IMG/VR virus record: IMGVR_UViG_3300035701_000031
Location: 1-61,433 of that record
Source: a virus
Length of the DNA: 61,433 nucleotides
Direction: 5' to 3' (one strand)
In this document: in pieces, positions 1 to 61,433 of the stretch
How the letters are laid out: each line of letters starts with the position of its first letter
How positions within the stretch are numbered: the first letter of the stretch is position 1
Notes under the pieces: generated by a model
Seen by the model: the letters and a program-made list of their open reading frames with translations, nothing else
Told to the model about the DNA's origin: nothing
Databases searched by the model: none
Position numbers and translations under genes: made by a program

Positions 1-710
1 CAATAAATATCTTCATAGGCTTCTGCAAACGCTTTCTGCCCGTTTGTATTTATAAAATCTGGGACTTTTCCAAAAAAACTGCCTTCTCTGCCATCGCCAA
101 TGTATTTCCAAGGAAGATGGTTTTGTTTGATTAATCGCATGATTCGCTTCTCGAATTTGCTGGGTCTAAATCCTTTTTTAAGCATTTTAATACAATGCTG
201 CCTTAATTGTTTTTGTCTTTCAGGATGTTCCTTAAACCATTTTATTTTTTTTATTGATTGTTGTTTTTTTGTGTTTTTAGTGTGGTGTTTTCCCCAAAAA
301 GGATTGTTTTTACCATATCTACAAATCCCAAACATTGGATTGTTTTTACCAGAAAGTGATTTGCTTATTTTCTGTTTAGTTTTTTTAGAACGATGTTTTC
401 CCCATAAATAATTGTTTTTGCCTAAAAGAGATTTGCTTATTTTTTTCCTTGTTTCTTTTGAATTTAAAAAACCTTGTTCTTTAAATTTCCTTTTTCGAAT
501 TAAACTCATTTTTTTTCGAGTTCTTTTTAAAGGATGTTTTTTCCAATTGTGATTGTTTTTGCCTATTTGTGCTTTACTCATTTTTATTCGTGTTTTTTGA
601 GTGTGATGTATCCCTCGTCTTTGATGCCCAAAGATAAATTTTCTTGGTCTTCCTCGATTATCTTTTTCTTCAAATAATTGACCGCAACCGCAAGCACATT
701 TTATTTTCAT
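1..710 (-). CDS. NUMOD3-repeat homing endonuclease, C-terminus cut by window edge
   Basis: The reading frame from the ATG at 710 stays open to base 1, so the C-terminus is missing. The N-terminus has a small cysteine cluster (CACGCG) and a GH, followed by repeated GKNNPxxGK / SKKTKxKISKS units, the NUMOD3 DNA-binding repeats of homing endonucleases. It then enters a nuclease domain starting FEKRIMRLIKQN and containing PDFINTNG. The start overlaps the stop of the upstream zinc-protein gene (ATGA). The last 130 nt are nearly identical to the plus-strand paralogue at 60144..61109. The family is clear; whether it is active is not known. Confidence 0.88.
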   Translation of the reverse strand, partial: MKIKCACGCGQLFEEKDNRGRPRKFIFGHQRRGIHHTQKTRIKMSKAQIGKNNHNWKKHPLKRTRKKMSLIRKRKFKEQGFLNSKETRKKISKSLLGKNNYLWGKHRSKKTKQKISKSLSGKNNPMFGICRYGKNNPFWGKHHTKNTKKQQSIKKIKWFKEHPERQKQLRQHCIKMLKKGFRPSKFEKRIMRLIKQNHLPWKYIGDGREGSFFGKVPDFINTNGQKAFAEAYEDIY

Positions 711-841
711 TTTCTCAACCCTAACCAATGTATGAATTTAACCTCGCAAGTTCTACAAATCCAGCGTTGATATTTTCCAAAACTAACTGAAATGCACATT
801 GCTTTTTTTCTGCATTTATTACATTTACGCAGATAAGGCAT
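707..841 (-). CDS. 44-residue zinc-ribbon-like protein
   Basis: This is a short frame with two CxxC pairs (CNKC near residue 7, CRTC near residue 31), so a zinc knuckle is likely. It overlaps the 3' end of the metzincin-like gene and its stop overlaps the start of the homing endonuclease (ATGA), which supports translation in the same operon. It is a possible nucleic-acid-binding accessory. No specific function can be assigned. Confidence 0.65.
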   Translation of the reverse strand: MPYLRKCNKCRKKAMCISVSFGKYQRWICRTCEVKFIHWLGLRK

Positions 842-1382
842 TGCCAACATCCCCATTCTTTTTCTCGTAATATTTCTTTTTTGCTTGTAACTTTTTGATT
901 TGTTTTATAAGTCTTTTCATTTTTGTTTCTTTTTCAGTTAATCGCTTTATCACTAACTTATATCTTTGTTGTTTCAAATTAATTTCAATTTTTGGCTTTT
1001 CAAATTTCTTATTTATTATAAATTGATTAGCCCAATCACAATCAATATCCCAACAATTTGCCATTTCTTTATGAACTAAACCTTGGTTATGCCCAATTTC
1101 GTGAATTAATATTTGAGCAATCTTTATAGAATCAGGATGTTCTAATTCAAGTATCTGGTCTCTCCCATCTGAACCAACAATACAATGAGTATCAGGTATT
1201 CGCAATTCAACCCAATTTCTTGAACAGCTCCCCAGCCCATGATAATGTGAAAGACCAAATCTTTTTTTGCTTATTTTGACTTCGATTGTTCGCTTTGTTG
1301 TTTCGCCCATTTGTTTGCATACTTCAGTAAACAACTTTTTCAAATCTTTTGTGTCCCATTGTGTTTCATTTTTTATTTTCAT
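825..1382 (-). CDS. Metzincin-like zinc protease, 185 aa
   Basis: The protein carries HEIGHNQGLVH at residues 94-104, the HExxHxxGxxH zinc-binding signature of metzincin proteases with H94, H98 and H104 as ligands and E95 as catalytic base. The C-terminal third is a lysine-rich, probably coiled-coil tail. There is no signal peptide, so it would act in the cytoplasm or inside particles. A GGGAGGAAG ribosome binding site precedes the ATG. A palindrome upstream at 1405..1427 may control it. The substrate is unknown; virion protein processing is only a guess. Confidence 0.85.
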   Translation of the reverse strand: MKIKNETQWDTKDLKKLFTEVCKQMGETTKRTIEVKISKKRFGLSHYHGLGSCSRNWVELRIPDTHCIVGSDGRDQILELEHPDSIKIAQILIHEIGHNQGLVHKEMANCWDIDCDWANQFIINKKFEKPKIEINLKQQRYKLVIKRLTEKETKMKRLIKQIKKLQAKKKYYEKKNGDVGNALSA

Positions 1383-1404
1383 TTCTATCTTCCTCCCTTT
1401 CTCA

Positions 1405-1427
1405 TATCAACAAAAAGATTGTTGATA
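1405..1427. promoter_or_regulatory. 9-bp inverted repeat upstream of the metzincin-like gene
   Basis: TATCAACAA and TTGTTGATA form perfect arms around a 5-base spacer. The repeat sits 23 bases before the ATG at 1382, just upstream of its ribosome binding site, so it could be an operator or a leader hairpin. An AGACGGA element (TCCGTCT on the gene strand) lies farther upstream near 1478-1484. Confidence 0.5.
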
Positions 1428-1495
1428 CATAATACTTGGGGCATTGTTCTTAAAAACTTATTCCCCTGAAAAGTAAAAGACGGAATAGTGTAAGA

Positions 1496-2317
1496 TTATT
1501 CTTGTTTTAATGCCTTTTTATAAATTTTATCAAATTTTCGTTTTGTCAATTTTCTCATTTTATATTTATGAGACGCAATTGCACCCCTACTCAAGTTCAA
1601 TCCAAATACAAAAAAGAAATTCTCCCGCAATTGCACATTACTTTTAACTTTTCGATTGTTAAAAATCCACGACAACTTGACTGGTTCTGTCCGCCAAGGA
1701 AATGGTGTGATTCTAACTCTTGGTCTTTTCGGTATTTTGATTGGCTTAATCGGTGGTGCTGGGGGTTTAACCTCAAATTTATCTAACTGTTGCCTAAAAT
1801 TCTCAATATTAGTTATGTATCTTTGAATGTTTGTTTGTCTTGCCTTTGCTCCTTCTCTTCCGATTAGTTCTCCCGCAATTTTTTTTGTGCTCTTAAATTG
1901 TTCTCTCAATTCCCTTGCTTTTTGCCCCCAAGGTTGTGCTTCCGAATATTTTTTTTGTGCGAGTAAATTTTCATAAGTTTTCTCATAAAACCTAACGATG
2001 CTTTCCTGTTTTTTCAGTGCCTTTTCTGCATACGGTTTTACGTTGGTTTCTAAATTTTCACCGACAATCCCTAAAACGAATGTTTCCTCATAAAGTGCCC
2101 GCAAGTCTTCTTCTCCCATTCCATTCGCCCCTTTAAAAACGTTGCTGGGGGTGCAAGTTCCTGAAACTCCATCCCGTTCAAAAGGTGCTGCATCTTTGCC
2201 AAAAACACTTTCAAATCGTTGCTTAAATTCGGCAAAATTCTTAAAGTCTTTAGAAACGGTTTTAAGTAAATCCTCTGGACTTCTCGAATATTTTTTGTGC
2301 CATGGGATTCCAGCCAT
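1496..2317 (-). CDS. Hypothetical protein, 273 aa, proline-rich hinge and basic C-terminus
   Basis: I do not recognise a family. The first 180 residues are charged and helical, followed by a short proline-rich segment (KPPAPPIKPIKIPKRP) and a basic C-terminal tail with RKLTKRKFDKIYKKALK. No membrane segment or cysteine cluster is seen. It starts at the ATG at 2317 after GAGTGAT. It lies downstream of the primase gene on the same strand, so a replication or DNA-binding role is possible but unproven. Confidence 0.75.
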   Translation of the reverse strand: MAGIPWHKKYSRSPEDLLKTVSKDFKNFAEFKQRFESVFGKDAAPFERDGVSGTCTPSNVFKGANGMGEEDLRALYEETFVLGIVGENLETNVKPYAEKALKKQESIVRFYEKTYENLLAQKKYSEAQPWGQKARELREQFKSTKKIAGELIGREGAKARQTNIQRYITNIENFRQQLDKFEVKPPAPPIKPIKIPKRPRVRITPFPWRTEPVKLSWIFNNRKVKSNVQLRENFFFVFGLNLSRGAIASHKYKMRKLTKRKFDKIYKKALKQE

Positions 2318-2369
2318 TTATATCACTCATATAAATATTGTCTTTTATTCTATATAATTTTTTTGGTTG

Positions 2370-3206
2370 TTATCCTGTATAGTCTTTAATGAATTTTTTT
2401 ACGTTTTCTGCCGTTCCTTCTCGTTGCAACAGCCCTCGATTCATTATTTTCACCGTTTTTAGGATATTTGTTGGGGTCATTTCTTCAATTTTAAAATTGA
2501 TAAATTGGTCATCTGTTAATGGCGTTACGACCACATTTGTTCCATCCAATATTTTGAGAGAATAAGGAAGGGCAAAAATGCGAGCACTGTCGGGCAGACA
2601 ATTTAAATCGGGGCACTTTAGTCGTTCTGATTCTTTGAGAGCAACCATTATTTTCCAAAGGATATTTGCACTGCTTTCATCGTAATATAGGTCTTTTGGT
2701 TGGAGAGGCTTGAAATAATCATAGGGGATTCTAAATTGAAAACCATGTGCAGTGCTTACAAAGATGTATGGTAAGTGATAATTGTCAAAAATTTCTTTTA
2801 TTTTTGTTGTTTCTCTATGAAGGGTCTTTTTGCCATAATCTTTCATGTCAATGTCTAATCCCCAATCATATTTATTAAGAAAATTTGAAGAAGTTTTTGC
2901 CCAGTTTTCTCTATCAATTTTGCGTTGCTGCCAAGAAAGACTGAAATAGGGCATATAAGAATATTGCGCCAGCCCCATATAGAGATTGTATGTCTCATTC
3001 CAAACATTATATCTATCAAATAATTTTTTTAGGAAATCTAATCTCCAGACACTATTAAAACGGGTTGGGATTCTTGTGTCCGTTTTGTCTCCAGTTTTTT
3101 TGTTGGGCGGGATAATTGCGAGTTCCCTATATTTAAGGCATTTTAGAAGTTCGAATAAAATGAACGTTTGATTATACCAATGAATGCGTTCTTCAGTAGG
3201 TGTCAT
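2370..3206 (-). CDS. Archaeo-eukaryotic primase, small-subunit (PriS/PrimPol-like), 278 aa
   Basis: The catalytic motifs of the AEP superfamily are visible. GLDIDMKD at residues 116-123 gives the metal-binding DxD (D118, D120), STAHGFQF at 151-158 gives the SxH-type motif, and a basic motif follows with ARIFALPYSLK (R209). The N-terminus has the RELAIIPP stretch common in PriS. The family makes RNA or DNA primers for replication. At 278 residues it is slightly short. The start overlaps the end of the region's first gene and the stop side is followed by a TATA-like stretch. The only other replication protein seen is the helicase, so polymerase is probably supplied by the host. Confidence 0.88.
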   Translation of the reverse strand: MTPTEERIHWYNQTFILFELLKCLKYRELAIIPPNKKTGDKTDTRIPTRFNSVWRLDFLKKLFDRYNVWNETYNLYMGLAQYSYMPYFSLSWQQRKIDRENWAKTSSNFLNKYDWGLDIDMKDYGKKTLHRETTKIKEIFDNYHLPYIFVSTAHGFQFRIPYDYFKPLQPKDLYYDESSANILWKIMVALKESERLKCPDLNCLPDSARIFALPYSLKILDGTNVVVTPLTDDQFINFKIEEMTPTNILKTVKIMNRGLLQREGTAENVKKFIKDYTG

Positions 3207-3964
3207 TTAATCATCTTTTGAAAATATTTTGTCCAGTCTTCTCTTCCAAAATTTGTTTGTGCATGGCAATTTCTGCAAAGAGAAATTAGATTATCGAAAT
3301 TATTATTTTTTTTGTTATAATCAATATGGTGGCAAATTAAAGCATACCCCAATTTCTTTTGAGGTTGTTTGCATTCTTGGCAAATAAAATTATCCCGTTC
3401 CCTGATTTGATTTTTAAAATTATAATTAAATTCAAGACCATATGGTTCAAAGGAAATTCCATTTAACCAATTTGGGCTATTTTTACCTGTATATTTTCCT
3501 TTTCTGGCATTACTCAATTTCTTTTTCGTTTCATCTGAAAGGATTCTCCCAGACATTAATTTACTCATCATAATTTTAAATTTTTTAGAATGATGCCCCC
3601 ATTTGTTTTCTTTCCCATACATACTATTTTTCTTTCCTATCTTTTCAGAAGCTAACTTACTTAATTTTTTTTTCATTTTTTTGCCTTTTTTTGTTTTATA
3701 AAATTTTTTAATGTTTTTACTCATTTTTCTCCTTATTTCAGGTCGTTTAGTAGCATTATTTTTACTCATTTTGTCTCTTGTTTTTTTAGATGGATGTTTT
3801 CCATACATTGGGTGGTTTTTGCCAGAAAAATCTGCATGATTTTCACTTAACTTTTGCTTATGTTCTTTTGAAAGATGTTTATTCCACCAATAATTATTTT
3901 TACCAGACATTGCTTTACTTATTTTTATTCGTGTTTCTTTTGTATGGTAACTACCCTTTTTCAT
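3203..3964 (-). CDS. HNH homing endonuclease with NUMOD3 repeats, 253 aa
   Basis: Residues 1-160 consist of NUMOD3-type units (GKNNYWWNKHLSKE, GKNHPMYGKHPSKK and similar). The C-terminus is an HNH nuclease with two CxxC pairs (CQEC, CRNC), HHIDYNKKNNNFDNL and a final NCHAQ. It is a free-standing endonuclease placed between the exonuclease and primase genes, with ATGA overlaps on both sides, so it is translated with the operon. No obvious intron or intein lies next to it. Confidence 0.92.
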   Translation of the reverse strand: MKKGSYHTKETRIKISKAMSGKNNYWWNKHLSKEHKQKLSENHADFSGKNHPMYGKHPSKKTRDKMSKNNATKRPEIRRKMSKNIKKFYKTKKGKKMKKKLSKLASEKIGKKNSMYGKENKWGHHSKKFKIMMSKLMSGRILSDETKKKLSNARKGKYTGKNSPNWLNGISFEPYGLEFNYNFKNQIRERDNFICQECKQPQKKLGYALICHHIDYNKKNNNFDNLISLCRNCHAQTNFGREDWTKYFQKMIK

Positions 3965-4506
3965 TGTTTATCGCCTTTTAACCCAGCCATCAACCCGAAG
4001 CATTTTCTGTAAAATTCTAAAAACCCAGCAGCCTCCTTTGCAACATATTCGTCAATTTTATCAAATTTCTTTTCTTTGAACCATTCAGGAATTATACTTC
4101 CATCGTGTGGTTTGCCCGACACTTTATCAAGTCCACTGCCCTTAAATTCTCCTTTATTAGAAAGGATTCCGAGGGGATGCAAATCCAGCATTGGGCGATA
4201 AAAGAGGTCTCCCCAATTGAAAATAGCAGGAAATTGTTTTTCAAATTTTGTGCCTAAAAATTTGATTTCAAAACGAAGATTGTAGCCGACAGGGATATTC
4301 CATAAGTTATTTTTGTTCATCAGCAAAGTAAAGGCTTTGTCAATCAATTCTTTTTCTGTGAATGCTTGGTCGCCCCATCTTTTGTAAATAACCAATTCAC
4401 CTTTCGGTTCGCCATTCGGATGAATCTCTTGGGTTTGAATTGTTATCAATTCATCTGTTTTAGGTTCAAAACCTGTCGTTTCAATGTCGAAATAATATAG
4501 CCCCAT
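3961..4506 (-). CDS. DnaQ-like 3'-5' exonuclease, 181 aa
   Basis: The N-terminus reads MGLYYFDIETTGFEP, the ExoI motif (D7, E9) of DEDD exonucleases. A second motif GYNLRFEIKFL matches ExoII except that the usual aspartate is glutamate. A third, EYVAKEA, sits where ExoIII is expected, also with glutamate instead of aspartate. It may therefore be a diverged exonuclease or a nucleic-acid-binding relative. I chose the ATG at 4506 because GGGGGATT precedes it; a longer in-frame start would run into the upstream gene. Confidence 0.85.
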   Translation of the reverse strand: MGLYYFDIETTGFEPKTDELITIQTQEIHPNGEPKGELVIYKRWGDQAFTEKELIDKAFTLLMNKNNLWNIPVGYNLRFEIKFLGTKFEKQFPAIFNWGDLFYRPMLDLHPLGILSNKGEFKGSGLDKVSGKPHDGSIIPEWFKEKKFDKIDEYVAKEAAGFLEFYRKCFGLMAGLKGDKQ

Positions 4507-4507
4507 T

Positions 4508-5020
4508 TTAATCCCCCCTCTGCGAACAAATTCTTTCAGTATGGCTGCCCCCACAAATTTGGCAACACCAATCATGCTCTAATTTTTCGTGTCTTGGTTT
4601 TAATCCGCAATTACAATCATCCAAACTCGTTTCTTTTTTTATCAATTCCTCGAATTTTTCAGAATATATCCCCTTTACAGTATTGGCATCTGATTTCCAA
4701 CCTCGGTAATGTATTGTTGCTGTTTCAAATTCATTTAAATTATATCTTGGTGAAATATCATAAATACATAAAACCCATTCATTGCCAATCTTATGGTCAT
4801 CATCTGGGGTTTTTGCTGCAATTAAATCATATTTTTCCATTATTTTTTGCGCTAACCTTATCAGTTCTTCTTTATCTGGGCTAAAGAATAAATATTTTCC
4901 TATGGTCTTTTGTTTGCTTAAAAAATCTTTAGAAAACCTGTCAATATAAAGCCAAGTCTTATATTTCATCAATTTGAATTTGTTTATTGAATATTTTTTA
5001 ATTAAGTCAGTGTCATTCAT
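4508..5020 (-). CDS. Hypothetical protein with C-terminal zinc cluster, 170 aa
   Basis: The first 130 residues are not recognised. The C-terminus holds CNCGLKPRHEKLEHDWCCQICGG, a dense Cys/His cluster suggesting zinc binding. The gene sits directly upstream of the exonuclease with a gap of one base between stop and start. Function unknown. Confidence 0.78.
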   Translation of the reverse strand: MNDTDLIKKYSINKFKLMKYKTWLYIDRFSKDFLSKQKTIGKYLFFSPDKEELIRLAQKIMEKYDLIAAKTPDDDHKIGNEWVLCIYDISPRYNLNEFETATIHYRGWKSDANTVKGIYSEKFEELIKKETSLDDCNCGLKPRHEKLEHDWCCQICGGSHTERICSQRGD

Positions 5021-5103
5021 TCTTTCTTCCCCTCTATCTGCCTTTCCCCCTATATATCTTCCCTTCTTCCTCTTTAAATGCCTGCCGATAGAGTAGCCTT
5101 CCG

Positions 5104-5166
5104 CTACTCCGCCTTCCGCATCAACTTTTTGTGTTTGGCTCTTTTATAGTCCATCTCAATACTCAT
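5104..5166 (-). CDS. Possible 20-residue peptide
   Basis: A very short frame (MSIEMDYKRAKHKKLMRKAE) starts after GGGGATATAAA, directly behind the stop of the gene at 5169..5306. The site and spacing look genuine, but the length makes it uncertain. The next 80 bases to 5020 hold only purine-rich leader sequence. Confidence 0.35.
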   Translation of the reverse strand: MSIEMDYKRAKHKKLMRKAE

Positions 5167-5168
5167 TT

Positions 5169-5306
5169 TTATATCCCCTTTATATTATTGAAATTTCTCA
5201 AACCCACGATGGCAAAACTCGGAAAATGTAGACGCATTATTTCTTTAGCTTCCTCTTGTGATTTTGCCTTGATTATCCCCAATACTAAAAAATTTTGTTT
5301 ACCCAT
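5169..5306 (-). CDS. 45-residue hypothetical protein
   Basis: The start overlaps the stop of the upstream gene as TAATG, indicating coupled translation. The sequence alternates beta-like and helical parts (NFLVLGIIKAKSQEEAKEIM) and loosely resembles the 45-residue product at 7747..7884, so the two could be one small family. Function unknown. Confidence 0.6.
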   Translation of the reverse strand: MGKQNFLVLGIIKAKSQEEAKEIMRLHFPSFAIVGLRNFNNIKGI

Positions 5307-5455
5307 TATTTTTCAGCCTCTTTTTTAAAAAAATCTTGCACTATTGGCTTATCTCGCTTTTTGTATTCTGCTAACAACCTATCTTTTCTTGTAAGTTCTG
5401 CTGTTAGCATATTTATTTTGTTTTGCATGAAACGCAACTGTTCAGCCTTGCTCAT
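5306..5455 (-). CDS. 49-residue coiled-coil protein
   Basis: This is a highly charged, probably continuous helix (QNKINMLTAELTRKDRLLAEY). It overlaps the ATP-grasp gene upstream and the next gene downstream, so it belongs to the same operon. Function unknown. Confidence 0.62.
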   Translation of the reverse strand: MSKAEQLRFMQNKINMLTAELTRKDRLLAEYKKRDKPIVQDFFKKEAEK

Positions 5456-6201
5456 TCTTTTTTCACTTCAGTTGCTTTCTTTATTCTATTGAACATACAG
5501 TCGTCAGGATGCCATGAATCTGACCCCAATGCCATATCAATTAATGCCCATTCCCCATTCATTGTCTTGCAAAAATCAACAGACCAAAACCCTTCGTCTT
5601 TAAAACAAACAGCAACTTTTCGAGCATTCTTTTGAAGCCCCCATAATTCATTTCCAGTTATGCCCTCTCTTTCTTTTTTCAATATTTCTTTCCAGTTTGG
5701 CACAGAAGGATTAACTATGGATTTTTCACACCAATACCAATGCTTACATTTTATTTCTCCATCTTCAATAAAAAATCTTATTTCTGGATTGACTGGCATC
5801 TCCCCAAAAAAAGCCGTAAATAAATTTTTCATCGGGATATATTCTCTAAAAAAGAATGCTCTTACTGGTTTCCCTATTATATCGCAGCAATAAGTTGCTT
5901 CGGCGATATTGCGGAGATGCTTTATCAAATCCTCTTGTTTTTCAACGAAACAAGTATTTTTCCAACCATGTTTTCCAGAAAGCTGGTCGGAACGCAGAAA
6001 TAAAGGATAACCAATAATTTTGGCTTTCCCATATAACTCGTTTAAATTTGAAAGCAAACCGCCATCAATAAAATCAAATGCTTCGGCAGGATTTACTTCA
6101 GCATACTCTGTTTTTGGCTGTAAAATATCCAAATGTTTAATTTTGGGAAACCAAAATAACATACTATTTTTATCAATTCCAACTATAATATCATCAGTCA
6201 T
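5452..6201 (-). CDS. ATP-grasp family protein (R2K-like), 249 aa
   Basis: Features of the ATP-grasp fold are present: IIGYPLFLRSDQLSGKHGW (nucleotide-binding lysine and loop), a central FFREYIP, and a C-terminal FWSVDFCKTMNGEWALIDMALG with acidic metal ligands. The size fits the compact R2K-type group found in viruses and biological-conflict loci, which join a carboxylate to an amine. The ATG at 6201 overlaps the nucleotidyltransferase stop (ATGA) and follows GGTGGTC. The substrate is unknown. Confidence 0.7.
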   Translation of the reverse strand: MTDDIIVGIDKNSMLFWFPKIKHLDILQPKTEYAEVNPAEAFDFIDGGLLSNLNELYGKAKIIGYPLFLRSDQLSGKHGWKNTCFVEKQEDLIKHLRNIAEATYCCDIIGKPVRAFFFREYIPMKNLFTAFFGEMPVNPEIRFFIEDGEIKCKHWYWCEKSIVNPSVPNWKEILKKEREGITGNELWGLQKNARKVAVCFKDEGFWSVDFCKTMNGEWALIDMALGSDSWHPDDCMFNRIKKATEVKKE

Positions 6202-6917
6202 TTTGACCACCCGAACTCTTTTTTATAAATATTTTTAACAAACTCCATTGCCGATTCTTTTGTTTGTGGTGAGGGGGCTTCCCTTAAATTGCTTTTAGTG
6301 ATGTCGTCTTGCAATATCTTTTCAAGTTCACTGCAATGGGTGAGAAATTGGTGTTTATCAAAAAAATCAACCCCATTCTTTTTGCAATCAAACAATCCTT
6401 GAACAAGCGAATCATTGAAGCAATCCAATTTTCTAAAAGAATCGAAATCACTTCGCAGCATTTCTGTTCTGGCTACACTAATGCCTTGGTAATATATCCT
6501 TAAAAGATAAAGATTCCTCTTCGGCTTCTTATAATCTTCCGTTACAGCATGATATGCGGTGTGCATAGCAAAGCCTTTCCAATGTGCATACATTGCCTTG
6601 CTGACACAGTCTCTTGCCAAGTCCTGTAATTCTGGGTAATATTCGGAACGAACTATTGTAATTGGGGACAAGACTTGCTCTATGAAATTAACGTTTGGCT
6701 TTAACATTTCTTTTACATAACTCTGTATTTCGTGGCTCACAATATCAATGCCATTGTAAATTTTTTCGATGCACCAAGAAGGATGTTGTTTGCCAAAGTT
6801 TTTCCAAAAATTTTCTTCATTAATAATATGTGCGCCCCTTATATCAATGTCTTCTGGTTTTGGAATGCCATATAAGTGAGAACCACTTATGCTTAAAAAA
6901 ACTGGTTTTTCAATCAT
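6198..6917 (-). CDS. Predicted nucleotidyltransferase (RlaP-like), 239 aa
   Basis: The N-terminus contains ISGSHLYGIPKPEDIDIRGAH, the GS-x-xYG...DxDxRG signature of DNA-polymerase-beta-fold nucleotidyltransferases of the RlaP type. The rest is helical, as in that family, which is often found in phages and next to RNA ligases. It overlaps the ATP-grasp gene, so the two may act together on one substrate. The target is not known. Confidence 0.8.
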   Translation of the reverse strand: MIEKPVFLSISGSHLYGIPKPEDIDIRGAHIINEENFWKNFGKQHPSWCIEKIYNGIDIVSHEIQSYVKEMLKPNVNFIEQVLSPITIVRSEYYPELQDLARDCVSKAMYAHWKGFAMHTAYHAVTEDYKKPKRNLYLLRIYYQGISVARTEMLRSDFDSFRKLDCFNDSLVQGLFDCKKNGVDFFDKHQFLTHCSELEKILQDDITKSNLREAPSPQTKESAMEFVKNIYKKEFGWSK

Positions 6918-6931
6918 TATTCACTCACCTT

Positions 6932-7267
6932 TCACCCGATTATTTTTTTTGTTTGCGCTTCTTTAAGTATTTTTTTAACCTCTTCTTTTCCGATTGTTGC
7001 GAGGGCAATATCCCAAAACTCTTTTAGATATTCGGCTAACCCAATTTCATCACTTTGGTAAGCAGCATCTTTTAAGTATTCTTCAATTGCATCAAAATTA
7101 AATCGGTGCTGTTTAGGGCTTGCTGCATAAAGAACATTTAACCAAGGAATGACTTTATTCAATGCCCATTCGCCCAATTCTTCAAAAACGCCTTCAACAA
7201 CTTCTACATCACCAGAATAAGTATTTTCCAAACAATCTTTCAAAAATTCTTTAAATGTTTCATTCAT
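6932..7267 (-). CDS. Hypothetical acidic helical protein, 111 aa
   Basis: The protein starts MNETFKEFLKDCLE and is helical throughout. It resembles the next gene upstream (7289..7552): both start with FKEFLK and share a later LGEWA motif followed by an A-x-PK segment, so they look like a tandem duplication. Function unknown. Confidence 0.72.
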   Translation of the reverse strand: MNETFKEFLKDCLENTYSGDVEVVEGVFEELGEWALNKVIPWLNVLYAASPKQHRFNFDAIEEYLKDAAYQSDEIGLAEYLKEFWDIALATIGKEEVKKILKEAQTKKIIG

Positions 7268-7288
7268 TTTTGACTACCCCCTTTACAA

Positions 7289-7552
7289 TCAATAATGCAA
7301 CAGCAATTTAATTTTTCTTTTCCCTAAACAAGCAATAGCAATTTCTAATAATACTGGGTGAACTTCTTTAAGAAAATCCAATTTCATTTTGGGCGATGCT
7401 TCTTTAGCACAATATTTATAGCATTCTTGCCAAGCCCATTCGCCCAAATCCTTAATAAGAATTGCGCTTCCAACATTTACACTTCTAAATTTGCCATGCT
7501 TTTCGGCGGGTAAAGATGTTCTTTTTAAAAATTCCTTAAAATTCTCACTCAT
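7289..7552 (-). CDS. Hypothetical helical protein, 87 aa, paralogue of 6932..7267
   Basis: I chose the ATG at 7552 (MSENFKEFLK) because it aligns with the start of the neighbouring paralogue; a longer frame extends into the upstream gene. It shares the FKEFLK and LGEWAW motifs with that paralogue. Function unknown. Confidence 0.68.
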   Translation of the reverse strand: MSENFKEFLKRTSLPAEKHGKFRSVNVGSAILIKDLGEWAWQECYKYCAKEASPKMKLDFLKEVHPVLLEIAIACLGKRKIKLLLHY

Positions 7553-7559
7553 TTTTACC

Positions 7560-7754
7560 TCACTCACCCATCTCTTTTTCTTCAACCCATTTGTTCATTC
7601 GTTCCATTTGTTTTTCATCAAGTAATGCAATAATTGTTTTTTCGACATCAGCGATGTGCATATAAGGCTGTCCTTGGAAAACAATAATCCAATCCAGTTT
7701 CTTCGCTTTTTGAATTACGTCTTTTACTTTTACAATAATATTTTCTTCACTCAT
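7560..7754 (-). CDS. 64-residue hypothetical protein
   Basis: The ATG at 7754 follows GTGGAAGAAA and overlaps the stop of the upstream small gene. The sequence is mixed alpha/beta with an acidic C-terminus (MNKWVEEKEMGE). No family recognised. Confidence 0.62.
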   Translation of the reverse strand: MSEENIIVKVKDVIQKAKKLDWIIVFQGQPYMHIADVEKTIIALLDEKQMERMNKWVEEKEMGE

Positions 7755-7884
7755 TTTCTTCCACTTCCAATGTTGCTTTCTTTGCTCGGATATTAAGTGC
7801 TTTTTCCATATTATTTTTTTGAAATTCATCCTCTGCAATAGAGATAAAGCCCTCTTTAAAAAAGACCCAAACATTTATTTTCAT
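7747..7884 (-). CDS. 45-residue hypothetical protein
   Basis: Starts MKINVWVFFKEGF and ends in an acidic stretch. It overlaps the downstream gene by a stop/start arrangement. Its beta-then-helix pattern is like that of 5169..5306. A longer reading frame on the same strand here is a shadow in another phase. Confidence 0.6.
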   Translation of the reverse strand: MKINVWVFFKEGFISIAEDEFQKNNMEKALNIRAKKATLEVEENE

Positions 7885-8205
7885 TCAATCACCAGCCTGA
7901 CTTTTTGCTGTTTCAATTATTATTTCAAACGATTCTCCCATGCTTTGTTTGTAATATTTCTCTTTTTCTATAGTCCATCGCCTGACTGTTGTAAAAACAT
8001 TTTCACTTCCACCAAAAAACAAAACAAGCAATTTTCCGTTTGACAAAGGATAGAAACCACCCGCAACTTTATGGGTGTCATATTCAATAAATTCAGGAGA
8101 TAAATCACTTTTATCAACAACAAACACTTGTAACAGAGTAAGTATGTCCCTGTGATGTTGTTCACCTAATTTCCAATATTCATGCGAAAACTTAATTTGC
8201 TTCAT
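7885..8205 (-). CDS. Hypothetical protein, 106 aa
   Basis: Mixed alpha/beta protein with a GGFYPLSNGKLLVLFFGGSE hairpin in the middle. The gene overlaps its upstream neighbour by ATGA and abuts the next one. It belongs to a run of small early-type genes between 5.1 and 9.3 kb. No family recognised. Confidence 0.7.
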   Translation of the reverse strand: MKQIKFSHEYWKLGEQHHRDILTLLQVFVVDKSDLSPEFIEYDTHKVAGGFYPLSNGKLLVLFFGGSENVFTTVRRWTIEKEKYYKQSMGESFEIIIETAKSQAGD

Positions 8206-8312
8206 TCACTTTTCACCAGCCTACACCGTTTTTTTAATTCTTCTTTTTGTTGTGCTTTCAAACACAAGCAATAGGTAACAAATGTTTCATACAAAAAGTT
8301 TCTAATATCCAT
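8202..8312 (-). CDS. 36-residue hypothetical protein
   Basis: A short frame (MDIRNFLYETFVTYCLCLKA) that fills the gap between two genes and overlaps the next start as ATGA. The overlap and the preceding GAAAAGTGAA support translation. Function unknown. Confidence 0.5.
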   Translation of the reverse strand: MDIRNFLYETFVTYCLCLKAQQKEELKKRCRLVKSE

Positions 8313-8313
8313 T

Positions 8314-8697
8314 TCACTTTTCACTTTCCTGCAAACGATTTTTTAGTTCTTTCAAGCACTCTATGAATCCAGTATATGCTGCATTTCCATGTTTTTCGCA
8401 AAATTCTACTGCTGTTCCTTCAAAGCTTTCTTCAATCTCATTTATGGTGTCCATAACGGAACACCAAATCTTTACTGCCGTTTTTGCAATAGCTTTAGCT
8501 TCTCTTTTTTCAATTTCTTTCAGGCATCTTTCTTCTGTCGCTTGGCGGGACAAAATTGCAATATCTTGCATAGTTTTGTAGTCTATTTCTATTTTATCAT
8601 ACGAATTTCTTTCAACTACATTAAACCAATTTGTAAAATCATTCCTTTCTGCCCATTTGCCCAGCACTTCTTTATCCTGCTTGGTTAGTTCAGTCAT
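8314..8697 (-). CDS. Hypothetical helical protein, 127 aa
   Basis: All-helical, charged protein beginning MTELTKQDKEVLGKWAERND. Its stop is next to the start of 8312 and its own start follows the gene at 8698 with no gap. No catalytic motif or family is recognised. Confidence 0.7.
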   Translation of the reverse strand: MTELTKQDKEVLGKWAERNDFTNWFNVVERNSYDKIEIDYKTMQDIAILSRQATEERCLKEIEKREAKAIAKTAVKIWCSVMDTINEIEESFEGTAVEFCEKHGNAAYTGFIECLKELKNRLQESEK

Positions 8698-8904
8698 TCA
8701 CTTTTCACCTGCCTGAATTTTTGCTGCTGAAATTAACTTGTTAATATCAAAGGCATACCCAAAATGAGATTTAATGATTAATTTTTTCCTATTTTCTTTG
8801 CAATACTCTTCCAGCCATTCAAGCATTTCTTTTTTACCCTGTGCTTTGCCTGATTCGTAACCATCTTCCCAAGCAGCATCAGCTTGGGGGTCATCATAAC
8901 TCAT
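8698..8904 (-). CDS. 68-residue hypothetical protein with acidic N-terminus
   Basis: Begins MSYDDPQADAAWEDGYESGK and continues with a helix containing KKEMLEWLEEYCKE. A very similar arrangement (GYDSGIETGRQQGKQEMLEW) is found in the gene at 37786..37965, so these are dispersed paralogues. Function unknown. Confidence 0.7.
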   Translation of the reverse strand: MSYDDPQADAAWEDGYESGKAQGKKEMLEWLEEYCKENRKKLIIKSHFGYAFDINKLISAAKIQAGEK

Positions 8905-9044
8905 TTTCCCTCACCTGCCTGTTCTGGCTCTGGATTAGTGCAGGCAATATTCCATTCTGCCCTATGAACCCAGACTTGGTGAACTTTCCCAGAGAATCTG
9001 GTTGTTCTTCGCAGTAAAATAGCACCACAATTTTTGCATTTCAT
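8901..9044 (-). CDS. 47-residue protein with zinc-knuckle-like N-terminus
   Basis: Starts MKCKNCGAILLRR with a CxxC pair and has one later cysteine and histidines. It overlaps the downstream gene as ATGA. A zinc-binding role is plausible but the second ligand pair is incomplete. Confidence 0.58.
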   Translation of the reverse strand: MKCKNCGAILLRRTTRFSGKVHQVWVHRAEWNIACTNPEPEQAGEGK

Positions 9045-9064
9045 GTTTCTTCACCTGACCTAAA

Positions 9065-9238
9065 TTACATTGTAATTTCTTTTTCTGCCTTTGTCAGCCG
9101 TATCCCTAATTTTTCAAGAGCAATTCTTACAGCCATCAAACTGATGTTGCAATTGCTACTCTTACAATTTCTTTTATGCTCTACTGCCAAGGACAGCAAA
9201 TTTTCTTTAATCCACTTTTTGTCTGGGTATCTACTCAT
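9065..9238 (-). CDS. 57-residue hypothetical protein
   Basis: Basic, helical protein starting MSRYPDKKWIKENLL. It overlaps the 3' end of the upstream 354-residue gene and follows GAAGAGTGAG. No family recognised. Confidence 0.55.
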   Translation of the reverse strand: MSRYPDKKWIKENLLSLAVEHKRNCKSSNCNISLMAVRIALEKLGIRLTKAEKEITM

Positions 9239-10295
9239 TTTTTCTCACTCTTCCAATCGGCAGCTTCCCCAAAATGCGTGCCTCTATTACTTGTGCAACG
9301 GGCTCATGCTTAACAAATTTCTTGCATGATTCAACTGTTTGGGGCAATTTATTAATGAGCAAAATTGCTCCAGCAATCGTTGCAAGATTTGTTTTCGCAA
9401 TATTTGCATTCTTCCTAAAAATTTCTGGCTTATGCTCCACAATATAGCTGCACGCCATTGCTAACCCAAATAGTGATTTTTGCTCACTTTCAATAAATCT
9501 GTCATAGGCTTTTTTTAATGGTTTTGCGCCCAGACCGTATGAGCAGCCAAATGCAGTTATTAATGTCATGGCTTGATTCGGATTTATTGCTATCTTTTTT
9601 GTTTCGTCAAGTCTCGTTTCAATTTTAATTAATTCTGGTTTCATCACTGCAATTGCTTCTCCGATTCTATCTGGTATTCTCGTCAGGCTTTCGAACCGTA
9701 AAATTCTTGCTTTTATCGGTTGAATTTGCGAAGTCGATTGCCTCATGGAAAGCCCAGCGAAAGACAAAGGGTTGAGACACTGCAATATTTCTACATAAGT
9801 TGAAATTCTTATTGCCCTGCCTGTGTATATGTCGCCTGTATTTATATTCAGACCAAAAGAGGCAATTTTTGTTTTTTGCAAGATTAAAATTTTGCCAGTT
9901 ATTCCCTCTTTTTCTTCCAATTTTAATTTTTGTTTTTTTAATGCTTTGTTGAAGATTTTATAAACTTCTTCTGAAGTAGTGGTGGGGTGTTTCATTGTGG
10001 CGCAAGCCATACATTTATTGCCTTTCAGGAAGAACTGCATTGGCTTTCTTTTGCCTTTAAATATTTTGAATGCCTCTAAAAAAAAGTCTTCCAAGGAAAT
10101 ACCCAGTCTTTTCTGGTCTTTCACTTCCTTGTCTATGGCACGATGAAAGTGAACTCTTAACAAACTCCACATCGCTTTTCGGTTCATTACGATTGCTTTC
10201 TTGTTTTTTAAGGATATAACAACTCCAACTTCCTTAACTTTTCTCGGATTTCTAAAAATTCCAGTAATTATTTCAATTTTATTTTTATCTTCCAT
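9231..10295 (-). CDS. Hypothetical protein, 354 aa
   Basis: The start at 10295 is fixed by AGGAGGTAAT just upstream; the longer frame to 10400 would run through the promoter region. The protein is mixed alpha/beta with a central NINTGDIYTGRAIRIS segment and helical C-terminus. It somewhat resembles phage proteins of the DUF932 type in size and layout, but I cannot confirm this. It heads the run of small genes below 10.3 kb, after its own promoter region. Confidence 0.75.
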   Translation of the reverse strand: MEDKNKIEIITGIFRNPRKVKEVGVVISLKNKKAIVMNRKAMWSLLRVHFHRAIDKEVKDQKRLGISLEDFFLEAFKIFKGKRKPMQFFLKGNKCMACATMKHPTTTSEEVYKIFNKALKKQKLKLEEKEGITGKILILQKTKIASFGLNINTGDIYTGRAIRISTYVEILQCLNPLSFAGLSMRQSTSQIQPIKARILRFESLTRIPDRIGEAIAVMKPELIKIETRLDETKKIAINPNQAMTLITAFGCSYGLGAKPLKKAYDRFIESEQKSLFGLAMACSYIVEHKPEIFRKNANIAKTNLATIAGAILLINKLPQTVESCKKFVKHEPVAQVIEARILGKLPIGRVRKNE

Positions 10296-10339
10296 TCGAT
10301 TACCTCCTAATTTTTTTCTCTCTTCCTTTCTATCCATTT

Positions 10340-10405
10340 TTTTAGACGGTTGATATGGATATATAGACGGAGAAGTATTTAAATGTTTCTTTTGGCTCAA
10401 AAATG
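10340..10405 (-). promoter_or_regulatory. Promoter region with two GACGG elements
   Basis: The sequence between the endonuclease at 10413 and the start at 10295 holds TTTAAATA and TATATATCC (gene strand) as TATA candidates. Two CCGTCT copies lie next to them (plus-strand AGACGG near 10344 and 10374). The CCGTCT element also occurs in the other promoter regions of this window. Confidence 0.45.
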
Positions 10406-10412
10406 GCTAAAA

Positions 10413-11372
10413 TTAGGTTAAAATCGCTATTATTTTCTCATCACTATCTTTATAGTGAATAAATTTTGTCTTAAATCCAAATTTCGCAAAATGTCTTCTT
10501 CGCTTTGAAATATAATCTTGTTTCTTCCAATAATTATCATAAGTCTCAATAAGGATTTTCTGTCCATTAGTATTGATGAAATCTGGACATTTACCACCAA
10601 TAATTAATTGAAAGTCTCCAATATATCTGTAAGGTAAACTATTTTGCTTAATTATATCCATAATTCTTTTTTCAAATTTGCTTGGTCTATATCCTTTTTT
10701 AAGCATTTTTATGCAATGCTGTCTCGCTTGTTCTCGCCATTCAGGATGTTTTTTAATCCATTTTATCCTTTTTATTGATTGTTGTTTTTTTGCTTTCTTT
10801 GTATGATGTTTTCCCCACATTCCATTATTTTTACCACCACATTTTTTTTTGGATGATTTACTTAATTTTTTTCTTATTTTTTTAGAATGGGTTTTTCCAT
10901 ACATAGGATTATTTTTGCCAGAAAGTGCCAAACTTTGTTTTTTTCGGGTTTTTTTGGAATGGTGTTTACCCCACATTGGGTGGTTTTTGCCTTTCATTTT
11001 TTTGCTCCATTCTGGTCTTTTTTTTCCAGCCCAATATCCTTTTTTCCCAAAATTTGGATTATTTTTACCTGAAAAAGCAGGTCTTTTTTTGCCTGCCCAA
11101 ACTCCCTTTTTTCCCCAATTTGGATTATTTTTGCCAGAATTAGCCTTACTTAATTTTTCTTTTGTTTCTTTTGAACGATGCTTACCCCACATCGGATGAT
11201 TTTTACCCTTATATTTTCCTTTACGGGCTAAACTCATTTTCTTTTTTGTTTTTTTAGAAAGTGTCCAATGTTTGCCTTTCCAAGTATGTCCTAAAATAAA
11301 TCTATTTCCTTTTTTGGCAAATTGTCTGCAACCACAAGCACATTTAGATTTATTTTTATTCATTCTTTCCAT
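10413..11372 (-). CDS. NUMOD3-repeat homing endonuclease, 319 aa
   Basis: A cysteine cluster (CACGC) and GHTWKGKHW open the protein. Nine or more NUMOD3-like units follow (GKNHPMWGKHHSKK, GKNNPNWGKKG and so on), and then a nuclease domain starting FEKRIMDIIKQN with CPDFINTNGQKILIETYDNYW and a final FIHYKDSDEKIIAIL. The D and E around PDF...IE look like a Vsr/PD-(D/E)xK type active site. It has the same domain order as the genes at 1..710 and 60144..61109. It has its own upstream promoter-like sequence. Confidence 0.9.
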   Translation of the reverse strand: MERMNKNKSKCACGCRQFAKKGNRFILGHTWKGKHWTLSKKTKKKMSLARKGKYKGKNHPMWGKHRSKETKEKLSKANSGKNNPNWGKKGVWAGKKRPAFSGKNNPNFGKKGYWAGKKRPEWSKKMKGKNHPMWGKHHSKKTRKKQSLALSGKNNPMYGKTHSKKIRKKLSKSSKKKCGGKNNGMWGKHHTKKAKKQQSIKRIKWIKKHPEWREQARQHCIKMLKKGYRPSKFEKRIMDIIKQNSLPYRYIGDFQLIIGGKCPDFINTNGQKILIETYDNYWKKQDYISKRRRHFAKFGFKTKFIHYKDSDEKIIAILT

Positions 11373-11389
11373 CTACCTTTCTAAATGAC

Positions 11390-11440
11390 TAATATATAAT
11401 ATATTAGACGGAATATATATAAATATACCTATAAATGAAA
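11390..11440 (-). promoter_or_regulatory. Promoter region of the endonuclease gene at 11372
   Basis: On the gene strand the order is TATTTATATATATTCCGTCTAATATATTATATATTAG. It contains the TTCCGTCT element followed by an A/T-rich TATA segment 25-35 bases before the ATG. The element is shared with the repeated promoter block at 15.3, 30.6, 31.8 and 42.2 kb. Confidence 0.5.
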
Positions 11441-11442
11441 AA

Positions 11443-12201
11443 TTAGATTTTTAGGGTGCTTTCTTCAATTGGAATGGTGCGTGCATAGAGAGTTTTTTCT
11501 TTGACCATTTTTCGATTGTATTCATTCAATAAAGCCATTAATTCGTTACCAACCTTTTCTTCAGGAGTATCACGAAATTGAATTTCCAATAATTCATTCT
11601 TTTCATCTAATTTTTTCCATCTTCCTTCAACACCCCAACGAGTATAACCCTTTAAAAAATTGAAATATTTCATTTTATCTATTCTTACTGTAATTTCCAA
11701 TAATTCCAAATCTGTTTGCGCTTTCGTTGGGCGAAAGAGTAATTTATTAATTCTACTTTGAATTGCTTTTACTGTTTTTGGTGTTTTCTTGCCTTTTACC
11801 CTGACCCTTTTGCCCTTTTTAGCCTTCAAAAGCCCCTCTCCTAATTCTTCCCAGTGCTTTATTTGATTATAAAGTGGCGGATGTATGGTTTTTAATTCAC
11901 TTAATGTTAAATCCCCGATGGGTTCTCCTTCGTATTGTGATAAAAGTTCCGAGACCATCAGTGTATCTTCAATTGTTTTATCTTTTTTTCCTTTGCTTTC
12001 GACTATTTTTAATTTTTGGTAATACGCATTATCTTCTCGCAAATGGTCTTTAGCAATTTCAGTCGCAGCCTCTTTTATTGAAAGATTTTTTTCTTTGATT
12101 TTTTTGATTGTTTTAGCGTGCTCCATTTCCACTTTTGTGCCTGTTTTAATTCCTTTGCGGGCAAGGGCATGGCGGGCAGATTCTTGTCTCCATCCTTTCA
12201 T
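11443..12201 (-). CDS. Tagged protein with N-terminal ESARHALARKGIKT, 252 aa
   Basis: The tag is at the very N-terminus (MKGWRQESARHALARKGI). The start at 12201 follows GGTGGGG. The remaining protein is basic and helical, with a lysine/arginine-rich middle (KKGKRVRVKGKKTPKT). It is the last gene of the operon starting at 15260. It overlaps the upstream gene by one base. No family recognised; its setting suggests a particle or DNA-packaging protein. Confidence 0.82.
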   Translation of the reverse strand: MKGWRQESARHALARKGIKTGTKVEMEHAKTIKKIKEKNLSIKEAATEIAKDHLREDNAYYQKLKIVESKGKKDKTIEDTLMVSELLSQYEGEPIGDLTLSELKTIHPPLYNQIKHWEELGEGLLKAKKGKRVRVKGKKTPKTVKAIQSRINKLLFRPTKAQTDLELLEITVRIDKMKYFNFLKGYTRWGVEGRWKKLDEKNELLEIQFRDTPEEKVGNELMALLNEYNRKMVKEKTLYARTIPIEESTLKI

Positions 12202-12428
12202 TATTTTCCCCACCGCAAATTTGCAAAAACTTCCTTATAAGCCCAATAAAACGGGTCTCTTTCTGAAACATAGTGCTTCTTATTGTTTAGAGGTCTGCAA
12301 TCCATAAAATTTGGAAACCCATCTTTATCAGAATCGGCAAATGATTTCATTTTTGGCTTTATTTTTTTTAATTGCCCCCAAGACATATTTTTTAAAGCAA
12401 TTTTTCTTTTTTTCCTGCCTTTTGTCAT
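12201..12428 (-). CDS. 75-residue protein with calcium-loop-like motif
   Basis: The centre reads FADSDKDGFPNFMDCRPLN, a DxDxDGxxDxxDC-like loop known from thrombospondin type 3 and dockerin calcium sites and from small archaeal viral proteins. The N-terminus is very basic. It may be a calcium-stabilised structural protein. It overlaps neighbours on both sides in the operon. Confidence 0.75.
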   Translation of the reverse strand: MTKGRKKRKIALKNMSWGQLKKIKPKMKSFADSDKDGFPNFMDCRPLNNKKHYVSERDPFYWAYKEVFANLRWGK

Positions 12429-12434
12429 TTCAAT

Positions 12435-12734
12435 TCATCTTCTCTTTTTTTTCTTTAATGTAGAATATAATGAAGAAGCCATTCCTGTTCCCAGCCCTGC
12501 CATGCCCCCAAAAATCCCTCCAGCCCATGCTGTTCCAATTGTCTCGGCTAATGTTGGCTGTGGCATACCAAGAGCAAATGAAGTGGCAACACTGCCAGCT
12601 CCAGCAATTGTCCATCCTGTTAATTTGATTTGTGGGTTTTTAAAAAACTTTGAAACCTTGCCGAATCCATTAATCTTTCGTTTTGTCTTTGGAAGAAAGA
12701 AATTCTTGTTTGGAATAAATGAAATTTTAGTCAT
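12435..12734 (-). CDS. Small membrane protein with PKNK-type N-terminus, 99 aa
   Basis: The N-terminus has FIPNKNFFLPKTKRK, a short motif shared with four other genes. It is followed by two glycine/alanine-rich membrane segments (TIAGAGSVATSFALGMPQP, IGTAWAGGIFGGMAGLGTGMA) and a KKKKRR tail. It is a close paralogue of 13551..13841. Probably an integral membrane component of the particle or of the cell envelope. Confidence 0.82.
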   Translation of the reverse strand: MTKISFIPNKNFFLPKTKRKINGFGKVSKFFKNPQIKLTGWTIAGAGSVATSFALGMPQPTLAETIGTAWAGGIFGGMAGLGTGMASSLYSTLKKKKRR

Positions 12735-13135
12735 TTCTTTTTTCGCCCCGTTTTAATTCCTTTGCGGGCAAGACTATGCCTTGCGTTTTCCTGCACCCAA
12801 CCAGATTTGCCTTTTTTCTTCAGTAAATATTTTTGCTTGTATGGCTCAAATTCATTATTTTTGAATCGTTCCTCAAAATCTTCAACCATTTCAGCAGCAA
12901 CAGCAGTTTTGTCTTCTTTTGTAAGGCTAATTTTGCTGTCGGGTAGCTGCCTGTTATATTCCTTTATCGCCCTGTCAATTAGGTAGCCAAACAATTTTGG
13001 GGCAAGAGCTGGATTATAAATTCCCTTATATTTTTTTCTCGCAAGATTCTGGTTCATGTATTCTTGCTGCCTGTAAAGTGGCTCATCATTCATTATGAAC
13101 ATTCTGTATAATTCTCTTTGTTCCCAGTCGCCCAT
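12731..13135 (-). CDS. Protein with the ARHSLARKGI tag at its C-terminus, 134 aa
   Basis: Here the tag is C-terminal: the last 24 residues read GWVQENARHSLARKGIKTGR plus lysines. The preceding 110 residues are helical and charged. The tag position shows it works as a module and not as a signal peptide. The gene overlaps the downstream membrane-protein gene as ATGA. Function of the rest unknown. Confidence 0.8.
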   Translation of the reverse strand: MGDWEQRELYRMFIMNDEPLYRQQEYMNQNLARKKYKGIYNPALAPKLFGYLIDRAIKEYNRQLPDSKISLTKEDKTAVAAEMVEDFEERFKNNEFEPYKQKYLLKKKGKSGWVQENARHSLARKGIKTGRKKK

Positions 13136-13141
13136 ATAAAA

Positions 13142-13303
13142 TCACTTTTTCTTTTTTTTCTTAATTCTCTTTTTCTTCGGTTTTTTCGGCTTGCCAAACC
13201 ACACCATGTGTTTAAAGGCTGCAACTCCCAATCCAATTCCAAGCCCAAGCCCAGCCATTTTTCCAACTGAACTGCCGAAATCTCCAATATCAACTGTTGT
13301 CAT
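13142..13303 (-). CDS. 53-residue membrane protein with polylysine tail
   Basis: One glycine-rich membrane segment (MAGLGLGIGLGVAAF) is followed by a run of lysines. The frame overlaps the upstream gene as ATGA and starts at 13303. A longer frame in another phase over the same bases is a shadow. Likely a small envelope or particle membrane protein. Confidence 0.68.
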   Translation of the reverse strand: MTTVDIGDFGSSVGKMAGLGLGIGLGVAAFKHMVWFGKPKKPKKKRIKKKKKK

Positions 13304-13554
13304 TTTTTCTTACCTTTTTGCCGTTTTTTCTCTTGAAACCGCATCAGGTTTCTAATGGCTATTGTAGCCCCCACTAAACCACCAGTTGCACTTAAAGCCA
13401 TTCCTGTGCCAGCCATGCCTGTCAATGGTTGTCCAGTAACTATGCCACTTGCAATGCCAACACCAGCCATTGCTGCACCATACCCATATATTGGAAGAGC
13501 ACTTGGTTTGTGAGTAAACCACTTTTTATTTTTTGGTATAAAATTTATCTTCAT
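13300..13554 (-). CDS. Small membrane protein with PKNK-type N-terminus, 84 aa
   Basis: Begins MKINFIPKNKKWFTHKPS, the second shared N-terminal module of this window, then two hydrophobic glycine-rich helices and a basic tail (EKKRQKGKKK). Operon neighbours overlap on both sides. Probably a membrane component of the particle. Confidence 0.78.
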   Translation of the reverse strand: MKINFIPKNKKWFTHKPSALPIYGYGAAMAGVGIASGIVTGQPLTGMAGTGMALSATGGLVGATIAIRNLMRFQEKKRQKGKKK

Positions 13555-13841
13555 CTTTTTTTCCTCTTTTTCTTTAATTTAGAATATGCTGAAGAAGCCA
13601 TTCCTAATCCCAATCCTATTGTGCTTCCAAAAATTCCTCCAGCCCATGCTGTTCCAATTGTCTTGGCTAATGTTGGTTGTGGCAGACCAAGAGCAAATGA
13701 GGTGGCAACACCACCAGCTCCAGTAGCTGTCCATCCTATTAATTTAACTCGTGGGTCATTAAAAAAGTTTGAAATCCTGCGTCCCTTTTTCCTTGGCACA
13801 AAAGCATTTTTATTTTTCGGAAGAAAATATTTTTTTACCAT
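13551..13841 (-). CDS. Small membrane protein, paralogue of 12435..12734, 96 aa
   Basis: Starts MVKKYFLPKNKNAFVPRKKG and continues with membrane segments nearly the same as those of 12435..12734 (GVATSFALGLPQPTLAKTIG, IGTAWAGGIFG). The ATG at 13841 is preceded by AAGGTGA. The two copies flank three other operon genes, so a segmental duplication is likely. Confidence 0.8.
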   Translation of the reverse strand: MVKKYFLPKNKNAFVPRKKGRRISNFFNDPRVKLIGWTATGAGGVATSFALGLPQPTLAKTIGTAWAGGIFGSTIGLGLGMASSAYSKLKKKRKKR

Positions 13842-13854
13842 TTTTTTCACCTTT

Positions 13855-14034
13855 TTATTTTGGCAATACCCAAATTGGCTTTCCAGTTTTTAATATTTTT
13901 TTTCCGAGTTTTAATTTATATTCAAGTTTTCCTGCCTTTATTCCTCTTTTAAATGAATCAGTGATTGCTTTTTTTGTGTCGGTAGTCATTTTTTTGAAAA
14001 GTTTATTTGAATATGCTTCCATTTTTGTTACCAT
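13855..14034 (-). CDS. 59-residue basic protein
   Basis: The start at 14034 (MVTKMEAYSNKLFKKM) follows GAGGGGGATTGA, overlapping the stop of the tagged gene upstream. The protein is helical and lysine-rich. A longer in-frame extension would overlap the upstream gene by over 100 bases and was not used. Function unknown. Confidence 0.65.
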   Translation of the reverse strand: MVTKMEAYSNKLFKKMTTDTKKAITDSFKRGIKAGKLEYKLKLGKKILKTGKPIWVLPK

Positions 14035-14035
14035 T

Positions 14036-14620
14036 TCAATCCCCCTCTTTTTTCTTGCCCAAAACTCCAATGGCAGCATCAAGCCTTGCCTTTTTTGTTT
14101 CCTCGTCAAGTGATTCCCAATCTTCAGGCATTTCAAGCCCTGACCCTCCAAGACCAGCTTTCAGCATTCTTGCTTTCCAATCATTTTTTTCTTTTAGGGT
14201 TTGACCAAAAATGTCGCCCATTTTTGCAGCCATGGCAATTGTGTTGAAGGTTTTATTGTCGGAATGGTCTTTGTCCGCATAAGCAAGACCTAACTTTTTT
14301 TCATCACTTGATAACACACCAGATTCACGAATTAATTTTTGTAAAACGGTTTGAAAGTTATAAGATTCCCAAGTCCTATTTATGTAAGTAACTTTTGCAC
14401 TTTCCTTTAAAACGCCATTTATATACAAGTCAGCAATATGTCTGAACCCGTTTCTTGTTTTTTCGTATCTTGCAATTGCTGTGATTTTGTCGTTTATTTT
14501 AAAGTGAGTTCCTTCTATTCCAGCATTAACTTGCCTATAAACTTGTTTGGGGGCAGCAGTCTCAATCCCCTTGCTCGCCAAAGCGTGCCTTGCTGATTCC
14601 TTTATCCATCCTTTCGCCAT
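14036..14620 (-). CDS. Tagged protein, 194 aa
   Basis: The N-terminus is the tag (KGWIKESARHALASKGIET). Residues 38-95 form a beta-rich domain with TAIARYEKTRNGFRHIADLY and NRTWESYNFQTVLQKL, a pattern I have seen in small phage-type domains. The C-terminus is helical. The ATG follows GAGTGATATAA. Part of the operon from 15260 to 11443. Confidence 0.8.
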   Translation of the reverse strand: MAKGWIKESARHALASKGIETAAPKQVYRQVNAGIEGTHFKINDKITAIARYEKTRNGFRHIADLYINGVLKESAKVTYINRTWESYNFQTVLQKLIRESGVLSSDEKKLGLAYADKDHSDNKTFNTIAMAAKMGDIFGQTLKEKNDWKARMLKAGLGGSGLEMPEDWESLDEETKKARLDAAIGVLGKKKEGD

Positions 14621-14625
14621 TTATA

Positions 14626-15054
14626 TCACTCTTCAATTATTTTTGTTAAAATTTTATCTTCTTCCTCTGTTGTTGGCTTTCGCCCTTTTTCTTTTGCGAA
14701 TCTTTCTTTTGCTAAATCAAATTTTTCCTTTTGTTTTTCCATTTTTTTAAATTCTTTTTCACTTTCTCCTGATTCTCTCCAGCCTTTCAAAAATTCTTCT
14801 GGGCTTTCTACCAAATCATATCTTTTCATTTCATCTGCAAGTTTAATACTTCTTATATAAGCATCCATTTCTTCATCAGTATAGCCAAGTTTGTCCATTT
14901 TTTCAATAAGTTTTGTTAATTTTCCAATCGGTGATTTTTCAAATTCCCTTTTTTCTTTGAATTTTGCCCATCTTGCTTTAATTTTTCTTCCTGTTTCAAT
15001 TCCCTTACGGGCTAACGAATGCCTTGCACTTTCCAGTTTCCAGCCTTTTGTCAT
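14626..15054 (-). CDS. Tagged coiled-coil protein, 142 aa
   Basis: N-terminal tag MTKGWKLESARHSLARKGIE. The rest is charged and helical with RWAKFKEKREFEKSPIGKLTK and a GWRESGESEKEFKKM stretch. It is a clear paralogue of 25554..25961 in the other tagged operon. The two operons therefore share more than the tag. Confidence 0.84.
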   Translation of the reverse strand: MTKGWKLESARHSLARKGIETGRKIKARWAKFKEKREFEKSPIGKLTKLIEKMDKLGYTDEEMDAYIRSIKLADEMKRYDLVESPEEFLKGWRESGESEKEFKKMEKQKEKFDLAKERFAKEKGRKPTTEEEDKILTKIIEE

Positions 15055-15260
15055 TTGTTTTTCACCCTTTTGACAACAAGTCCTTTTGTATATTTTACGG
15101 GTTCAAATTTAAGAGGAGGATAATTTTCAAAATAAATTAAATGTTTTATTTTTTTCAATTTAGGGACAGCAATTATTTGCTTTGTTGCCTTTATTATGCC
15201 CCTTGTTTCTTTTTTTGCTTCGCTTAAAAACTTATTCTGGGTTTTTTTTACCGAATCCAT
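15051..15260 (-). CDS. 69-residue basic protein, first gene of operon
   Basis: Basic protein starting MDSVKKTQNKFLSEAKKETR, immediately downstream of one copy of the repeated promoter block (15301..15365). It overlaps the tagged gene downstream as ATGA. Function unknown. Confidence 0.68.
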   Translation of the reverse strand: MDSVKKTQNKFLSEAKKETRGIIKATKQIIAVPKLKKIKHLIYFENYPPLKFEPVKYTKGLVVKRVKNK

Positions 15261-15300
15261 AGTATTTACCTTCCTGACAAATTAATGTTTTTCTGTTAAT

Positions 15301-15365
15301 ATCTATGTCCTTTCTTATATAAAAACATTTTGGTTCTTTAAAAATAGAGTAAGACGGAAGAATTA
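15301..15365 (-). promoter_or_regulatory. Repeated promoter block, copy 1
   Basis: Read on the gene strand it has TTCCGTCTTACTC, then TTTTTAAAGAACCAAAATG, then the TATA box TTTTTATATAAG and AAAGGACAT. Copies at 30627..30686, 31803..31863 and 42218..42280 are nearly identical over about 55 bases. It stands 40 bases before the ATG at 15260 and drives the 15.3-11.4 kb operon. Confidence 0.78.
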
Positions 15366-15376
15366 GTGGAAATTTT

Positions 15377-15637
15377 TTATATTTGGAGGTCTTTGTCGTA
15401 TTTCTCCCATTTTTTCACCATCGTATCCACCACTTTCGTAAAAATATCGTTGATTTTATGTTCCTCCCTGCATTTTGGACAGATGGTAAAACTGCGTGTG
15501 CCGTAGTAGCCTATTTGAATCCGAAAAGTTGCGTGCCATGCTTTCCCCCCTTCCCCAGTTAAACGAGAGGCTCTGCAAAAAAGGCAGGTATTTACTTCCG
15601 CAGTTCTTGGGTCAATTCTTTGTGGGTATCTATCCAT
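15377..15637 (-). CDS. Zinc-finger-like protein, 86 aa
   Basis: The start at 15637 (MDRYPQRIDPRTAEVN) overlaps the upstream gene; a longer frame was rejected. Two CxxC pairs (CLFC, CPKC) separated by about 35 residues suggest a single zinc-ribbon. It is the last gene before the repeated promoter block. Role unknown, possibly regulatory. Confidence 0.72.
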   Translation of the reverse strand: MDRYPQRIDPRTAEVNTCLFCRASRLTGEGGKAWHATFRIQIGYYGTRSFTICPKCREEHKINDIFTKVVDTMVKKWEKYDKDLQI

Positions 15638-15833
15638 CAATATCAGCCTCAACGTCAATGTTAAGTTCGTGCAATTGTTTCTTTGGCTCGGAAGCATTTA
15701 TTGAATCCATCATTTTTTTAATTTTATGGCGGATATTTGTTTTTATTTTAGGGTCAATATTCAGTCGTTCTAATGCCTTAATTGCATCAGCGATACCCTT
15801 CTTATATCCTTTATTATAATCAAGTTCTGGCAT
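15630..15833 (-). CDS. 67-residue helical protein
   Basis: Begins MPELDYNKGYKKGIADAIKALERL, a pattern of charged helix seen in several small archaeal virus proteins. Overlaps the downstream gene and directly follows the gene at 15834. Function unknown. Confidence 0.65.
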   Translation of the reverse strand: MPELDYNKGYKKGIADAIKALERLNIDPKIKTNIRHKIKKMMDSINASEPKKQLHELNIDVEADIDG

Positions 15834-16148
15834 TCAAATCCTCTCAAAATCGCATATAGGCAAAATTAATTGCACGTCTTTCAAATCGCTTGTGTTCCGC
15901 CATTCTATACCTTGGTCGAGCACGATTTTTGTAGTTGTCTTTAACAAAACTGTTTCTTTATTTTTATGATAGAACACCCAAATCCCCTTGATTTTGCCAT
16001 TTAACCTTTCAATCAAATTTTTATTGAAACCCAGCCCTTCAAAATTTCGAAAAAAATGTATGTCTTCCTCTCTGTGTGTGATAAAAATATTTTTTATTGT
16101 GTCAATATGCCCCAAGCATCTGTTACCTAAAAAAATCGGTTTCTCCAT
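15834..16148 (-). CDS. Hypothetical protein, 104 aa
   Basis: I used the ATG at 16148 (MEKPIFLGNRCLGHIDT); the first possible start upstream is a TTG. The protein looks like a single beta-rich domain. It lies just downstream of a strong hairpin. No family recognised. Confidence 0.65.
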   Translation of the reverse strand: MEKPIFLGNRCLGHIDTIKNIFITHREEDIHFFRNFEGLGFNKNLIERLNGKIKGIWVFYHKNKETVLLKTTTKIVLDQGIEWRNTSDLKDVQLILPICDFERI

Positions 16149-16168
16149 TCTTAACGCCAAAATTTGAA

Positions 16169-16200
16169 AGAGAAGGCGTTTTAATTAAACGCCTTTCTCT
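16169..16200 (-). terminator. Hairpin between 16208 and 16148 genes
   Basis: AGAGAAGGCGTTT and AAACGCCTTTCTCT form a near-perfect stem around TAATT. It sits just after the stop of the HTH gene, so it could end or attenuate the sugar operon transcript, although there is no long U-run directly behind it. Confidence 0.5.
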
Positions 16201-16207
16201 CTTTCTC

Positions 16208-16495
16208 TCATTCTTTCTTTTTTATATTTTGCATTCTCTCTTTGAGGAATGTTTTGCTGATTGAATTTGCTTTTATTTTTGTTATTCTGCCAATCTCCTT
16301 CCCAGTAAGACCCTTTTTCAGCAATTCCCAAGCCTTTTTGATTTGTTCATCGCTGTATTTTCCGTTTTTCTTTTGTTCGGGTCTTTTTTTCTTTTTTTCA
16401 ATTGAAGATTGCACAATTTGCCTAACAAAAGTCCGTTCATCAGGAGTTAATCCTTTGATGAAAGAAATTATGCTTTCTGCTCTTTGCAAATCCAT
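16208..16495 (-). CDS. HTH DNA-binding protein, 95 aa
   Basis: The C-terminal half has a helix-turn-helix pattern, SDEQIKKAWELLKKGLTGKE followed by IGRITKIKANSISKTFLKER, similar to the resolvase/homing-nuclease type HTH. The N-terminal half is helical with a KKKKRPEQKK linker. It sits at the end of the sugar cassette operon. Probably a small regulator. Confidence 0.72.
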   Translation of the reverse strand: MDLQRAESIISFIKGLTPDERTFVRQIVQSSIEKKKKRPEQKKNGKYSDEQIKKAWELLKKGLTGKEIGRITKIKANSISKTFLKERMQNIKKKE

Positions 16496-16501
16496 TGTAT
16501 T

Positions 16502-16660
16502 TCACCCCCTTTTCGGGTTTAATTCTTTTTTCAAAATTGATTCGACCAGCGCACTTCTGCTCTTTGCACCCCACTTGTTGGGATTTTTAAATGCCTTATT
16601 AAGTTTCTTGACCAACTCTTTGTCTAAAGTTACCGTTACAATTGTTTTAGTCCATGTCAT
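16502..16660 (-). CDS. Ribbon-helix-helix-like regulator, 52 aa
   Basis: The sequence IVTVTLDKELVKKLNKAF then SRSALVESILKKEL fits a beta strand followed by two helices as in CopG/Arc-type RHH proteins. It overlaps the aldolase gene upstream by 14 bases and lies 7 bases before the HTH gene. It could regulate the operon it belongs to. Confidence 0.7.
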   Translation of the reverse strand: MTWTKTIVTVTLDKELVKKLNKAFKNPNKWGAKSRSALVESILKKELNPKRG

Positions 16661-17477
16661 TTTTTATTCCCGCCTGCTTTTTTGCCTGAAGCAATTTCAT
16701 TGCTTCATCCACTGTTTTATTTTCGTGGACAACGGCGCAAACCGCTTTGACAAAAGCTGTTGGATTCTCATGCTGGAAACTATTCCTCCCCATCGCAACT
16801 CCTGCGCCGCCTGCTTTAATGCTTTCCTCAATCATTGTGAGAGTTTGTATTTCATCAGCCTTGCTTCCACCTGCAACAATTACTGGCACTGGACAGCCTT
16901 CAACCACTTCCTTGAAAGATTCAATACTGCCAGTATAATTGGTTTTCACTATATCAGCTCCAAGCTCTGCCGCAGTTCTTACTACATGTTTTATGATTTT
17001 CACGTTTTTATCATCTTTTGTATACTCGCCCTTTGGGTAAGCCATTACAAGCAATGGAACACCCCACTCTCTGCATTGCAATGAAACCATTGCAACATCA
17101 TGCAGCATCTCTGATTCGGTTTTTGAACCGATGTTCAACTGCATTGAAACCGCATCAGCTCCAAGTTTCAAGGCATGCTGCACTGTATTTACCATGACAC
17201 GCCTTTCAGGGTCAATAGCAAGATTTGTTCCAGCATTCAAATGCAAAATTAATCCAATATCTTTGCCGTAGCCTCTTAATCCGTTCAACGCAGAGCCTAT
17301 ATGCAAAACAACTGCGTTTGCCCCCCCTTCTGCCACAGCATTAACGATTTTTGGTATGTCCTCAAGCCCTTTTATTGAACCGTAAGCCATAGAATGGTCT
17401 AACGGAACTATGACTGTCCTCTTTGTTTTCCTGTTTGTTATCCGCTCTAATCTTATTTCTTTTCCAATTTCGAACAT
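16647..17477 (-). CDS. DhnA/FbaB-type class I aldolase, 276 aa
   Basis: A TIM-barrel class I aldolase: VIVPLDHSMAYG near residues 22-33 carries the conserved aspartate, and DIVKTNYTG near residue 185 carries the Schiff-base lysine. VIVAGGSKAD and GVAMGRNSFQ form the phosphate-binding end. Archaeal relatives include class I fructose-bisphosphate aldolase and the ADH synthase of the alternative aromatic amino acid route; which reaction applies here cannot be told. It overlaps the methyltransferase gene and completes a four-gene cassette with an SIS isomerase and an HpcH-type aldolase. An unusual cargo for a small element. Confidence 0.9.
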   Translation of the reverse strand: MFEIGKEIRLERITNRKTKRTVIVPLDHSMAYGSIKGLEDIPKIVNAVAEGGANAVVLHIGSALNGLRGYGKDIGLILHLNAGTNLAIDPERRVMVNTVQHALKLGADAVSMQLNIGSKTESEMLHDVAMVSLQCREWGVPLLVMAYPKGEYTKDDKNVKIIKHVVRTAAELGADIVKTNYTGSIESFKEVVEGCPVPVIVAGGSKADEIQTLTMIEESIKAGGAGVAMGRNSFQHENPTAFVKAVCAVVHENKTVDEAMKLLQAKKQAGIKNDMD

Positions 17478-18103
17478 TCAATAGCCTCCTTTTTTGTTTC
17501 TGTCCTTTTTATCACGCAAACCATATCATCAGATTTGTGCCTCATTTGGTAGTATTCGACCACTTTGAATGGCTTTAGGATATTGTTCACCCATTTGTCA
17601 ATACTCCACAAATTTCTATACATGCCATCTCCTTCAAATTGCTTAATGTTTGATTCTGAAAGTATAGGCATGCTAAATATGATGTGGTCTGCCAGTTTTA
17701 ATTGCTTTTCCAGCAATTCAATAATTTTCTTTTTTTCAAAGTGTTCTATGAAGCCATGGTGAGTGCAGGCATCAAAGCTGTTTGGCTTGAACTTTTTGTC
17801 GATTTTGAAAGCGTCTGCTTGCATGAAAAAAATGTCCTTTCCAAAGTTTTTGCCGTTCAAGCGTGCTATCTCCAATACCTTTGCATCCAGTTCAGTGGCA
17901 GTTACTTTGAAACCAAACGTTGAAAGGCATATTGCAAGCCTCGCTCCGCCACATCCAACTTCAAGCAGTTTTGCAGGTGGCTTCGCATACTTCAGCACAG
18001 TGTTATAATAGGGCTTATAGATGCTCAAGTATTCCTTGAACCGTTCTTCGTTCAGAACTCTTTTTTTGTAATATTCAAGCCATTCGTTTTTACTCCATCC
18101 CAT
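17453..18103 (-). CDS. SAM-dependent methyltransferase, 216 aa
   Basis: The class I motif LLEVGCGGARLAICLS is at residues 41-56, followed by VTATELDAKVLEIA and a post-motif FDACTHHGFIEHF. It is a Rossmann-fold methyltransferase of the small-molecule type. The gene overlaps the HpcH aldolase gene upstream and the DhnA aldolase gene downstream, so it most likely methylates a product of this pathway. Confidence 0.9.
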   Translation of the reverse strand: MGWSKNEWLEYYKKRVLNEERFKEYLSIYKPYYNTVLKYAKPPAKLLEVGCGGARLAICLSTFGFKVTATELDAKVLEIARLNGKNFGKDIFFMQADAFKIDKKFKPNSFDACTHHGFIEHFEKKKIIELLEKQLKLADHIIFSMPILSESNIKQFEGDGMYRNLWSIDKWVNNILKPFKVVEYYQMRHKSDDMVCVIKRTETKKEAIECSKLEKK

Positions 18104-18893
18104 TTTTTATCCCCCTGATTTCTCTTCTAAAATTTTGCACAAGCTCTGATGCTGTTCTTGACAAAATCACAGCATCTGCACCAAGGCTTACAAAACAATA
18201 TCCTTTGTCATAATATGATTTTGCTTCTTTCCAAGAAGAAGCTGTTCTTCCAAGAGCAATATTTGCATTTTTTGCGGCTTTTTCGACTTTGCTTATGGCA
18301 AACTGCACTTCTTCATTGTCTTTGTCTCCAATATGCCCCATCTCCGCCGAAAGGTCTGCTGACCCAATAAAAATAGCGTCAATGCCTTCAACCGTTAAGA
18401 TACTATCAATGCTATCAACTGCCTCAATTGTTTCGATTAACAAGATAACTGCAATATCCTCGTTAGCTGTTTTAACATACTTGCCCGCATCCAAGCCATA
18501 GGATACTGCCCTTGTAATAGTTGAAGCCATCCCCCGACAACCAAGCGGTGGATACTTGCATGCAGCGACTGCATCTATCGCCTCTTTCTTGTTGCTAATT
18601 GACGGGATTACGATGCCGTTTACTCCTATGTCAAGCACTCGCTTAATTGCGGTTTTGTTGTTTTCAGGGACTCTCGCCAAACAAACACAATTTGCAGCTT
18701 TTATCGCTTGAGCTTGCGACAACAAAGTCTGAAAATCATTTGGAGCATGCTCACAGTCTATTAAGAGCCAGTCAAAACCAGCAAGTGCCATTGCTTCTGC
18801 AACTGCATTGCTTCCTGTAACCAGCCAAGCACCACATGTTTTTTCCATGGCTTGCAATGATTGTTTTATACTATTGCCTTTAGAAAAAACCAT
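18090..18893 (-). CDS. HpcH/HpaI-type class II aldolase, 267 aa
   Basis: Family residues are visible: WLLIDCEHAPND near 42-53 (catalytic histidine), a later CLARVPENN, the CRGMAST loop, LLIETIEAVDSID (metal glutamate) and IFIGSADLSAEMG (metal aspartate). These enzymes join or split pyruvate-like ketoacids and aldehydes. The gene starts 4 bases after the SIS isomerase stop and overlaps the methyltransferase gene. The acceptor aldehyde here is unknown. Confidence 0.92.
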   Translation of the reverse strand: MVFSKGNSIKQSLQAMEKTCGAWLVTGSNAVAEAMALAGFDWLLIDCEHAPNDFQTLLSQAQAIKAANCVCLARVPENNKTAIKRVLDIGVNGIVIPSISNKKEAIDAVAACKYPPLGCRGMASTITRAVSYGLDAGKYVKTANEDIAVILLIETIEAVDSIDSILTVEGIDAIFIGSADLSAEMGHIGDKDNEEVQFAISKVEKAAKNANIALGRTASSWKEAKSYYDKGYCFVSLGADAVILSRTASELVQNFRREIRGIKNGME

Positions 18894-18897
18894 TTTT

Positions 18898-19593
18898 TCA
18901 CCCTTTACCCTTGGATAAGCATTCTTTTTCCTTGAAATTGCGATACCTCAAATAGGCATCCTTTTCCCTTAAAATTGCAATATCTGCAAACATCAAATGG
19001 TTTTCAATAAAACCAAATTCTTTATAGAAAATGGTTCTTACAGTAATATGGCAAATTGTCTGCATAACATCTTCAATTATTTGCTGGTCAAAGCTTGGCA
19101 CAACCAATGGTAGGTTAGCCACTTTTGCGATTTTGCCTCCATCGTTTCCAGACAAGGAAATCGTAAAATTTTTTCGTTCTTTTGCATATTTCAAGGCGTT
19201 GAATACGTTGTCTGCATTGCCACTTGCAGAGATTCCTATAACTATGTCGTTTTTCCGCAAAAAATTTCTCAATTGTTCAACAAAGATTTGGTCGTAGTGT
19301 CTGTCATTTGCCAAGCCTGTTAAATGACAAAGGTTTTCATGTAAAGCCAGTGCCTTTAACTTTTTTTGGTCTTCAAGCTTTGCGCTTGCATCCCAATTCA
19401 GGTTGTGGGCAAAATGTGCTGCAATACTGGCACTGCCACCGTTTCCAAGGATATAAATTGTTCCATTTGAATCTCTTGCTTTAAGAATAAGTTCAGCCAA
19501 TAATACAAACTTTTCAGTCTCCAGAAAACTAACGGCGGAAATTAAGCCCTTTTTGTAATAGTCTACAAATTCCGCATTTTTTGGACAATCCAT
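18898..19593 (-). CDS. SIS-domain phosphosugar isomerase, phosphoheptose-isomerase-like, 231 aa
   Basis: The phosphosugar loop IYILGNGGSASIAAHFAHNL is near residues 46-65. VIGISASGNADNVFNAL gives the second phosphate site, and IIEDVMQTICHI the C-terminal catalytic helix as in GmhA/DiaA proteins. GmhA converts sedoheptulose 7-phosphate to heptose 7-phosphate. It is the first gene of a four-gene cassette with its own promoter, so the cassette may build a higher-carbon sugar. I am sure of the SIS fold, less of the substrate. Confidence 0.88.
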   Translation of the reverse strand: MDCPKNAEFVDYYKKGLISAVSFLETEKFVLLAELILKARDSNGTIYILGNGGSASIAAHFAHNLNWDASAKLEDQKKLKALALHENLCHLTGLANDRHYDQIFVEQLRNFLRKNDIVIGISASGNADNVFNALKYAKERKNFTISLSGNDGGKIAKVANLPLVVPSFDQQIIEDVMQTICHITVRTIFYKEFGFIENHLMFADIAILREKDAYLRYRNFKEKECLSKGKG

Positions 19594-19595
19594 AA

Positions 19596-19640
19596 GATTG
19601 AAAACCTAATATATTATAATATAAGAAGAAATATAAGCCT
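19596..19640 (-). promoter_or_regulatory. Promoter of the sugar cassette
   Basis: On the gene strand TTCTTCTTATATTATAATATATTAGG lies about 20-30 bases before the ATG at 19593, with no ribosome binding site between. This gives an archaeal TATA box and probably a leaderless or near-leaderless transcript. It differs from the repeated promoter block, so the cassette is likely controlled separately. Confidence 0.5.
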
Positions 19641-19812
19641 ATTCTTCATCTTGTTCTATGCGGACAATTTTTTCCCATGGCACAGTAATAATTTTATTGT
19701 TCATCTTTATTACAAATGAATGATTGTCAGAACTAATAAGTTTACCCACGACCTTTGAAACTCTTTCACTCACGTCATTGTAAAAGATAGTAACTATCCT
19801 GCCTTCAGCCAT
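19639..19812 (-). CDS. Small Sm-like/SH3-barrel protein, 57 aa
   Basis: The start at 19812 (MAEGRIVTIFYND) is preceded by GAGAAGATGTAAA; a longer frame overlaps the upstream gene. Five short strands with a VSKVVGKLISSDNHSFVIKM core suggest an Sm-like or small beta-barrel fold, often RNA-binding. This is a fold-level guess. Confidence 0.6.
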   Translation of the reverse strand: MAEGRIVTIFYNDVSERVSKVVGKLISSDNHSFVIKMNNKIITVPWEKIVRIEQDEE

Positions 19813-19813
19813 T

Positions 19814-20047
19814 TTACATCTTCTCCAATTCTTCCCATTTAGTTTTACTATTTTTTGATTTTTTAATATAGCCAAAAAACCGAGAATGCTCTTTGGCAAT
19901 TATTTTATAATCATCAGTAAGCATCATATTTTCATATATTTTTTGAATGCCTTTTGGGATTTTTTTATATTTGTCTTTAAATGCTTGTAATGCAAGTTTG
20001 GCATCCATTTTTTTAAACAATCCATCCGAAGTTTTTACTATTGGCAT
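19814..20047 (-). CDS. 77-residue hypothetical protein
   Basis: Basic, helical protein starting MPIVKTSDGLFKKMDAKLAL. It lies 8 bases downstream of the helicase gene and one base before the Sm-like gene, so all three are probably co-transcribed. Function unknown. Confidence 0.68.
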   Translation of the reverse strand: MPIVKTSDGLFKKMDAKLALQAFKDKYKKIPKGIQKIYENMMLTDDYKIIAKEHSRFFGYIKKSKNSKTKWEELEKM

Positions 20048-20055
20048 TTTCTCAC

Positions 20056-22644
20056 CTACCGTAGTATCTCAATTTTGAATCCTCTTTCAGTAATCGCATA
20101 AAGCCGTTTGTTATATTTTTCAAATTCTTCCTCTGTCATAAGTATTGTGTGTTCTGGTTCTTCCTGCTGCGAGTGCATCAGCCTTCCAAATCTTTGGCTT
20201 TCTTGCATTCTGCTCCCGAAAAGAAAACTTACTTCGATTACCCGTTCAATCTCTGGGATGCTTATTCCTTCATCTCCGACCCTGCTTACAACACAGGCAT
20301 TCGCTTCCCTTATTACATCAAGCCTGTCCTTTGTCTGGCTATATACAAATGGGATTTCAAATGTGTCGCTTATTTTCTTCCCGAAGTCGAGTGAATCGCA
20401 AAAGATTAAAGTCTTCACTGGAATTTTCAGCAATTCCCCGATTTTCTTCATCTTTGCCCTGTTATCTTCGAGGAGATAAAGCCTGAATGTTGGTGTTTTG
20501 ATTATCTGTGATTTTAAAAGTTCATCCCATGACATCCCAACTGGAAATCCTGTCAATGCAAAAATATAATTTTCTCTGTGGTCTTCCCTGAAAGGAGAAC
20601 CGCTAAATCCCAATCTATATTTCGTCTTCAAGGTTGCGAGCCTGATAAATGAATCTGCGGGAAGGTGATGGCAATTATGGGTTAAAAAGCCATTTGCCAA
20701 AAATGTATTTGTTCCAGTTGATGTAAAATCAAAAACCTCTTTTCTGCTTTTAATTCGTTCAATTTTGGTTATAGGTGTCAATCTATATTGTTTTCCTTTA
20801 TAAAAAACTGCGTCATTGTTATTTTTACCTTTGTTTGTGCCGATTGAATTAAATTCTTCTCTTGGAAAAACCATTGTATCGCATAATTTATTGAAATCAA
20901 AACCACCGATATTTATTTGGCATAGTTTATTGTGTTTTGGGTTTTTCTTTGTTCGTTCTAAAAAATAACTGTGGATTCCAAGTTTTTTGAGTAATAGTTG
21001 CAACTTAATTACGAATGATTTAGAAGCAACTGAAAAATACGCCCTTTTTGAATTGTTCGTCTCTTTTCTGACCCATCCATCACAAGAAAAACAAAGGGCT
21101 ATAAAAGAACGGATTGATTCCATTGGTGCATAAAAAATTTCATTGTTGATGTCAATTTTGTTTGCTTTTTTCCCTTCAGGAATCTGAAATTTTTCCATTA
21201 ATACTTCTTTTATTTTCTTGGTGCAACACCCGATGGTATAATCCCCTCGTTTATTTGTAAATTCCCAAAATTTATTAATGCCAAAAGAATTTATTCCATC
21301 AATAAAAGTTTGCCTTACAAAAGATTTGCTTTGTTTCCTTATACTAACCTTGACTGTATTGTTATTTTTTTCAATGTGCCCATCACAAGCTATTAAAGCA
21401 ACGAATGCGAGTTGTTTTGGAGACCAATTATTCTTTTGCGTATGTGGTATGGTTTCTGGGATGAGAAGCATATCTTTTTGTTTTAAAAAATCTGCAAATG
21501 ATATGTTCACATCCGCTTCTTTTATCTTAAACCATTGGTTGTTGTGTTTATCTCTTGTTCGTCTGACAATGAGATGTGGATGTGTTTTTGTGGTTTCTAA
21601 AATTCCAAATCCTGTGTGAATTTTTATTGTTTCATTAGTGTATTTTTTGAATTTGCCTTTTACCAAACCGCCAACAACACATTCATCATTTTCAATGCTT
21701 TTTATTTCTTTTATGCCGCCGTCATTAAGAATGACCAATGTATCGCCAGTTAGACATTCATCAAATTCAATCAGGGCATATTCTTTATTCCTGCATTTTT
21801 CAAACGCATGGTATGTTACGACTTCAACTTCGTTTGCAAATTCGGGAATGTATTTTACAATCCTTTCTTCCCATTGTTCTTTCAGGGTTAAAGTTGGCAC
21901 TATGACAAGTTTTCTTCCTTTGATTCTCGCAAGCGCATAAACCCCAAAAAGGCTTTTTCCCGCCCCGAAGCCCCAATAAACTCCCAATGCCCCCCGTTCC
22001 ATGAATTGCAACCAAGCATCCTTTTGATAAGTCCTCAATTCAATTTTGCTCCAGTCTCTTGTGTCTTCTTGCTCAATTGGCTTGGGTATAAAGGGCAAAA
22101 TGCCGTCTTCTATCAATTGCGCCAATAATTTAAATTCCGCCCCATTTTTTATTTTTATTCTGTCGTTTCCTTCCCTTCTTGAAAGGAATTTCCCGTATTT
22201 GTTCCAGACTTTCTCCTGATTCTCTTTGCCAGTTAAGACAACTCCGTCAAAGACTTTAAGTGGCAGGGGCTCTGGAAATTTTAATTTTTCCCGCAAAGTT
22301 GAAGGGATTTGGGCTATCCATTGAAGGTATCTATTCACAACAAAAATATTGAAACTCTTTGTCTGCCTGTCAAGCCAGCCAATCTGAAAATTAACCCATT
22401 TTGGGGCAATGATGTAATATTCGTTCTCCCTTTTAGGAATTATGCAATAGGGTTCTTTAAAAAAATTTGCAAGTTCTTCTTTATCATATTTGCTTAATTG
22501 TAATTGCTCGATTCGGCTTTCAATGTCTTTTCGTATTTTGTCCCTTTGCTCTTGAATTTTTTGTATGAGAGCATCAAATTTTTCCATGTCTTGATTGATG
22601 CTTTTTCGTAAGTCTAATAAGTCGATTGATGTTTCATCAGCCAT
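20056..22644 (-). CDS. SF2 DExH helicase interrupted by an intein, 862 aa precursor
   Basis: The Walker A motif is WGFGAGKSLFG (G225-S231). Motif II is DECHH and is split by the intein between E296 and C658. SGSPFREDH gives motif III, and QESQRFGRLMHS gives motif VI with the arginine finger. The N-terminal 190 residues are a lineage-specific extension with a coiled coil. Without the intein the helicase is about 501 residues, an XPB/RadD-like or type III restriction-like SF2 enzyme. Splicing is needed to rebuild the ATPase motif. It heads the 22.6-19.6 kb operon. Confidence 0.92.
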   Translation of the reverse strand: MADETSIDLLDLRKSINQDMEKFDALIQKIQEQRDKIRKDIESRIEQLQLSKYDKEELANFFKEPYCIIPKRENEYYIIAPKWVNFQIGWLDRQTKSFNIFVVNRYLQWIAQIPSTLREKLKFPEPLPLKVFDGVVLTGKENQEKVWNKYGKFLSRREGNDRIKIKNGAEFKLLAQLIEDGILPFIPKPIEQEDTRDWSKIELRTYQKDAWLQFMERGALGVYWGFGAGKSLFGVYALARIKGRKLVIVPTLTLKEQWEERIVKYIPEFANEVEVVTYHAFEKCRNKEYALIEFDECLTGDTLVILNDGGIKEIKSIENDECVVGGLVKGKFKKYTNETIKIHTGFGILETTKTHPHLIVRRTRDKHNNQWFKIKEADVNISFADFLKQKDMLLIPETIPHTQKNNWSPKQLAFVALIACDGHIEKNNNTVKVSIRKQSKSFVRQTFIDGINSFGINKFWEFTNKRGDYTIGCCTKKIKEVLMEKFQIPEGKKANKIDINNEIFYAPMESIRSFIALCFSCDGWVRKETNNSKRAYFSVASKSFVIKLQLLLKKLGIHSYFLERTKKNPKHNKLCQINIGGFDFNKLCDTMVFPREEFNSIGTNKGKNNNDAVFYKGKQYRLTPITKIERIKSRKEVFDFTSTGTNTFLANGFLTHNCHHLPADSFIRLATLKTKYRLGFSGSPFREDHRENYIFALTGFPVGMSWDELLKSQIIKTPTFRLYLLEDNRAKMKKIGELLKIPVKTLIFCDSLDFGKKISDTFEIPFVYSQTKDRLDVIREANACVVSRVGDEGISIPEIERVIEVSFLFGSRMQESQRFGRLMHSQQEEPEHTILMTEEEFEKYNKRLYAITERGFKIEILR
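20674..21756 (-). mobile_element. Intein with LAGLIDADG (DOD) endonuclease inside the helicase, 361 aa
   Basis: The intein runs from C297 to N657. The N-splice region reads CLTGDTLVILNDGG, block B has TKTHPHLIV, and the C-splice region ends with TFLANGFLTHN followed by C658. Two endonuclease motifs are present (ALIACDGHIEKN and ALCFSCDGWVRK), each with the acidic residue. All splice residues (Cys1, His-Asn, Cys+1) are intact, so both splicing and homing may still work. Insertion lies exactly inside the DExH motif. Confidence 0.93.
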
Positions 22645-22717
22645 AACTATCTGTCCCTCTCCCTATCTAAAAATAAGCAGTAAATAATTATGTTGCTGTT
22701 CTTTAAAAAGATTTTGG
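22645..22717 (-). promoter_or_regulatory. Leader of the helicase gene
   Basis: A/T-rich sequence with TTATTTACTGCTTATTTTTAG as a TATA candidate and GGGAGAGGGACAG as ribosome binding site before the ATG at 22644. It separates the tagged operon from the helicase operon. Confidence 0.4.
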
Positions 22718-22906
22718 TCAGTCTTTTTTATGAATGCCTTTCTTGAATCCAGTAACAAATCCAATTGTCCCTTGGGAGAATCCTGCAAAGGCTTTTTTTG
22801 CTGCAATATCCGACCCTCGCATTATTGAATTGCCCAGATTTTCCCCTAATTTCAGTGTTGCATTGACTGGCTTCATATAAAGGTCGTCATTTTTTTTGTT
22901 CGCCAT
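22718..22906 (-). CDS. 62-residue hypothetical protein
   Basis: Last gene of the tagged operon that starts at 30607. It has a weakly hydrophobic C-terminal part (AFAGFSQGTIGFVTGFKKG) and a basic tail, so peripheral membrane association is possible. GTGATTTTATGG precedes the ATG. No family recognised. Confidence 0.65.
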   Translation of the reverse strand: MANKKNDDLYMKPVNATLKLGENLGNSIMRGSDIAAKKAFAGFSQGTIGFVTGFKKGIHKKD

Positions 22907-22969
22907 AAAATCACCAACTTATTTTTGTTGTTTGTTTCTTTTTTTTCTCGTAAAATCACCTAATTTAAA

Positions 22970-23149
22970 TTATAATTTTTTTCCAGCTACCAATCCAGAT
23001 ATTATCTTATAAAAAGGAGAATAATAAAAATTTGGAATGCTTGGGGTTCTATCATTTTTCCATTCTCGCTTCTTTTGTTTTAACCAATCGTTATTTTTTG
23101 GTGTAAAATTTATCTTTGTTGCACTCTTTTTTTTCTTTTTTTTCGCCAT
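22970..23149 (-). CDS. 59-residue protein with PKNN-type module
   Basis: Begins with a run of lysines, then INFTPKNNDWLKQKKREW, the same short module as at 12435, 13300, 13551 and 30512. It ends with a short hydrophobic segment (YYSPFYKIISGLVAG). AGGTGATTTT precedes the ATG. Role unknown, likely structural. Confidence 0.65.
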   Translation of the reverse strand: MAKKKKKKSATKINFTPKNNDWLKQKKREWKNDRTPSIPNFYYSPFYKIISGLVAGKKL

Positions 23150-23153
23150 AAAA

Positions 23154-23540
23154 TCACCTCGGAATAAATTGAGTTAATGTTGGCTGGGCTCTTGCCTGCC
23201 TTTTTTTCACCCATGCAGTCCCAAACATTTCCCCTATTTTGAACGGAGCAACAACTGGTGAAAAAATAACCTGCCCTGCGCTTGGCAATTTAGGCATTCT
23301 ATACCTTGTTTTTGCTGGTAAAATTCTGGTTAATGCCCTTGAAAAACCGCTTGCAACTGCTCTTCCGCCGATTGTTCCGCCTAATACGCCTGATGTTAAA
23401 ATTGGCACTGCGTATTGTCTGGCTGCAATTCCACCCATCCCCCCTGCATAAAGTCCTGCAAACATTCCGCCCATCATGCCTGCTCTGGCAATGTCATAGC
23501 GATGCCTTCTAACCCATGCTTTTGGTCTTCCGTTTGACAT
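23154..23540 (-). CDS. Small membrane protein, 128 aa
   Basis: The N-terminus (KAWVRRHRYDIARAGMMGG) may be a degenerate form of the tag. A long glycine/alanine-rich hydrophobic part follows (MFAGLYAGGMGGIAA, ILTSGVLGGTIGGRAVASG), and then IFSPVVAPFKIGEMFGTAW, a stretch shared with 41783..42190. Probable membrane-bound particle component. Confidence 0.76.
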   Translation of the reverse strand: MSNGRPKAWVRRHRYDIARAGMMGGMFAGLYAGGMGGIAARQYAVPILTSGVLGGTIGGRAVASGFSRALTRILPAKTRYRMPKLPSAGQVIFSPVVAPFKIGEMFGTAWVKKRQARAQPTLTQFIPR

Positions 23541-23549
23541 TTTATCACC

Positions 23550-24167
23550 TTAATCTTTAATTCCATATTTTTCTTTTGCTTTCATCCATCTTCTATGGTC
23601 TTCTCCTTCTGTAAGTTGGTTGCTTATTACAACTGGAATTTTTTTAATTCCGAGTAATTTTGCTGCTGCAACTCTATGTTTTCCTTCATGCCCATCATAT
23701 TTGCCTTTTCGATATTCCAGCCAAGGCATAGCGAATTTGTCGCCTTTTCTCATTGCATCTGCATATTTTTTAATTCCTTTTTCGCCTAAACCTTCTCTGA
23801 TGTCATGTTCATACCCTTTTCCTTTAATTCCTAAATTAACTTTTTCAAAATATTCATCTGGTGTCATCCATACAATTTCCGCTTTTCTGCCTTTGTAATA
23901 TCTTTGATAAAGTTTTCCAACTTTTTCTCCGCCTCGGTCTTCACCATAGAATTGCCCAAGAACATCGTATTGATAAGTTTCTCCAGCGCCTTCTTTCACA
24001 TCTTTATGCTTTAAAGCGAATGGTTGCAATTCTTTTTGTGTTGCATCGGCGTGTGCTGCAACTCTCACGTTCCACATTCGTTGTGGGTCTTTTTCTATCC
24101 CTTTTGTTTCAATCCCCCTTCTGGCTAAACTATGCCTCGCACTTTCCAATCTCCAGCCTTTTGTCAT
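23550..24167 (-). CDS. Tagged protein with ParB/Srx-like domain, 205 aa
   Basis: N-terminal tag MTKGWRLESARHSLARRGIE. The C-terminal part contains WLEYRKGKYDGHEGKHRVAA and AKLLGIKKIPVVIS, the GxEGxHRxxAAxxLGxxxIPV signature of the ParB/sulfiredoxin-like fold, which binds DNA or has ATP/CTPase or nuclease activity in some members. It overlaps the upstream gene as ATGA. Tag fusion with this fold suggests a delivered or packaged DNA-acting protein. Confidence 0.82.
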   Translation of the reverse strand: MTKGWRLESARHSLARRGIETKGIEKDPQRMWNVRVAAHADATQKELQPFALKHKDVKEGAGETYQYDVLGQFYGEDRGGEKVGKLYQRYYKGRKAEIVWMTPDEYFEKVNLGIKGKGYEHDIREGLGEKGIKKYADAMRKGDKFAMPWLEYRKGKYDGHEGKHRVAAAKLLGIKKIPVVISNQLTEGEDHRRWMKAKEKYGIKD

Positions 24168-24598
24168 TTCACAAACCTCTCAACATTTTTTAAATATGGT
24201 TCTATTGCAGTGGCATCTGGAAGCCAATCTCCTGCGAATGATTGGTTATGCATTGCAACTGCTGATTGGAATACTTCATTATATTTTGGATTTTTTCTGA
24301 TAAATTCTTTTATTTGCCCTGCTTTAACTAATCTCCTCCCTGCAATCGAGGAAAGTTTTTGTTTGAACGCCAGCCAGCCCTTTTCATTTGCTTGGACAAA
24401 ACTTCTATAAGTGCCTGTTTTTTTGTATGAATTCAGTTGTCTTCTTGCCTCTTTGACTAATTCTTCTGCCCTTTCGTCTGAAAGTGCTGTGAACTCTTTT
24501 CTTCCGTCTTTTGCGGGAATTTTTATTTGCTTTGTTTCAATTCCTCTTCTTGCTAATGCGTGCCTTGCACTCTCATACCGCCAGCCCTTTTTTGTCAT
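24164..24598 (-). CDS. Tagged protein, 144 aa
   Basis: N-terminal tag KKGWRYESARHALARRGIET, followed by a helical and basic domain (DERAEELVKEARRQLNSYKK). No family recognised. It overlaps the ParB-like gene as ATGA. Confidence 0.8.
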   Translation of the reverse strand: MTKKGWRYESARHALARRGIETKQIKIPAKDGRKEFTALSDERAEELVKEARRQLNSYKKTGTYRSFVQANEKGWLAFKQKLSSIAGRRLVKAGQIKEFIRKNPKYNEVFQSAVAMHNQSFAGDWLPDATAIEPYLKNVERFVK

Positions 24599-24600
24599 TC

Positions 24601-24741
24601 TTATTCCTTCTTTTGTTTTTTAAACCATTGTATCTGCCCTTCTCTTCTCAATGCTTCTTTTTTTGTTTTGAATATTCCCAATCTTCTATGGGTCTTGCGA
24701 CTATACAAAACCCACTTTCCTTTTTCTTTTTTCAAGACCAT
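24601..24741 (-). CDS. 46-residue small viral-type domain protein
   Basis: The sequence KGKWVLYSRKTHRRLGIFKT then KKEALRREGQIQWFKK matches a small beta-helix domain often seen as a stand-alone phage protein (S-x-x-TG-x-x-LG-x-F-x-T-x-x-x-A-x-x-R-x-x-QI-x-x-FK). It starts next to the stop of 24744..25127. Function unknown in all contexts I know. Confidence 0.68.
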   Translation of the reverse strand: MVLKKEKGKWVLYSRKTHRRLGIFKTKKEALRREGQIQWFKKQKKE

Positions 24742-24743
24742 AA

Positions 24744-25127
24744 TTATCTTTTGGCTTTAGCTTTTAATTTTCTCGCTAATGACCAAGAAGGCATTGCTTT
24801 TTTTCTCGCTGTCTTTGACATACTTTTCCATTTTTTTCTTGCGGATACTGTCATTTTCTTTGCAATTGCTGGGGTCAATTTTATGTATCCTGTGCTTATT
24901 TCATATTTTCTAATTGCTTTTGGTGCTTTTGCTTTTCTCCAGCCGTATGGTGTCTTTTGAACATATTGCCAATGGGTGTATTTGCCTTTTTTTCCAACAT
25001 TCAATAGCATATATTGTCCGACAGGATATTTCTTAAATGCCCCTTTTCTTTTTGCTGGCATTGCTTTTTGCCTTGCTGTCATGGACATTCCCATCCACTT
25101 TTTCCTTGCTTTTTTGGTTTTTGCCAT
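24744..25127 (-). CDS. Highly basic protein with internal repeat, 127 aa
   Basis: ARKKWMGMSMTARQKAMP near the N-terminus is repeated as ARKKWKSMSKTARKKAMP near the C-terminus; the middle has PVGQYMLLNVGKKGKYTHW. The very high lysine/arginine content suggests DNA or RNA binding, as for a nucleoprotein of a particle. GAGGTGATTAAATATG gives the start. Confidence 0.8.
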   Translation of the reverse strand: MAKTKKARKKWMGMSMTARQKAMPAKRKGAFKKYPVGQYMLLNVGKKGKYTHWQYVQKTPYGWRKAKAPKAIRKYEISTGYIKLTPAIAKKMTVSARKKWKSMSKTARKKAMPSWSLARKLKAKAKR

Positions 25128-25133
25128 ATTTAA

Positions 25134-25529
25134 TCACCTCGGAATCCATTGAGCAGTTCTTATTAAAGTATTATAATCGAAATTATATTTATTGCAAAGA
25201 AATTTAATTCTTCTTTTATCGTCTACTATTCTTCCTTCCCAATCATTAATTTCTGATTTCAATTCTTTAATTTTGTTTGGTCTATTCAAAGTTCCTCTTT
25301 CCTGTTCAAGCAAAGATTTTTTATCCTTTAAAATACTTTGATGTGTTTGGAAATCTAATACAACTGCATGATGCACATCTTCTGGAGCAAAACCTTGAAA
25401 AATACCAAAAAAACCAGATTTTATTTTTCTACCAATTGGCACTTTTGTTCCACTCTTTCCAGCATTGAATACTTTGCCTTTTCTACTATGTCTCACATGT
25501 CTTATTTGATGTGAACCTTTTTTGCTCAT
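25134..25529 (-). CDS. Protein with SKKGSHQI N-terminal module and coiled coil, 131 aa
   Basis: The N-terminus MSKKGSHQIRHVRHSRKGK is shared with 26021..26314 and contains VRHSRKGK, possibly a variant of the tag. The C-terminus (RRIKFLCNKYNFDYNTLIR) matches that of 41783..42190. Thus three genes share pieces in different combinations. Probably structural. Confidence 0.76.
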   Translation of the reverse strand: MSKKGSHQIRHVRHSRKGKVFNAGKSGTKVPIGRKIKSGFFGIFQGFAPEDVHHAVVLDFQTHQSILKDKKSLLEQERGTLNRPNKIKELKSEINDWEGRIVDDKRRIKFLCNKYNFDYNTLIRTAQWIPR

Positions 25530-25553
25530 TCCCAATCCTTCTCCTTCTTTTTT

Positions 25554-25961
25554 TTAAAGTTTTGTTATCATCTCATCAACTTCTGCTTCATTCGGCTTTC
25601 GCCCAGTTCTACTCACAAAACCAGCCCTCATTGCATCAAGCCGCCTTAAATCCTGTTCCATTTTTTTAAATTCTTGCTCCCTTTGCCCACTTTCTCTCCA
25701 ACCAATCAAAAACTCTTTGGGGCTTCCTGCACTAATACCATACTTTTCTCCAATCCGAGCTGCCCTAAAATAATCATCAATTTCTTTATCTGTATAACCT
25801 AATTTATACAATTTTTCAATAAATTTTGTTAATTTTCCTATTGGCTCTTTTTCAAATTGTCTCTTTTCTTTGAATTTTGCCCATTTTGTTTTGATTTTTG
25901 TGCTTATACCTTTTCTTGCAAGAGAGTGTCTTGCTGATTCAAAAAACCACCCTTTTTTCAT
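25554..25961 (-). CDS. Tagged coiled-coil protein, 135 aa
   Basis: N-terminal tag MKKGWFFESARHSLARKGIS. The rest is very similar to 14626..15054 (KWAKFKEKRQFEKEPIGKLT, GWRESGQREQEFKKM). These paralogues lie in two different operons. GAGGTGAAACA precedes the ATG. Confidence 0.84.
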   Translation of the reverse strand: MKKGWFFESARHSLARKGISTKIKTKWAKFKEKRQFEKEPIGKLTKFIEKLYKLGYTDKEIDDYFRAARIGEKYGISAGSPKEFLIGWRESGQREQEFKKMEQDLRRLDAMRAGFVSRTGRKPNEAEVDEMITKL

Positions 25962-26020
25962 TGTTTCACCTCACAGCCAACCCGAACCAATCATTCCGCC
26001 TTTGGTCATAATCAATCACG

Positions 26021-26314
26021 TCAATATCTTTCTTTTTTTTGAACTCCTATTTTTATTTTTTTTTCAGCACCACATTTTGAACAAATTAATAAAATTTCTT
26101 TTGTTCCCATTTCGGCGGTATAATCTTCCCAATCACTAATTGAACCAGTTAAAATTGTGCTAATACCTTTTAAAAATCCCCCTCTTGGAATCTCACTTAC
26201 TTTTATAAAATTGTGTTTGCATTCCCCAGCTTTTGTTCCTTTTCCAGCACCATATATTTTTCCTTTCTTGCTATGTCTCACATGATGAATTTGATGCGAA
26301 CCTTTTTTACTCAT
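26021..26314 (-). CDS. Protein with SKKGSHQI module and zinc cluster, 97 aa
   Basis: The N-terminus MSKKGSHQIHHVRHSKKGK is nearly the same as in 25134..25529. Two cysteine sites (a lone ECKH and a later CSKCG) may bind zinc. Start at 26314 after AGGGGGAAAA. The 59 bases to the next gene hold no further gene. Function unknown. Confidence 0.74.
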   Translation of the reverse strand: MSKKGSHQIHHVRHSKKGKIYGAGKGTKAGECKHNFIKVSEIPRGGFLKGISTILTGSISDWEDYTAEMGTKEILLICSKCGAEKKIKIGVQKKERY

Positions 26315-26325
26315 TTTTTTTCCCC

Positions 26326-26850
26326 CTAATATTTCCAAAATCCTTTAATCGGGACTTTGTATTTTTGTTTCATCATCCTTTGATAATCTTGCTTTACTTT
26401 TTTGCTGAATGGTGTTTTTGTATATGCCCAAAATCCGCCAGCCACTCCGCCCATTACTCCAAATATAGGATTGGGTGCAAAAATAAGCCCTGTTGTTCCT
26501 GCGCCAGCAACCATTGCCCTTGCGAGTGCACTTTTTTTCCACAAATAATCAAATTGCCTTGGTCTTTCTTCCAATTTTTGTTGAAATTTCATTTTTTTAA
26601 CATCTTTTGGATGTAAATTTATTGATGGGGCATATTCTGCCTGTAAAACAAATGGTCTCATTGTTACTTCCATTGTTGTATCGGATATTTTATCCCAAAT
26701 TGTTTTTCCTCTTCCCTTCCAAGGATATGCCCTTTTCTTGCCGAATGGTCTTACTGAAAAAAAGGATTGTTTCATTGTAATTGTTCTTTTCTTTGGTCGC
26801 CCCTTCTTTTTTGCTCCAATGAAACCCGATGCGAATGGTAAGAATGGCAT
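26326..26850 (-). CDS. Membrane-associated basic protein, 174 aa
   Basis: The N-terminal half is basic (KKKGRPKKRTITMK) and the C-terminal half has a glycine-rich hydrophobic segment (ARAMVAGAGTTGLIFAPNP, FGVMGGVAGGFWAY). Gene order places it among other small particle-type proteins. No family recognised. Confidence 0.74.
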   Translation of the reverse strand: MPFLPFASGFIGAKKKGRPKKRTITMKQSFFSVRPFGKKRAYPWKGRGKTIWDKISDTTMEVTMRPFVLQAEYAPSINLHPKDVKKMKFQQKLEERPRQFDYLWKKSALARAMVAGAGTTGLIFAPNPIFGVMGGVAGGFWAYTKTPFSKKVKQDYQRMMKQKYKVPIKGFWKY

Positions 26851-26852
26851 TA

Positions 26853-27368
26853 TTATTCACTCATTTCTTTTTTAATTTCCGCAATTAATTTTTCTTTAAG
26901 TTGTTTAAAATTTGCCCCTTTTATCGGATAAAAGTGCACAATATCCCCTCGAACAACTTGGTCATAATATTCATCTAAATTTTCTCTCCATTTGTATTTA
27001 TCTTTTAAAATGCTCAATAATTCAAGGGGAGTGGCTTTTCTAATTCGTGTAAATTCTTCTTTTTGATTAAATTTCTTGTAAATTGGGCTACCCCATTTGG
27101 TCAATTCTCTTGCTGTTTTAATGCCTCTTGCAGCCAATGCGTGCCTTGCTGATTCATATTTCCATCCGACTGGTTTAATGTGTTTTTCTGGAATGTTTAT
27201 CATCATTCCAAGCCCAACTTGCGCTGCTTGTGTTTTTCCCTTTTTATCTGCAAAAATTTCATAATAAGTTTGTCCTTTTTCTTTTTCTGATTTATAAACT
27301 GTCCCCTGCCAGCCTCTAAATTTTCCAGCAACAATTTTCACTGGTTCATCTTTCTTGAATGTTGCCAT
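26853..27368 (-). CDS. KOW-like protein with internal tag, 171 aa
   Basis: The start at 27368 follows GGAAGTGA. The first 65 residues (FKKDEPVKIVAGKFRGWQGT then VYKSEKEKGQTYYEIFAD) look like a KOW/SH3-type barrel. The tag (GWKYESARHALAARGIKT) begins near residue 68, inside the chain. This is a second case in which the tag is not at the N-terminus. Confidence 0.78.
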   Translation of the reverse strand: MATFKKDEPVKIVAGKFRGWQGTVYKSEKEKGQTYYEIFADKKGKTQAAQVGLGMMINIPEKHIKPVGWKYESARHALAARGIKTARELTKWGSPIYKKFNQKEEFTRIRKATPLELLSILKDKYKWRENLDEYYDQVVRGDIVHFYPIKGANFKQLKEKLIAEIKKEMSE

Positions 27369-27376
27369 TTTTTCTT

Positions 27377-28423
27377 TCACTTCCTATTATTTCCATTTTC
27401 TCTCAATAATCTTTGCTGCTCTAATTCCTCGACAATTTGCTGTGCTTCTTCTTCTGAAATTTGCCTTTCTGGAATAGCTGGGGCAGGAATTGGTGCTGTT
27501 GGCTGTGGGGGGGTGGGGATTTGCTCTTCTGGAAATCCGTTTCCAACAGCCTGTTCGGCAATCTGGTCTGCCATCTGTGCCTCTTCATCAGGCGTAGGCT
27601 CTCTGCCTTGTTCCCTTCTAAACCGTTCTTTTGCCCATGAAAGTCCAGCTTTTATCTTTGCTCCCAAATAACCTGCTGCCTCGCCTGCTTTTTCTCCTAC
27701 AACTTCTCCTGCCCTTGAAATAGGTGCTAATCCAGCCGATTGCCTTTCTTCTTGTGCCAACATCTCTGCCTCATCTTCATCGTCAGGGGTTTCAAGATAA
27801 TTTATTTCGATACGAGTTTTTGCCATATCATCAAACTGTTTGTCCAGTGCATCTGCGCCAAATGCTTCTTCCGCAACGTTAAGTGCCTCGCTTTTCTTTC
27901 CGTCTGTTTCTAATGTTCCATCTATTGCTTTTTTTGCGGTTTCATCTGAAGGAAAAATTGTGCCTCCAAGTGTTTCTCCTTGTTTTTCGACTTTTCCCAA
28001 TACTTCTTCTCCAGCGATTTCCGCTTCTCCGCCTATGTTTAAAAGTCCTCCCCCGATTGCTTCCCCTTTTTGCTCAACTCCCCCTACAAAGGCTCCGCCC
28101 AATCCGCCAAAAAAATCAGTAAATGCGGTTTCTGGGCTTCCAATCGGCATTCCAAAAGTTGAGACCTGTTTTTTTTCTTCGGCTTCTGGTTTTTCAGTTT
28201 CAATTTCTGGTGTAACTTCAATTGCTTCTTCAATCGGCTTTTGCAAACTATCTTTTAAGGATGGGGTTTGCTGAACACTTTGTTTAATATTTATGTTTAT
28301 ATTGTCTTTTGGATTGCCTCTTGCCTTTACTTTTTTTCTTTTTGTTCTTCCAAGCGAAATGCCTTTGCCTGTTAAAGAATGTTCTGGATATTCCCTAAAC
28401 CAACCTTTTCCTTCGTTTGTCAT
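27377..28423 (-). CDS. Acidic low-complexity protein with degenerate tag, 348 aa
   Basis: The N-terminus KGWFREYPEHSLTGKGISLG is a degenerate tag. The rest is rich in glutamate, glycine and proline, with a glycine-rich middle (FFGGLGGAFVGGVEQKGEAI), ERFRREQGREPTPDEEAQM, and a PTPPQPTAPIPAPAIP segment near the end. It looks intrinsically disordered in large part. It could be a scaffold or linker protein; no family recognised. Confidence 0.78.
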   Translation of the reverse strand: MTNEGKGWFREYPEHSLTGKGISLGRTKRKKVKARGNPKDNININIKQSVQQTPSLKDSLQKPIEEAIEVTPEIETEKPEAEEKKQVSTFGMPIGSPETAFTDFFGGLGGAFVGGVEQKGEAIGGGLLNIGGEAEIAGEEVLGKVEKQGETLGGTIFPSDETAKKAIDGTLETDGKKSEALNVAEEAFGADALDKQFDDMAKTRIEINYLETPDDEDEAEMLAQEERQSAGLAPISRAGEVVGEKAGEAAGYLGAKIKAGLSWAKERFRREQGREPTPDEEAQMADQIAEQAVGNGFPEEQIPTPPQPTAPIPAPAIPERQISEEEAQQIVEELEQQRLLRENGNNRK

Positions 28424-28785
28424 TTTTCTAAAACCTCTCGTGGAATAATATGGATTCCTTTAAATTCAATGTCGATTTTTAATGCTTTTAAAGCATCTTT
28501 TTTTCTTGTGTAAAAGATGGGTGCATAACTTATATTTGAAATTAATTTGTTACCGCCTGTTAATATCCAACTATTGCCTAATTTAAAAATGGTTTTTTTT
28601 TCTTGGTCGCTTTCCCATTCAATAATATTTTTATCTTTTTTTGTTTGTCGCCAATTTGTATTGGTATATCTTAAATCACCAGAACTATTTTGATATTTTG
28701 CCGACATTACTTTTTGTTGTTTTGTCTTTATTCCTTTTCGGGCAAGTGAATGTCTCGCACTCTCCAGTCTCCAGCCTTTTGTCAT
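28420..28785 (-). CDS. Tagged protein, 121 aa
   Basis: N-terminal tag MTKGWRLESARHSLARKGIK, then a small beta-rich domain with IIEWESDQEKKTIFKLGNSW. The ATG follows GAGGAAGTGAAAAT. Overlaps the downstream gene as ATGA. No family recognised. Confidence 0.8.
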   Translation of the reverse strand: MTKGWRLESARHSLARKGIKTKQQKVMSAKYQNSSGDLRYTNTNWRQTKKDKNIIEWESDQEKKTIFKLGNSWILTGGNKLISNISYAPIFYTRKKDALKALKIDIEFKGIHIIPREVLEK

Positions 28786-28789
28786 ATTT

Positions 28790-29122
28790 TCACTTCCTCT
28801 GTTTTACAATTATTTTATTGCCTTTTAAATGAAAGGAAAGTTGGGGGTATTTTTTCCTTTTATAAAGAACTTCTGCTTCTCTAAATTCTTTTCCCCATTT
28901 TGATTTAAATATGAGATGGATTTCATTGCCTTTTTTCTCAATCTTTTGATATAATGATTTATTTATAGCCAATACATTTTTTTCGGTAGAATAATATTCT
29001 TGCAAATCAATATCGCTGTAAATCATCGGGTGTCTTTTTAATTGTTGTTTTGCCAATGCTGTCTCGATTCCCTTTCGGGCTAAACTATGTCTCGCACTTT
29101 CTGATTTCCAGCCTTTTGTCAT
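28790..29122 (-). CDS. Tagged protein, 110 aa
   Basis: N-terminal tag MTKGWKSESARHSLARKGIE, then a basic alpha/beta domain (EIHLIFKSKWGKEFREAEVL). It directly follows the 29124 gene. No family recognised. Confidence 0.8.
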   Translation of the reverse strand: MTKGWKSESARHSLARKGIETALAKQQLKRHPMIYSDIDLQEYYSTEKNVLAINKSLYQKIEKKGNEIHLIFKSKWGKEFREAEVLYKRKKYPQLSFHLKGNKIIVKQRK

Positions 29123-29123
29123 C

Positions 29124-29324
29124 TCACCACTTCCCTTTTTTTATTTTCATTGTTTTGATTTCTTTAGTGATGCTCTGCATTAAACCGAAGTTCGGTGCTG
29201 ACTTCCACGCTTCTTTCTGGTAATCCTTAACCAAAGTTTTTATTTTTGCGTTTGTGTGAATCTTGGGCTGCATTGCCTTTTTCAAAGAATCTTTAATAAT
29301 CGAATTTAAATTATTTTTTGTCAT
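29124..29324 (-). CDS. 66-residue basic protein without tag
   Basis: Lysine-rich helical protein starting MTKNNLNSIIKDSLKKAM and ending KKGKW. It abuts a tagged gene. It follows GGGGGAAGATT. Function unknown. Confidence 0.68.
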   Translation of the reverse strand: MTKNNLNSIIKDSLKKAMQPKIHTNAKIKTLVKDYQKEAWKSAPNFGLMQSITKEIKTMKIKKGKW

Positions 29325-29358
29325 AATCTTCCCCCTTCGCTTTCAATATAATCTTGCA

Positions 29359-30504
29359 TCACTTCAATTTTTTAAGTGCCTCCAACGCACTTGCCTTTGA
29401 GCCGTATTCTTGAAATTCCCCAACTGTGTCCACAGCACCTGTGCTTTTGTCAAATTTTCTGATGGAGTATTTTCTTTTTGCTTCTGGTGCTTGTTCGCTT
29501 GTGATAAAATATTTATCATTGTGAAGTTCGCTTTCAACCCTACTTTTGAAAAACCTCATTGTGTCTGGGTCAAAGTAATGCTGCCCTTTTTCTTTGTTTA
29601 TCTTCCTCATATCCGCTATTGTCATCTTAAATTCTTCCCTTTTTGTTTCATTAAGAATTACTTTCGCCACTTTTTCTGGTGCTTCTCCCGTTTCGTGTAT
29701 TCTTTTTACCGCTTTCACAAATTGTTTGTCTTGCGGTGTTTGTTCTTTTGGGTCTGCGCCAGTTAAAGCTGTGCTTGTAAATCTTTCTTCATCCCTATAT
29801 TTTTTCTTTAATTGTTCGGCAATTTTTTCAACTTCCGCTTTTTTTCCAGTTGGCACATAATAATCAACGCTTGAACTGAATAAATTGCTTGTTCGGGTTA
29901 TGACTGTCGCAAGCGGAATGCCAACTTCTGCAAGTCTTTTCTTTAGTTCATCATCAAATTTTTTAAGTTCTCGTTCATCTTCTGACATTGAAAGCGCAGT
30001 ATCTGAATGCAATTGTTCCCAACCTTTTGCTTCAACTTCGTAATATCCTCTCCAATCATCTGTTTTATGCCATTTTGAGGTAAAATCACTCCCATCTTCA
30101 ACTACATCGCCAGCAGTTAAATCAAGGTCTTGATATTCCCCTAATTGAATTTTTTGTTCTGTGCCGTCTGGATTTGAAATTATTACTGTGCCAATGGGGT
30201 CTTCTTCATCAAATTGAACCGAAAGATTTTCTGCTTTTGTTTTAATGTATTCATCAAGATTAGTAATGTTGCCTTTTTCTAAATCGTATTTTACTTCTTC
30301 TTCAACAAATTTTTCCCACTTATCTTGATTTTTGGTTGGATGGGCATAATATTCATCGCTTGTTACAATTGCCCTGATTATCTGTTCAAGGTCGGGAGTT
30401 CGTGAACCAAAAAGTGCACTCTTGGGTTTTGTTTTTCTCCCAGTCTCGATTCCCTTACGGGCAAGCGAATGTCTCGCACTTTCCAATCTCCAGCCTTTTG
30501 TCAT
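29359..30504 (-). CDS. Large tagged protein with phage-type C-terminal domain, 381 aa
   Basis: N-terminal tag MTKGWRLESARHSLARKGIE. Residues 120-260 form an alpha/beta region with VIISNPDGTEQKIQLGEYQD. The last 80 residues (MRKINKEKGQHYFDPDTMRF, YFITSEQ, YSIRKFDKSTG, TVGEFQEYGS) match a small domain that also occurs alone in phages (DUF7447 type). It is the second gene of the operon behind the repeated promoter block. A structural or co-injected protein is plausible. Confidence 0.82.
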   Translation of the reverse strand: MTKGWRLESARHSLARKGIETGRKTKPKSALFGSRTPDLEQIIRAIVTSDEYYAHPTKNQDKWEKFVEEEVKYDLEKGNITNLDEYIKTKAENLSVQFDEEDPIGTVIISNPDGTEQKIQLGEYQDLDLTAGDVVEDGSDFTSKWHKTDDWRGYYEVEAKGWEQLHSDTALSMSEDERELKKFDDELKKRLAEVGIPLATVITRTSNLFSSSVDYYVPTGKKAEVEKIAEQLKKKYRDEERFTSTALTGADPKEQTPQDKQFVKAVKRIHETGEAPEKVAKVILNETKREEFKMTIADMRKINKEKGQHYFDPDTMRFFKSRVESELHNDKYFITSEQAPEAKRKYSIRKFDKSTGAVDTVGEFQEYGSKASALEALKKLK

Positions 30505-30511
30505 TTATTTT

Positions 30512-30607
30512 TCACCTCTTTGGCAAGAAAAATTTTTTATTCTTGGGGACAAAAAATGAACTTTTTGGTAAAGCCCAATTCCCAAGGCGTGAATGTGTTT
30601 TTGCCAT
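30512..30607 (-). CDS. 31-residue peptide ending in the PKNK module
   Basis: The frame reads MAKTHSRLGNWALPKSSFFV then PKNKKFFLPKR and stops just before the ATG of the 381-residue tagged protein, whose ribosome binding site (GAGGTGA) it contains. It starts about 20 bases after promoter block 2. The ending matches the N-terminal module of the small membrane proteins. It may be a real peptide or an orphan module. Confidence 0.55.
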   Translation of the reverse strand: MAKTHSRLGNWALPKSSFFVPKNKKFFLPKR

Positions 30608-30626
30608 ATTAAATCACTAATATTAG

Positions 30627-30686
30627 TGTCCTTTCTTATATAAAAACATTTTGGTTCTTTAAAAATAGAGTAAGACGGATGAATTA
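30627..30686 (-). promoter_or_regulatory. Repeated promoter block, copy 2
   Basis: Same order of elements as copy 1: TTCATCCGTCTTACTC, TTTTTAAAGAACCAAAATG, TATA box TTTTTATATAAG, AAAGGACAC. It begins at the stop codon of the propeller gene and drives the 8-kb tagged operon. Confidence 0.8.
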
Positions 30687-31790
30687 AACTTTTCCTCCAA
30701 ATATTTTCCCGAATCCACCTACACCATTTTTCATAACAACAAACAATGCGCCAAAGGCAACCACTACTGCACTCAATAACAGTCCGATTCCGAAAAATTG
30801 CCCGATATTAGTCGATTGATGGGACACTCCCATTATAATGCCACTAAAAATGCTGAATAAGCCAGTGATTGATTGAAACAGGGGGTCTATATTTATTGTT
30901 GCTGGGCTTGGCTGGGCTGGCGGTTCAGGTTCTGGCGGTGCTTCTGTTTTATATGTGCCTAAAACACCATCAGACTGTCCTGTAAAAAGATTGCCGTCAT
31001 AAACTGCAAGAGAATTAATTGCTCCTCCAATATCACCTAAATTAGTCCAAATTTTACTTTCATTATTATATGTTCCAAAAACACCAACAGCATCTCCTGT
31101 GAAGAGATTTCCGTCATAAACTATTAATGCGGTAATATTGCTTGCACTAATATCAGCTAAATGAATAGGGTCGGCTATATCACCGTATGTCAAAAAACTG
31201 CCATCATAATCTCCAATAAAAAGGTTGCCATCAAAAACGGCAAGTGAATAACAATTAGTGCCAATACTTCCAACGCCATCAATATATTTTGCACACCCAT
31301 CATCTGGATGGTCAGCAAAAATATTGCCATTATAAATTGTAAAAAATCCTGAATAAGCGTATATGCCCAAATCTGTTGCAATCTTACTATCATTATTATA
31401 TGTTCCGACAAAATTCCCACTCACATAAAAAAGATTTCCGTCATAAAATTCAAAAGAAGTGATGCCCCCGCCAATATCGCCTAAAGAAGTAAAAATTTCA
31501 TTGTTATAAGTCCCTAAAATTCCATTGTCATATCCTGCAAAAAGATTGCCGTCATAGACTGCAAGTGCCCTCAATGAAGTGCCTTCTGCTATGCTTCCTT
31601 TCGAACTCCATACGCCGTTTTTATAAGTTCCTAAAATCCCAGCATCATCTCCAGTAAAAAGATTGCCGTCAAATACGGCAAGAGAAAAAAGCACATCTGC
31701 TTTTCTTCCTAACGAAGCCCATATTCCAGCATAACTGAATGAGAATAACAGCAGCAAGCAAAGCAAAATTAAGATAATTTTATTTTTCAT
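30684..31790 (-). CDS. Secreted seven-repeat beta-propeller with C-terminal membrane anchor, 368 aa
   Basis: A signal peptide (MKNKIILILLCLLLLFSFSYA) is followed by seven repeats built on [FY]DGNLFxG...GTYxN (about 40 residues each), which fits a seven-bladed propeller. After a PPEPEPPAQPSP linker comes a 70-residue anchor with two hydrophobic stretches (FQSITGLFSIFSGIIMGV, FGIGLLLSAVVVAFGALFVV). The anchor is the intronless counterpart of the split gene at 48518..48870. The ATG at 31790 lies about 30 bases after a TATA box without a ribosome binding site. Likely a surface-displayed binding protein. Confidence 0.85.
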   Translation of the reverse strand: MKNKIILILLCLLLLFSFSYAGIWASLGRKADVLFSLAVFDGNLFTGDDAGILGTYKNGVWSSKGSIAEGTSLRALAVYDGNLFAGYDNGILGTYNNEIFTSLGDIGGGITSFEFYDGNLFYVSGNFVGTYNNDSKIATDLGIYAYSGFFTIYNGNIFADHPDDGCAKYIDGVGSIGTNCYSLAVFDGNLFIGDYDGSFLTYGDIADPIHLADISASNITALIVYDGNLFTGDAVGVFGTYNNESKIWTNLGDIGGAINSLAVYDGNLFTGQSDGVLGTYKTEAPPEPEPPAQPSPATINIDPLFQSITGLFSIFSGIIMGVSHQSTNIGQFFGIGLLLSAVVVAFGALFVVMKNGVGGFGKIFGGKV

Positions 31791-31802
31791 TGTAGTAATA
31801 TA

Positions 31803-31863
31803 ATGCCCTTTCTCATATAAAAACATTTTGGTTCTTTAAAAATAGAGTAAGACGGAAGAATTA
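31803..31863 (-). promoter_or_regulatory. Repeated promoter block, copy 3
   Basis: TTCTTCCGTCTTACTC, then TTTTTAAAGAACCAAAATG, TATA box TTTTTATATGAG and AAAGGGCAT. It starts at the stop codon of the gene at 31861 and leads into the propeller gene, whose ATG is close enough for a leaderless transcript. Confidence 0.8.
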
Positions 31864-32328
31864 ATAAGAGTTTTCGTCTTTCACAACAAATTTATTCAAA
31901 TCCGCAGTCGGCGTTTCAAAGCAATCTTCAATCGCATTCTGGTCTTTTAATGGCAAGCAAATTTTTTCGTGGGCATTTTTTAATTTGTAATACGCACCGC
32001 ACTCACAGTAAATTGCATTTACATCGATATTTTCCGCATAAATCGGGCTGCCTTTTGTTATGTAGCCTTTTTCTTCCGCTTCTTTGCATCCAATCTCGCT
32101 TGTAATCCCATCCTTTGTAACATTTATTTTTAAAACGGGTCTGCGGTGTAGAAACGCCTCATAACACCAAGTAATTGGCTCTAATTTTTGATTTTGTTGG
32201 GTATTCTGGTCGGTGCTGGTGTTTTGGTCTATGCCATTGCTGGGCGGTGTGCTGTTCATCACAAGGGCGAGGATTACTACGCAAATTAGTCCAGAAAAAA
32301 CGGCAATGGCTATTTCATTTTCTTTCAT
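31861..32328 (-). CDS. Single-pass membrane protein with cysteines, 155 aa
   Basis: The N-terminal segment IAIAVFSGLICVVILALVM is a membrane helix, followed by a Q/N/T-rich linker and an extracytoplasmic domain with seven cysteines (WCYEAF, IGCKEAEE, YCECGAYY, KICLPL, EDCFET). Disulfide or metal binding is likely. No family recognised. It lies between promoter block 3 and the ATPase genes. Confidence 0.76.
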   Translation of the reverse strand: MKENEIAIAVFSGLICVVILALVMNSTPPSNGIDQNTSTDQNTQQNQKLEPITWCYEAFLHRRPVLKINVTKDGITSEIGCKEAEEKGYITKGSPIYAENIDVNAIYCECGAYYKLKNAHEKICLPLKDQNAIEDCFETPTADLNKFVVKDENSY

Positions 32329-32381
32329 GCTTTCTTCCTCTCATATATATTGTCCTTTCCTTTCCTTTTAAATTTTTTGGC

Positions 32382-32552
32382 TCAATACCTTCTTCTTCCT
32401 CTTTCTTTTGGAATTGCATCTTTGAAAACCCACGACCCCTGACGGAAGGTTTCAAACGCCAGACCTCCAAACCATTTTAATATTTTCCAAACAAATCCCA
32501 ACCATTCTTTCAGAAAATTTTCAATTTTTGTATTTGGGTCGTCATATGGCAT
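32382..32552 (-). CDS. 56-residue amphipathic protein
   Basis: The start at 32552 (MPYDDPNTKIENFLKEW) follows AGGTGAAGAAA and overlaps the ATPase stop region. A W/F-rich amphipathic helix (GFVWKILKWFGGLAFETF) and an arginine tail suggest membrane-surface binding. Confidence 0.65.
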   Translation of the reverse strand: MPYDDPNTKIENFLKEWLGFVWKILKWFGGLAFETFRQGSWVFKDAIPKERGRRRY

Positions 32553-34053
32553 TTTCTTCACCTGCTTTTTTATTTTCCTCTTTTTCAATGTCTTCATTTA
32601 GCCCTTCCGTAATGATATGTTCTCTGGCTTTTTCTGCAATCATTGTCAAAAGCAATTCTTCAGTTTGCAGTGGAAGGTAGTTCATGCCCTTTGCCGAATA
32701 AAATATCATTTTAATTACTTTTTGTGGCGCAATTATATATTTCCCGCTTTTTGTTTGCCGTAAAATTTCGTTTTGCCCCCTCTGCCAAATTTCTTCAGCT
32801 AATTTTTTCAAAAAGTCCCATCTCATGCTTTCTTTTGCCTTTAAACGCCTAATGTGTTCTTGTTTAATTAATTCATATTCCCTGACAATTTTTAATGGAG
32901 GCATTTTCGCCAAAACATATCCTCTTGGCACAAGCATTCCATCATTTGCTCGATGGGTTTTAAGCATTAAAACAAAATAAGCAGGATACCCGCTTCTTTT
33001 TTCTTCTGAAATTTCACAATTAAGGCAGTTTAGCTTTTTGCACACATTGCAAACTTTATTTTTAAATCTAACTGGCTTAAAACTTTCAAGGGTATAATAA
33101 TGCTGATGTTGATGCAAAGAAGGGGCAATGTAAAGCAAATTACACATGGAAAATCGAAGTTGCTCTTCAAAATCTACTAACCTATTTCTAATTGTGTTTG
33201 ACATTAACCCAACTGAAGTTATCTGTTGTTCATCGCACATCATTGTTTGCCTGTTTTGGCTATGTGAAATCAAATCTTCCATTTCTTCAGGATAAAATGC
33301 AATATCTTGTAAGGAAAAAGGTCTGTCAAAAATTTTGCCAAGTATGCGCCCAAACTCAATATTACTTAAACTTTTACCTGAACCCTGACTATTATGAGTT
33401 AAAACCCCATTACCCAAATAAAAATTATGATTATCTGGAACTTGCAAATCAATTGTTTCATCAAATCCAATCTTTTTAATTGATTTGATTTTCACTGAAT
33501 AATTTTGAATTGAATTTCTAAATAAATTACCCCCAATTTTTAATTCGGATAATTTTTTTTCTTTTTTATTTGATAAAAAAAAGGTGTGGTCTTTAGTTGC
33601 ATATATTTTTGTATTATCTTCAACTGTTATTTCATATAACTGTTTTCTTCCAGAATGTATTATTTTTGCTCGTTTATATTCATCTTTGCCTGTCTCAAAA
33701 TTATGCGTTTTAACAAAAACAAATTTTTTAAATTGATTTAATTTTCTTTTTCCATTTTTTGCCCATATCAGAGTATCAAATTTTAAGCAACCTTCGGTGC
33801 TCATCACAACATTACTTCTTGAATCAGCCCTCCATTTCCAACTTTCAATGAGAAGAGAAGTTAATTTTTTTGGATTCTGTTGTTGTGCTAATCTCCAGTA
33901 TTCATCATACGTTGAGCTCGTTTCTGCGAGTTGATAATCTTGGTCAAATGCCCAAGCCGAAAGGGGGTCATCTGAAAAAATATTGAAAGTTTTCCATTGC
34001 CGAGAAAGAGGTTCAATTTCTTGTTTTTTAATTGATTCGATTTCAACTCCCAT
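32542..34053 (-). CDS. P-loop ATPase split by a mini-intein, 503 aa precursor
   Basis: After removing the intein, the sequence reads VVMSTEG joined to SQGSGKSLSNIEFG, a perfect Walker A motif. TMMCDEQQ follows about 55 residues later as Walker B, then a cysteine pair cluster (CNVCKKLNCLNC). The mature protein is about 370 residues. It fits viral assembly, packaging or Zot-like ATPases, but the exact group is unclear. Its neighbours are small membrane proteins, which supports an assembly role. Confidence 0.85.
   Translation of the reverse strand: MGVEIESIKKQEIEPLSRQWKTFNIFSDDPLSAWAFDQDYQLAETSSTYDEYWRLAQQQNPKKLTSLLIESWKWRADSRSNVVMSTEGCLKFDTLIWAKNGKRKLNQFKKFVFVKTHNFETGKDEYKRAKIIHSGRKQLYEITVEDNTKIYATKDHTFFLSNKKEKKLSELKIGGNLFRNSIQNYSVKIKSIKKIGFDETIDLQVPDNHNFYLGNGVLTHNSQGSGKSLSNIEFGRILGKIFDRPFSLQDIAFYPEEMEDLISHSQNRQTMMCDEQQITSVGLMSNTIRNRLVDFEEQLRFSMCNLLYIAPSLHQHQHYYTLESFKPVRFKNKVCNVCKKLNCLNCEISEEKRSGYPAYFVLMLKTHRANDGMLVPRGYVLAKMPPLKIVREYELIKQEHIRRLKAKESMRWDFLKKLAEEIWQRGQNEILRQTKSGKYIIAPQKVIKMIFYSAKGMNYLPLQTEELLLTMIAEKAREHIITEGLNEDIEKEENKKAGEENAI
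33391..33789 (-). mobile_element. Mini-intein inside the Walker A motif of the ATPase, 133 aa
   Basis: The intein runs from C89 to N221. Block A is CLKFDTLIWAKNG, block B TKDHTFFL, block F DLQVPDNHNFYLGNG, and it ends VLTHN with Ser222 as the +1 residue. No LAGLIDADG or HNH motif is present, so it splices but cannot home by itself. It splits GxxGxGKS after its first glycine. Confidence 0.92.
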
Positions 34054-34056
34054 TTT

Positions 34057-34791
34057 TTACCCCTCATTAAAATTAATTATTTTATCTAAAAGATTATTTG
34101 GATTTTTTAATTCGTTTTCCCAAATTCTTAATACGGTATATCCTTTATTTTTTAAAAAACAAGTTTGTTTTTTATCTTTTTTTGTCCCGTAAGGATATTT
34201 ATGCCAGTAATTTCCATCAATAAAAATAGCGATGTTTGGTTTTATAAAAAAATCAATGAACCCCAAATCATATTCGTATTGTGAAATAAATTTTATATGA
34301 TTTTGTTTTAAAATTTTTTGAAATTGCAATTCTAAAGAAGAAATTCTGGGGCAACTTTTATGCCCATTTTTAGCTGCTTCAATTTTTTTATTTGGATTTT
34401 TTTGTGCCCATTTTTTATTAATTTTAGATAATTTCTTTTTTTGTTTTGTTCCTTTTGAGGAGTTCCAATATTTTAATATTGATTCCCTTTGTTTATTTTT
34501 TATATTATCTGAAATTGGTATGCCAATCCTGCTTTTATTAAGTGCTGTTAAATGTGGATGTTTAATCCCATAGGCTATACTTTTTTTGCCTTTTTTGCCC
34601 AATAATCTATAATGATTTACTTCTTTACATTTCTCACTTGCTTTTTTTCCATAATTTGGATTTGCTTTTCCTTTATAACTCCGTCTTAACCTCCAAGTAT
34701 GCCCATGTATATATTTGGGAAATCCAGCCCAGTTATAGTGTTTTTTGAAGGATATTTCTTTTCCGCATCCACAAGCACATATATGATTCAT
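34057..34791 (-). CDS. Vsr/EDxHD-type homing endonuclease with NUMOD3-like repeats, 244 aa
   Basis: The N-terminus has CACGCGKE and GHTWR, as in the other endonucleases here, then NUMOD3-like units. The C-terminal domain starts LELQFQKILKQN and contains FIDFFI, IFIDGNYWHKYP and LKNKGYTVLRIWENEL, the pattern of Vsr-like EDxHD nucleases. The ATG at 34791 follows GGAGATAGAA. It lies directly upstream of the intein-bearing ATPase gene, so it may home into that locus. Confidence 0.86.
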   Translation of the reverse strand: MNHICACGCGKEISFKKHYNWAGFPKYIHGHTWRLRRSYKGKANPNYGKKASEKCKEVNHYRLLGKKGKKSIAYGIKHPHLTALNKSRIGIPISDNIKNKQRESILKYWNSSKGTKQKKKLSKINKKWAQKNPNKKIEAAKNGHKSCPRISSLELQFQKILKQNHIKFISQYEYDLGFIDFFIKPNIAIFIDGNYWHKYPYGTKKDKKQTCFLKNKGYTVLRIWENELKNPNNLLDKIINFNEG

Positions 34792-34805
34792 TTCTATCTC
34801 CAAAA

Positions 34806-34934
34806 TTAATTTCCCTTTTTATCCCTCATCAACCTATTTATAATTTCATCATAAGTTTCTCGTTTGGTTATCCTTTGTTTTTTCATTTTTTCAAGAGTGC
34901 TATGCTCAATCTGAATAGTAGTCCTTTGTTGCAT
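34806..34934 (-). CDS. Ribbon-helix-helix/antitoxin-like protein, 42 aa
   Basis: RTTIQIEHSTLEKMKKQRIT then KRETYDEIINRLM follows the strand-helix-helix pattern of VapB-type RHH proteins. It is placed between two operon parts with no toxin gene beside it, so it is more likely a regulator. Confidence 0.68.
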   Translation of the reverse strand: MQQRTTIQIEHSTLEKMKKQRITKRETYDEIINRLMRDKKGN

Positions 34935-34955
34935 ACATAATCAATACATAAAAGG

Positions 34956-35363
34956 CTATTTAAACTTATTGTTAAGCTGATATTTTTGTTCTTCTGCGAT
35001 AATTGATTTTTCATCTTGTTTTGGTTCATATTTGTAAATATCTTTTAGAAATTTCAAAAATTTCAACTCTTTTTCCAAAAATTCGTTTCTCTGCCACTTT
35101 TTTTCTTCTTTTTCCCTCGCTGTCCTTAAAGCCAGCACTGCAATCTCAATGTCATTTTCAGTGAAAATTACTTTAAAGTTTTTTATTTGGATTGATTGGG
35201 CAACTGTGTTAATCATTCCACCGATTCCCATAAATCCAAAAAATAATAGGATGAGTATTGCCCGTTCAAAGCCAACAGTTTCAAAAACATATAAATATGA
35301 ATACAAGCAAAAAAGCATTATTGCAAGATTAATTATTAATTGAATTAAATTTTTTGGTGTCAT
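34956..35363 (-). CDS. Membrane protein with two helices and charged tail, 135 aa
   Basis: Starts MTPKNLIQLIINLAIML at 35363 after GAGGTTGAGC and overlaps the upstream stop as ATGA. Two membrane helices are followed by a charged, probably coiled-coil C-terminus (LRTAREKEEKKWQRNEFLEK). No family recognised. Confidence 0.74.
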   Translation of the reverse strand: MTPKNLIQLIINLAIMLFCLYSYLYVFETVGFERAILILLFFGFMGIGGMINTVAQSIQIKNFKVIFTENDIEIAVLALRTAREKEEKKWQRNEFLEKELKFLKFLKDIYKYEPKQDEKSIIAEEQKYQLNNKFK

Positions 35364-35617
35364 CCAATGCTCAACCTCAAATTTTTGAATTTTGGATTTT
35401 TTGCACAATCACAATTCAATTCCCAAATATATTGTATTTGACCCGTTTTTGAATCCACTGCCTTTTTCATTTCCTTCCCGCAAACTGCACATTTAGGTTT
35501 TCCATTTTCTGAAAATAAATCTGTTTTTATATTTACTTTGTGCTTGCTCACTATTCCCCTCTGGGCAAATTCACTCATTGCGTTCCACACGTCTTTTTCT
35601 ATAATTGCTTCACTCAT
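35360..35617 (-). CDS. Zinc-ribbon protein, 85 aa
   Basis: CAVCGKEMKKAVD and LNCDCAKNPKF supply two cysteine pairs spaced like a zinc ribbon. It overlaps the membrane-protein gene downstream and the small zinc gene upstream. A regulatory role is possible. Confidence 0.7.
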   Translation of the reverse strand: MSEAIIEKDVWNAMSEFAQRGIVSKHKVNIKTDLFSENGKPKCAVCGKEMKKAVDSKTGQIQYIWELNCDCAKNPKFKNLRLSIG

Positions 35618-35765
35618 TTATTTCAGCTCCTTGCTTTTCGTTTATTTCCGAAATCAATGCACAGTTTTTGCATAACAAAAGAATATTTTTGTTTTCAATT
35701 ACCAAAACATAGAACAATCCGCCGCCACAATTGTCGCAATAAAAAGAATCAATCTTTATTGCCAT
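35610..35765 (-). CDS. 51-residue zinc-ribbon protein
   Basis: The start at 35765 (MAIKIDSFYCDNCGGG) follows GAGGGGAAAA. CDNC and a later CKNC make a zinc ribbon. The IS element lies just upstream and the longer frame reaching 35810 would run toward its end. Confidence 0.66.
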   Translation of the reverse strand: MAIKIDSFYCDNCGGGLFYVLVIENKNILLLCKNCALISEINEKQGAEINE

Positions 35766-35814
35766 TTTTCCCCTCTGTCTGCTTTTTTGATTGTTCTTTA
35801 ATAATCTCAATCAA

Positions 35815-35990
35815 GTGAACCTCCCACGACTAAAGTCGTGGGCTTCTTGCTTCGGGGCGCATCCTTTCGTCATTTCACATCCCCTACGAGCAAACGGTGG
35901 TTCTCCACCGCAGGATACAAACAAACATCACCATCAATATTTTGATGATAAATGTTTATTGCTCCATTTACATCTCTGTCTTGCTTATAT
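35815..35990 (-). ncRNA. Candidate omega-RNA region at the tnpB 3' end
   Basis: In IS200/605 elements the guide RNA covers the 3' end of tnpB and the right end, and its guide lies just outside the element. Here a stable hairpin (35823..35842) sits right before the predicted border, and the guide would be the bases below 35815 on the minus strand. Placement is by family knowledge; the exact 5' end is not visible. Confidence 0.5.
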
Positions 35991-37063
35991 CCGCAATCAC
36001 ATTCATATTTCCTGTCTATTGGCTTATTGAAGTTGCCACAAGCTGGGCAGAGTTGCGAGGTGTATGGTTCTGGGACTTTTGCCAGTTCTATTCCTTTTTC
36101 TTCGCATTTGTTTTGCAATCGTTTATACAGCAAATCAAACGACCAAAGGTTGTGCGTCATCTGGTTTGCTTTTCTATTTTTTTGCGGTTTTGCAAGTATA
36201 TCTTTTACATCTCCGACAACTATTTTGTCTGGAGCTGCGTCTTTTATTGTCCAAGAAACAATATTTTTGAAATAATCATCAACCATCAAATGCCTTTTTT
36301 GATATAGTGCATTAATCTGTTTTGTTGAATAGCGATTGTTTCTTGTTTTTGCAATCTTTTGCAGGCGTTTTATTTTTTTGGTTAGTTGTTTCCATTTTTT
36401 GACTATTGGATTTGGATAGAGATATGCTTTCTCATTATCAAAGCCGACAATGCCTCTTTTGATGCCAATGTCTATTGCAAGTATGTTGTTTCCTTGTTTT
36501 TGCTCTGGGTCTTTGATTTCAACAGATTGATATAAATAAAACTTTTTCTTTATCTTATTGTAATGGATTTCTGCTTGCCTCTGTTTTCCTTCCCATCTTG
36601 GCATTCCATTGTATTCCAAAACTATGCCTTTTAGCTCTGTTTCTTTTCTCATTGCTCTTGATAATGGCAAGTGGACTTTATCATTTTTAAAATGATATTG
36701 CCCTGCATCTATCCGCAGCATACTTGGAATTGTTGTATTGGTTGCCCTATTTTTGTAATATTTTGGCAATCCGACTTTTTTTTGGGCTTTTGATTTGATG
36801 AGTTTGAAAAACGCATTAACCATAAACGAGTGTTTTTGCAGCATTGGGAGAGCATAGCTTCTTCCAAGTTTTTGATAGTCGTCTTTTGTTTGGATTGCTT
36901 GTTGCTGTTTGTAAAACGATTTTACTTTTTCTTTTTTGAATATAGCCTGCCTAAAGTTATAGTTAGCCATATTCCAGACGCAAGAGGATAGCGTCATTAA
37001 TTCCAGCAAGAGTTTCTTTTGCTGTTTGTTTACAGCCAGTTCTACAACGTTTGTTCTCTGCAT
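35870..37063 (-). CDS. tnpB: TnpB RNA-guided nuclease, 397 aa
   Basis: RuvC-I is NILAIDIGIKRG (D198) and RuvC-III is DRDVNGA (D364). The zinc site has CPACG and CDCG, and YTSQLCPACG is typical. In place of the usual ED of RuvC-II the sequence is IVVGDVKDIL (G284-D285). A glutamate pair on the next helix (E321, E322) could take over, as in TnpBs with a moved catalytic residue. TnpB cuts DNA guided by an RNA from the element end. Length is normal. Confidence 0.92.
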   Translation of the reverse strand: MQRTNVVELAVNKQQKKLLLELMTLSSCVWNMANYNFRQAIFKKEKVKSFYKQQQAIQTKDDYQKLGRSYALPMLQKHSFMVNAFFKLIKSKAQKKVGLPKYYKNRATNTTIPSMLRIDAGQYHFKNDKVHLPLSRAMRKETELKGIVLEYNGMPRWEGKQRQAEIHYNKIKKKFYLYQSVEIKDPEQKQGNNILAIDIGIKRGIVGFDNEKAYLYPNPIVKKWKQLTKKIKRLQKIAKTRNNRYSTKQINALYQKRHLMVDDYFKNIVSWTIKDAAPDKIVVGDVKDILAKPQKNRKANQMTHNLWSFDLLYKRLQNKCEEKGIELAKVPEPYTSQLCPACGNFNKPIDRKYECDCGYKQDRDVNGAINIYHQNIDGDVCLYPAVENHRLLVGDVK

Positions 37064-37156
37064 TTTTTATCACTTTATTGCCTCGCTAACCCATTCTTAA
37101 AAGAATGGGATTGCGCTTCGGCACATTCATTTCTTTTCACCAATTTAATTTTTTTG

Positions 37157-37300
37157 TTATTCTCCTAACATTTCTTTTGTGTCATTTAATTCTCTTTCTT
37201 TTTTAAATTGCTTAAATTTTTCGTTTATCCATTCTCTTGAAAACTTTTCTTTTTTGGGGGAATTGACAAGCCAATACCCAAATTCGATGGCTTCGTTCAT
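37157..37300 (-). CDS. 47-residue hypothetical protein
   Basis: Starts MNEAIEFGYWLVNSPKKEKF and overlaps the upstream gene as ATGA. Its stop lies just before the left end of the IS element. No family recognised. Confidence 0.6.
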   Translation of the reverse strand: MNEAIEFGYWLVNSPKKEKFSREWINEKFKQFKKERELNDTKEMLGE

Positions 37301-37605
37301 TTTTCTTCAGCCCCTATTTCCTTGCGAACTGCACCCATTACTCTTACAGCAATTTCTTCCGCCGTAAAAAAATCAAGTTTGCTTTTCTTGTTTTTTGCAA
37401 TTTCATTGCATAATTCTTCAAAAAAATTTCCTAAAAATCCCAGCATTTCCAGTTTTCCCTGTATTTTTCCTTGTTCATAATCTGTTATGCTGCTTTCCTT
37501 CTTCTCTTCTTCCAACAGCGCATCCCTCACAATTTCTTCTGGGTGTGCGGAATTGGCAGAAATTTTTCCTTGCTCATAATCGATGGTGCTACTTTCTCCG
37601 CCCAT
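37297..37605 (-). CDS. Acidic protein with duplicated DYEQGKI motif, 102 aa
   Basis: TIDYEQGKISANS and ITDYEQGKIQGKLE are two copies of one short motif, 32 residues apart. The C-terminus is helical. The ATG at 37605 overlaps the stop region of the upstream membrane protein. Function unknown. Confidence 0.7.
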   Translation of the reverse strand: MGGESSTIDYEQGKISANSAHPEEIVRDALLEEEKKESSITDYEQGKIQGKLEMLGFLGNFFEELCNEIAKNKKSKLDFFTAEEIAVRVMGAVRKEIGAEEK

Positions 37606-37785
37606 TTAATTACCTGCCTGTTTTGTTTTATTCCAATCTGTTGCTTTTTTTGTTAAAATTCCAATAAAAAAAAATCCAATTGCCCCAGTCAAAAAACGCA
37701 AATCCCAAATCAAACAATATAGCAAAAAACAAACTATTGCTGTCCAGCCCATAATTTCAGTAGCAAAATAATCTGATTCGCCCAT
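37606..37785 (-). CDS. Small two-helix membrane protein, 59 aa
   Basis: Two hydrophobic stretches (IMGWTAIVCFLLYCLIW and FLTGAIGFFFIGIL) with a basic end. The start at 37785 directly follows the stop of the next gene. Role unknown. Confidence 0.64.
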   Translation of the reverse strand: MGESDYFATEIMGWTAIVCFLLYCLIWDLRFLTGAIGFFFIGILTKKATDWNKTKQAGN

Positions 37786-37965
37786 TTAATCACCTATCTG
37801 TTTTTTTGCTTTTCTCAATATTTCCTTCTTGAAAGTGTTTACTATGATTCCATTATGTTTCTCAAACTCTTTTTCCATCCATTCAAGCATTTCTTGCTTT
37901 CCTTGTTGCCTGCCAGTTTCAATTCCAGAATCATATCCATTTGCAAAAGATTCCTCTTCACTCAT
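37786..37965 (-). CDS. 59-residue protein, paralogue of 8698..8904
   Basis: MSEEESFANGYDSGIETGRQ and KQEMLEWMEKEFEKHNG match the protein at 8698..8904 in order and spacing. It overlaps the upstream coiled-coil gene. Function unknown. Confidence 0.64.
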   Translation of the reverse strand: MSEEESFANGYDSGIETGRQQGKQEMLEWMEKEFEKHNGIIVNTFKKEILRKAKKQIGD

Positions 37966-38146
37966 TTTCCTTCACCGCTTGCTTTTTTGCTTTCTTTATT
38001 TTTTTAATTTCTTTTAATAATTTTTTGTATTCAAGAAAAGACGCATTGGCATCTTCCATATTTCGTTCAGCAATGCCACGCCAAACTTTTAATGTTCTTT
38101 TTAATTTTTTATTTTCTGTTCTCAATTCTGGTGAACTTTTGCTCAT
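37958..38146 (-). CDS. 62-residue coiled-coil protein
   Basis: The start at 38146 (MSKSSPELRTENKKLKRTL) follows GGAGTGAG. A continuous charged helix with a lysine-rich end. Function unknown. Confidence 0.62.
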   Translation of the reverse strand: MSKSSPELRTENKKLKRTLKVWRGIAERNMEDANASFLEYKKLLKEIKKIKKAKKQAVKENE

Positions 38147-38151
38147 TTTTC

Positions 38152-38244
38152 TCACTCCAGTTGAATTATATTTTTGCTTCCACACGCAATGCGCTTTTTA
38201 TGCCCATTTGAGAATATTGTCCCGCAATATTTGCATTGTTGCAT
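38152..38244 (-). CDS. 30-residue zinc-knuckle-like peptide
   Basis: MQQCKYCGTIFSNGHKKRIA has a CxxC pair, a histidine and one later cysteine. It overlaps the end of the 38245 gene. Very short but well placed. Confidence 0.48.
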   Translation of the reverse strand: MQQCKYCGTIFSNGHKKRIACGSKNIIQLE

Positions 38245-38850
38245 TCAAACTCCCACATCAGGCAAATCATCAGCCATTGCGCTTGAAAAGCTCGGCGGTT
38301 GTGTCGGCTGGTCAAGTGAAATATTGTGTTCATCGCAAAGCTGCACATAGTAATCTATTATTTCTTCCATTGTATTGTCAAGCGCAATAATTATCCCTGC
38401 AAGTGTAATTTGCTTTTTCTGGTAGGTCTTTGTCGGGGAATACCCAAGCATCTGGTCTCTATCCAGAACATATTGCAAAACACTTAATGGGATTCTATAA
38501 TTCTTGTTGTCCATTCCCAAAACATTCACTCCTTGAAATAACAAATTTAATTTTTTTACCATAACTGGTTCATTCAATCTTTTTGCAAAAATTTTGACGA
38601 ATTGATAAAGTTTCACACATTGCCTCGGCTGCGTTGCCGAAAGAATGTTCATTATGATTACTGCGAGATTTGAGAATGGCTGTTCCTGCACGCTTCTCAT
38701 TGGGGGTTCAAATATTTTTTTTATTTTTCTTTTTTGTTTTCCTTTGATTTCAACTTCATCCTCTTCTTCCTCTGGGTCTGGCTCTTCAAATTCTGGCGGA
38801 AAGTCTGGCTCGCTATTTTCAACATCAACTTCATCGGGAATGGTTGGCAT
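38245..38850 (-). CDS. Hypothetical protein with acidic N-terminus, 201 aa
   Basis: The start at 38850 follows AAGGAAGTGAAAAAT. Residues 1-45 are strongly acidic (EFEEPDPEEEEDEVEI), then a basic patch (KGKQKRKIKK), then a helical domain with NLAVIIMNILSATQPRQCVK. The acidic tail could mimic DNA or bind a basic partner. No family recognised. Confidence 0.74.
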   Translation of the reverse strand: MPTIPDEVDVENSEPDFPPEFEEPDPEEEEDEVEIKGKQKRKIKKIFEPPMRSVQEQPFSNLAVIIMNILSATQPRQCVKLYQFVKIFAKRLNEPVMVKKLNLLFQGVNVLGMDNKNYRIPLSVLQYVLDRDQMLGYSPTKTYQKKQITLAGIIIALDNTMEEIIDYYVQLCDEHNISLDQPTQPPSFSSAMADDLPDVGV

Positions 38851-38936
38851 ATTTTTCACTTCCTTTTTTGTAATTGTGGGCAAATGAAGTCAAGGAGGTA
38901 AAAGAAAAGCTTTGTGAGCATTCTTTAACTTTGACT

Positions 38937-39365
38937 TTACCTGCTTGCCACTTTTTTAAACTCCTTTTTCTCAATTTCCTCTTTTGTCTTTTTAATTAAC
39001 GCATCGGTTTCTTCTGTGTATTCCCCACTCTCAATTTTTGTTTCGTGTGTTAAGCATCTATGCGTTTTGCTTGTTTGCAACACCGCATCTTTTACATCAA
39101 TTCCCTTTTTTTTCATGTCATTAATAAATTTTTCTCTTTCAAACTCTTTTTCTTTATTTCGCAAATAAATTGCCCTTGGAATAAATTTTCTTACGCCATA
39201 TGCTCTACTTTGATGGGGCGGGTAATAAAGTTGGCATCCGCATTGGCAAATTTCAGAAGTCCAGTCTCGTGTAATTTTAAGAGATATTGGACTTTCACAA
39301 TTAAGGCAAATCACCTTTTGTCGTTCAAGAGATTTTGATATATTTAAAAAATCCCAAACTGCCAT
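38937..39365 (-). CDS. Zinc-ribbon protein, 142 aa
   Basis: The start at 39365 (MAVWDFLNISKSLERQK) follows GGGGGTTTGAAA. CLNCESP and ICQCGCQLYYPP form a zinc ribbon near residue 20-50. The rest is helical and charged (NKEKEFEREKFINDMKKKG). Possibly a regulator or structural partner. Confidence 0.72.
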   Translation of the reverse strand: MAVWDFLNISKSLERQKVICLNCESPISLKITRDWTSEICQCGCQLYYPPHQSRAYGVRKFIPRAIYLRNKEKEFEREKFINDMKKKGIDVKDAVLQTSKTHRCLTHETKIESGEYTEETDALIKKTKEEIEKKEFKKVASR

Positions 39366-39370
39366 TTCTT

Positions 39371-39832
39371 TCAAACCCCCATCATTATTAGTAAAACCAA
39401 GCAAATTGCACACGCTAAAACATAAAGCGAACCCAATTTTCTGTTCCAAAACATTGTTGTGTCTTTTTTCAAATCATAGGTGTCTGGTTCGACTGGCTGT
39501 TTTAATGGGTTCAAACCCCACATTTTTGTTTTTGCTTGTTCAAAACTTGTATCGACTGTGTTCATTGCTTCTCTTGGGATTGCTGTGTGATGCCTTGCCT
39601 GCGGTGTCATTTGTTCTTGTTTTGCCTGTATTTCTTTTGATAGTTGGCTGTAAACTTGCTGGTATGCCTGTTTTTGCCGAATGGGTTGCGCCATTGGTTG
39701 TGGCTGTGGCTGCTGTTGTTGTTTTGGCTGTATTGGTCTTCGTGATTGCTTGGGTTTTTTAAAAATCTCATTAAAGAGAAGAACGCCGAAAATAAAAATT
39801 CCAATGAGTGCAATAATAAAAAGAATGTTCAT
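39371..39832 (-). CDS. Membrane protein with glutamine/proline-rich middle, 153 aa
   Basis: The N-terminal helix MNILFIIALIGIFIFGVLLF is followed by a Q/P-rich part (IQPKQQQQPQPQPMAQPI), a soluble part, and a C-terminal hydrophobic segment (LGSLYVLACAICLVLLIMM). The ATG at 39832 follows AAGGCGATTTTG. Likely an envelope or assembly component. Confidence 0.72.
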   Translation of the reverse strand: MNILFIIALIGIFIFGVLLFNEIFKKPKQSRRPIQPKQQQQPQPQPMAQPIRQKQAYQQVYSQLSKEIQAKQEQMTPQARHHTAIPREAMNTVDTSFEQAKTKMWGLNPLKQPVEPDTYDLKKDTTMFWNRKLGSLYVLACAICLVLLIMMGV

Positions 39833-39842
39833 CAAAATCGCC

Positions 39843-39992
39843 TTATTTCCTTTTGTAATATCCTGCAATTCTTCGTTCTAAATATTCCCATTCCCGTTCC
39901 AAATTTTCTCTATATTCTCCTTGCAAAGGCAGTCCAGCAAGAAGCCTAACAAAAATATCTGAAATTACTTTATTTTTTGGTTTGAACCCCAT
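39843..39992 (-). CDS. 49-residue hypothetical protein
   Basis: Starts MGFKPKNKVISDIFVRLLAG and ends in a charged helix (EYRENLEREWEYLERRI). It fills the space between two membrane-protein genes and follows GGGATAAAG. Function unknown. Confidence 0.6.
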   Translation of the reverse strand: MGFKPKNKVISDIFVRLLAGLPLQGEYRENLEREWEYLERRIAGYYKRK

Positions 39993-40006
39993 CTTTATCC
40001 CTTTTT

Positions 40007-40900
40007 TTATCTATACAGCCCTTGTTGCGGTGCTGCTTGGTATGGCACTGGTGCTCTCGCTAATTCTTCATTTCTTGTCGCCAAAATCTTGCTGAACCAT
40101 GGGTCAATTGCAATGCTCATTTCTGTTGCTGTCTGCGCCAAGTCCAAACTCTTGAAGTAAGCTCCCATAATTGCTTCCAGTTGATTCTGGATTTGGTTTC
40201 TTGTAATATCCGATGACCATTGCTTGCTGGGATAAAAGTATTCACCAAAAGGCGCAAGCCCGACATCTTTTATGTATATATCGCCTAAAATTTCAGAATG
40301 ATATTGCGGATGGCAGCGAATTACAAGCGGGTCGCCCAGCCCAAGAAACCCCTGTTTCGCAACAAAAATGCTGTCTCCATCCCCGTCTTCAATTATGTCA
40401 TATTCTGGGATTGGCAATTTTTCTTTGTTTAATATAATTCCGCCCCTTTTATCTTTGCAATAAATAAGCCCCCCTTTTTCATCTTTCTTTGGTCTTGCCG
40501 TCAAATAAGGAATCCATCCGACCCCTTCCAAATTTCCAATCAATGCCCTGCTTCTCATCCCTTCTCCCCTTAACCATAGCCTATAAACGTTTGGCGGTTT
40601 CAATAATCTGGCTTTGCTGACAACTTTTATCCTAAAATCTTCCGTTGGGCTGTATGGCTTTTGCTGCATTTTTTGCATGAAAGCCGAAAGTGCGAATAAA
40701 ATCAATCCAATTGCGATTGCCACCTTAACAAATGAAATTACGAAATCTCCGATGTTGGTAATTGCGAATCCAAAAAGCAAAGTGGTTACAAGCAAAACTA
40801 CGGCAATTAAAATTATGATTTTTGGCACTAATCCAAGCGATGCCCAAAATGTTACTGGCTGTTGTTGCTGTGGCTGTTGCGGTTGCTGTGGTGGATACAT
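40007..40900 (-). CDS. Two-helix membrane protein with large soluble domain, 297 aa
   Basis: A proline/glutamine-rich N-terminus (MYPPQQPQQPQQQQPV) is followed by two membrane helices (PKIIILIAVVLLVTTLLFG, FVISFVKVAIAIGLILFAL) and a cytoplasmic-looking beta-rich domain with GDGDSIFVAKQG. A second Q/A/P-rich tail ends the protein. No family recognised; probably part of the assembly apparatus with the ATPase. Confidence 0.76.
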   Translation of the reverse strand: MYPPQQPQQPQQQQPVTFWASLGLVPKIIILIAVVLLVTTLLFGFAITNIGDFVISFVKVAIAIGLILFALSAFMQKMQQKPYSPTEDFRIKVVSKARLLKPPNVYRLWLRGEGMRSRALIGNLEGVGWIPYLTARPKKDEKGGLIYCKDKRGGIILNKEKLPIPEYDIIEDGDGDSIFVAKQGFLGLGDPLVIRCHPQYHSEILGDIYIKDVGLAPFGEYFYPSKQWSSDITRNQIQNQLEAIMGAYFKSLDLAQTATEMSIAIDPWFSKILATRNEELARAPVPYQAAPQQGLYR

Positions 40901-40906
40901 GAAGAA

Positions 40907-41161
40907 TCATTCCTTTTTTTTCAATACTATGCCTATTATATAGTTTTCAACTTTCCAGATTGCAATAATAGCCAAAATAACTGCAAAAGTAATAAGCAGC
41001 AATCCACTTGCTACTCCCAATGCTTCGGCATTTGTTTCAATCTCCAAAACCATTGAATTTTCTAAATCAGGATTCATGCCCCATAGCCAAAATCCCCCTA
41101 TTATCACATTAGCAAACCAAATAATAATAAAAAATTTGATTGTTTGTTTTATATTTACCAT
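40907..41161 (-). CDS. Two-helix membrane protein, 84 aa
   Basis: Helices KFFIIIWFANVIIGGFWLW and GLLLITFAVILAIIAIW with a short loop between. It lies directly between two other membrane-protein genes. Function unknown. Confidence 0.7.
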   Translation of the reverse strand: MVNIKQTIKFFIIIWFANVIIGGFWLWGMNPDLENSMVLEIETNAEALGVASGLLLITFAVILAIIAIWKVENYIIGIVLKKKE

Positions 41162-41178
41162 TTTATATCACTGACACA

Positions 41179-41538
41179 TCAAATCTGCCCCTTGCCTTTG
41201 AAAATTAGAAATAGCACAAAGAATAAGCCCCCGCCCACAATTATTGCGAATATCATTGTTGAAAGGTCGGGCTTTGAATCAATTTTTTTATTTAGTAGAG
41301 TTTTGTATTCTTCGAATTGCTCTTTTGTTACAAACACATTCAAGTCGTCATGTATTTGAATTTTTAAATCATTTATTGAAGCAATTATTGTGTTTTGCCT
41401 TTCATTAACTGCATCTACTTTTTGGCTTATTTGTTGAATGACAGTTGCGGGCAAAGTGTCATCAGTTGTCTGGGCAAAAATGACTGGAATCACAAGAAGA
41501 ATTATTAACGCCAAAAGTGCCCATACTGTCTTTCTCAT
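41179..41538 (-). CDS. Secreted coiled-coil protein with C-terminal anchor, 119 aa
   Basis: Signal peptide (MRKTVWALLALIILLVIPVI, FA) then a helical coiled-coil part and a C-terminal membrane helix (MIFAIIVGGGLFFVLFLIF). A GAAAGGTAGAT ribosome binding site and a TATA candidate (TATTTAAAAAG) lie upstream, so it starts the operon running down to 37.2 kb. Possibly a small spike or envelope protein. Confidence 0.74.
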   Translation of the reverse strand: MRKTVWALLALIILLVIPVIFAQTTDDTLPATVIQQISQKVDAVNERQNTIIASINDLKIQIHDDLNVFVTKEQFEEYKTLLNKKIDSKPDLSTMIFAIIVGGGLFFVLFLIFKGKGQI

Positions 41539-41657
41539 TATTTATCTACCTTTCGGTTAATTTAACAATAATATAAGGGTTTCTTTCTTTTTAAATATTT
41601 TGCTTGCTTCGGCTTTGGTAAAAATAGCAACTTTTTCTTCAGAATGTTTTTTTCGTT

Positions 41658-41744
41658 GTAGGAAGTAACGCCTTTGGAGACGCTGAAGAAACAGCATCAA
41701 TGAATAAGGAAGCCCCAACCTCAACAACAGTTAGGTGGGGGTAG
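41658..41744 (+). pseudogene. tnpB: Relict tnpB C-terminus with right end of a second IS element
   Basis: The plus strand encodes VGSNAFGDAEETASMNKEAP and a short tail before TAG at 41742, the typical C-terminal end of IS1341-type TnpB. It is followed by GTGGGGGTAGTTCAC, which resembles the right end of the intact element. No more of the gene can be found upstream. It is an old insertion in the opposite orientation to the intact copy. The gap between 41539 and 41782 holds nothing else. Confidence 0.7.
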
Positions 41745-41782
41745 TTCACTTCTTTTAGTCTATGTTTAGCTCCCGTTTTTTG

Positions 41783-42190
41783 TTATCTTAAATCCTTTAC
41801 AGTATAACCATACTTTTTGGCTAAAAATTGTATGCGTTGTTCACTTTCATTTTTTCTTTTTTCTTCTTTTTTAAGTTCTTCTTGTAATTCAACAATTTTT
41901 TTAATATTCTTTTTGTGTTTTGCAAAATCAATGTTATCTTCAATCATACTTATTATTTTTTCACTTTCCTTATAATCACTAATTTGTTCTGATAATGCAG
42001 GTGGATAATGGTGCGTAGCCAATACAAATCCCATTTCTTTACCTATTTTAAATGGAACAGTAATTGGTGAAATAATAAATTTCCCTGCTCTACCCAATTT
42101 ACTAAAAAATTGTTTTGCCTTTTTCCCAGTCTTTATTTTCTTGGCAGCCAGTGAATGCCTCGCACTCTCCAATCTCCATCCTTTTGTCAT
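41783..42190 (-). CDS. Tagged protein with shared C-terminal domain, 135 aa
   Basis: N-terminal tag MTKGWRLESARHSLAAKKIK. The middle (IISPITVPFKIGKEMGFVLA) matches the end of 23154..23540. The end (RIQFLAKKYGYTVKDLR) matches the end of 25134..25529. It is therefore a mosaic of modules from the tagged operons, and it stands alone behind promoter block 4. Confidence 0.8.
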   Translation of the reverse strand: MTKGWRLESARHSLAAKKIKTGKKAKQFFSKLGRAGKFIISPITVPFKIGKEMGFVLATHHYPPALSEQISDYKESEKIISMIEDNIDFAKHKKNIKKIVELQEELKKEEKRKNESEQRIQFLAKKYGYTVKDLR

Positions 42191-42217
42191 TTAAAATACC
42201 TCACAAAATCATTAATA

Positions 42218-42280
42218 TCTATGTCCTTTCTTATATAAAAACATTTTGGTTCTTTTAAAATAGAGAAAGACGGAATAGTT
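42218..42280 (-). promoter_or_regulatory. Repeated promoter block, copy 4
   Basis: CTATTCCGTCTTTCTC, TTTTAAAAGAACCAAAATG, TATA box TTTTTATATAAG, AAAGGACAT. This is the same order and nearly the same bases as copies 1-3, upstream of the solitary tagged gene at 42190. Confidence 0.8.
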
Positions 42281-42315
42281 ATCATTCTAATCATTCCTTC
42301 TTTTTCTACATTTTT

Positions 42316-42447
42316 TTACCTTGACAATGCCTTCCATAATACAATGAATCCAAGAATAAGAAAAACCCAAAATAAAATTTCGTATTGAAAATCTTGGCAA
42401 AATTTTGCACCTTGAACTATCACTTCGTGCTGGCAAACATAAGTCAT
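42316..42447 (-). CDS. 43-residue single-helix membrane protein
   Basis: A short N-terminus with two cysteines and one membrane helix (ILFWVFLILGFIVLWKAL). It overlaps the NUMOD3 fragment gene as ATGA. Function unknown. Confidence 0.58.
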   Translation of the reverse strand: MTYVCQHEVIVQGAKFCQDFQYEILFWVFLILGFIVLWKALSR

Positions 42448-42785
42448 TTTTTCCACCTTTTTTTATTTTTTTTGATAAAAGTTCTTTTAAGAGCCAAACT
42501 GATTTTTTTCTTTGTTTTTTCAGAAAGTTTTTTTCCTTTCATTCTTTTGCTGATTTCGGGTCTTTTTTTTCCAGCCCAATACCCGATTTTGCCCCACAGT
42601 GGGTGATTCTTACCTTGAAATTTTTTCTTAATTTCTGGTCGTTTCATTGGATTTTTATTTCCTATACATTTTCCTTTACGGCTTTTACTAATTTTTTGTT
42701 TTGTTTCTTTTGAATGATGTTTACCTAAATGAGAATTACTCATTTTTTTCTTTGTTTCTTTTGACAAAAACCAATATCTGCCCAT
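42444..42785 (-). CDS. NUMOD3-only protein, probable endonuclease remnant, 113 aa
   Basis: The whole protein consists of NUMOD3-type units (KKMSNSHLGKHHSKETKQKI, GKNHPLWGKIGYWAGKKRP) without a nuclease domain. Other copies in this window carry one. It is either a decayed endonuclease or a separate DNA-binding protein. It ends with a lysine-rich stretch. Confidence 0.78.
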   Translation of the reverse strand: MGRYWFLSKETKKKMSNSHLGKHHSKETKQKISKSRKGKCIGNKNPMKRPEIKKKFQGKNHPLWGKIGYWAGKKRPEISKRMKGKKLSEKTKKKISLALKRTFIKKNKKRWKK

Positions 42786-42812
42786 ATAATACCCTTTTTC
42801 CTTTTTTCCCGT

Positions 42813-43127
42813 CTATTTTATTATATCATGCGTTTTCGCCCAAAACCAAACCATTATTGACCCTACCATAAATATGAAGAGGGTTAATGATGATATTTGA
42901 ATCCCGAAAAAAAAATTTGTGCCTAATGAAAGCAACCACCCAATATAGCCATATCCGCCAGAGAGGGGATTTATAGTTGTCATGTCCCATAATAATACTC
43001 CTGCAAGAAAAATCATTAATGGTAAAGCACCTATGCGCCGAAATAACTCATTGATATAATAAATTGTTGAAAGAAATATGTTGGCTACTATTGTAAGAAC
43101 TGCTCCAAGTGTAACTGGTTCTGGCAT
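42813..43127 (-). CDS. Three-helix membrane protein, 104 aa
   Basis: Helices VTLGAVLTIVANIFLSTIYY, LPLMIFLAGVLLWDM and TLFIFMVGSIMVWFW. It lies between the giant surface protein and the NUMOD3 fragment. Possibly an envelope component. No family recognised. Confidence 0.74.
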   Translation of the reverse strand: MPEPVTLGAVLTIVANIFLSTIYYINELFRRIGALPLMIFLAGVLLWDMTTINPLSGGYGYIGWLLSLGTNFFFGIQISSLTLFIFMVGSIMVWFWAKTHDIIK

Positions 43128-43133
43128 TTATTT

Positions 43134-46100
43134 TCACTTCTCTCTTTTCTTTCCAGCCGAATATAAAAACATCACTCCAGCAAATAATATTGCAATAAAT
43201 ATAATCAAGGGAGCATAGGTATTGAAAGCGTAAATGACCCACCTTTGTGCATCCCCCGCAGCATCGCCAAAAGAAACTCCACCTTCTCGTGGCGTTGAAA
43301 ATGTAACAAATTCATAGTTTCCTATTGTTGTTTTTCCGAAATAATCGTAATAAACTTTCATTCTCATTTTTATTTTGTGCTCCTTTAAATTTTCAATCAA
43401 TGTGCCATCTGCAACAAGATAATTTGGTGAAGTGAATTTTCTGCCATTAATATAAATTGTAATTTCCCCTGCTGGAATTGATTTTCCTTGTTCAAGCAAT
43501 GTTGTGATTAAATTGCTTCTGCCCACAGTTGATTCATTCAAATCATATAAAGCAAGAGTATCTGCAAAATCATTTGCGTGCAGATTTTTAAATTGAATTG
43601 TGATTTCCCTTGTCCTATTATAATTCAAATCATTTAATTGTGCGACAAATGTCTGGTCAAGTTGCATATTTTGTATTTCTCCTATGCCCCAGCTTCCTGC
43701 TGCCCCCCCCATACATCCAATAACCATTCCGCCAACCGCAGTTGCCCCTGCAATTCCCGCCCCTGTGGATAATGTTACAAGTGCTGCCCCTGCTGGTGCA
43801 CCAAATCCAGTTAAAACTAATCCAATTCCAACAAGAAGACCAATGCCACCAGCCCAAGGCGCAACAGAAGCACACGCACCAGCCATGTCGGCATTTGCGT
43901 GTTCATATTTAAATCTATTCCAAATTGCATTAAAATCGAGATTGTATGGGTCTTCTTCCATCATCAAAATTTCTTCCGCATCTATATTGAAATTGATTAT
44001 TTGATTGACGGCATCGCTTTTATTTGGGTCAAAGCTGCTGTTTGGGGTATAGAGTGTGTATTCTATTTTGTCAATATATTTTCTTCTTGTTGCAATCCAT
44101 TGCTGGAATGTTATTGTATCTGTATCAAAATCGGTTGCCGATGGGGTAAATGGTATTATTTCAACTGTTTGTGGCATTGTTACAACAAAACTGTTGTCTA
44201 TCGTCATATTTATGTCGTTTTGTGCACCAGAATTTTGCCCGCTTTGGTCTGTAATATATACAACAACATTGTAATCACAGGGGCTTCCAACAACACATAA
44301 CCTGTTCCCGTTCCAATCGTATAAATTCGTATTCCACATTAATATATTTTCTCCAGTTTCTACATTATAAAATTGTTCGACTGGATAAAATCTTGGTGTT
44401 AGTGCCCATCCGCCTGTTATTGGTCTCAATTCAAGGCTGCCAAGCAAATAAGGATGAATGTCATCCATTTGTGCTGTTAAAACTTTTGCCACTAATTTCA
44501 TGTTTGTTTCATTTGACATTTTGACTTTGCAGCCTGCATTCCCTATAAATTCCCAAAATTTATTATCGCTTGGAAGTTGCCCATTAGCTTGTATTACATT
44601 CCATAATTCAAGGGCATCAGCCCTATATAAATGCCAATTCCCACTCCAGAAAAGACGATAAATTGTCCAATTATTGGCAAATAGCCATTCCATGGCATCG
44701 TATGAAGGAAGACTTTTTATTTCTGATATTGTTATGCCCGCTATATTCTCAATGCAATTTATATCACTATATTGTGTTGGGTCATATCCCTGAAATTCAA
44801 GCAGTATATGTAATGGCACTTTGCCTATTGGATAAATTGTTCTTCCAATCCAACTATTTGCATCTGTGCTTTTAAAAACGATTTCAGCAAAAGTCGTGTA
44901 ATAACCTGTATTTGGAAAACGCCAATAATTTTGCAAATCATATTCAAAGTCGCAGACCATTCCAGCGCATTGAAAATCAGTTGCTTTGTAAAAAATATGT
45001 TGGTAAGCCAAGGCACTATTTGGTGCTGTATTTTGTGAATTGCAGGTTTTTGTGTCTGCTTGTGCATAATTTGGATTGCACAGCCAATCTCCATAATAAA
45101 TATACATTTTTACTGCACTGAAATTGGCTGGTTCTGTGCCTCTTAATATAATGTCCCCTTTCGGTGCTTGATTTGGCTGCCTTGTTTCTTCTTGAATCTG
45201 AATCATTGCATCATTATTAAACCATGGATAGTGGTGCAATCTTATCCATGCGCTTTGCTGTTCATAGCATTGGGTTGTTCGTGTTTCTATATTTTCACCG
45301 CATAAACTTACTGTTATTTTTATCGGGGTTGTTCTGAATAAAATGCTGCCTGTTATTGACGGCTCTTTTACAACATAAACTGGGGCAATCAAATCATCCA
45401 AAGGAAAAAAGTCTTCTTGTATTGGGCTGGTCAAATCTTTTTCAAATATTTGAATTTTATTTTCATCATTTACGCCATAAGCATATACTTCAACCATATA
45501 TTTCGTGAGTTTTTGTTCCCTGTCATAGGCTAATGTATTGAATTTGAATCCCGCCCCTTCATTAATATATTTGTAAACTTCCCCTATACTAATTCCATTT
45601 AATTTAAAAATTAAATCATAGGCTGGAGATGATGCTCCATTCAAATATACTTGCCCATTTGGATAATTTATATCATCGCTGCTTACAATCCAATAATCAT
45701 TTACATCTGACGTATATAATTCAAAATAATATTGTGTGTCAGTTTGAACTTGAACATTATCAAAATCAAAACACACTTCTTCTGCTGCTGTATTCACACA
45801 CCCTTCTACAAAATCATTTTGTGTTTTTGTTGCTGTGCCCAATAATTCGGTTTTTGTTGTATTATTGTAAATTTTTAAATCGACATCTTGTTCACCAACC
45901 CCTGTTTCAGGGCAGAACTCATCGTCTTTTTTGTATCCTTTTATGCAAATTTGGGAAATTGCGGTTGATATTCCTGTTTTAAATGTTTGCCCAACTACAT
46001 GGCTCGAATCAATATTATTGCCAGTATATTCTGCTGGGTCTATATCTTCACTTATATCTGTAAATCCTATCCCAGTTGGGCTTCCCCAAACATCAAGCGG

Positions 46101-48323
46101 TTCTCCATTTGCCTTTACTAATTCCAAATCTGTTTGGAAATATGCCCTGTCCAGTAAAACAACATTTGCCAGATAAACAGTATTTGCTATTGTTGCTTGT
46201 GTTTTTATCCATAACTTATTAATGTCATTGATTTGAATGCTATATCTTTTTTTCGTTGTTGTTATATCTACTTCTTTCCAGTTTCCTTCTTCGCCGATAT
46301 ATAATGTTTCATTTCCCAAACCATAAGCAGTAAATTGAAATTCATAATAGGCATTGTCTGGGTCAATCTGTGGAATTGGCTCTTTTATATATTGATTTAT
46401 ATTATTGACACTTGCTATTGTCCAATAATCCCAATAACTTCCATCTTTTATATCATGGGTTGATGGGATTGATTCAATTTCCCATATTATATCATCGCTT
46501 AAATCTGGGAAATCCCTGATTGGCAGCCTGTAAACTAATTTGAAATAAATATATTTTATCCCAGTAACTGTATGAAAAAATGAATACACATATGTGTTTG
46601 TTGCATTATTCCAGATTTTTTGCATTGGATTGGTGCTTACGCCTTCTGTTGCTTGCCCGTAAGTTAAAGTGCTATCAAATTCCCATTCATTATTTAAATA
46701 AGCATCGCAATTGTCCACATTTCCGCAATCAATTTTATATACCCAATATTGCCTCGCATCTTGGTTGTTTAATAAAATTCTGTGGTTTAAGCCAGTTGTC
46801 GGGCTTACTTTGTGTTTTACTCTATAAATGACATCTCCTGCTATTGCATTAATGTTGGCATCTCCCCCGATATTTGGTATGTCAATGGAAGTAATATTTT
46901 GGATTGGTGTTACTTCCCAAAATTGGTTTGATGGAGAAGTTTCAATTGAATAAAATTTTCCACTGCTTGCAAGTGTATTCCCATCTCCTTTTACATCGTA
47001 ATCAATATTCCATAGAGGCACTAATGGACTTGGCGGAAGCCCTGTTGTATTCCAATTATATGTGCAGGTTTTTTCTTGGTCAGTTCTTATTTTTGTTTGG
47101 TCAAAGTCCCATGTTTTAAAAGAACTTGCATGACCACCTAAAGAATATTCCCACCAATTTAATACAAGACTTTCAATCCCGCTTTCTTTTTTTGTGTAAG
47201 GAGCTAAACTATTCCAAGCAGTTAATCCGCTTAATCCAATATTCATATCTGCTGTAACTTCTTCCCAATGCCCTGCATTCCACATACCTACACGAAATCC
47301 AAGCTGACTTGAGTCTTTTCCAAAAACATATAAATTACCATTATATGGTAAGAAAACGGGATATGTAAAAAATACTGGGTTTAGAGTGCGGTCATATCTA
47401 CAATCACCCCCTATTAATTTATTCAAATCTCCAACCAAATAATTGTCTTGAACCCATGTATCTCCTGTCCATCTTGCCCCCATATATTTTGAAGGAAGGC
47501 AGCCATATCCTGAACCATAACAAGAAGCAAATATAGAAATAACATAAAGATTTCCATTAAACCAAAACCAATTAGTTGGGTCTCCAGTCATTTCACCTAA
47601 AAATGGGTCATACATATTACTGTCTATGCTACAATAATATGCTCCAAAATTAAGATAGCGATTCCACCACCACATAAAATCAGGGTCATCTGTTAAAGAT
47701 TCACTCCATCCAGTTCCATTCCAATCTTTTGAATAAAAATTTCTTTGTCCCATTCCACCACTCCCCCACCAAGTCGAAGGAGTATTATTTGTGTTCCATG
47801 GTTTTCTGCCAATCCAACTTCCCCCAAAATTATTCCATAGTCCAGTAGTTGGCTGTTCTGGCGAAAAACCACTATAATAAGTTCTAACCACCCCATTGTT
47901 TACATCATAATATCCACCAAAATGATAGCCTTCTGGAATACTCCCCCACCACATCACATTTCCATCAAATTGTGTATCAAATTGCCATATATTAGTTACT
48001 GGGTTTACATCTAATTCTACTCCTGAACCAGAATCTGACAATCCCCACGCTGGATTTTGTTGGTAAGTTCCACATTTCCCGCTATGTATTAAATCAAAAG
48101 AATCTATGAAATAATTTTTTGTTCCTGCCGAACTATACCATAATCCAGCAGTAAAATTTTGCGGTAAAGAAGAATCTCTAACTTTAAATGTGATTGGATA
48201 AACTTGCCCAATTTGAATTTGTTCATCCTGTGATGGTGTTAATGGGGTAACAATCGGCGCAGCCCCCACCCCAGCAAATAAGCAAATCATCGCAAGAATC
48301 CAAAAAATATTTTTAATCTGCAT
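43134..48323 (-). CDS. Giant secreted anchored surface protein, 1729 aa
   Basis: The ATG at 48323 follows the stop of a small upstream gene and starts a signal peptide (MQIKNIFWILAMICLFAGVG). The long ectodomain is rich in W, Y, N and T and cysteines, as in secreted beta-rich surface proteins. Near residue 1480-1545 an internal, glycine/alanine-rich hydrophobic segment (WAGGIGLLVGIGLVLTGFG and on) is followed by an amphipathic part. A C-terminal membrane helix (PLIIFIAILFAGVMFLY) ends with GKKREK. This layout suggests a spike or adhesin with a possible membrane-insertion segment. Family not recognised. Confidence 0.88.
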   Translation of the reverse strand: MQIKNIFWILAMICLFAGVGAAPIVTPLTPSQDEQIQIGQVYPITFKVRDSSLPQNFTAGLWYSSAGTKNYFIDSFDLIHSGKCGTYQQNPAWGLSDSGSGVELDVNPVTNIWQFDTQFDGNVMWWGSIPEGYHFGGYYDVNNGVVRTYYSGFSPEQPTTGLWNNFGGSWIGRKPWNTNNTPSTWWGSGGMGQRNFYSKDWNGTGWSESLTDDPDFMWWWNRYLNFGAYYCSIDSNMYDPFLGEMTGDPTNWFWFNGNLYVISIFASCYGSGYGCLPSKYMGARWTGDTWVQDNYLVGDLNKLIGGDCRYDRTLNPVFFTYPVFLPYNGNLYVFGKDSSQLGFRVGMWNAGHWEEVTADMNIGLSGLTAWNSLAPYTKKESGIESLVLNWWEYSLGGHASSFKTWDFDQTKIRTDQEKTCTYNWNTTGLPPSPLVPLWNIDYDVKGDGNTLASSGKFYSIETSPSNQFWEVTPIQNITSIDIPNIGGDANINAIAGDVIYRVKHKVSPTTGLNHRILLNNQDARQYWVYKIDCGNVDNCDAYLNNEWEFDSTLTYGQATEGVSTNPMQKIWNNATNTYVYSFFHTVTGIKYIYFKLVYRLPIRDFPDLSDDIIWEIESIPSTHDIKDGSYWDYWTIASVNNINQYIKEPIPQIDPDNAYYEFQFTAYGLGNETLYIGEEGNWKEVDITTTKKRYSIQINDINKLWIKTQATIANTVYLANVVLLDRAYFQTDLELVKANGEPLDVWGSPTGIGFTDISEDIDPAEYTGNNIDSSHVVGQTFKTGISTAISQICIKGYKKDDEFCPETGVGEQDVDLKIYNNTTKTELLGTATKTQNDFVEGCVNTAAEEVCFDFDNVQVQTDTQYYFELYTSDVNDYWIVSSDDINYPNGQVYLNGASSPAYDLIFKLNGISIGEVYKYINEGAGFKFNTLAYDREQKLTKYMVEVYAYGVNDENKIQIFEKDLTSPIQEDFFPLDDLIAPVYVVKEPSITGSILFRTTPIKITVSLCGENIETRTTQCYEQQSAWIRLHHYPWFNNDAMIQIQEETRQPNQAPKGDIILRGTEPANFSAVKMYIYYGDWLCNPNYAQADTKTCNSQNTAPNSALAYQHIFYKATDFQCAGMVCDFEYDLQNYWRFPNTGYYTTFAEIVFKSTDANSWIGRTIYPIGKVPLHILLEFQGYDPTQYSDINCIENIAGITISEIKSLPSYDAMEWLFANNWTIYRLFWSGNWHLYRADALELWNVIQANGQLPSDNKFWEFIGNAGCKVKMSNETNMKLVAKVLTAQMDDIHPYLLGSLELRPITGGWALTPRFYPVEQFYNVETGENILMWNTNLYDWNGNRLCVVGSPCDYNVVVYITDQSGQNSGAQNDINMTIDNSFVVTMPQTVEIIPFTPSATDFDTDTITFQQWIATRRKYIDKIEYTLYTPNSSFDPNKSDAVNQIINFNIDAEEILMMEEDPYNLDFNAIWNRFKYEHANADMAGACASVAPWAGGIGLLVGIGLVLTGFGAPAGAALVTLSTGAGIAGATAVGGMVIGCMGGAAGSWGIGEIQNMQLDQTFVAQLNDLNYNRTREITIQFKNLHANDFADTLALYDLNESTVGRSNLITTLLEQGKSIPAGEITIYINGRKFTSPNYLVADGTLIENLKEHKIKMRMKVYYDYFGKTTIGNYEFVTFSTPREGGVSFGDAAGDAQRWVIYAFNTYAPLIIFIAILFAGVMFLYSAGKKREK

Positions 48324-48325
48324 TT

Positions 48326-48445
48326 TTATTGCACATCCCATTCCCATTTATGTATGAATAAATCGTTGAATAAAATTACGGCGATGCCTCTGTAAGTGAG
48401 CAGCGCAATTGCTGAAAAAAATATAATTTTTATTAATTCTTCCAT
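48326..48445 (-). CDS. 39-residue membrane peptide upstream of the giant protein
   Basis: MEELIKIIFFSAIALLTYRG and a short end. Its stop lies 2 bases before the ATG of the giant protein and it follows AGAGGAAATAAAAA. The overlap of stop and ribosome binding site fixes the giant protein's start. It has one hydrophobic helix. Confidence 0.62.
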   Translation of the reverse strand: MEELIKIIFFSAIALLTYRGIAVILFNDLFIHKWEWDVQ

Positions 48446-48483
48446 TTTTTATTTCCTCTTTTTTAATTGAAAAAATTTTAACT

Positions 48484-48524
48484 GCCCGTCAAAACGGGCT
48501 ATTTAACAGGTCTAACTTTAGACC
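48484..48524 (-). terminator. Two hairpins after the split gene
   Basis: GGTCTAA/TTAGACC (48509..48524) surrounds the stop codon of the spliced gene. GCCCGT/ACGGGC (48484..48499) follows, with TTAAAATTTTTTC behind it on the gene strand. The second is a good candidate for a terminator of the split gene's transcript. Confidence 0.6.
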
Positions 48525-48870
48525 CTTCTACCGAAAAGGTTTCCGAAGCCCCCAACGCCGTTTCTCAAAACTGCGAAGAGTGCGCCAAAGACCAAGACTA
48601 CAGCACCAAGCATGAGTCCCGAGTATCAAATAAAAAATCTTAACGAGATTTCTTAATTTGATTATACCGAACATCTGCCCGATGTTAGCAGCCTGCATAT
48701 TTACTCCCTGAACAATGCCATTGAATATTAAGTTCCAATTGCTCAATTTCGTTTTTAAAAAACGAATAAAGGGCAATCGAGAGAACATACCGCTAATGGC
48801 GTTGAACAGAGGGTCTATATTTTAACCCAAATCGGAATTGTTTAGAACTCCAATTTGTTAGGTCAGCCAT
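48518..48870 (-). CDS. Small membrane protein encoded by four exons with three BHB introns, 73 aa
   Basis: Exons are 48859..48870, 48781..48821, 48663..48729 and 48518..48619, joined on the minus strand (222 nt including stop). The protein starts MADLNIDPLFNAISG and has hydrophobic stretches MFSIFNGIVQGV and FGIGLMLGAVVLVFGALFAV, ending GNLFGRRV. It matches the C-terminal 69 residues of the propeller protein at 30684..31790 without gaps. GGGAGG precedes the ATG, and the gene follows the LAGLIDADG gene by 8 bases. Likely a small, perhaps abundant, envelope protein. Unspliced, the frame stops after 25 codons. Confidence 0.9.
48620..48662 (-). other. BHB intron 3, 43 nt
   Basis: Cut between GGTATA and GGACTC. 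The central helix GGUA/UACU, the 3-base bulges UAA and CGG, and an inner stem UCAAAU/AUUUGA extending to a loop CGUUA can be drawn. The outer helix is imperfect. Removal restores FGIGLML, matching FGIGLLL of the intronless paralogue. Confidence 0.85.
48730..48780 (-). other. BHB intron 2, 51 nt
   Basis: The best of the three: outer helix GGUAU/AUAUU, central helix GUUC/GAAC, bulges UCU and UUA, inner helix CGAUUGC/GCAAUUG, and a further stem UUCGUUU/AAACGAA inside. Cutting after the second base of each bulge joins TTCTC to AATATTC, giving FSIFNG. Confidence 0.88.
48822..48858 (-). other. BHB intron 1, 37 nt
   Basis: Central helix GACC/GGUU, bulges UAA and AAA, inner helix CAAAUUGGA/UCCGAUUUG with a 12-base loop; outer helix weak. 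Removal joins GACCTA to AATATAGAC, giving MADLNIDP. With 37 nt it shifts the frame, so it must be removed for translation. Confidence 0.82.
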
Positions 48871-48878
48871 CTGTCTTT

Positions 48879-49961
48879 TCAACCTCCCGTTACGTTTACT
48901 TTTTTTTGTAAAGAGGTAACCATAATTTCATCAAATTTTTTCTTTTTTCTATTTAAATAAAGGGTGTTTGCTCCTTTGTAAAGCCAATTTGCAATTTTTA
49001 TAGTTTGGGGTATCCCCTCATAATTTAATTCCCAGCAATTTTTATTTTTTTGTTTTGTTAAACTTCCTTTTTTTACGCCTTTAATTTTTGATAATTTTTC
49101 TTGAACTTTTTTAAGTAATTTTTTTGAACCAGTAAGTTTGAATGTGGCTCTGTTTTTTCCATTTCTTTTTTTGAAATATATGCAACCATCGCCATCAAAT
49201 AAACCTCGAATAAAATGATTATCGGCTTCTTCTGAAATGTTTGGATAGGCTGAACGAATTGTTTTTTTGGTAATATCAAACGGGCATATCTTTTGCAAAT
49301 CAGAATACATTTGTTTACTGTTTATTGTGGTCGAATATTCTATATTGGCATCTGGGCGTTTATATTTTGTTATATAATGCGTTGAACCAAGGATATTTTT
49401 AATTTTTTCAATTGGTTCTAATTCATTTTGGTCAAAACGAACACGATAACATTTCTTAATTGCACATCCATCTGCCATCCAAAACCCAAGAACATAGGCA
49501 CTTTTTGATGTAATTTTTGAAAAGAATTTTTCATTCACTTTATGATATTTTTGATGCGCATATTTTACATTGATGTTTTTTTCTTTAAGCCAATTTAAGA
49601 TAGTCTGTGGATTTAAATTATATTTTTGCCCCAATTCGCAACTATTTGAGCCTTTTTTATATTCATTTACAATTTTATTTTTCAATTTTAACGGAATAAT
49701 TGAATGGGTTTTTAAAAATGCTGAAGGTTTTTTTGATGTTTTTTGCCTTTTTAAAATGTTTTGAATTAAACAATGCGAGGCATTATATTTTCTACCTAAT
49801 TCCCAAGTGCTCAAACCTTTTTTTAAATATTGGCTAACTATTTGTTTTTCTTTCGAATCAGTAAATCGTCTTTTTCCTTTATATGTTCGACCTATTTTTC
49901 TCCCACTGCGCATCCCTCTCGCACTTAAGCTATGCCTCGCTGGTTCATTCTGCCAACTCAT
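48879..49961 (-). CDS. Tagged LAGLIDADG homing endonuclease with HTH repeats, 360 aa
   Basis: The N-terminus is the tag in the form SWQNEPARHSLSARGMRSGR. Two HTH-like segments follow (STWELGRKYNASHCLIQNIL and SCELGQKYNLNPQTILNWL). Then come two LAGLIDADG motifs, YVLGFWMADGCAIKK and FIRGLFDGDGCIYFKK, with both catalytic aspartates. The ATG at 49961 follows GGGGATGATTTG; the upstream TTG was rejected. It is 8 bases upstream of the intron-split gene. LAGLIDADG enzymes are the usual partners of archaeal BHB introns. Confidence 0.92.
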   Translation of the reverse strand: MSWQNEPARHSLSARGMRSGRKIGRTYKGKRRFTDSKEKQIVSQYLKKGLSTWELGRKYNASHCLIQNILKRQKTSKKPSAFLKTHSIIPLKLKNKIVNEYKKGSNSCELGQKYNLNPQTILNWLKEKNINVKYAHQKYHKVNEKFFSKITSKSAYVLGFWMADGCAIKKCYRVRFDQNELEPIEKIKNILGSTHYITKYKRPDANIEYSTTINSKQMYSDLQKICPFDITKKTIRSAYPNISEEADNHFIRGLFDGDGCIYFKKRNGKNRATFKLTGSKKLLKKVQEKLSKIKGVKKGSLTKQKNKNCWELNYEGIPQTIKIANWLYKGANTLYLNRKKKKFDEIMVTSLQKKVNVTGG

Positions 49962-49984
49962 CAAATCATCCCCAATATTACACT

Positions 49985-50016
49985 ATATATATCCTTTCTT
50001 ATATAAAAAATTTTTG
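49985..50016 (-). promoter_or_regulatory. Promoter of the LAGLIDADG/split-gene unit
   Basis: TTTTTTATATAAGAAAGGATATATA repeats the TATA core of the promoter block but lacks its upstream TTCCGTCT part. It lies about 35 bases before the ATG. Confidence 0.6.
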
Positions 50017-50022
50017 CTTGCG

Positions 50023-50220
50023 TCAAAATCGCCTTCCCCCTCTCCCGCTTGCTATATATTTCAACATAATAAAAATAACCACGACCATGAAAACAGCCGC
50101 CCCCAATAAGCCGAAAAACTGCCCGATTCCTGTGCTCTGGGGCAAGATTCCATTATTGACTAAATTTTGGAATCCGTCAATCAATTGCTGGAATCCTTGG
50201 AAAAATTCTTCGTAAGCCAT
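50023..50220 (-). CDS. Small membrane protein, 65 aa, distant relative of the split-gene product
   Basis: MAYEEFFQGFQQLIDGFQNL then IGQFFGLLGAAVFMVVVIFI and a basic GRGGRRF end. The GIGQFFGLLG stretch resembles NIGQFFGIGL of the propeller anchor. So three genes in the window share this anchor type. Uninterrupted by introns. Confidence 0.74.
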   Translation of the reverse strand: MAYEEFFQGFQQLIDGFQNLVNNGILPQSTGIGQFFGLLGAAVFMVVVIFIMLKYIASGRGGRRF

Positions 50221-50726
50221 TAGAAGTTCACCTTGCCTTGTTTCATTGCCTTATGGATAAAGTAAATAACAAAAACTACAAGGAACACGAAAATGGCTAT
50301 CAGGATTGGGAAAAAGATTGTTTCTGGGTTTGTAATCCACAGCCACCAGCTCGCAATATCCCCATATGGCGTTTTTCTTTGTGAAATTTCAATTTGTTTT
50401 GTCGCAACTGCATTTCCGCAGACTGTTGTTGCATTGTAATCTTCATTCATTTGGAAAATGCTTGATGGCAATTTTGCCCTTATGAAAAAGTGTCCCCTTT
50501 CATCTGTGTTTTGTGAAGTGAACCTGTATAATTCTACTCCGTCTTTGCTGAAATAAAAATCGCATTGCACGTTTGCCGAAATATTCAAATCATCGATGAA
50601 AGTTCCAGCGATTGCAATGTAATCATCCAGTGGCACTGTGTCTGGCATTGAATAATCGGCTATTAAATCGGCATTTGCCATTGAAGCGAAAAGCAAAATT
50701 CCTAAAAACAAAATTATTTTTTTCAT
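50220..50726 (-). CDS. Secreted anchored protein, 168 aa
   Basis: Signal peptide (MKKIILFLGILLFASMANA), a beta-rich ectodomain of about 110 residues with two cysteines, and a C-terminal membrane helix (IFFPILIAIFVFLVVFVIYF). It overlaps both neighbours. Probably a small envelope protein. Confidence 0.78.
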   Translation of the reverse strand: MKKIILFLGILLFASMANADLIADYSMPDTVPLDDYIAIAGTFIDDLNISANVQCDFYFSKDGVELYRFTSQNTDERGHFFIRAKLPSSIFQMNEDYNATTVCGNAVATKQIEISQRKTPYGDIASWWLWITNPETIFFPILIAIFVFLVVFVIYFIHKAMKQGKVNF

Positions 50727-53700
50727 AGAACAGCCCCCCTTCTTCTAATTGCAAAAAATCCGCCGACACAAACTAATCCGACAACCGCCACTAATCCCCA
50801 TGCAACTTCTGGCGGGGCTAATGCAAAATAACTTGTCAGTGTTGGCGGGTCATCTGGATTTGTGTAGGGGGCAAGGCTGACTGCCTGCCCTTTCACATAG
50901 ATTGTGTCGTAATTTGCATACATATCGTCTGCACCATCTAAAAATAAGGCATAAACAGTGTAAATACCTTCTCCATGCGCTGAACATCCGTAATTTCCGC
51001 TTGCCAAATCCCAATTTGGATAAAAGTCGTCATATATAATCCAGTCTGTCCAATGGTTGTCATCACAGCTAAAAGCCATCCACCATGCCGCATCTCCCTG
51101 CAAATATAAATCAACCATCAGGCTGTTTGTATCCGCAGCCCCGTTGTCGATTAGAATATTGAAATCGCTTGTGTAATAAAAATTGTGCCAGTCGTCTGTT
51201 GAAATATTTGCGTTGTCATCTTGGCAGAATGCCATTATTTTGTAATTGCCTCTTTGCGAAAAATAGGGCGCAATATTTTCTGTTACTTTGCCTTGTGCAT
51301 TCATATTGAAATCAATGTTAAAATCCGCATTTCCGATTCCGCCTGTGATTCTTGCCCATGTTTTGTCCAAATCGACCACCCCATTTGGGTCATAACACCT
51401 GTAATTCAGCATTACATTTCCATCCCCATTCCAGAATTGCGGGTAAATTAAAAAGTCTTTGATTTGCGGGGCAACATTTGTAACAAATGCGGAAATGACA
51501 AGTCCACCGATTGCAAAAATAATGAAATTATCTGTTGCCCAATTGCTACAATTTTTCCAAGTGCCATAATTATTGTCGCAGGCTTTTACACTCCAATAAT
51601 AATGCCCAATTAATCCTAAATTAAAATCATTATAGTTTGTATCGAATGTATTTGCATCCAATTTATTGTTTCCCCTATAAGTTGTTCCAATATTTATATG
51701 ATAACGTATCGTGTCTCCTTCTCCATCTGTGCTTGCATTCCAATCAAAGTTTCTTATTATTTGTGAATTGTCTAATTGCAAAATTAAAATTGGTATGCTT
51801 GGCGGATTGTTTATTATTAAAACGCTGAAAATATCTTCGCTTGACCAATTGCTGCAATTCTCCCAATCTCCATGATTGTTGTCGCAGGCTCTCACTCTCC
51901 AATAATATGTTTGCCCTGCATTAAAAATTACATCATTATAATTTGTGTCAAAAGTGTTGGCATCTAATTTATTGCTGCATCCACTGCAAGTTCCGATGTT
52001 TATATGGTATCTTATTATATTTCCTTCTCCGTCTGTGCTTGTGCTCCATTCAAAATCCCTTGTTGTTTGGGCATTATCCAATTGCGGTGTTAAAACAGGA
52101 ATGCTTGGCGGATAATTTATTATTGTTGTGAATGTGTCTTCTGTTGAAAATCCACTGCACGCATTTTCATCATCACACGCTTTTACTTTCCAATAATATG
52201 TGCCTGCCGTTAAATATCCAGTTAAATAATTCAAATCAGTTATGTTTACATCTGCAACATCTTTTCCGCCAGAATATGTGCCAAGATTTAAATTATAATG
52301 GATTGGGTCTGATTCCAAGTCTGTGCTTATATTCCATTGCAATAAAACACTACCTTCGTATTGCCCGTCTGGTTCATCAATTAATGTGGGTTGTGTTGGC
52401 GGAGTATTTGGCGATGTTACTGCAAATGAATCTTCTGTGCTCCAATTGCTGCAATTGGCTTTATATGCAAACCAGCCATTTGCATCATCACAGGCTTTTA
52501 CACCCCAGTAATATGTTCCTATTGATAAGCCGAGTGCATTGTAATCTGTTGTTAATGAATTGGCATCAACTATATCATTTAATCCGCTTGCTGTGCCAAC
52601 TCTTATTGTATATTGTATTGGGTCTCCTTCTGGGTCTGTGCTCGCATTCCATTGCAATAACGCCCAATTGAAATTAGTGTCTGGTTCTATAATCAGTGTT
52701 GGCACGCTTGGCGGTGAATTGTTCGTATAATTGATGTCAATGCTATCAACATTTGCATCATAAATTGTGCTATACCTTTTAATCCAACTTCTTATTTTTA
52801 TCATGTTAGTGCTTGCATTTGCATCAGATAATAATTTGTTGCCTGAAACATATTTCCATGTTGCCCCATCATTATTCGAATATTGATATGTAACAGTTGC
52901 CACACTGTGTTTTATACCCAACATATAGCCTGCTCCAGTGTCTGTCCAACTTGTTCCACTATTAGCAGATATATAACTTGAACTCCCATTAGTATCAACT
53001 CCAATTTGATAACAATGTGCTGCATCTGCACAGGCAGGGCAAGAAACCACAAATTTCAATGAATTGTTATCATTTACATTTCCATCTTTATTGAGACTAA
53101 AATTATACCATGCCCAAGTTGCTGAAATTTGTGCTGGAAGATATGTTCTTATAAGATTGCAATTTGTGGCTGGATTGCCAGAAACATAACTGTCAGGGCA
53201 CAAATAAACCAATAAATTATCTCCTGTCGCAGGCGTAACATCTCTTGTGAAAAAATTCACATCGTAATTATTAAACAATCCAGCATTTATATCAATTCTT
53301 ACAAAATTTGTTGTATATATTGTTTGGAAATTTTCCCATGTATCATCATGGTTTCGTGATTTCACAATTGTCGAATTGTTATAATCAATTGTTTTTAAAT
53401 TTATCCATTGAATCACATTTGGGCTTGGATTTAAATTATTTGTATCGCAATAACCTTGCAATTTATTTGTTGCTAATGTGCAATATCCGCCAGTTATTGT
53501 CGTATTGAAAGTTGTATAATCGGCAGGAATATCGAAAGAGTAAAAAGCACTTCTAAAAATCGGGTCGAGCCTGCTTATGTATATTACATTATTTCTGCTT
53601 CTTCCTGCAATAATAAATTCCCCGTCTATTGGTTCAAGTGCTTTGAATAAAATTCTTAATCTAATTGTTCCTTGCGGTATTGTTACATCTTTCCAGCCTC

Positions 53701-54067
53701 TCAATAAAGTGAATCCTGTTTTTCCGACTGGAATCATTTGTGCATCTGTGCTTTGAACTAATGCTGCTGTTATATCAACCCAACTGCTTGTTCCAGTATT
53801 CCATCTGTAAACTTTTTGTGGCTGGATTTTGCTGATTAATTCATTTTTTAAAAATACGCCCAAATCCGCATCAACTATGGCAGCCCCGCAATCATTCACG
53901 AAATACAATTCAATATCGCAAATGCTTTCTGGGCAATAATAATCTTTATTTGTCGAATAAATTGTGAAGCAACTGTCATTTCCAATATCATTGTAAAGAC
54001 CATAGCTTGCGCTGCTCAAAGCCAGAAAAAAAAGGCAGATTGCCATTAATTTAATTATTTTCTGCAT
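50723..54067 (-). CDS. Large secreted Fn3-repeat surface protein with C-terminal anchor, 1114 aa
   Basis: The ATG at 54067 starts a signal peptide (MQKIIKLMAICLFFLALSSA) and follows GAGGCATACG. Residues 430-850 contain at least five repeats of the type PPSIPxL...DxNASTDGEGDxIRYHINIGT...YYWxVKACD, i.e. fibronectin type III-like units. The C-terminus has a membrane helix (WGLVAVVGLVCVGGFFAI) and RRRGAVL. It is a likely adhesin or spike. It overlaps the next gene upstream by 17 bases. Confidence 0.86.
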   Translation of the reverse strand: MQKIIKLMAICLFFLALSSASYGLYNDIGNDSCFTIYSTNKDYYCPESICDIELYFVNDCGAAIVDADLGVFLKNELISKIQPQKVYRWNTGTSSWVDITAALVQSTDAQMIPVGKTGFTLLRGWKDVTIPQGTIRLRILFKALEPIDGEFIIAGRSRNNVIYISRLDPIFRSAFYSFDIPADYTTFNTTITGGYCTLATNKLQGYCDTNNLNPSPNVIQWINLKTIDYNNSTIVKSRNHDDTWENFQTIYTTNFVRIDINAGLFNNYDVNFFTRDVTPATGDNLLVYLCPDSYVSGNPATNCNLIRTYLPAQISATWAWYNFSLNKDGNVNDNNSLKFVVSCPACADAAHCYQIGVDTNGSSSYISANSGTSWTDTGAGYMLGIKHSVATVTYQYSNNDGATWKYVSGNKLLSDANASTNMIKIRSWIKRYSTIYDANVDSIDINYTNNSPPSVPTLIIEPDTNFNWALLQWNASTDPEGDPIQYTIRVGTASGLNDIVDANSLTTDYNALGLSIGTYYWGVKACDDANGWFAYKANCSNWSTEDSFAVTSPNTPPTQPTLIDEPDGQYEGSVLLQWNISTDLESDPIHYNLNLGTYSGGKDVADVNITDLNYLTGYLTAGTYYWKVKACDDENACSGFSTEDTFTTIINYPPSIPVLTPQLDNAQTTRDFEWSTSTDGEGNIIRYHINIGTCSGCSNKLDANTFDTNYNDVIFNAGQTYYWRVRACDNNHGDWENCSNWSSEDIFSVLIINNPPSIPILILQLDNSQIIRNFDWNASTDGEGDTIRYHINIGTTYRGNNKLDANTFDTNYNDFNLGLIGHYYWSVKACDNNYGTWKNCSNWATDNFIIFAIGGLVISAFVTNVAPQIKDFLIYPQFWNGDGNVMLNYRCYDPNGVVDLDKTWARITGGIGNADFNIDFNMNAQGKVTENIAPYFSQRGNYKIMAFCQDDNANISTDDWHNFYYTSDFNILIDNGAADTNSLMVDLYLQGDAAWWMAFSCDDNHWTDWIIYDDFYPNWDLASGNYGCSAHGEGIYTVYALFLDGADDMYANYDTIYVKGQAVSLAPYTNPDDPPTLTSYFALAPPEVAWGLVAVVGLVCVGGFFAIRRRGAVL

Positions 54068-54809
54068 CGTATGCCTCGTTTGTTGCATATGCCTGTTTTC
54101 TTCTGTAAGCAACAATTCCCAGAATTGCAATTGTTGCAAGTATTCCCCCGATTCCGCCCCAGAATATCGTTTCTCCTTTAAATCCCAGTGATGCAAAGAA
54201 ATCTATTTGGTCTTCCTTGCATTTCTCGCCTTTGCTTTCAAGGATTTTTGTCCCGTCTTTGCATAGTCTTGGGCATTCTTCCCCTTCTTTTACAACCAAT
54301 CCGTTTGGGCAGTCCTTTCTTATTTTCCAGAAAGGAATTTCATTATAGCTTTCATCTCCTTCAAGGCTGATTGACGCATTTATTTTTGCCGATGTTGTGT
54401 AAATTAATTGTGTCCCTCCTTCGCCTTTCGGCATTAATTTTGCCGTTACTTTGATTGTATAAAACCCCAATTCTTTCGGAATTAATGTCAGCAAAACTCT
54501 TTGATTTTCTTTATTTTCAAGTTCAAATGCTGGCGTGTCCACTGTCCAATCGAAAACATCTTCCAATTTTTTGTCTGAATCAATTAATTCAATATTTATT
54601 TCATAATTGCTTGTGTCGCACACTCTTCCGTCTGCGCTTGAATTATAGGCTCTGAAACTAAAAAATGCTGGTTCGCTTAATTTTATTTTCGCATCTTTCC
54701 ATTCGTTTCCGTTTGACATTGTGATGCAAACAATTGCATTTGCAAACCCAGCCATGCTTACCGCTATCAAAAACAATAGCAAAACTCTCTCTATCTTCCT
54801 TTTATTCAT
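54051..54809 (-). CDS. Secreted anchored protein, 252 aa
   Basis: Signal peptide (RVLLLFLIAVSMAGFANA), a beta-sandwich-like ectodomain and a cysteine-rich segment (CPNGLVVKEGEECPRLC). A C-terminal helix follows (IFWGGIGGILATIAILGIVA). It follows the hairpin terminator at 54839..54881. Likely an envelope protein; family not recognised. Confidence 0.78.
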   Translation of the reverse strand: MNKRKIERVLLLFLIAVSMAGFANAIVCITMSNGNEWKDAKIKLSEPAFFSFRAYNSSADGRVCDTSNYEINIELIDSDKKLEDVFDWTVDTPAFELENKENQRVLLTLIPKELGFYTIKVTAKLMPKGEGGTQLIYTTSAKINASISLEGDESYNEIPFWKIRKDCPNGLVVKEGEECPRLCKDGTKILESKGEKCKEDQIDFFASLGFKGETIFWGGIGGILATIAILGIVAYRRKQAYATNEAYDAENN

Positions 54810-54838
54810 TCTCTTCCCTCCAAAAATTAACTTTTGTT

Positions 54839-54881
54839 CTTATAGAAAAGGCATTATTAAAAAATAATGCCTCTCTATAAG
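54839..54881 (-). terminator. 19-bp hairpin behind the surface protein at 54903
   Basis: CTTATAGA-GA-GGCATTATT pairs with AATAATGCC-TT-TCTATAAG around TTTT; one pair is G-U. It lies just after the 54903 stop and could terminate or protect the transcript of a highly expressed surface protein. Confidence 0.6.
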
Positions 54882-54902
54882 AGACATCCCCATCCTTACG
54901 GC

Positions 54903-55781
54903 TTATGATGCTGAACTGCCGTATGTCAATGTTCCAGTGTATGCTCCTGCTACTTGCCCTGCTGGAATGTCAATCCACATCCATAGATTAGATGCTGCGC
55001 TTGTTGGGTCTGTTCCTCTGCTCCAAACCGTCTCTACTTTGTCTTCTCCGCCAGTGAATGGTGTGCTGCTTACTGCATCATTTGTCAGATACCATGACAT
55101 ATTGCCATCGCCGATTGTATTCGTCAGATATGTCAGGTCTGTCTGTGCTGCTGTTACTTCGATGTTCACGTTTCCATTGTGCGTTGAAATGATGTATGCG
55201 TTTGCTGTTTGTGTGCTGCTGAATGCGTTGTTAGGTGTATCTGGTGCTCCAGTGTATGTTCCGCTTGTTGTATCCTGCACTGTTCCAAAACTGTTATTTA
55301 CTGTGAATATAGCAACCGCTTCATTACTGTCCATTGCTGCACTTTGGTCTTCTACATAGACATAGACATCTACTGCACCTGAAAGGAATTTCTCTGTCCA
55401 ATCGGTAGTATCAACCTGCAAACAATATGTCGTTCCTGATTGTATACATCCGTCTCTTGTTCCTGTTGTCGGAGGAGTAAGAGCTTTTGCATCCCAATCA
55501 GGTGTTCCGCCATTGCTATCTGCTGTTACATACCATTCCAATTTCAATGCCGTTAAATCGAGGTCGCTTTGCCCGTTTGGGTCGCTGATTGTAACCTGCA
55601 CTGTGAACTGTGATGGTGGGTCAAAACTTTTGTCGTATCCGCAAGTTCCATTGCATAACTGAATGTCCCCAACTGTCGGATTTTCGTTTCCAACTGTTGC
55701 GGTAATGCTAACTGGTGCTGCGAATGCCGAGCCTGCCATTAAAGCCATTGTAAAAAGCAAAGCCAAAATACTTTTTCTCAT
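54903..55781 (-). CDS. Secreted surface protein, candidate major structural protein, 292 aa
   Basis: The ATG at 55781 follows the strong GGGGGTGAT site and opens a signal peptide (MRKSILALLFTMALMAGSAFA). The protein has IQLCNGTCGYDKSFDPPSQF and ends with a domain ITVxxxHNGNVNIEV...DIPAGQVAGAYTGTLTYGSS shared with the next two genes. No anchor is seen. The frame is open further up to 55889 with a TAATG-coupled ATG and an N-terminal membrane helix, so two start points may be used. Confidence 0.8.
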   Translation of the reverse strand: MRKSILALLFTMALMAGSAFAAPVSITATVGNENPTVGDIQLCNGTCGYDKSFDPPSQFTVQVTISDPNGQSDLDLTALKLEWYVTADSNGGTPDWDAKALTPPTTGTRDGCIQSGTTYCLQVDTTDWTEKFLSGAVDVYVYVEDQSAAMDSNEAVAIFTVNNSFGTVQDTTSGTYTGAPDTPNNAFSSTQTANAYIISTHNGNVNIEVTAAQTDLTYLTNTIGDGNMSWYLTNDAVSSTPFTGGEDKVETVWSRGTDPTSAASNLWMWIDIPAGQVAGAYTGTLTYGSSAS

Positions 55782-55888
55782 TTTTGTATCACCCCCTTTG
55801 GCTATTTTGAATTTTCTTACCAAATTCATAAAATTGATAAGTATGAACCCGCCTATTGCCCCAATTGCCATTCCTGTCATTATATTCA

Positions 55889-56779
55889 TTATGATGCCTC
55901 CGCCCCAATTGCTAAAGCTGAAGTATAATTTCCTGCTGGTTGATTTGCTGGACAATTGAGCCATAGCCAAACATTTTGTGTGGATAATGTTGGATAAATT
56001 CCTTTTGTCCAGTCTGATAAAAATATTTGTGCCAATCCATTTATTGCTGTCGCTTCTGCATAATTATTTGCTGTATTAAATTTTTGATTTGCTTTGTCTA
56101 TTGTATTGCCGTTATAAGAAAAATCATCCCCGATTATATTCAAATCTAAATTTATATTTCCATTATGAGTAATTTTAATGTAGGGGTTGGCTTGGTCTGT
56201 TAATATTGCATTTTGTGCGCTATTTGGCGCAACAGAATAAGTTGCTGTTGCACTATCTAATGTGATTGCTGTTGCATTATTGATTGTCAATATTCCGATG
56301 CTTTCATTAAAATCATCCCCGATTGTCAAGCCGATTGCCCTTACCCAAATATCCGCACTGCCAGCAATAAATTTGGTTGTCCAATCACTTTCTCCAATCG
56401 TTAGGCAATAAATATTATCGGCAACTTCGCACCCGTTGGCATTTGCGCTTGTTACAGCAAGTTTTTTAATGCAGTCCCAATCTTCGCTGCATTCGTTTGT
56501 ATCGCTTGTTTGATAAAAATAGGCATCAAAAGTATTTAAGTCCTCATCATCCTGCATTGTAACTTTTATTGTAAATTCTGTTGCTGGGTCAATGCTTTTT
56601 GTGTATTCGCAAGTTCCATCACATAATTGTATTTCTTCAATATCAACTGGCGCAATAGAAACTGTCGCCGATACTGAAAGTGATTGGGGGCTGCCTAATT
56701 CAAATGAAACAGAAAGGTCTGTTGCAAAAATTGTTGGAATCAGCCCCATTACAACCACCAATAAAAAAAAAATTCTCAT
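55889..56779 (-). CDS. Secreted surface protein, paralogue of 54903..55781, 296 aa
   Basis: Signal peptide (MRIFFLLVVVMGLIPTIFA), IQLCDGTCEYTKSIDPATEF, and the same C-terminal domain (KITHNGNINLDLN, WLNCPANQPAGNYTSALAIG). The gene begins just 5 bases after the 56785 gene ends. Together with its neighbours it forms a family of exported proteins. Confidence 0.82.
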   Translation of the reverse strand: MRIFFLLVVVMGLIPTIFATDLSVSFELGSPQSLSVSATVSIAPVDIEEIQLCDGTCEYTKSIDPATEFTIKVTMQDDEDLNTFDAYFYQTSDTNECSEDWDCIKKLAVTSANANGCEVADNIYCLTIGESDWTTKFIAGSADIWVRAIGLTIGDDFNESIGILTINNATAITLDSATATYSVAPNSAQNAILTDQANPYIKITHNGNINLDLNIIGDDFSYNGNTIDKANQKFNTANNYAEATAINGLAQIFLSDWTKGIYPTLSTQNVWLWLNCPANQPAGNYTSALAIGAEAS

Positions 56780-56784
56780 TTTAG

Positions 56785-59700
56785 TTACTCCCCGCTTTTT
56801 GTTGCCCCGATTGTGATTGTTCCAGTATAATTCCCGATTTGCTGTGCCACTGGAATATCAAGCCAATAATATTCATTCATTGTTGCTGCCGTTGGATATG
56901 TGCCTTTGCCCCAAAGCGAATTTAATTCTTGATTTTCGCCAGTGCAGCTTGTTGCGCTTCCGCAATTATTGGATAAATACCATTTGTGGTTTATTTTTGG
57001 AAGTGTGTAAGATAAATAATTTAAATCTCCGCATAAATTCAGAATATTCAAATCAATATTTCCATTGTGTGTTATAAGAACGTATGGGTTTGTTTGGTCT
57101 GTTGTTGCAGCATTGCAAGTGCTTCCTTTAACTCCACCATAAATTATTGATGAACTGTCAATTGTAATTCCCGTTGTTTCATTCATTGTTTCTGTATCTG
57201 TTCCCGTTCCTTGTAATCCTACATTGTCTGTCGCATATGCTTTGCAAGTCCATGTTTCATTGGTGTCTTTTATGCTTCCTGTTATTCCAGCCCCGTAATT
57301 ATTGCTTCCATTATCAATTAAATTTCCCGTCTTGCAATCCCAGCTTGCGCTTGTGCAGCTTTCTTCGCTTGAATTTAAACTCCAGCATTTGTAAGTTGTT
57401 GTTGCCAATCCACTGCCAGATTCCGTTATTGTCATATTTAAATCGTAATCTATTCCTTCAAGCGCATTGCTGTAATTCATTACAACGCTGCTTACAACAG
57501 GGGCAGTATTGTCGGCAGTATAAGTATCAGTGTTTTGGTCAATGCTATAAGCAATCCCATCCCACATTCTGCAATAAATTGTTTTTGTTCCGTCTCCGCT
57601 TGCTCCTTTTCCAACGCAGCTAACATCGGAATATGGGCTTGCGTTTCCAAAATCAGTGCAAAAATTATTTGTGTCGATTGACGGGTTTGGTGATGTTCCG
57701 CAAAGCAAAGTTATATTATCGCTGTCTGCGTCTCCCGCCCCGCTTGCCGTAACTTTAATATCGTCATTTTGTTTTGCGTAAGTTGCATTCAAATCTATGC
57801 TTGCCATATAGGGAGTAGTATTCCCGCCTTCTTCTACGCCATAAGTTTGCAAATCACCATTTTCCGAACGATACAACAACATTGCCTCATTTGTATCAAT
57901 GCCAACATTCATTACTTTGACTTCGTCTATTTTGCCATCACAAATATAATTGCCTGTATGGTATGCGCCAATGGTGAAGTCATAGTATGAAACTGCACCC
58001 ATCAAAGAAGTTGCAGCTGCATTTCCTGCCTCCCACGCCCCGTTTAAATATAAATTTAAGCCGAGCGATGTGCTCCATGCTAAAATCCCATGGTACCATG
58101 TGCCGCTTGACATCGTTGTTGTTGTAGTAAGGCTGCTTGTAATGCCACCGCCTTTTGCATCAACATGAATTTTTGTGTTGCTTGCGGCAGTTGTGATTTG
58201 CAGGTAATCTGTTTCCCCGCTTGTGTTCCATTTGTCTAGTATGTAATTGCTTGTTGCACCTGTTGGGTTGAACCAAAATCCGATTGAAAGATTTGCTGGT
58301 GGTGTGTCCAGCAGCGTATCTTGATACGCATAGTACGCAGTTGCTGGGTTCAATCCTGCCGCCCCAATTTTTTGCGTTGTAGTGTCCCAGATTGCGCTGT
58401 TGCTTGCTGTTGCATTGTAAGCTCCTTTCTTGTCGTTTACTGCTGTTCCTGTTCCTTCATCACTATGGTAAACCGCCAAATAATTTGTAAGAGTGTTTGC
58501 AGCATCCTGTGCATCTGATGCGCCAGCATTGCCGTAATACATATAAATATCAATATTTGAATCTGAAGTGAATATATCAGTTACTTTCACCCAAGCATCC
58601 ATCAAATCATTTGCGTTATCGAATCTTTGAAAATAAAATTTTAATTCTGTTGAACCGTCTGCTGCTGCAAAGCGAACATCTCTGCCATCTGATTGCACAT
58701 GATTCCAAAAATCGGTGTCTGCTGCTGTTTGTTTTACATAAATCACATGGTCATTCGTTATATTTCCTGAAAGGTAATTTGAAGTTGCAAGAGTTATTTT
58801 CTTTCGATAGCTCCACCCGCTTGTGCCCCACCAAGGGTCGAGTTTCAATGTTTTTGTGCAGGTGTCGGTTAAAATGCAATTCCAACTGCCACCAGCCCAC
58901 AGCCATGCTTCCCACTTCTTTGTGTTATCATTTATGCTTGGCACATAATTTATTTCCCATTTTTCACAACTATTTGCTTTTACCAACAGCCCATCAAGAT
59001 ATGGATATACTTGTTTTCCGTTATGCGTAAATTTATCTTCTGTGAATTTTTGTGTAACATCAAACCAGTTATTCCCTGAAACTAATTCATTCACATCATA
59101 ATTAATTGTCTTTGACGGCAAATTCCCTGTTTTGAATTTTCCTTCAAAATACACTGTGTTTTCATCATAACCATTAACATCGGTAACATTGTGGTAGCAT
59201 TTTGCCCAATGCGGATTTTGGTCGGTTGGATAAAGATTTAATTTATAGACAAAATTATAATCGCAAACAAATTGATGGCTTACCCAACTAAAAACAGGTT
59301 TTCTCCAATAACGCACACTACCACTATTCAAATCAAAATTGAAAACGAATGCGCCAAAAATAGTAGTGTCAGTTCCAGTTTTATTGCATACTTCAAACAT
59401 TTGTTTATATTTGCCGACTGGTGAATACGCTGTGTGTGGGGTTACAGTTAGTTTTGCCTGTGAATCTTCCAGCACAACAGATTCATTTACGATTACATAT
59501 TTTTGCCCTTCAATTTCTTTTGATAATGGCATTCCTTCAGCCATATATTCTCCATAAAATGTGGCTATTTCCCCTCTTGTTGGGGCTTTCAAAATATAAT
59601 TGTAATTGATGTCAATGGCATTATCTATAACAGCCCACCTGATGCGCTTGTCAATGCCCAAAGAACCTGTGCCAGTGTCTTTCACAATCCAATTGCTCGG

Positions 59701-59883
59701 CGGGGTTTCTTCGATTGCGTAATAATTTTCTGAATTATTGACATCCACTATGAGTTTTACTGCCAAGTCGCCTCCAGTTAAAATAGATGTGCTATTATTG
59801 AAATCACGCATAACTGTTGCTGCAAAAATTGGTAAAGTAAGGACAATTAAAATTAACCCTATTGCTAAACAAGATTTATGCAC
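56785..59883 (-). CDS. Large secreted protein with DUF2341 and LamG-like domains, 1032 aa
   Basis: A GTG start after GGGGCTGATTCA opens a signal peptide (SCLAIGLILIVLTLPIFA). Near residues 350-460 WSYRKKITLATSNYLSGNIT marks DUF2341. The following 200 residues (WYHGILAWSTSLGLNLYLNG, GKIDEVKVM) are a LamG/concanavalin-like jelly-roll. The C-terminus carries the domain shared with the next two genes (YVLITHNGNIDLN, GNYTGTITIG). Probably a receptor-binding or envelope protein. It starts the 59.9-50.0 kb run. Confidence 0.88.
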   Translation of the reverse strand: MHKSCLAIGLILIVLTLPIFAATVMRDFNNSTSILTGGDLAVKLIVDVNNSENYYAIEETPPSNWIVKDTGTGSLGIDKRIRWAVIDNAIDINYNYILKAPTRGEIATFYGEYMAEGMPLSKEIEGQKYVIVNESVVLEDSQAKLTVTPHTAYSPVGKYKQMFEVCNKTGTDTTIFGAFVFNFDLNSGSVRYWRKPVFSWVSHQFVCDYNFVYKLNLYPTDQNPHWAKCYHNVTDVNGYDENTVYFEGKFKTGNLPSKTINYDVNELVSGNNWFDVTQKFTEDKFTHNGKQVYPYLDGLLVKANSCEKWEINYVPSINDNTKKWEAWLWAGGSWNCILTDTCTKTLKLDPWWGTSGWSYRKKITLATSNYLSGNITNDHVIYVKQTAADTDFWNHVQSDGRDVRFAAADGSTELKFYFQRFDNANDLMDAWVKVTDIFTSDSNIDIYMYYGNAGASDAQDAANTLTNYLAVYHSDEGTGTAVNDKKGAYNATASNSAIWDTTTQKIGAAGLNPATAYYAYQDTLLDTPPANLSIGFWFNPTGATSNYILDKWNTSGETDYLQITTAASNTKIHVDAKGGGITSSLTTTTTMSSGTWYHGILAWSTSLGLNLYLNGAWEAGNAAATSLMGAVSYYDFTIGAYHTGNYICDGKIDEVKVMNVGIDTNEAMLLYRSENGDLQTYGVEEGGNTTPYMASIDLNATYAKQNDDIKVTASGAGDADSDNITLLCGTSPNPSIDTNNFCTDFGNASPYSDVSCVGKGASGDGTKTIYCRMWDGIAYSIDQNTDTYTADNTAPVVSSVVMNYSNALEGIDYDLNMTITESGSGLATTTYKCWSLNSSEESCTSASWDCKTGNLIDNGSNNYGAGITGSIKDTNETWTCKAYATDNVGLQGTGTDTETMNETTGITIDSSSIIYGGVKGSTCNAATTDQTNPYVLITHNGNIDLNILNLCGDLNYLSYTLPKINHKWYLSNNCGSATSCTGENQELNSLWGKGTYPTAATMNEYYWLDIPVAQQIGNYTGTITIGATKSGE

Positions 59884-59924
59884 TGAATCAGCCCCAATTT
59901 CACTTTGATGTTTGCACTATTATA

Positions 59925-60019
59925 TATACAACCTTATATATAAAAATTTTGGTTGGTTCAATTTGCCATCTAAAAATAAACAATATGTTTATAAATGATT
60001 ACTAATATTAATTAATATT
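59925..60019. promoter_or_regulatory. Divergent promoter region with 18-bp palindrome
   Basis: For the minus-strand genes, CCAAAATTTTTATATATAAGG gives BRE and TATA. For the plus-strand pair, the perfect palindrome TAATATTAATTAATATTA (60003..60020) touches the ATG of the AbrB-like gene and could be its operator. This is the only divergent junction in the window and therefore also a candidate origin region. Confidence 0.55.
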
Positions 60020-60133
60020 ATGAGAATAATACGAAAAGTTTGGCAAAATCAACGAGGGCAACTTTTAATAACTATCCCAATTACTTCAATTATTAAAAAA
60101 GGAGATTATATCGAAGTTAAAAAAGTAAAATAG
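60020..60133 (+). CDS. AbrB-like small regulator, 37 aa
   Basis: MRIIRKVWQNQRGQLLITIP and IKKGDYIEVKKVK follow the short swapped-hairpin pattern of AbrB/SpoVT DNA-binding domains, here without extra domains. It overlaps the palindrome and lies 10 bases upstream of the endonuclease gene. Likely controls that unit or the divergent surface genes. Confidence 0.68.
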   Translation: MRIIRKVWQNQRGQLLITIPITSIIKKGDYIEVKKVK

Positions 60134-60143
60134 GCGATTTGAT

Positions 60144-61109
60144 ATGAAATTGGGCAGTTATCATTCTAAAGAAGCACGAATAAAAATGAGTTTGGCACAC
60201 ATAGGGATACAAGCAGGCAAAAATCACCCAATGTGGGGAACACACTTGTCTAAAAAAACAAGAAGAAAAATAAGCAAATCACTTAAAGGAAGACCTTTTT
60301 CTGAAGAACGTAAACAAAAAATAAGTAAAGCACATATTGGATTATTTGCAGGAAACAAACATCCATTATGGGGCAAACATCCATCAAAAGAAACAAGAAA
60401 AAAAATGAGCAAAAATAGTGCTAAAATTTGGTTAGGAAAACATTTACCCAAAGAAACAAAAGAAAAAATAAAAGAGGCAACATTAGGAATAAATAATCAC
60501 AATTATGGTAAACAATTTTCTAAAAAAATTAGAAAAAAGATGGGTTTGGCACGAAAAGGAAAAAATATGGGTAAAAATCATCCTTTATGGGGCAAAGAGA
60601 ATAAATGGGGGCATCATACCGAAGAAAATAAGAAAAAAATTGGAATGAACAGCAAAGGAAAACATCCATTGAAAAAAACAAGAAAAAAAATGAGTAAAAA
60701 TAATGCAAGATTTTGGTTAGGAAAACATCGTTCACAAAAAACAAAACAAAAAATAAGTAAAGCACAAACCCCAGAAATGAGAGAACAATCGAGACAACGT
60801 TGTATTAAAATGATTATGAAAGGATTTAAACCGAGCAAATTCGAAAAACGTATTATAAAACTGATTAAGCAAAATAATCTTCCTTGGAAATACATTGGCG
60901 ATGGCAGAGAAGGCAGCTTTTTCGGGAAACTCCCAGATTTTATAAATACAAACGGGCAGAAAGCGTTTGCAGAAGCCTATGACGATTATTGGCACGATGA
61001 AGATTATGTTCCAAAGCGAAGAAGGTTTTTTGCAAAATTTGGATTCAAAACAAGATTCATTCATTATGATGACAGCGATGAAAAAATTATTAGAATACTT
61101 GGGAAATGA
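60144..61109 (+). CDS. NUMOD3-repeat homing endonuclease, 321 aa
   Basis: Ten or so NUMOD3-type units (GKNHPMWGTHLSKKTRRKIS and so on), then the nuclease domain: FEKRIIKLIKQNNLPWKYIG, PDFINTNGQKAFAEAYDDYW, and FIHYDDSDEKIIRILGK. It is the complete version of the truncated copy at 1..710 and nearly the same as that copy over the overlapping 130 nt. It is one of only two intact plus-strand genes. Confidence 0.9.
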   Translation: MKLGSYHSKEARIKMSLAHIGIQAGKNHPMWGTHLSKKTRRKISKSLKGRPFSEERKQKISKAHIGLFAGNKHPLWGKHPSKETRKKMSKNSAKIWLGKHLPKETKEKIKEATLGINNHNYGKQFSKKIRKKMGLARKGKNMGKNHPLWGKENKWGHHTEENKKKIGMNSKGKHPLKKTRKKMSKNNARFWLGKHRSQKTKQKISKAQTPEMREQSRQRCIKMIMKGFKPSKFEKRIIKLIKQNNLPWKYIGDGREGSFFGKLPDFINTNGQKAFAEAYDDYWHDEDYVPKRRRFFAKFGFKTRFIHYDDSDEKIIRILGK

Positions 61110-61111
61110 GA

Positions 61112-61333
61112 TTAAACCATTTTTTGGGAATTAGAATCACGAATTAGGCATTGCTGGTCATAGTAATTGCACTCATTCACGCAAACACGAAAGTTGTTCG
61201 TGTCGGCGCACCAATTAAAAATAGCCATTTTTGTTGTTGAGAAAAGGTTTTCATTAAAACCCAACCAATAACCTACATATAAACAAAGGGAAATAATAAA
61301 AATAAAAAAGCAAATTAAAAAAACCTTGTTCAT
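61112..61333 (-). CDS. Secreted or membrane-anchored cysteine-rich protein, 73 aa
   Basis: An N-terminal hydrophobic helix (VFLICFFIFIISLCLYVGYW) is followed by a short domain with four cysteines (NWCADT, VCVNECNYYDQQC). It ends 3 bases from the plus-strand endonuclease stop, so the two genes converge. Function unknown. Confidence 0.68.
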   Translation of the reverse strand: MNKVFLICFFIFIISLCLYVGYWLGFNENLFSTTKMAIFNWCADTNNFRVCVNECNYYDQQCLIRDSNSQKMV

Positions 61334-61337
61334 CGAA

Positions 61338-61433
61338 TCACTTTTTCAAACGCAATATTGCTTTCCGAAATTGTTTTTTGTTATGTCCCGTAATCGCAAG
61401 GTAGTTTCTTTTTTCTTCAACGGATGGAAAGAA
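61338..61433 (-). CDS. C-terminal part of a gene cut by the window end
   Basis: The frame is open at base 61433 and ends with TGA at 61338. The last residues are basic (HNKKQFRKAILRLKK). Nothing can be said about function. Confidence 0.5.
   Translation of the reverse strand, partial: FFPSVEEKRNYLAITGHNKKQFRKAILRLKK

What the first reader, a model, noticed from the sequence alone, without database searches (positions are those of the whole stretch)
30684..31790. Anchor swap: propeller protein and split-gene product share one membrane anchor
The C-terminal 69 residues of a secreted seven-repeat propeller equal the complete product of the intron-split gene. A third, more distant version is at 50023..50220. 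This suggests that a common envelope protein has been joined to a receptor-binding head, giving a mixed envelope of headless and headed copies.
Basis: partly seen in the sequence, partly recalled or inferred. Interest (0 to 1): 0.72.

Follow-up and report, generated by a model that had tools for sequence, protein, structure and literature searches.

The report
Propeller built on spliced protein's membrane anchor
An uncultured, probably archaeal virus encodes a small membrane protein whose gene is cut by three tiny introns, and also an intron-free copy of that protein with a seven-bladed propeller head added, which looks like a coat protein turned into a display stalk, although nothing yet shows that either protein is in the virus particle.

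Summary
The last 69 residues of the propeller protein (30684..31790, minus strand) align without a gap to residues 5-73 of the spliced split-gene product (48518..48870), but they are 67% identical (46/69), not equal. The spliced frame requires removal of three micro-introns (37, 51, 43 nt), each at a bulge-helix-bulge site. Codon positions 1/2/3 are 73/86/39% identical, so both copies are under purifying selection as protein. A third, distant member (50023..50220; 37% identical) is related beyond shuffling. AlphaFold gives the head as a seven-bladed propeller (Z about 27, 260 residues). The propeller tail and the third member share the same two-helix plan; the split product could only be judged by sequence. 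Other membrane tails in the window do not resemble the anchor, so the sharing is specific. No relative of propeller or anchor was found in the collections searched. 'One small envelope protein, with and without a head, in one membrane' is the best-supported mechanism, but virion location and receptor binding are inference. The same genome shows a second, independent case: a 133-residue C-terminal module shared by three secreted proteins (54903..59883), one with a head of about 870 residues.

The parts
30684..31790 (-). Propeller protein, 368 aa from ATG 31790: signal peptide, seven blades, PEPEPPAQPSP linker, two-helix anchor
30941..31730 (-). Seven-bladed propeller domain (repeat core YDGNLFxGxxxGxxGTYxN)
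   Evidence: repeats; AlphaFold single sequence, pLDDT mostly 75-89 in the blades; VIA-align Z 26-27 over about 260 residues against seven-bladed propellers
30684..30893 (-). Anchor segment of the propeller protein, 69 aa plus stop
   Evidence: 67% identical to the spliced product; helices 314-335 and 340-375
48518..48870 (-). Split anchor gene, spliced product 73 aa (MADLNIDPLFNAISG...GNLFGRRV)
   Evidence: purifying selection in the spliced frame
48822..48858 (-). Intron 1 (37 nt), BHB-type; outer helix weak
48730..48780 (-). Intron 2 (51 nt, in frame), canonical BHB with GTTC/GAAC central helix
48620..48662 (-). Intron 3 (43 nt), BHB with GGTA/TACT central helix
50023..50220 (-). Third, distant, intronless anchor protein (65 aa), start overlapping the stop of 50220..50726
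48879..49964 (-). LAGLIDADG homing endonuclease ORF between the third and the split anchor gene, starting with the RHSLA tag
   Evidence: LAGLIDADG_3 E 1.1e-12
31801..31864 (-). Promoter-like element of the propeller gene; further copies at 30624..30687, 15305..15365 and 42221..42281

Best explanation
A small single-span membrane protein of the virus exists as headless copies (the spliced split-gene product, and a distant paralog at 50023) and as a headed copy in which a Sec signal peptide, a seven-bladed propeller and a proline-rich linker precede the same anchor. All are predicted N-outside, C-inside, with an amphipathic helix lying on the outer face, a QSTxIGQFFG-type hinge and one membrane span. 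Most likely the headless form is an abundant envelope or virion-membrane protein and the propeller form is a minority spike seated in the same lattice by the shared anchor, displaying the propeller for contact with the host surface. Shown: homology, splicing-consistent gene structure, selection on both copies, propeller fold by prediction, same helix plan for the propeller tail and the third member. Inferred: topology, same membrane, virion location, co-assembly, receptor role.
For: Gapless 67% identity over 69 aa. Codon-position identity 73/86/39%. Shuffle and window controls. Predicted propeller and matching two-helix anchors for the propeller tail and the third member. Charges: acidic residues only near the N end and K/R only in the last part of all three, which by the positive-inside rule gives N-out/C-in and agrees with the signal peptide of the headed form. 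The headless genes lie in a run of large secreted, C-terminally anchored proteins (43134..59883), one with a Hoc-like head-decoration profile match. A second shared-C-terminus set (54903, 55889, 56785) shows that the genome uses common modules with different heads.
Against: No relative with a known function was found, so virion membership is untested. The genes are 17 kb apart, and the propeller promoter element (60 nt, four copies) is only partly present upstream of the headless operon. The other large surface proteins of the same run carry unrelated anchors. Sequence does not show that 67%-identical anchors co-assemble. The split product was not modelled.
Confidence: 0.5

Rival explanations
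1. Host-surface display: the propeller is put on the infected cell, not the virion, for example to block superinfection or alter cell contacts; the shared anchor is a targeting device for the host membrane, and the headless protein does a separate job there.
For: The propeller lies outside the 43-60 kb run and shares its promoter element with three other transcription units, at least two of which start with RHSLA-tagged genes; signal peptide and C-terminal anchor fit any surface protein.
Against: The specific sharing of an anchor with headless genes placed in the run of large surface proteins is not needed for simple display; other surface proteins here use unrelated anchors.
Confidence: 0.25
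2. Gene duplication with divergence only: the anchor was copied as a convenient membrane tail and the two proteins no longer meet.
For: DNA identity is only 66% and third codon positions are 39% identical, so the copies separated long ago.
Against: 46/69 residues are kept, including the polar hinge and the glycine-rich tail and not just hydrophobicity; a generic tail would not need this.
Confidence: 0.2
3. The small proteins are egress factors (holin-like or pyramid-like) and the propeller version regulates or localises them.
For: Small single-span proteins of this size include lysis and egress proteins in general (background knowledge).
Against: No family match to lysis proteins for any of the three; the outside N-terminus and short inside tail differ from the described pyramid protein as I recall it.
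Confidence: 0.05

Closest known systems
Pleolipoviridae spike protein plus small membrane protein (PMC5882103)
   Same: An archaeal viral envelope with one transmembrane spike and one small membrane protein
   Different: As I understand that family the two proteins do not share an anchor; here they are homologous in the anchor. Genomes there are about 7-17 kb; this record is 61 kb
Spindle-shaped virus capsid proteins VP1/VP3 (SSV1, PMC5748691)
   Same: Small hydrophobic virion proteins
   Different: No sequence match found here; SSV1 uses a separate putative tail protein VP4 rather than a headed copy of the capsid protein
Qbeta A1 readthrough coat protein, luteovirus readthrough protein, Ig-extended tail or capsid proteins (from memory)
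   Same: A minority of subunits carry an extra domain on the same assembly module
   Different: There the long form comes from readthrough or frameshift of one gene; here from a second gene, and the short form is the one needing RNA splicing
Archaeal pre-mRNA introns of cbf5 (PMC2738675)
   Same: Short BHB introns in a protein-coding gene; cbf5 introns of 33-39 nt are known
   Different: Three introns in one 73-codon viral gene; that paper mentions only putative 12-bp introns in an archaeal virus, with splicing not demonstrated
Seven-bladed propellers (WD40, streptogramin B lyase)
   Same: Fold, Z 26-27
   Different: No sequence similarity; about 10-14% identity in structural alignments

Membership tests
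Seven-bladed beta-propeller fold | Seven four-stranded blades in a closed ring | tested here: met
   Seven sequence repeats; the predicted model aligns over 34-300 with seven-bladed propellers, Z 26-27, rmsd 2.4-3.2 for most rows. Prediction from a single sequence: best of five models has mean pLDDT 69, the others 35-50
Archaeal BHB introns | 4-bp central helix flanked by 3-nt bulges on opposite strands, cut after the second bulge base | tested here: met
   The scan finds exactly these three in the gene, at the frame-restoring positions, when a short outer helix is allowed (one at 3 bp, two at 2 bp, three at 1 bp). BHB matches alone are common by chance (1.7 per shuffled region at the loosest setting), so the weight lies on the coincidence with the gapless alignment
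Archaeal BHB introns | Removal from the RNA in vivo | not testable with these tools
   No transcript data
Pleolipoviridae | Homologous spike or membrane protein genes in a 7-17 kb genome | tested here: inconclusive
   No match of the anchor or the propeller to any phage record; record length of 61 kb does not fit, but no direct family profile was run
Spindle-shaped virus capsid proteins | Sequence or fold similarity to VP1/VP3-type proteins | tested here: inconclusive
   No sequence match in phages at E 1; fold search of the small model gave nothing significant, which does not exclude it

The most novel reading that the evidence does not exclude
The virus sets the ratio of headless to headed envelope subunits by two routes at once: a separate promoter for the headed gene and host tRNA-type splicing for the headless one, so that coat production depends on the host's splicing endonuclease and ligase while spike production does not.
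Probability: 0.12. Interest if true: 0.8.

Novelty: new variant of a known kind. Interest (0 to 1): 0.55.

Why it matters
If true, it is a clean case of how a virus gains a receptor-binding spike: by placing a new head on its own coat protein, with the headless original still present for comparison. The paralog without introns also gives independent evidence for the exact splice sites of three micro-introns in a viral gene, which is rare for pre-mRNA splicing in archaeal viruses.

Tried and rejected
Scans for relatives of the propeller, the 1737-aa protein, the anchor family, the ATPase and the shared 133-aa module in viral contigs and of the anchor in genome contigs: no confirmed relative; these scans need short exact or degenerate peptide seeds, so distant relatives may be missed. 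Phage records: no match for the propeller, the spliced product, the 1737-aa protein, the ATPase or 54903. Solved structures by sequence: chance level only. The MAG with the same tag motif (G001) has no anchor or propeller match, and its ATPase is not alignable to this one. A BHB intron around the homing endonuclease that would join its tag to the anchor exons: no convincing site; a GGAGGT ribosome-binding site just before ATG 48870 supports an independent start. Fold search of the 65-aa model: nothing significant. The 64-nt direct repeat flanking the propeller gene was first taken as a duplication scar; two further copies indicate that it is a promoter element.

Full report
What was checked. 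The window is a whole virus record of 61,433 bases, 35% G+C, with no tRNA and no Rfam match. Almost all genes lie on the minus strand. BHB-type introns, TATA-like promoter boxes, an XPB-type helicase with an intein, and a tag motif otherwise found in several copies only in a euryarchaeal MAG point to an archaeal host; that is inference.

The propeller protein. The protein has a signal peptide, seven repeats of about 37 residues, a proline-rich linker and a C-terminal hydrophobic tail. AlphaFold on the single sequence gives blades of pLDDT mostly 75-89, pTM 0.61; the other four models are much poorer. The best model aligns with seven-bladed propellers at Z 26-27 over about 260 residues and with viral propellers. 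Blade-to-blade DNA identity reaches 81%, higher than the 66% between the anchor copies, so the head appears to have grown by later tandem duplication.

The split gene. Reading 48870..48518 unspliced gives a stop after 25 codons. Removing 48822..48858, 48730..48780 and 48620..48662 gives 73 residues, MADLNIDPLFNAISGMFSIFNGIVQGVNMQAANIGQMFGIGLMLGAVVLVFGALFAVLRNGVGGFGNLFGRRV. From residue 5 these align to the last 69 residues of the propeller protein with no gap, 46 identical. A scan for the BHB layout (4-bp central helix, 3-nt bulges, inner helix of at least 5 bp) finds in this gene exactly those three introns and no other, at the bases predicted by the alignment. Intron 2 has the strongest outer helix, intron 1 the weakest. 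BHB matches by themselves are not rare: 1.7 per shuffled region at the loosest setting. The force comes from their agreement with the gapless, frame-restoring alignment. The intron of 51 nt is in frame and without a stop, so its retention would still give a protein. Identity by codon position is 73, 86 and 39%, and 28 codons differ silently against 23 that change the residue: both copies have been kept as protein, in the spliced frame.

Specificity. The score is 254 against at most 70 in full shuffles and 96 in block shuffles. The third protein scores 78 against the propeller tail, reached by no shuffle of 5000, and 65 against the split product, where 1 full and 18 block shuffles of 5000 reach it; its relation rests mainly on the QSTxIGQFFG hinge. 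Eleven other window membrane-protein ends score 21-39 against the three. So the anchor is a family of three and not a generic hydrophobic tail.

Structure of the anchor. In the propeller model the anchor is helix 314-335 and helix 340-375. The third protein, predicted with the propeller tail as second row, is helix 2-22 and helix 32-57. Confidence is moderate (mean pLDDT 70, pTM 0.34). The N-terminal helices are amphipathic; only the last part carries K/R. The signal peptide puts the propeller outside, hence N-out, C-in; the headless forms have acidic N ends and basic C ends that fit the same topology.

Context. The headless genes lie among large secreted proteins: 1157 aa (Ig/FN3-like, with a match to a Hoc-like head decoration profile), 168 aa, the 65-aa anchor, the homing endonuclease, the split anchor, 1737 aa. 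The propeller gene lies 17 kb away. Its 60-nt upstream element is shared with three other transcription units; upstream of the headless operon only the TATA-like core matches. No tailed-virus head, portal or terminase profile was matched among the proteins scanned, apart from weak chance-level hits; not all ORFs were scanned. A second set of proteins in the same run, 54903, 55889 and 56785, shares a 133-residue C-terminal module (39-46% identity between the longest and the other two); the longest carries about 870 further N-terminal residues with a DUF2341 domain. Sharing of a base with different heads thus occurs twice in this genome, with unrelated bases.

Relatives. None was found for the propeller or the anchor. 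The family is known only from this record, so no comparative test of the function is possible at present.

Conclusion. Homology of the anchors and the joined architecture are shown. The direction, head added to a small membrane protein, is the parsimonious reading (one gain against two losses) but is unrooted. One membrane with headed and headless copies is the best-supported mechanism at about even odds; virion location and receptor binding remain to be tested. Novelty lies in the combination: a paralog pair, not readthrough, and a headless member that needs three tRNA-type splicing events. Archaeal protein-coding BHB introns are known from cbf5, and putative 12-bp introns without shown splicing were mentioned for an archaeal virus (PMC2738675).

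Noticed in passing
window 11443..12213, 12731..13135 (C-terminal), 14036..15054, 23550..24598, 25554..25961, 26853..27380, 28420..30504, 41783..42190, 48879..49964; L005, L006: A W..E(S/P)ARH(S/A)LA.KGIKTG tag of about 22 residues sits at one end of a dozen or more otherwise different proteins; the DNA pattern has no match in viral contigs but occurs in several copies in two contigs of one uncultured euryarchaeote MAG. Possibly a packaging or targeting tag.
   Followed up: partly
window 54903..59883: Three tandem secreted proteins share a 133-aa C-terminal module; the longest has about 870 additional N-terminal residues.
   Followed up: partly
window 15305..15365, 30624..30687, 31801..31864, 42221..42281: A 60-nt element with a TATA-like core, 88-97% identical in four copies, upstream of separate transcription units: a likely virus-specific promoter class.
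   Followed up: partly
window 5452..6917: RlaP-type RNA-repair nucleotidyltransferase next to an R2K ATP-grasp protein; RNA repair would fit a virus that relies on RNA splicing, untested.
   Followed up: no
window 32542..34053 and 20056..22644: Inteins in a P-loop (GSGKS) ATPase and in an XPB-like helicase.
   Followed up: no
window 9..463, 3203..3964, 10413..11372, 42444..42785, 60144..61109: Several copies of NUMOD3-repeat homing endonuclease genes (profile matches at 10413..11372 and 60144..61109, the others by DNA or sequence resemblance), some at opposite ends of the record in inverse orientation.
   Followed up: no
window 12434..12661 and 13550..13780: A 230-nt direct repeat, 84% identical.
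   Followed up: no

What the first reader, a model, noticed from the sequence alone, without database searches (positions are those of the whole stretch)
48879..49961. LAGLIDADG endonuclease with the particle tag, directly upstream of the intron-split gene
The endonuclease has two HTH segments, two intact LAGLIDADG motifs and at its N-terminus the tag that otherwise marks putative particle proteins. It ends 8 bases before the split gene. LAGLIDADG enzymes normally spread archaeal introns, so this one may target the intronless allele of its neighbour. The tag could place the enzyme in the particle, so that it cuts the DNA of a rival on entry.
Basis: inference. Interest (0 to 1): 0.82.

Follow-up and report, generated by a model that had tools for sequence, protein, structure and literature searches.

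The report
Tagged homing endonuclease beside three-intron gene
An uncultivated archaeal virus carries a DNA-cutting "homing" enzyme of a common phage family, to which it alone has added the short peptide tag found on a dozen of its other proteins, and the gene lies directly before a tiny gene broken by three archaeal introns, so the enzyme may help spread that intron-containing region between viruses.

Summary
At 49961..48879 (minus) lies an intact 360-aa protein: a 16-residue tag (31 bits against a tag profile; no other non-tag site in the window scores above -5.6), two HTH units and two LAGLIDADG motifs whose catalytic aspartates are invariant in 41 sequences. AlphaFold gives a canonical double-LAGLIDADG fold, best PDB match the archaeal intron-encoded I-Tsp061I. 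It ends exactly 8 bases before the split gene, whose three introns (37, 51, 43 nt) I verified: removing them restores a 71-aa protein 66% identical to an intronless paralogue.

The enzyme is PHROG 4645; relatives sit in phage recA introns. None of the 80 closest viral relatives has the tag, so the tag fusion is the novelty. The tag recurs on 71 other proteins of about five archaeal viral contig groups, but nothing shows that tagged proteins are particle proteins, and the enzyme's tag is the most diverged in its genome (8 of 16 residues off consensus).

Best reading: a free-standing homing endonuclease, spreading with its intron-bearing neighbourhood by trans-homing. An archaeal precedent exists (P. 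oguniense endonuclease cutting the intronless site of a neighbouring short intron). Cutting at an exon junction is plausible but unshown; particle delivery is speculative.

The parts
48879..49961 (-). Free-standing LAGLIDADG homing endonuclease, 360 aa (tag, two HTH units, double LAGLIDADG domain)
   Evidence: Pfam; PHROG 4645 1.5e-40; catalytic D164/D258; fold; GC3 0.22 against 0.26-0.38 for most neighbours, like the NUMOD3 genes
49878..49961 (-). N-terminal tag region MSWQNEPARHSLSARGMRSGRKIGRTYK (residues 1-28), predicted disordered
   Evidence: profile 31.2 bits; pLDDT 39-44; absent from 80 closest viral relatives
48528..48870 (-). Split gene for a 71-aa membrane-type protein, four exons: 48870-48859, 48821-48781, 48729-48663, 48619-48528
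   Evidence: a profile of three rows finds the two larger exon groups at 4.6e-14 and 2.0e-10
48822..48858 (-). Intron 1, 37 nt, relaxed BHB: central helix GACC/GGUU, bulges UAA and AAA, 12-bp intron stem, no adjacent exon helix
   Evidence: rank 2 of 1133 mechanical BHB sites
48730..48780 (-). Intron 2, 51 nt, canonical hBHBh': GUUC/GAAC, bulges UCU and UUA, exon helix of 5 bp
   Evidence: rank 3 of 1133
48620..48662 (-). Intron 3, 43 nt, weaker BHB: GGUA/UACU, bulges UAA and CGG
   Evidence: rank 50 of 1133
30687..30896 (-). Intronless paralogue of the split gene: C-terminal domain of ORF 31826-30684; carries the junction-1 sequence with 19/22 nt identity
   Evidence: 66% protein identity; 5.5e-38; DNA comparison
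50023..50220 (-). Second, more distant intronless paralogue (65 aa), immediately upstream of the endonuclease gene

Best explanation
The gene is a free-standing mobile homing endonuclease gene lodged between two paralogous small membrane-protein genes of an archaeal virus. The enzyme is a monomer: two LAGLIDADG halves cut one DNA site, and the HTH units add DNA contacts. In a mixed infection it would cut a related virus that lacks the gene, near the neighbouring small-protein gene, most plausibly where the short introns sit; repair from the donor would copy the endonuclease gene and the introns together (trans or collaborative homing), while the introns destroy the site in the donor and protect it. 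The virus, or a relative from which the gene came, fused its common peptide tag to the enzyme; the tag probably addresses the enzyme to wherever the other tagged proteins go. Shown by sequence: intact catalytic domain, added tag, adjacency, three BHB-type introns, free-standing position. Inferred: DNA cleavage, target site, mobility, splicing and the role of the tag.
For: PHROG 4645 at 1.5e-40, with relatives inside the split recA gene of Staphylococcus phages and next to dnaE genes on Bacillota plasmids; both catalytic aspartates invariant; fold closest to an archaeal intron-encoded endonuclease, I-Tsp061I, 6.4e-9; no intron of its own: BHB candidates spanning the gene are no better than controls, no group I intron; AT-rich like the window's NUMOD3 endonuclease genes; three introns verified against an intronless paralogue. 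Precedents: PMC4496867, PMC2988022.
Against: No target site is known and no homologue of the split gene was found outside the window to show linked presence or absence of introns and enzyme. Junction 1 is almost intact in an intronless paralogue of the same genome, which such an enzyme should also threaten. One enzyme would normally account for one site, not three introns; archaeal cbf5 introns persist without any linked endonuclease (PMC2738675).
Confidence: 0.5

Rival explanations
1. Ordinary free-standing homing endonuclease whose target is elsewhere; its position before the split gene is coincidence and the introns have another origin.
For: Free-standing phage endonucleases often cut hundreds to thousands of bases from their own gene (PMC2988022); the window holds five NUMOD3-repeat genes and two inteins, so mobile endonucleases are common here; protein-gene introns exist in archaea without endonucleases (PMC2738675).
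Against: A viral gene with three BHB-type introns is very unusual, and the enzyme abuts it with 8 bases between them; the closest fold is that of an archaeal intron endonuclease.
Confidence: 0.32
2. The tag packs the enzyme into the particle, so that it enters the cell with the DNA and cuts a competitor at once.
For: The tag is portable (N-terminal, internal and C-terminal copies) and nearly uniform within each virus, as expected for recognition by one viral partner; single tagged proteins match ParB-like and nucleotidyltransferase families, and ParB-like domains are known from injected polyvalent proteins (PMC5512222); a phage homing endonuclease can suppress a co-infecting phage (PMC11620839).
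Against: No tagged protein matches a capsid, portal or tail family; the enzyme's tag is 8 of 16 residues off the virus's consensus; homing works without virion delivery.
Confidence: 0.12
3. A domesticated LAGLIDADG-HTH protein that binds DNA as a regulator (WhiA-like) and no longer cuts.
For: WhiA is among the fold matches; the protein has two HTH units.
Against: Both catalytic aspartates and surrounding motifs are intact and the closest sequences are phage endonucleases.
Confidence: 0.05

Closest known systems
PHROG 4645 endonucleases (e.g. in the recA intron of Staphylococcus phages Romulus and phiSA_BS1)
   Same: HTH plus double LAGLIDADG domain over residues 25-348; same motif spacing
   Different: those lie inside intron-split genes of bacterial phages and lack the tag; this one is free-standing in an archaeal virus
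Archaeal BHB-intron endonucleases (I-Tsp061I, I-DmoI, Pog.S1213)
   Same: double LAGLIDADG fold; association with short archaeal introns; Pog.S1213 acts at the intronless site of a neighbouring short hairpin intron (PMC4496867)
   Different: those are encoded inside rRNA introns; here the gene lies outside the introns, beside a protein gene, and has HTH units and a tag
T4-type free-standing homing endonucleases (MobE, SegF, SegG)
   Same: intergenic viral gene next to its putative target; MobE mobilises a neighbouring defective intron in trans (PMC2988022)
   Different: HNH or GIY-YIG enzymes with group I introns in bacteria; target not known here

Membership tests
LAGLIDADG homing endonuclease (PHROG 4645 / LAGLIDADG_3) | two LAGLIDADG helices, each with a catalytic acidic residue | tested here: met
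   D164 and D258 invariant in 41 sequences; Pfam 1.1e-12
LAGLIDADG homing endonuclease (PHROG 4645 / LAGLIDADG_3) | saddle-like alpha-beta-beta repeat fold | tested here: met
   mean pLDDT 86.7; Foldseek best 2dch 6.4e-9, many LAGLIDADG enzymes follow
LAGLIDADG homing endonuclease (PHROG 4645 / LAGLIDADG_3) | site-specific double-strand cleavage and gene mobility | not testable with these tools
   needs protein and crosses; no empty-site homologue found
Intron-encoded archaeal homing endonuclease | reading frame lies inside the intron | tested here: not met
   introns are 37, 51 and 43 nt and lie downstream of the gene; no BHB structure spans the endonuclease beyond control
Free-standing / trans-acting viral homing endonuclease | intergenic gene between other genes, not in intron or intein | tested here: met
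   lies between 50023 and 48870, flanked by two paralogous genes
Free-standing / trans-acting viral homing endonuclease | cleaves the intronless or gene-less allele nearby | not testable with these tools
   no intronless allele of the gene in another virus
Archaeal BHB introns in a protein gene | two 3-nt bulges around a 4-bp helix at the splice sites and in-frame joining | tested here: met
   all three geometries and the restored frame; introns 1 and 3 are relaxed forms
Archaeal BHB introns in a protein gene | splicing of the mRNA | not testable with these tools
   needs RNA
Virion-packaged (tag-directed) proteins | present in particles | not testable with these tools
   no proteomics; tagged proteins match no virion family

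The most novel reading that the evidence does not exclude
A homing endonuclease given a virus's own addressing tag, so that it travels with the other tagged proteins into the next cell and cuts intronless rivals on entry, while three short introns in the neighbouring gene immunise the carrier: a weapon-and-immunity arrangement built from an endonuclease and archaeal introns.
Probability: 0.08. Interest if true: 0.92.

Novelty: new variant of a known kind. Interest (0 to 1): 0.6.

Why it matters
How very short archaeal introns in protein genes spread is an open question, because they are too small to encode an endonuclease (stated for cbf5 in PMC2738675). A gene with three such introns, an intronless paralogue in the same genome and an intact endonuclease 8 bases away makes trans-homing directly testable with synthetic DNA. 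The peptide tag, shared by many unrelated proteins of several archaeal viruses and here fused to an enzyme with known chemistry, offers a handle on an unstudied addressing signal.

Tried and rejected
Direct searches with the endonuclease alone, the packaging-type ATPase, the 1737-aa protein and the split-gene pair found no relatives of this virus in IMG/VR. The alignment-based search found at least 549 endonuclease relatives. The short tag found nothing in the phage collection, and a proline-variant tag pattern nothing in IMG/VR. A broad tag pattern over bacteria and archaea gave mostly chance hits; only contigs with several tags, and one single convincing copy, were kept. Two phylum-wide tag scans gave only the known contigs and that one single hit. 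No paper in the open library prints six common spellings of the tag motif. I considered that the endonuclease itself lies in a long BHB or group I intron and rejected it. I considered chance for the tag and rejected it. My first placement of intron 1, with bulges before the central helix, failed; the tRNA-like order (helix, then bulge) fits and agrees with the paralogue.

Full report
What is there. The window is a complete IMG/VR record of 61,433 bases, linear, perhaps a fragment, from an apparently archaeal virus without close relatives in the collections searched. On the minus strand, 49961 to 48879, lies an uninterrupted 360-codon frame.

The enzyme. Pfam gives LAGLIDADG_3 at 1.1e-12 and PHROGs gives family 4645, 'endonuclease', at 1.5e-40 over residues 55-348. 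Phage relatives align from residue 25 on, at 25-30% identity, and several lie inside a recA gene split by an intron; plasmid relatives lie beside dnaE. A profile search of viral contigs found at least 549 relatives. In 41 aligned sequences the catalytic aspartates of both motifs are invariant. The AlphaFold model (mean pLDDT 86.7) shows two helical HTH units and two LAGLIDADG halves; the first 28 residues are disordered. The best solved structure is I-Tsp061I, an archaeal intron-encoded endonuclease, followed by other LAGLIDADG enzymes; WhiA, a LAGLIDADG regulator, also matches. The gene is AT-rich (GC 0.295, third positions 0.22), like the window's NUMOD3 endonuclease genes and unlike most neighbours. 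All this describes an intact homing endonuclease that arrived as a mobile gene.

The tag. A profile built from 51 distinct tags, this one left out, scores the enzyme's tag at 31.2 bits. The other twelve tags of the window score 51.6 to 61.4, a degenerate copy in ORF 28423-27377 scores 8.6, and every other reading of the window below -5. None of the 80 closest viral relatives carries it, so it was added in this lineage or in a near donor. The tag occurs on 72 proteins in all: in this virus, a 74-kb IMG/VR virus, contigs binned with a euryarchaeote, a Woesearchaeon and a WOR-3 genome, and once on a further contig. It is mostly N-terminal but C-terminal in two proteins and internal in one. Within each virus the tags are nearly uniform, and they differ between viruses, as if each set is read by its own partner. 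The enzyme's tag breaks this rule: 8 of 16 residues off its own virus's consensus, nearest to the tags on the euryarchaeote-binned contigs (5 differences). It may have come from another tagged virus or be decaying. The tagged proteins match few families: the LAGLIDADG enzyme, a nucleotidyltransferase domain, a ParB-like protein, DUF5661, DUF7447 and unknown families. No capsid, portal or tail family appears, so 'particle tag' is unproven.

The split gene. Using the archaeal tRNA-type geometry (helix, three-base bulge, cut after the second bulge base; from established knowledge), I find introns at 48858-48822, 48780-48730 and 48662-48620. Joining the exons gives MADLNIDPLFNAISGMFSIFNGIVQGVNMQAANIGQMFGIGLMLGAVVLVFGALFAVLRNGVGGFGNLFGR and a stop codon. 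This is 66% identical, without a gap inside the shared region, to the intronless C-terminal domain of ORF 31826-30684. A mechanical scan of the whole minus strand ranks introns 1 and 2 second and third of 1133 candidate sites, intron 3 fiftieth. Intron 2 is canonical; introns 1 and 3 are relaxed forms. A second paralogue lies directly upstream of the endonuclease gene (50220-50023), so the enzyme sits between two paralogues. Splicing is not shown.

How it may work. The gene is not inside an intron: no BHB structure spanning it exceeds controls and no group I intron is found. It is thus free-standing. Phage T4 has twelve such enzymes; they convert gene-less relatives during mixed infection, and MobE mobilises a neighbouring defective intron in trans (PMC2988022). 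In Pyrobaculum oguniense the endonuclease of one rRNA intron cuts the intronless site of a neighbouring short hairpin intron eight nucleotides away, so that both are inherited together (PMC4496867). The arrangement here fits that scheme: short introns that encode nothing, an apparently intact enzyme beside them. I put homing by DNA cleavage as very likely, action in this neighbourhood as somewhat more likely than not, and an exon junction as target as possible. A caution: the 22 bases around junction 1 match the intronless paralogue in the same genome at 19 positions, the best window of the gene pair, whose average is 14. An enzyme aimed there would have to discriminate the two, or it would cut its own carrier; junctions 2 and 3 are less alike.

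Delivery in the particle. A phage homing endonuclease can harm a co-infecting phage (PMC11620839), and injected multidomain proteins with ParB-like domains are known from phages (PMC5512222). Nothing here tests it, and the divergence of this tag copy weakens it.

Known and new. The enzyme is a member of a known family. Introns in archaeal protein genes are known for cbf5, and putative 12-base introns were reported in an archaeal virus (PMC2738675). New, as far as the sources reach, are a multi-protein viral tag fused to a homing endonuclease, and a free-standing LAGLIDADG gene abutting a viral gene with three BHB-type introns.

Noticed in passing
48528-48870, minus: A 71-codon viral gene with three BHB-type introns (37, 51, 43 nt), confirmed by an intronless paralogue; as interesting as the endonuclease itself.
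   Followed up: yes
11443-15054, 23550-30504, 41783-42190, minus; L001-L006, L010, L015, L128-L130: A peptide tag W..E.ARHSLARKGIKT on 72 mostly unrelated proteins of about five archaeal viral contig groups, nearly uniform within each virus and different between viruses; mostly N-terminal, also C-terminal (12731-13135) and internal (26853-27380). No name or paper found.
   Followed up: partly
25134-25535 and 26021-26338, minus: A second shared N-terminus, MSKKGSHQIxHVRHSxKGKxxxAGK, on two neighbouring proteins.
   Followed up: no
32542-34053 and 20056-22644, minus: Two inteins: one splits the Walker A motif (STEG/SQGSGKS) of a putative packaging-type ATPase, one (seen by eye only) a helicase.
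   Followed up: no
3203-3964, 10413-11372, 34057-34803, 42444-42785 (minus), 60144-61109 (plus): Five NUMOD3-type (putative endonuclease) genes, all AT-rich, plus a TnpB gene at 35870-37063; only 42444-42785 was checked with Pfam.
   Followed up: partly
16647-19593, minus: A run of sugar-metabolism-like genes (aldolase-type, methyltransferase, HpcH/HpaI aldolase-like, SIS-domain isomerase) in a virus, read by eye.
   Followed up: no
L016 / L130 (7056-5857, minus): A tagged 400-aa protein of a Woesearchaeota-binned contig has a HELGHH zincin-like motif near its end, as in injected polyvalent phage proteins.
   Followed up: no
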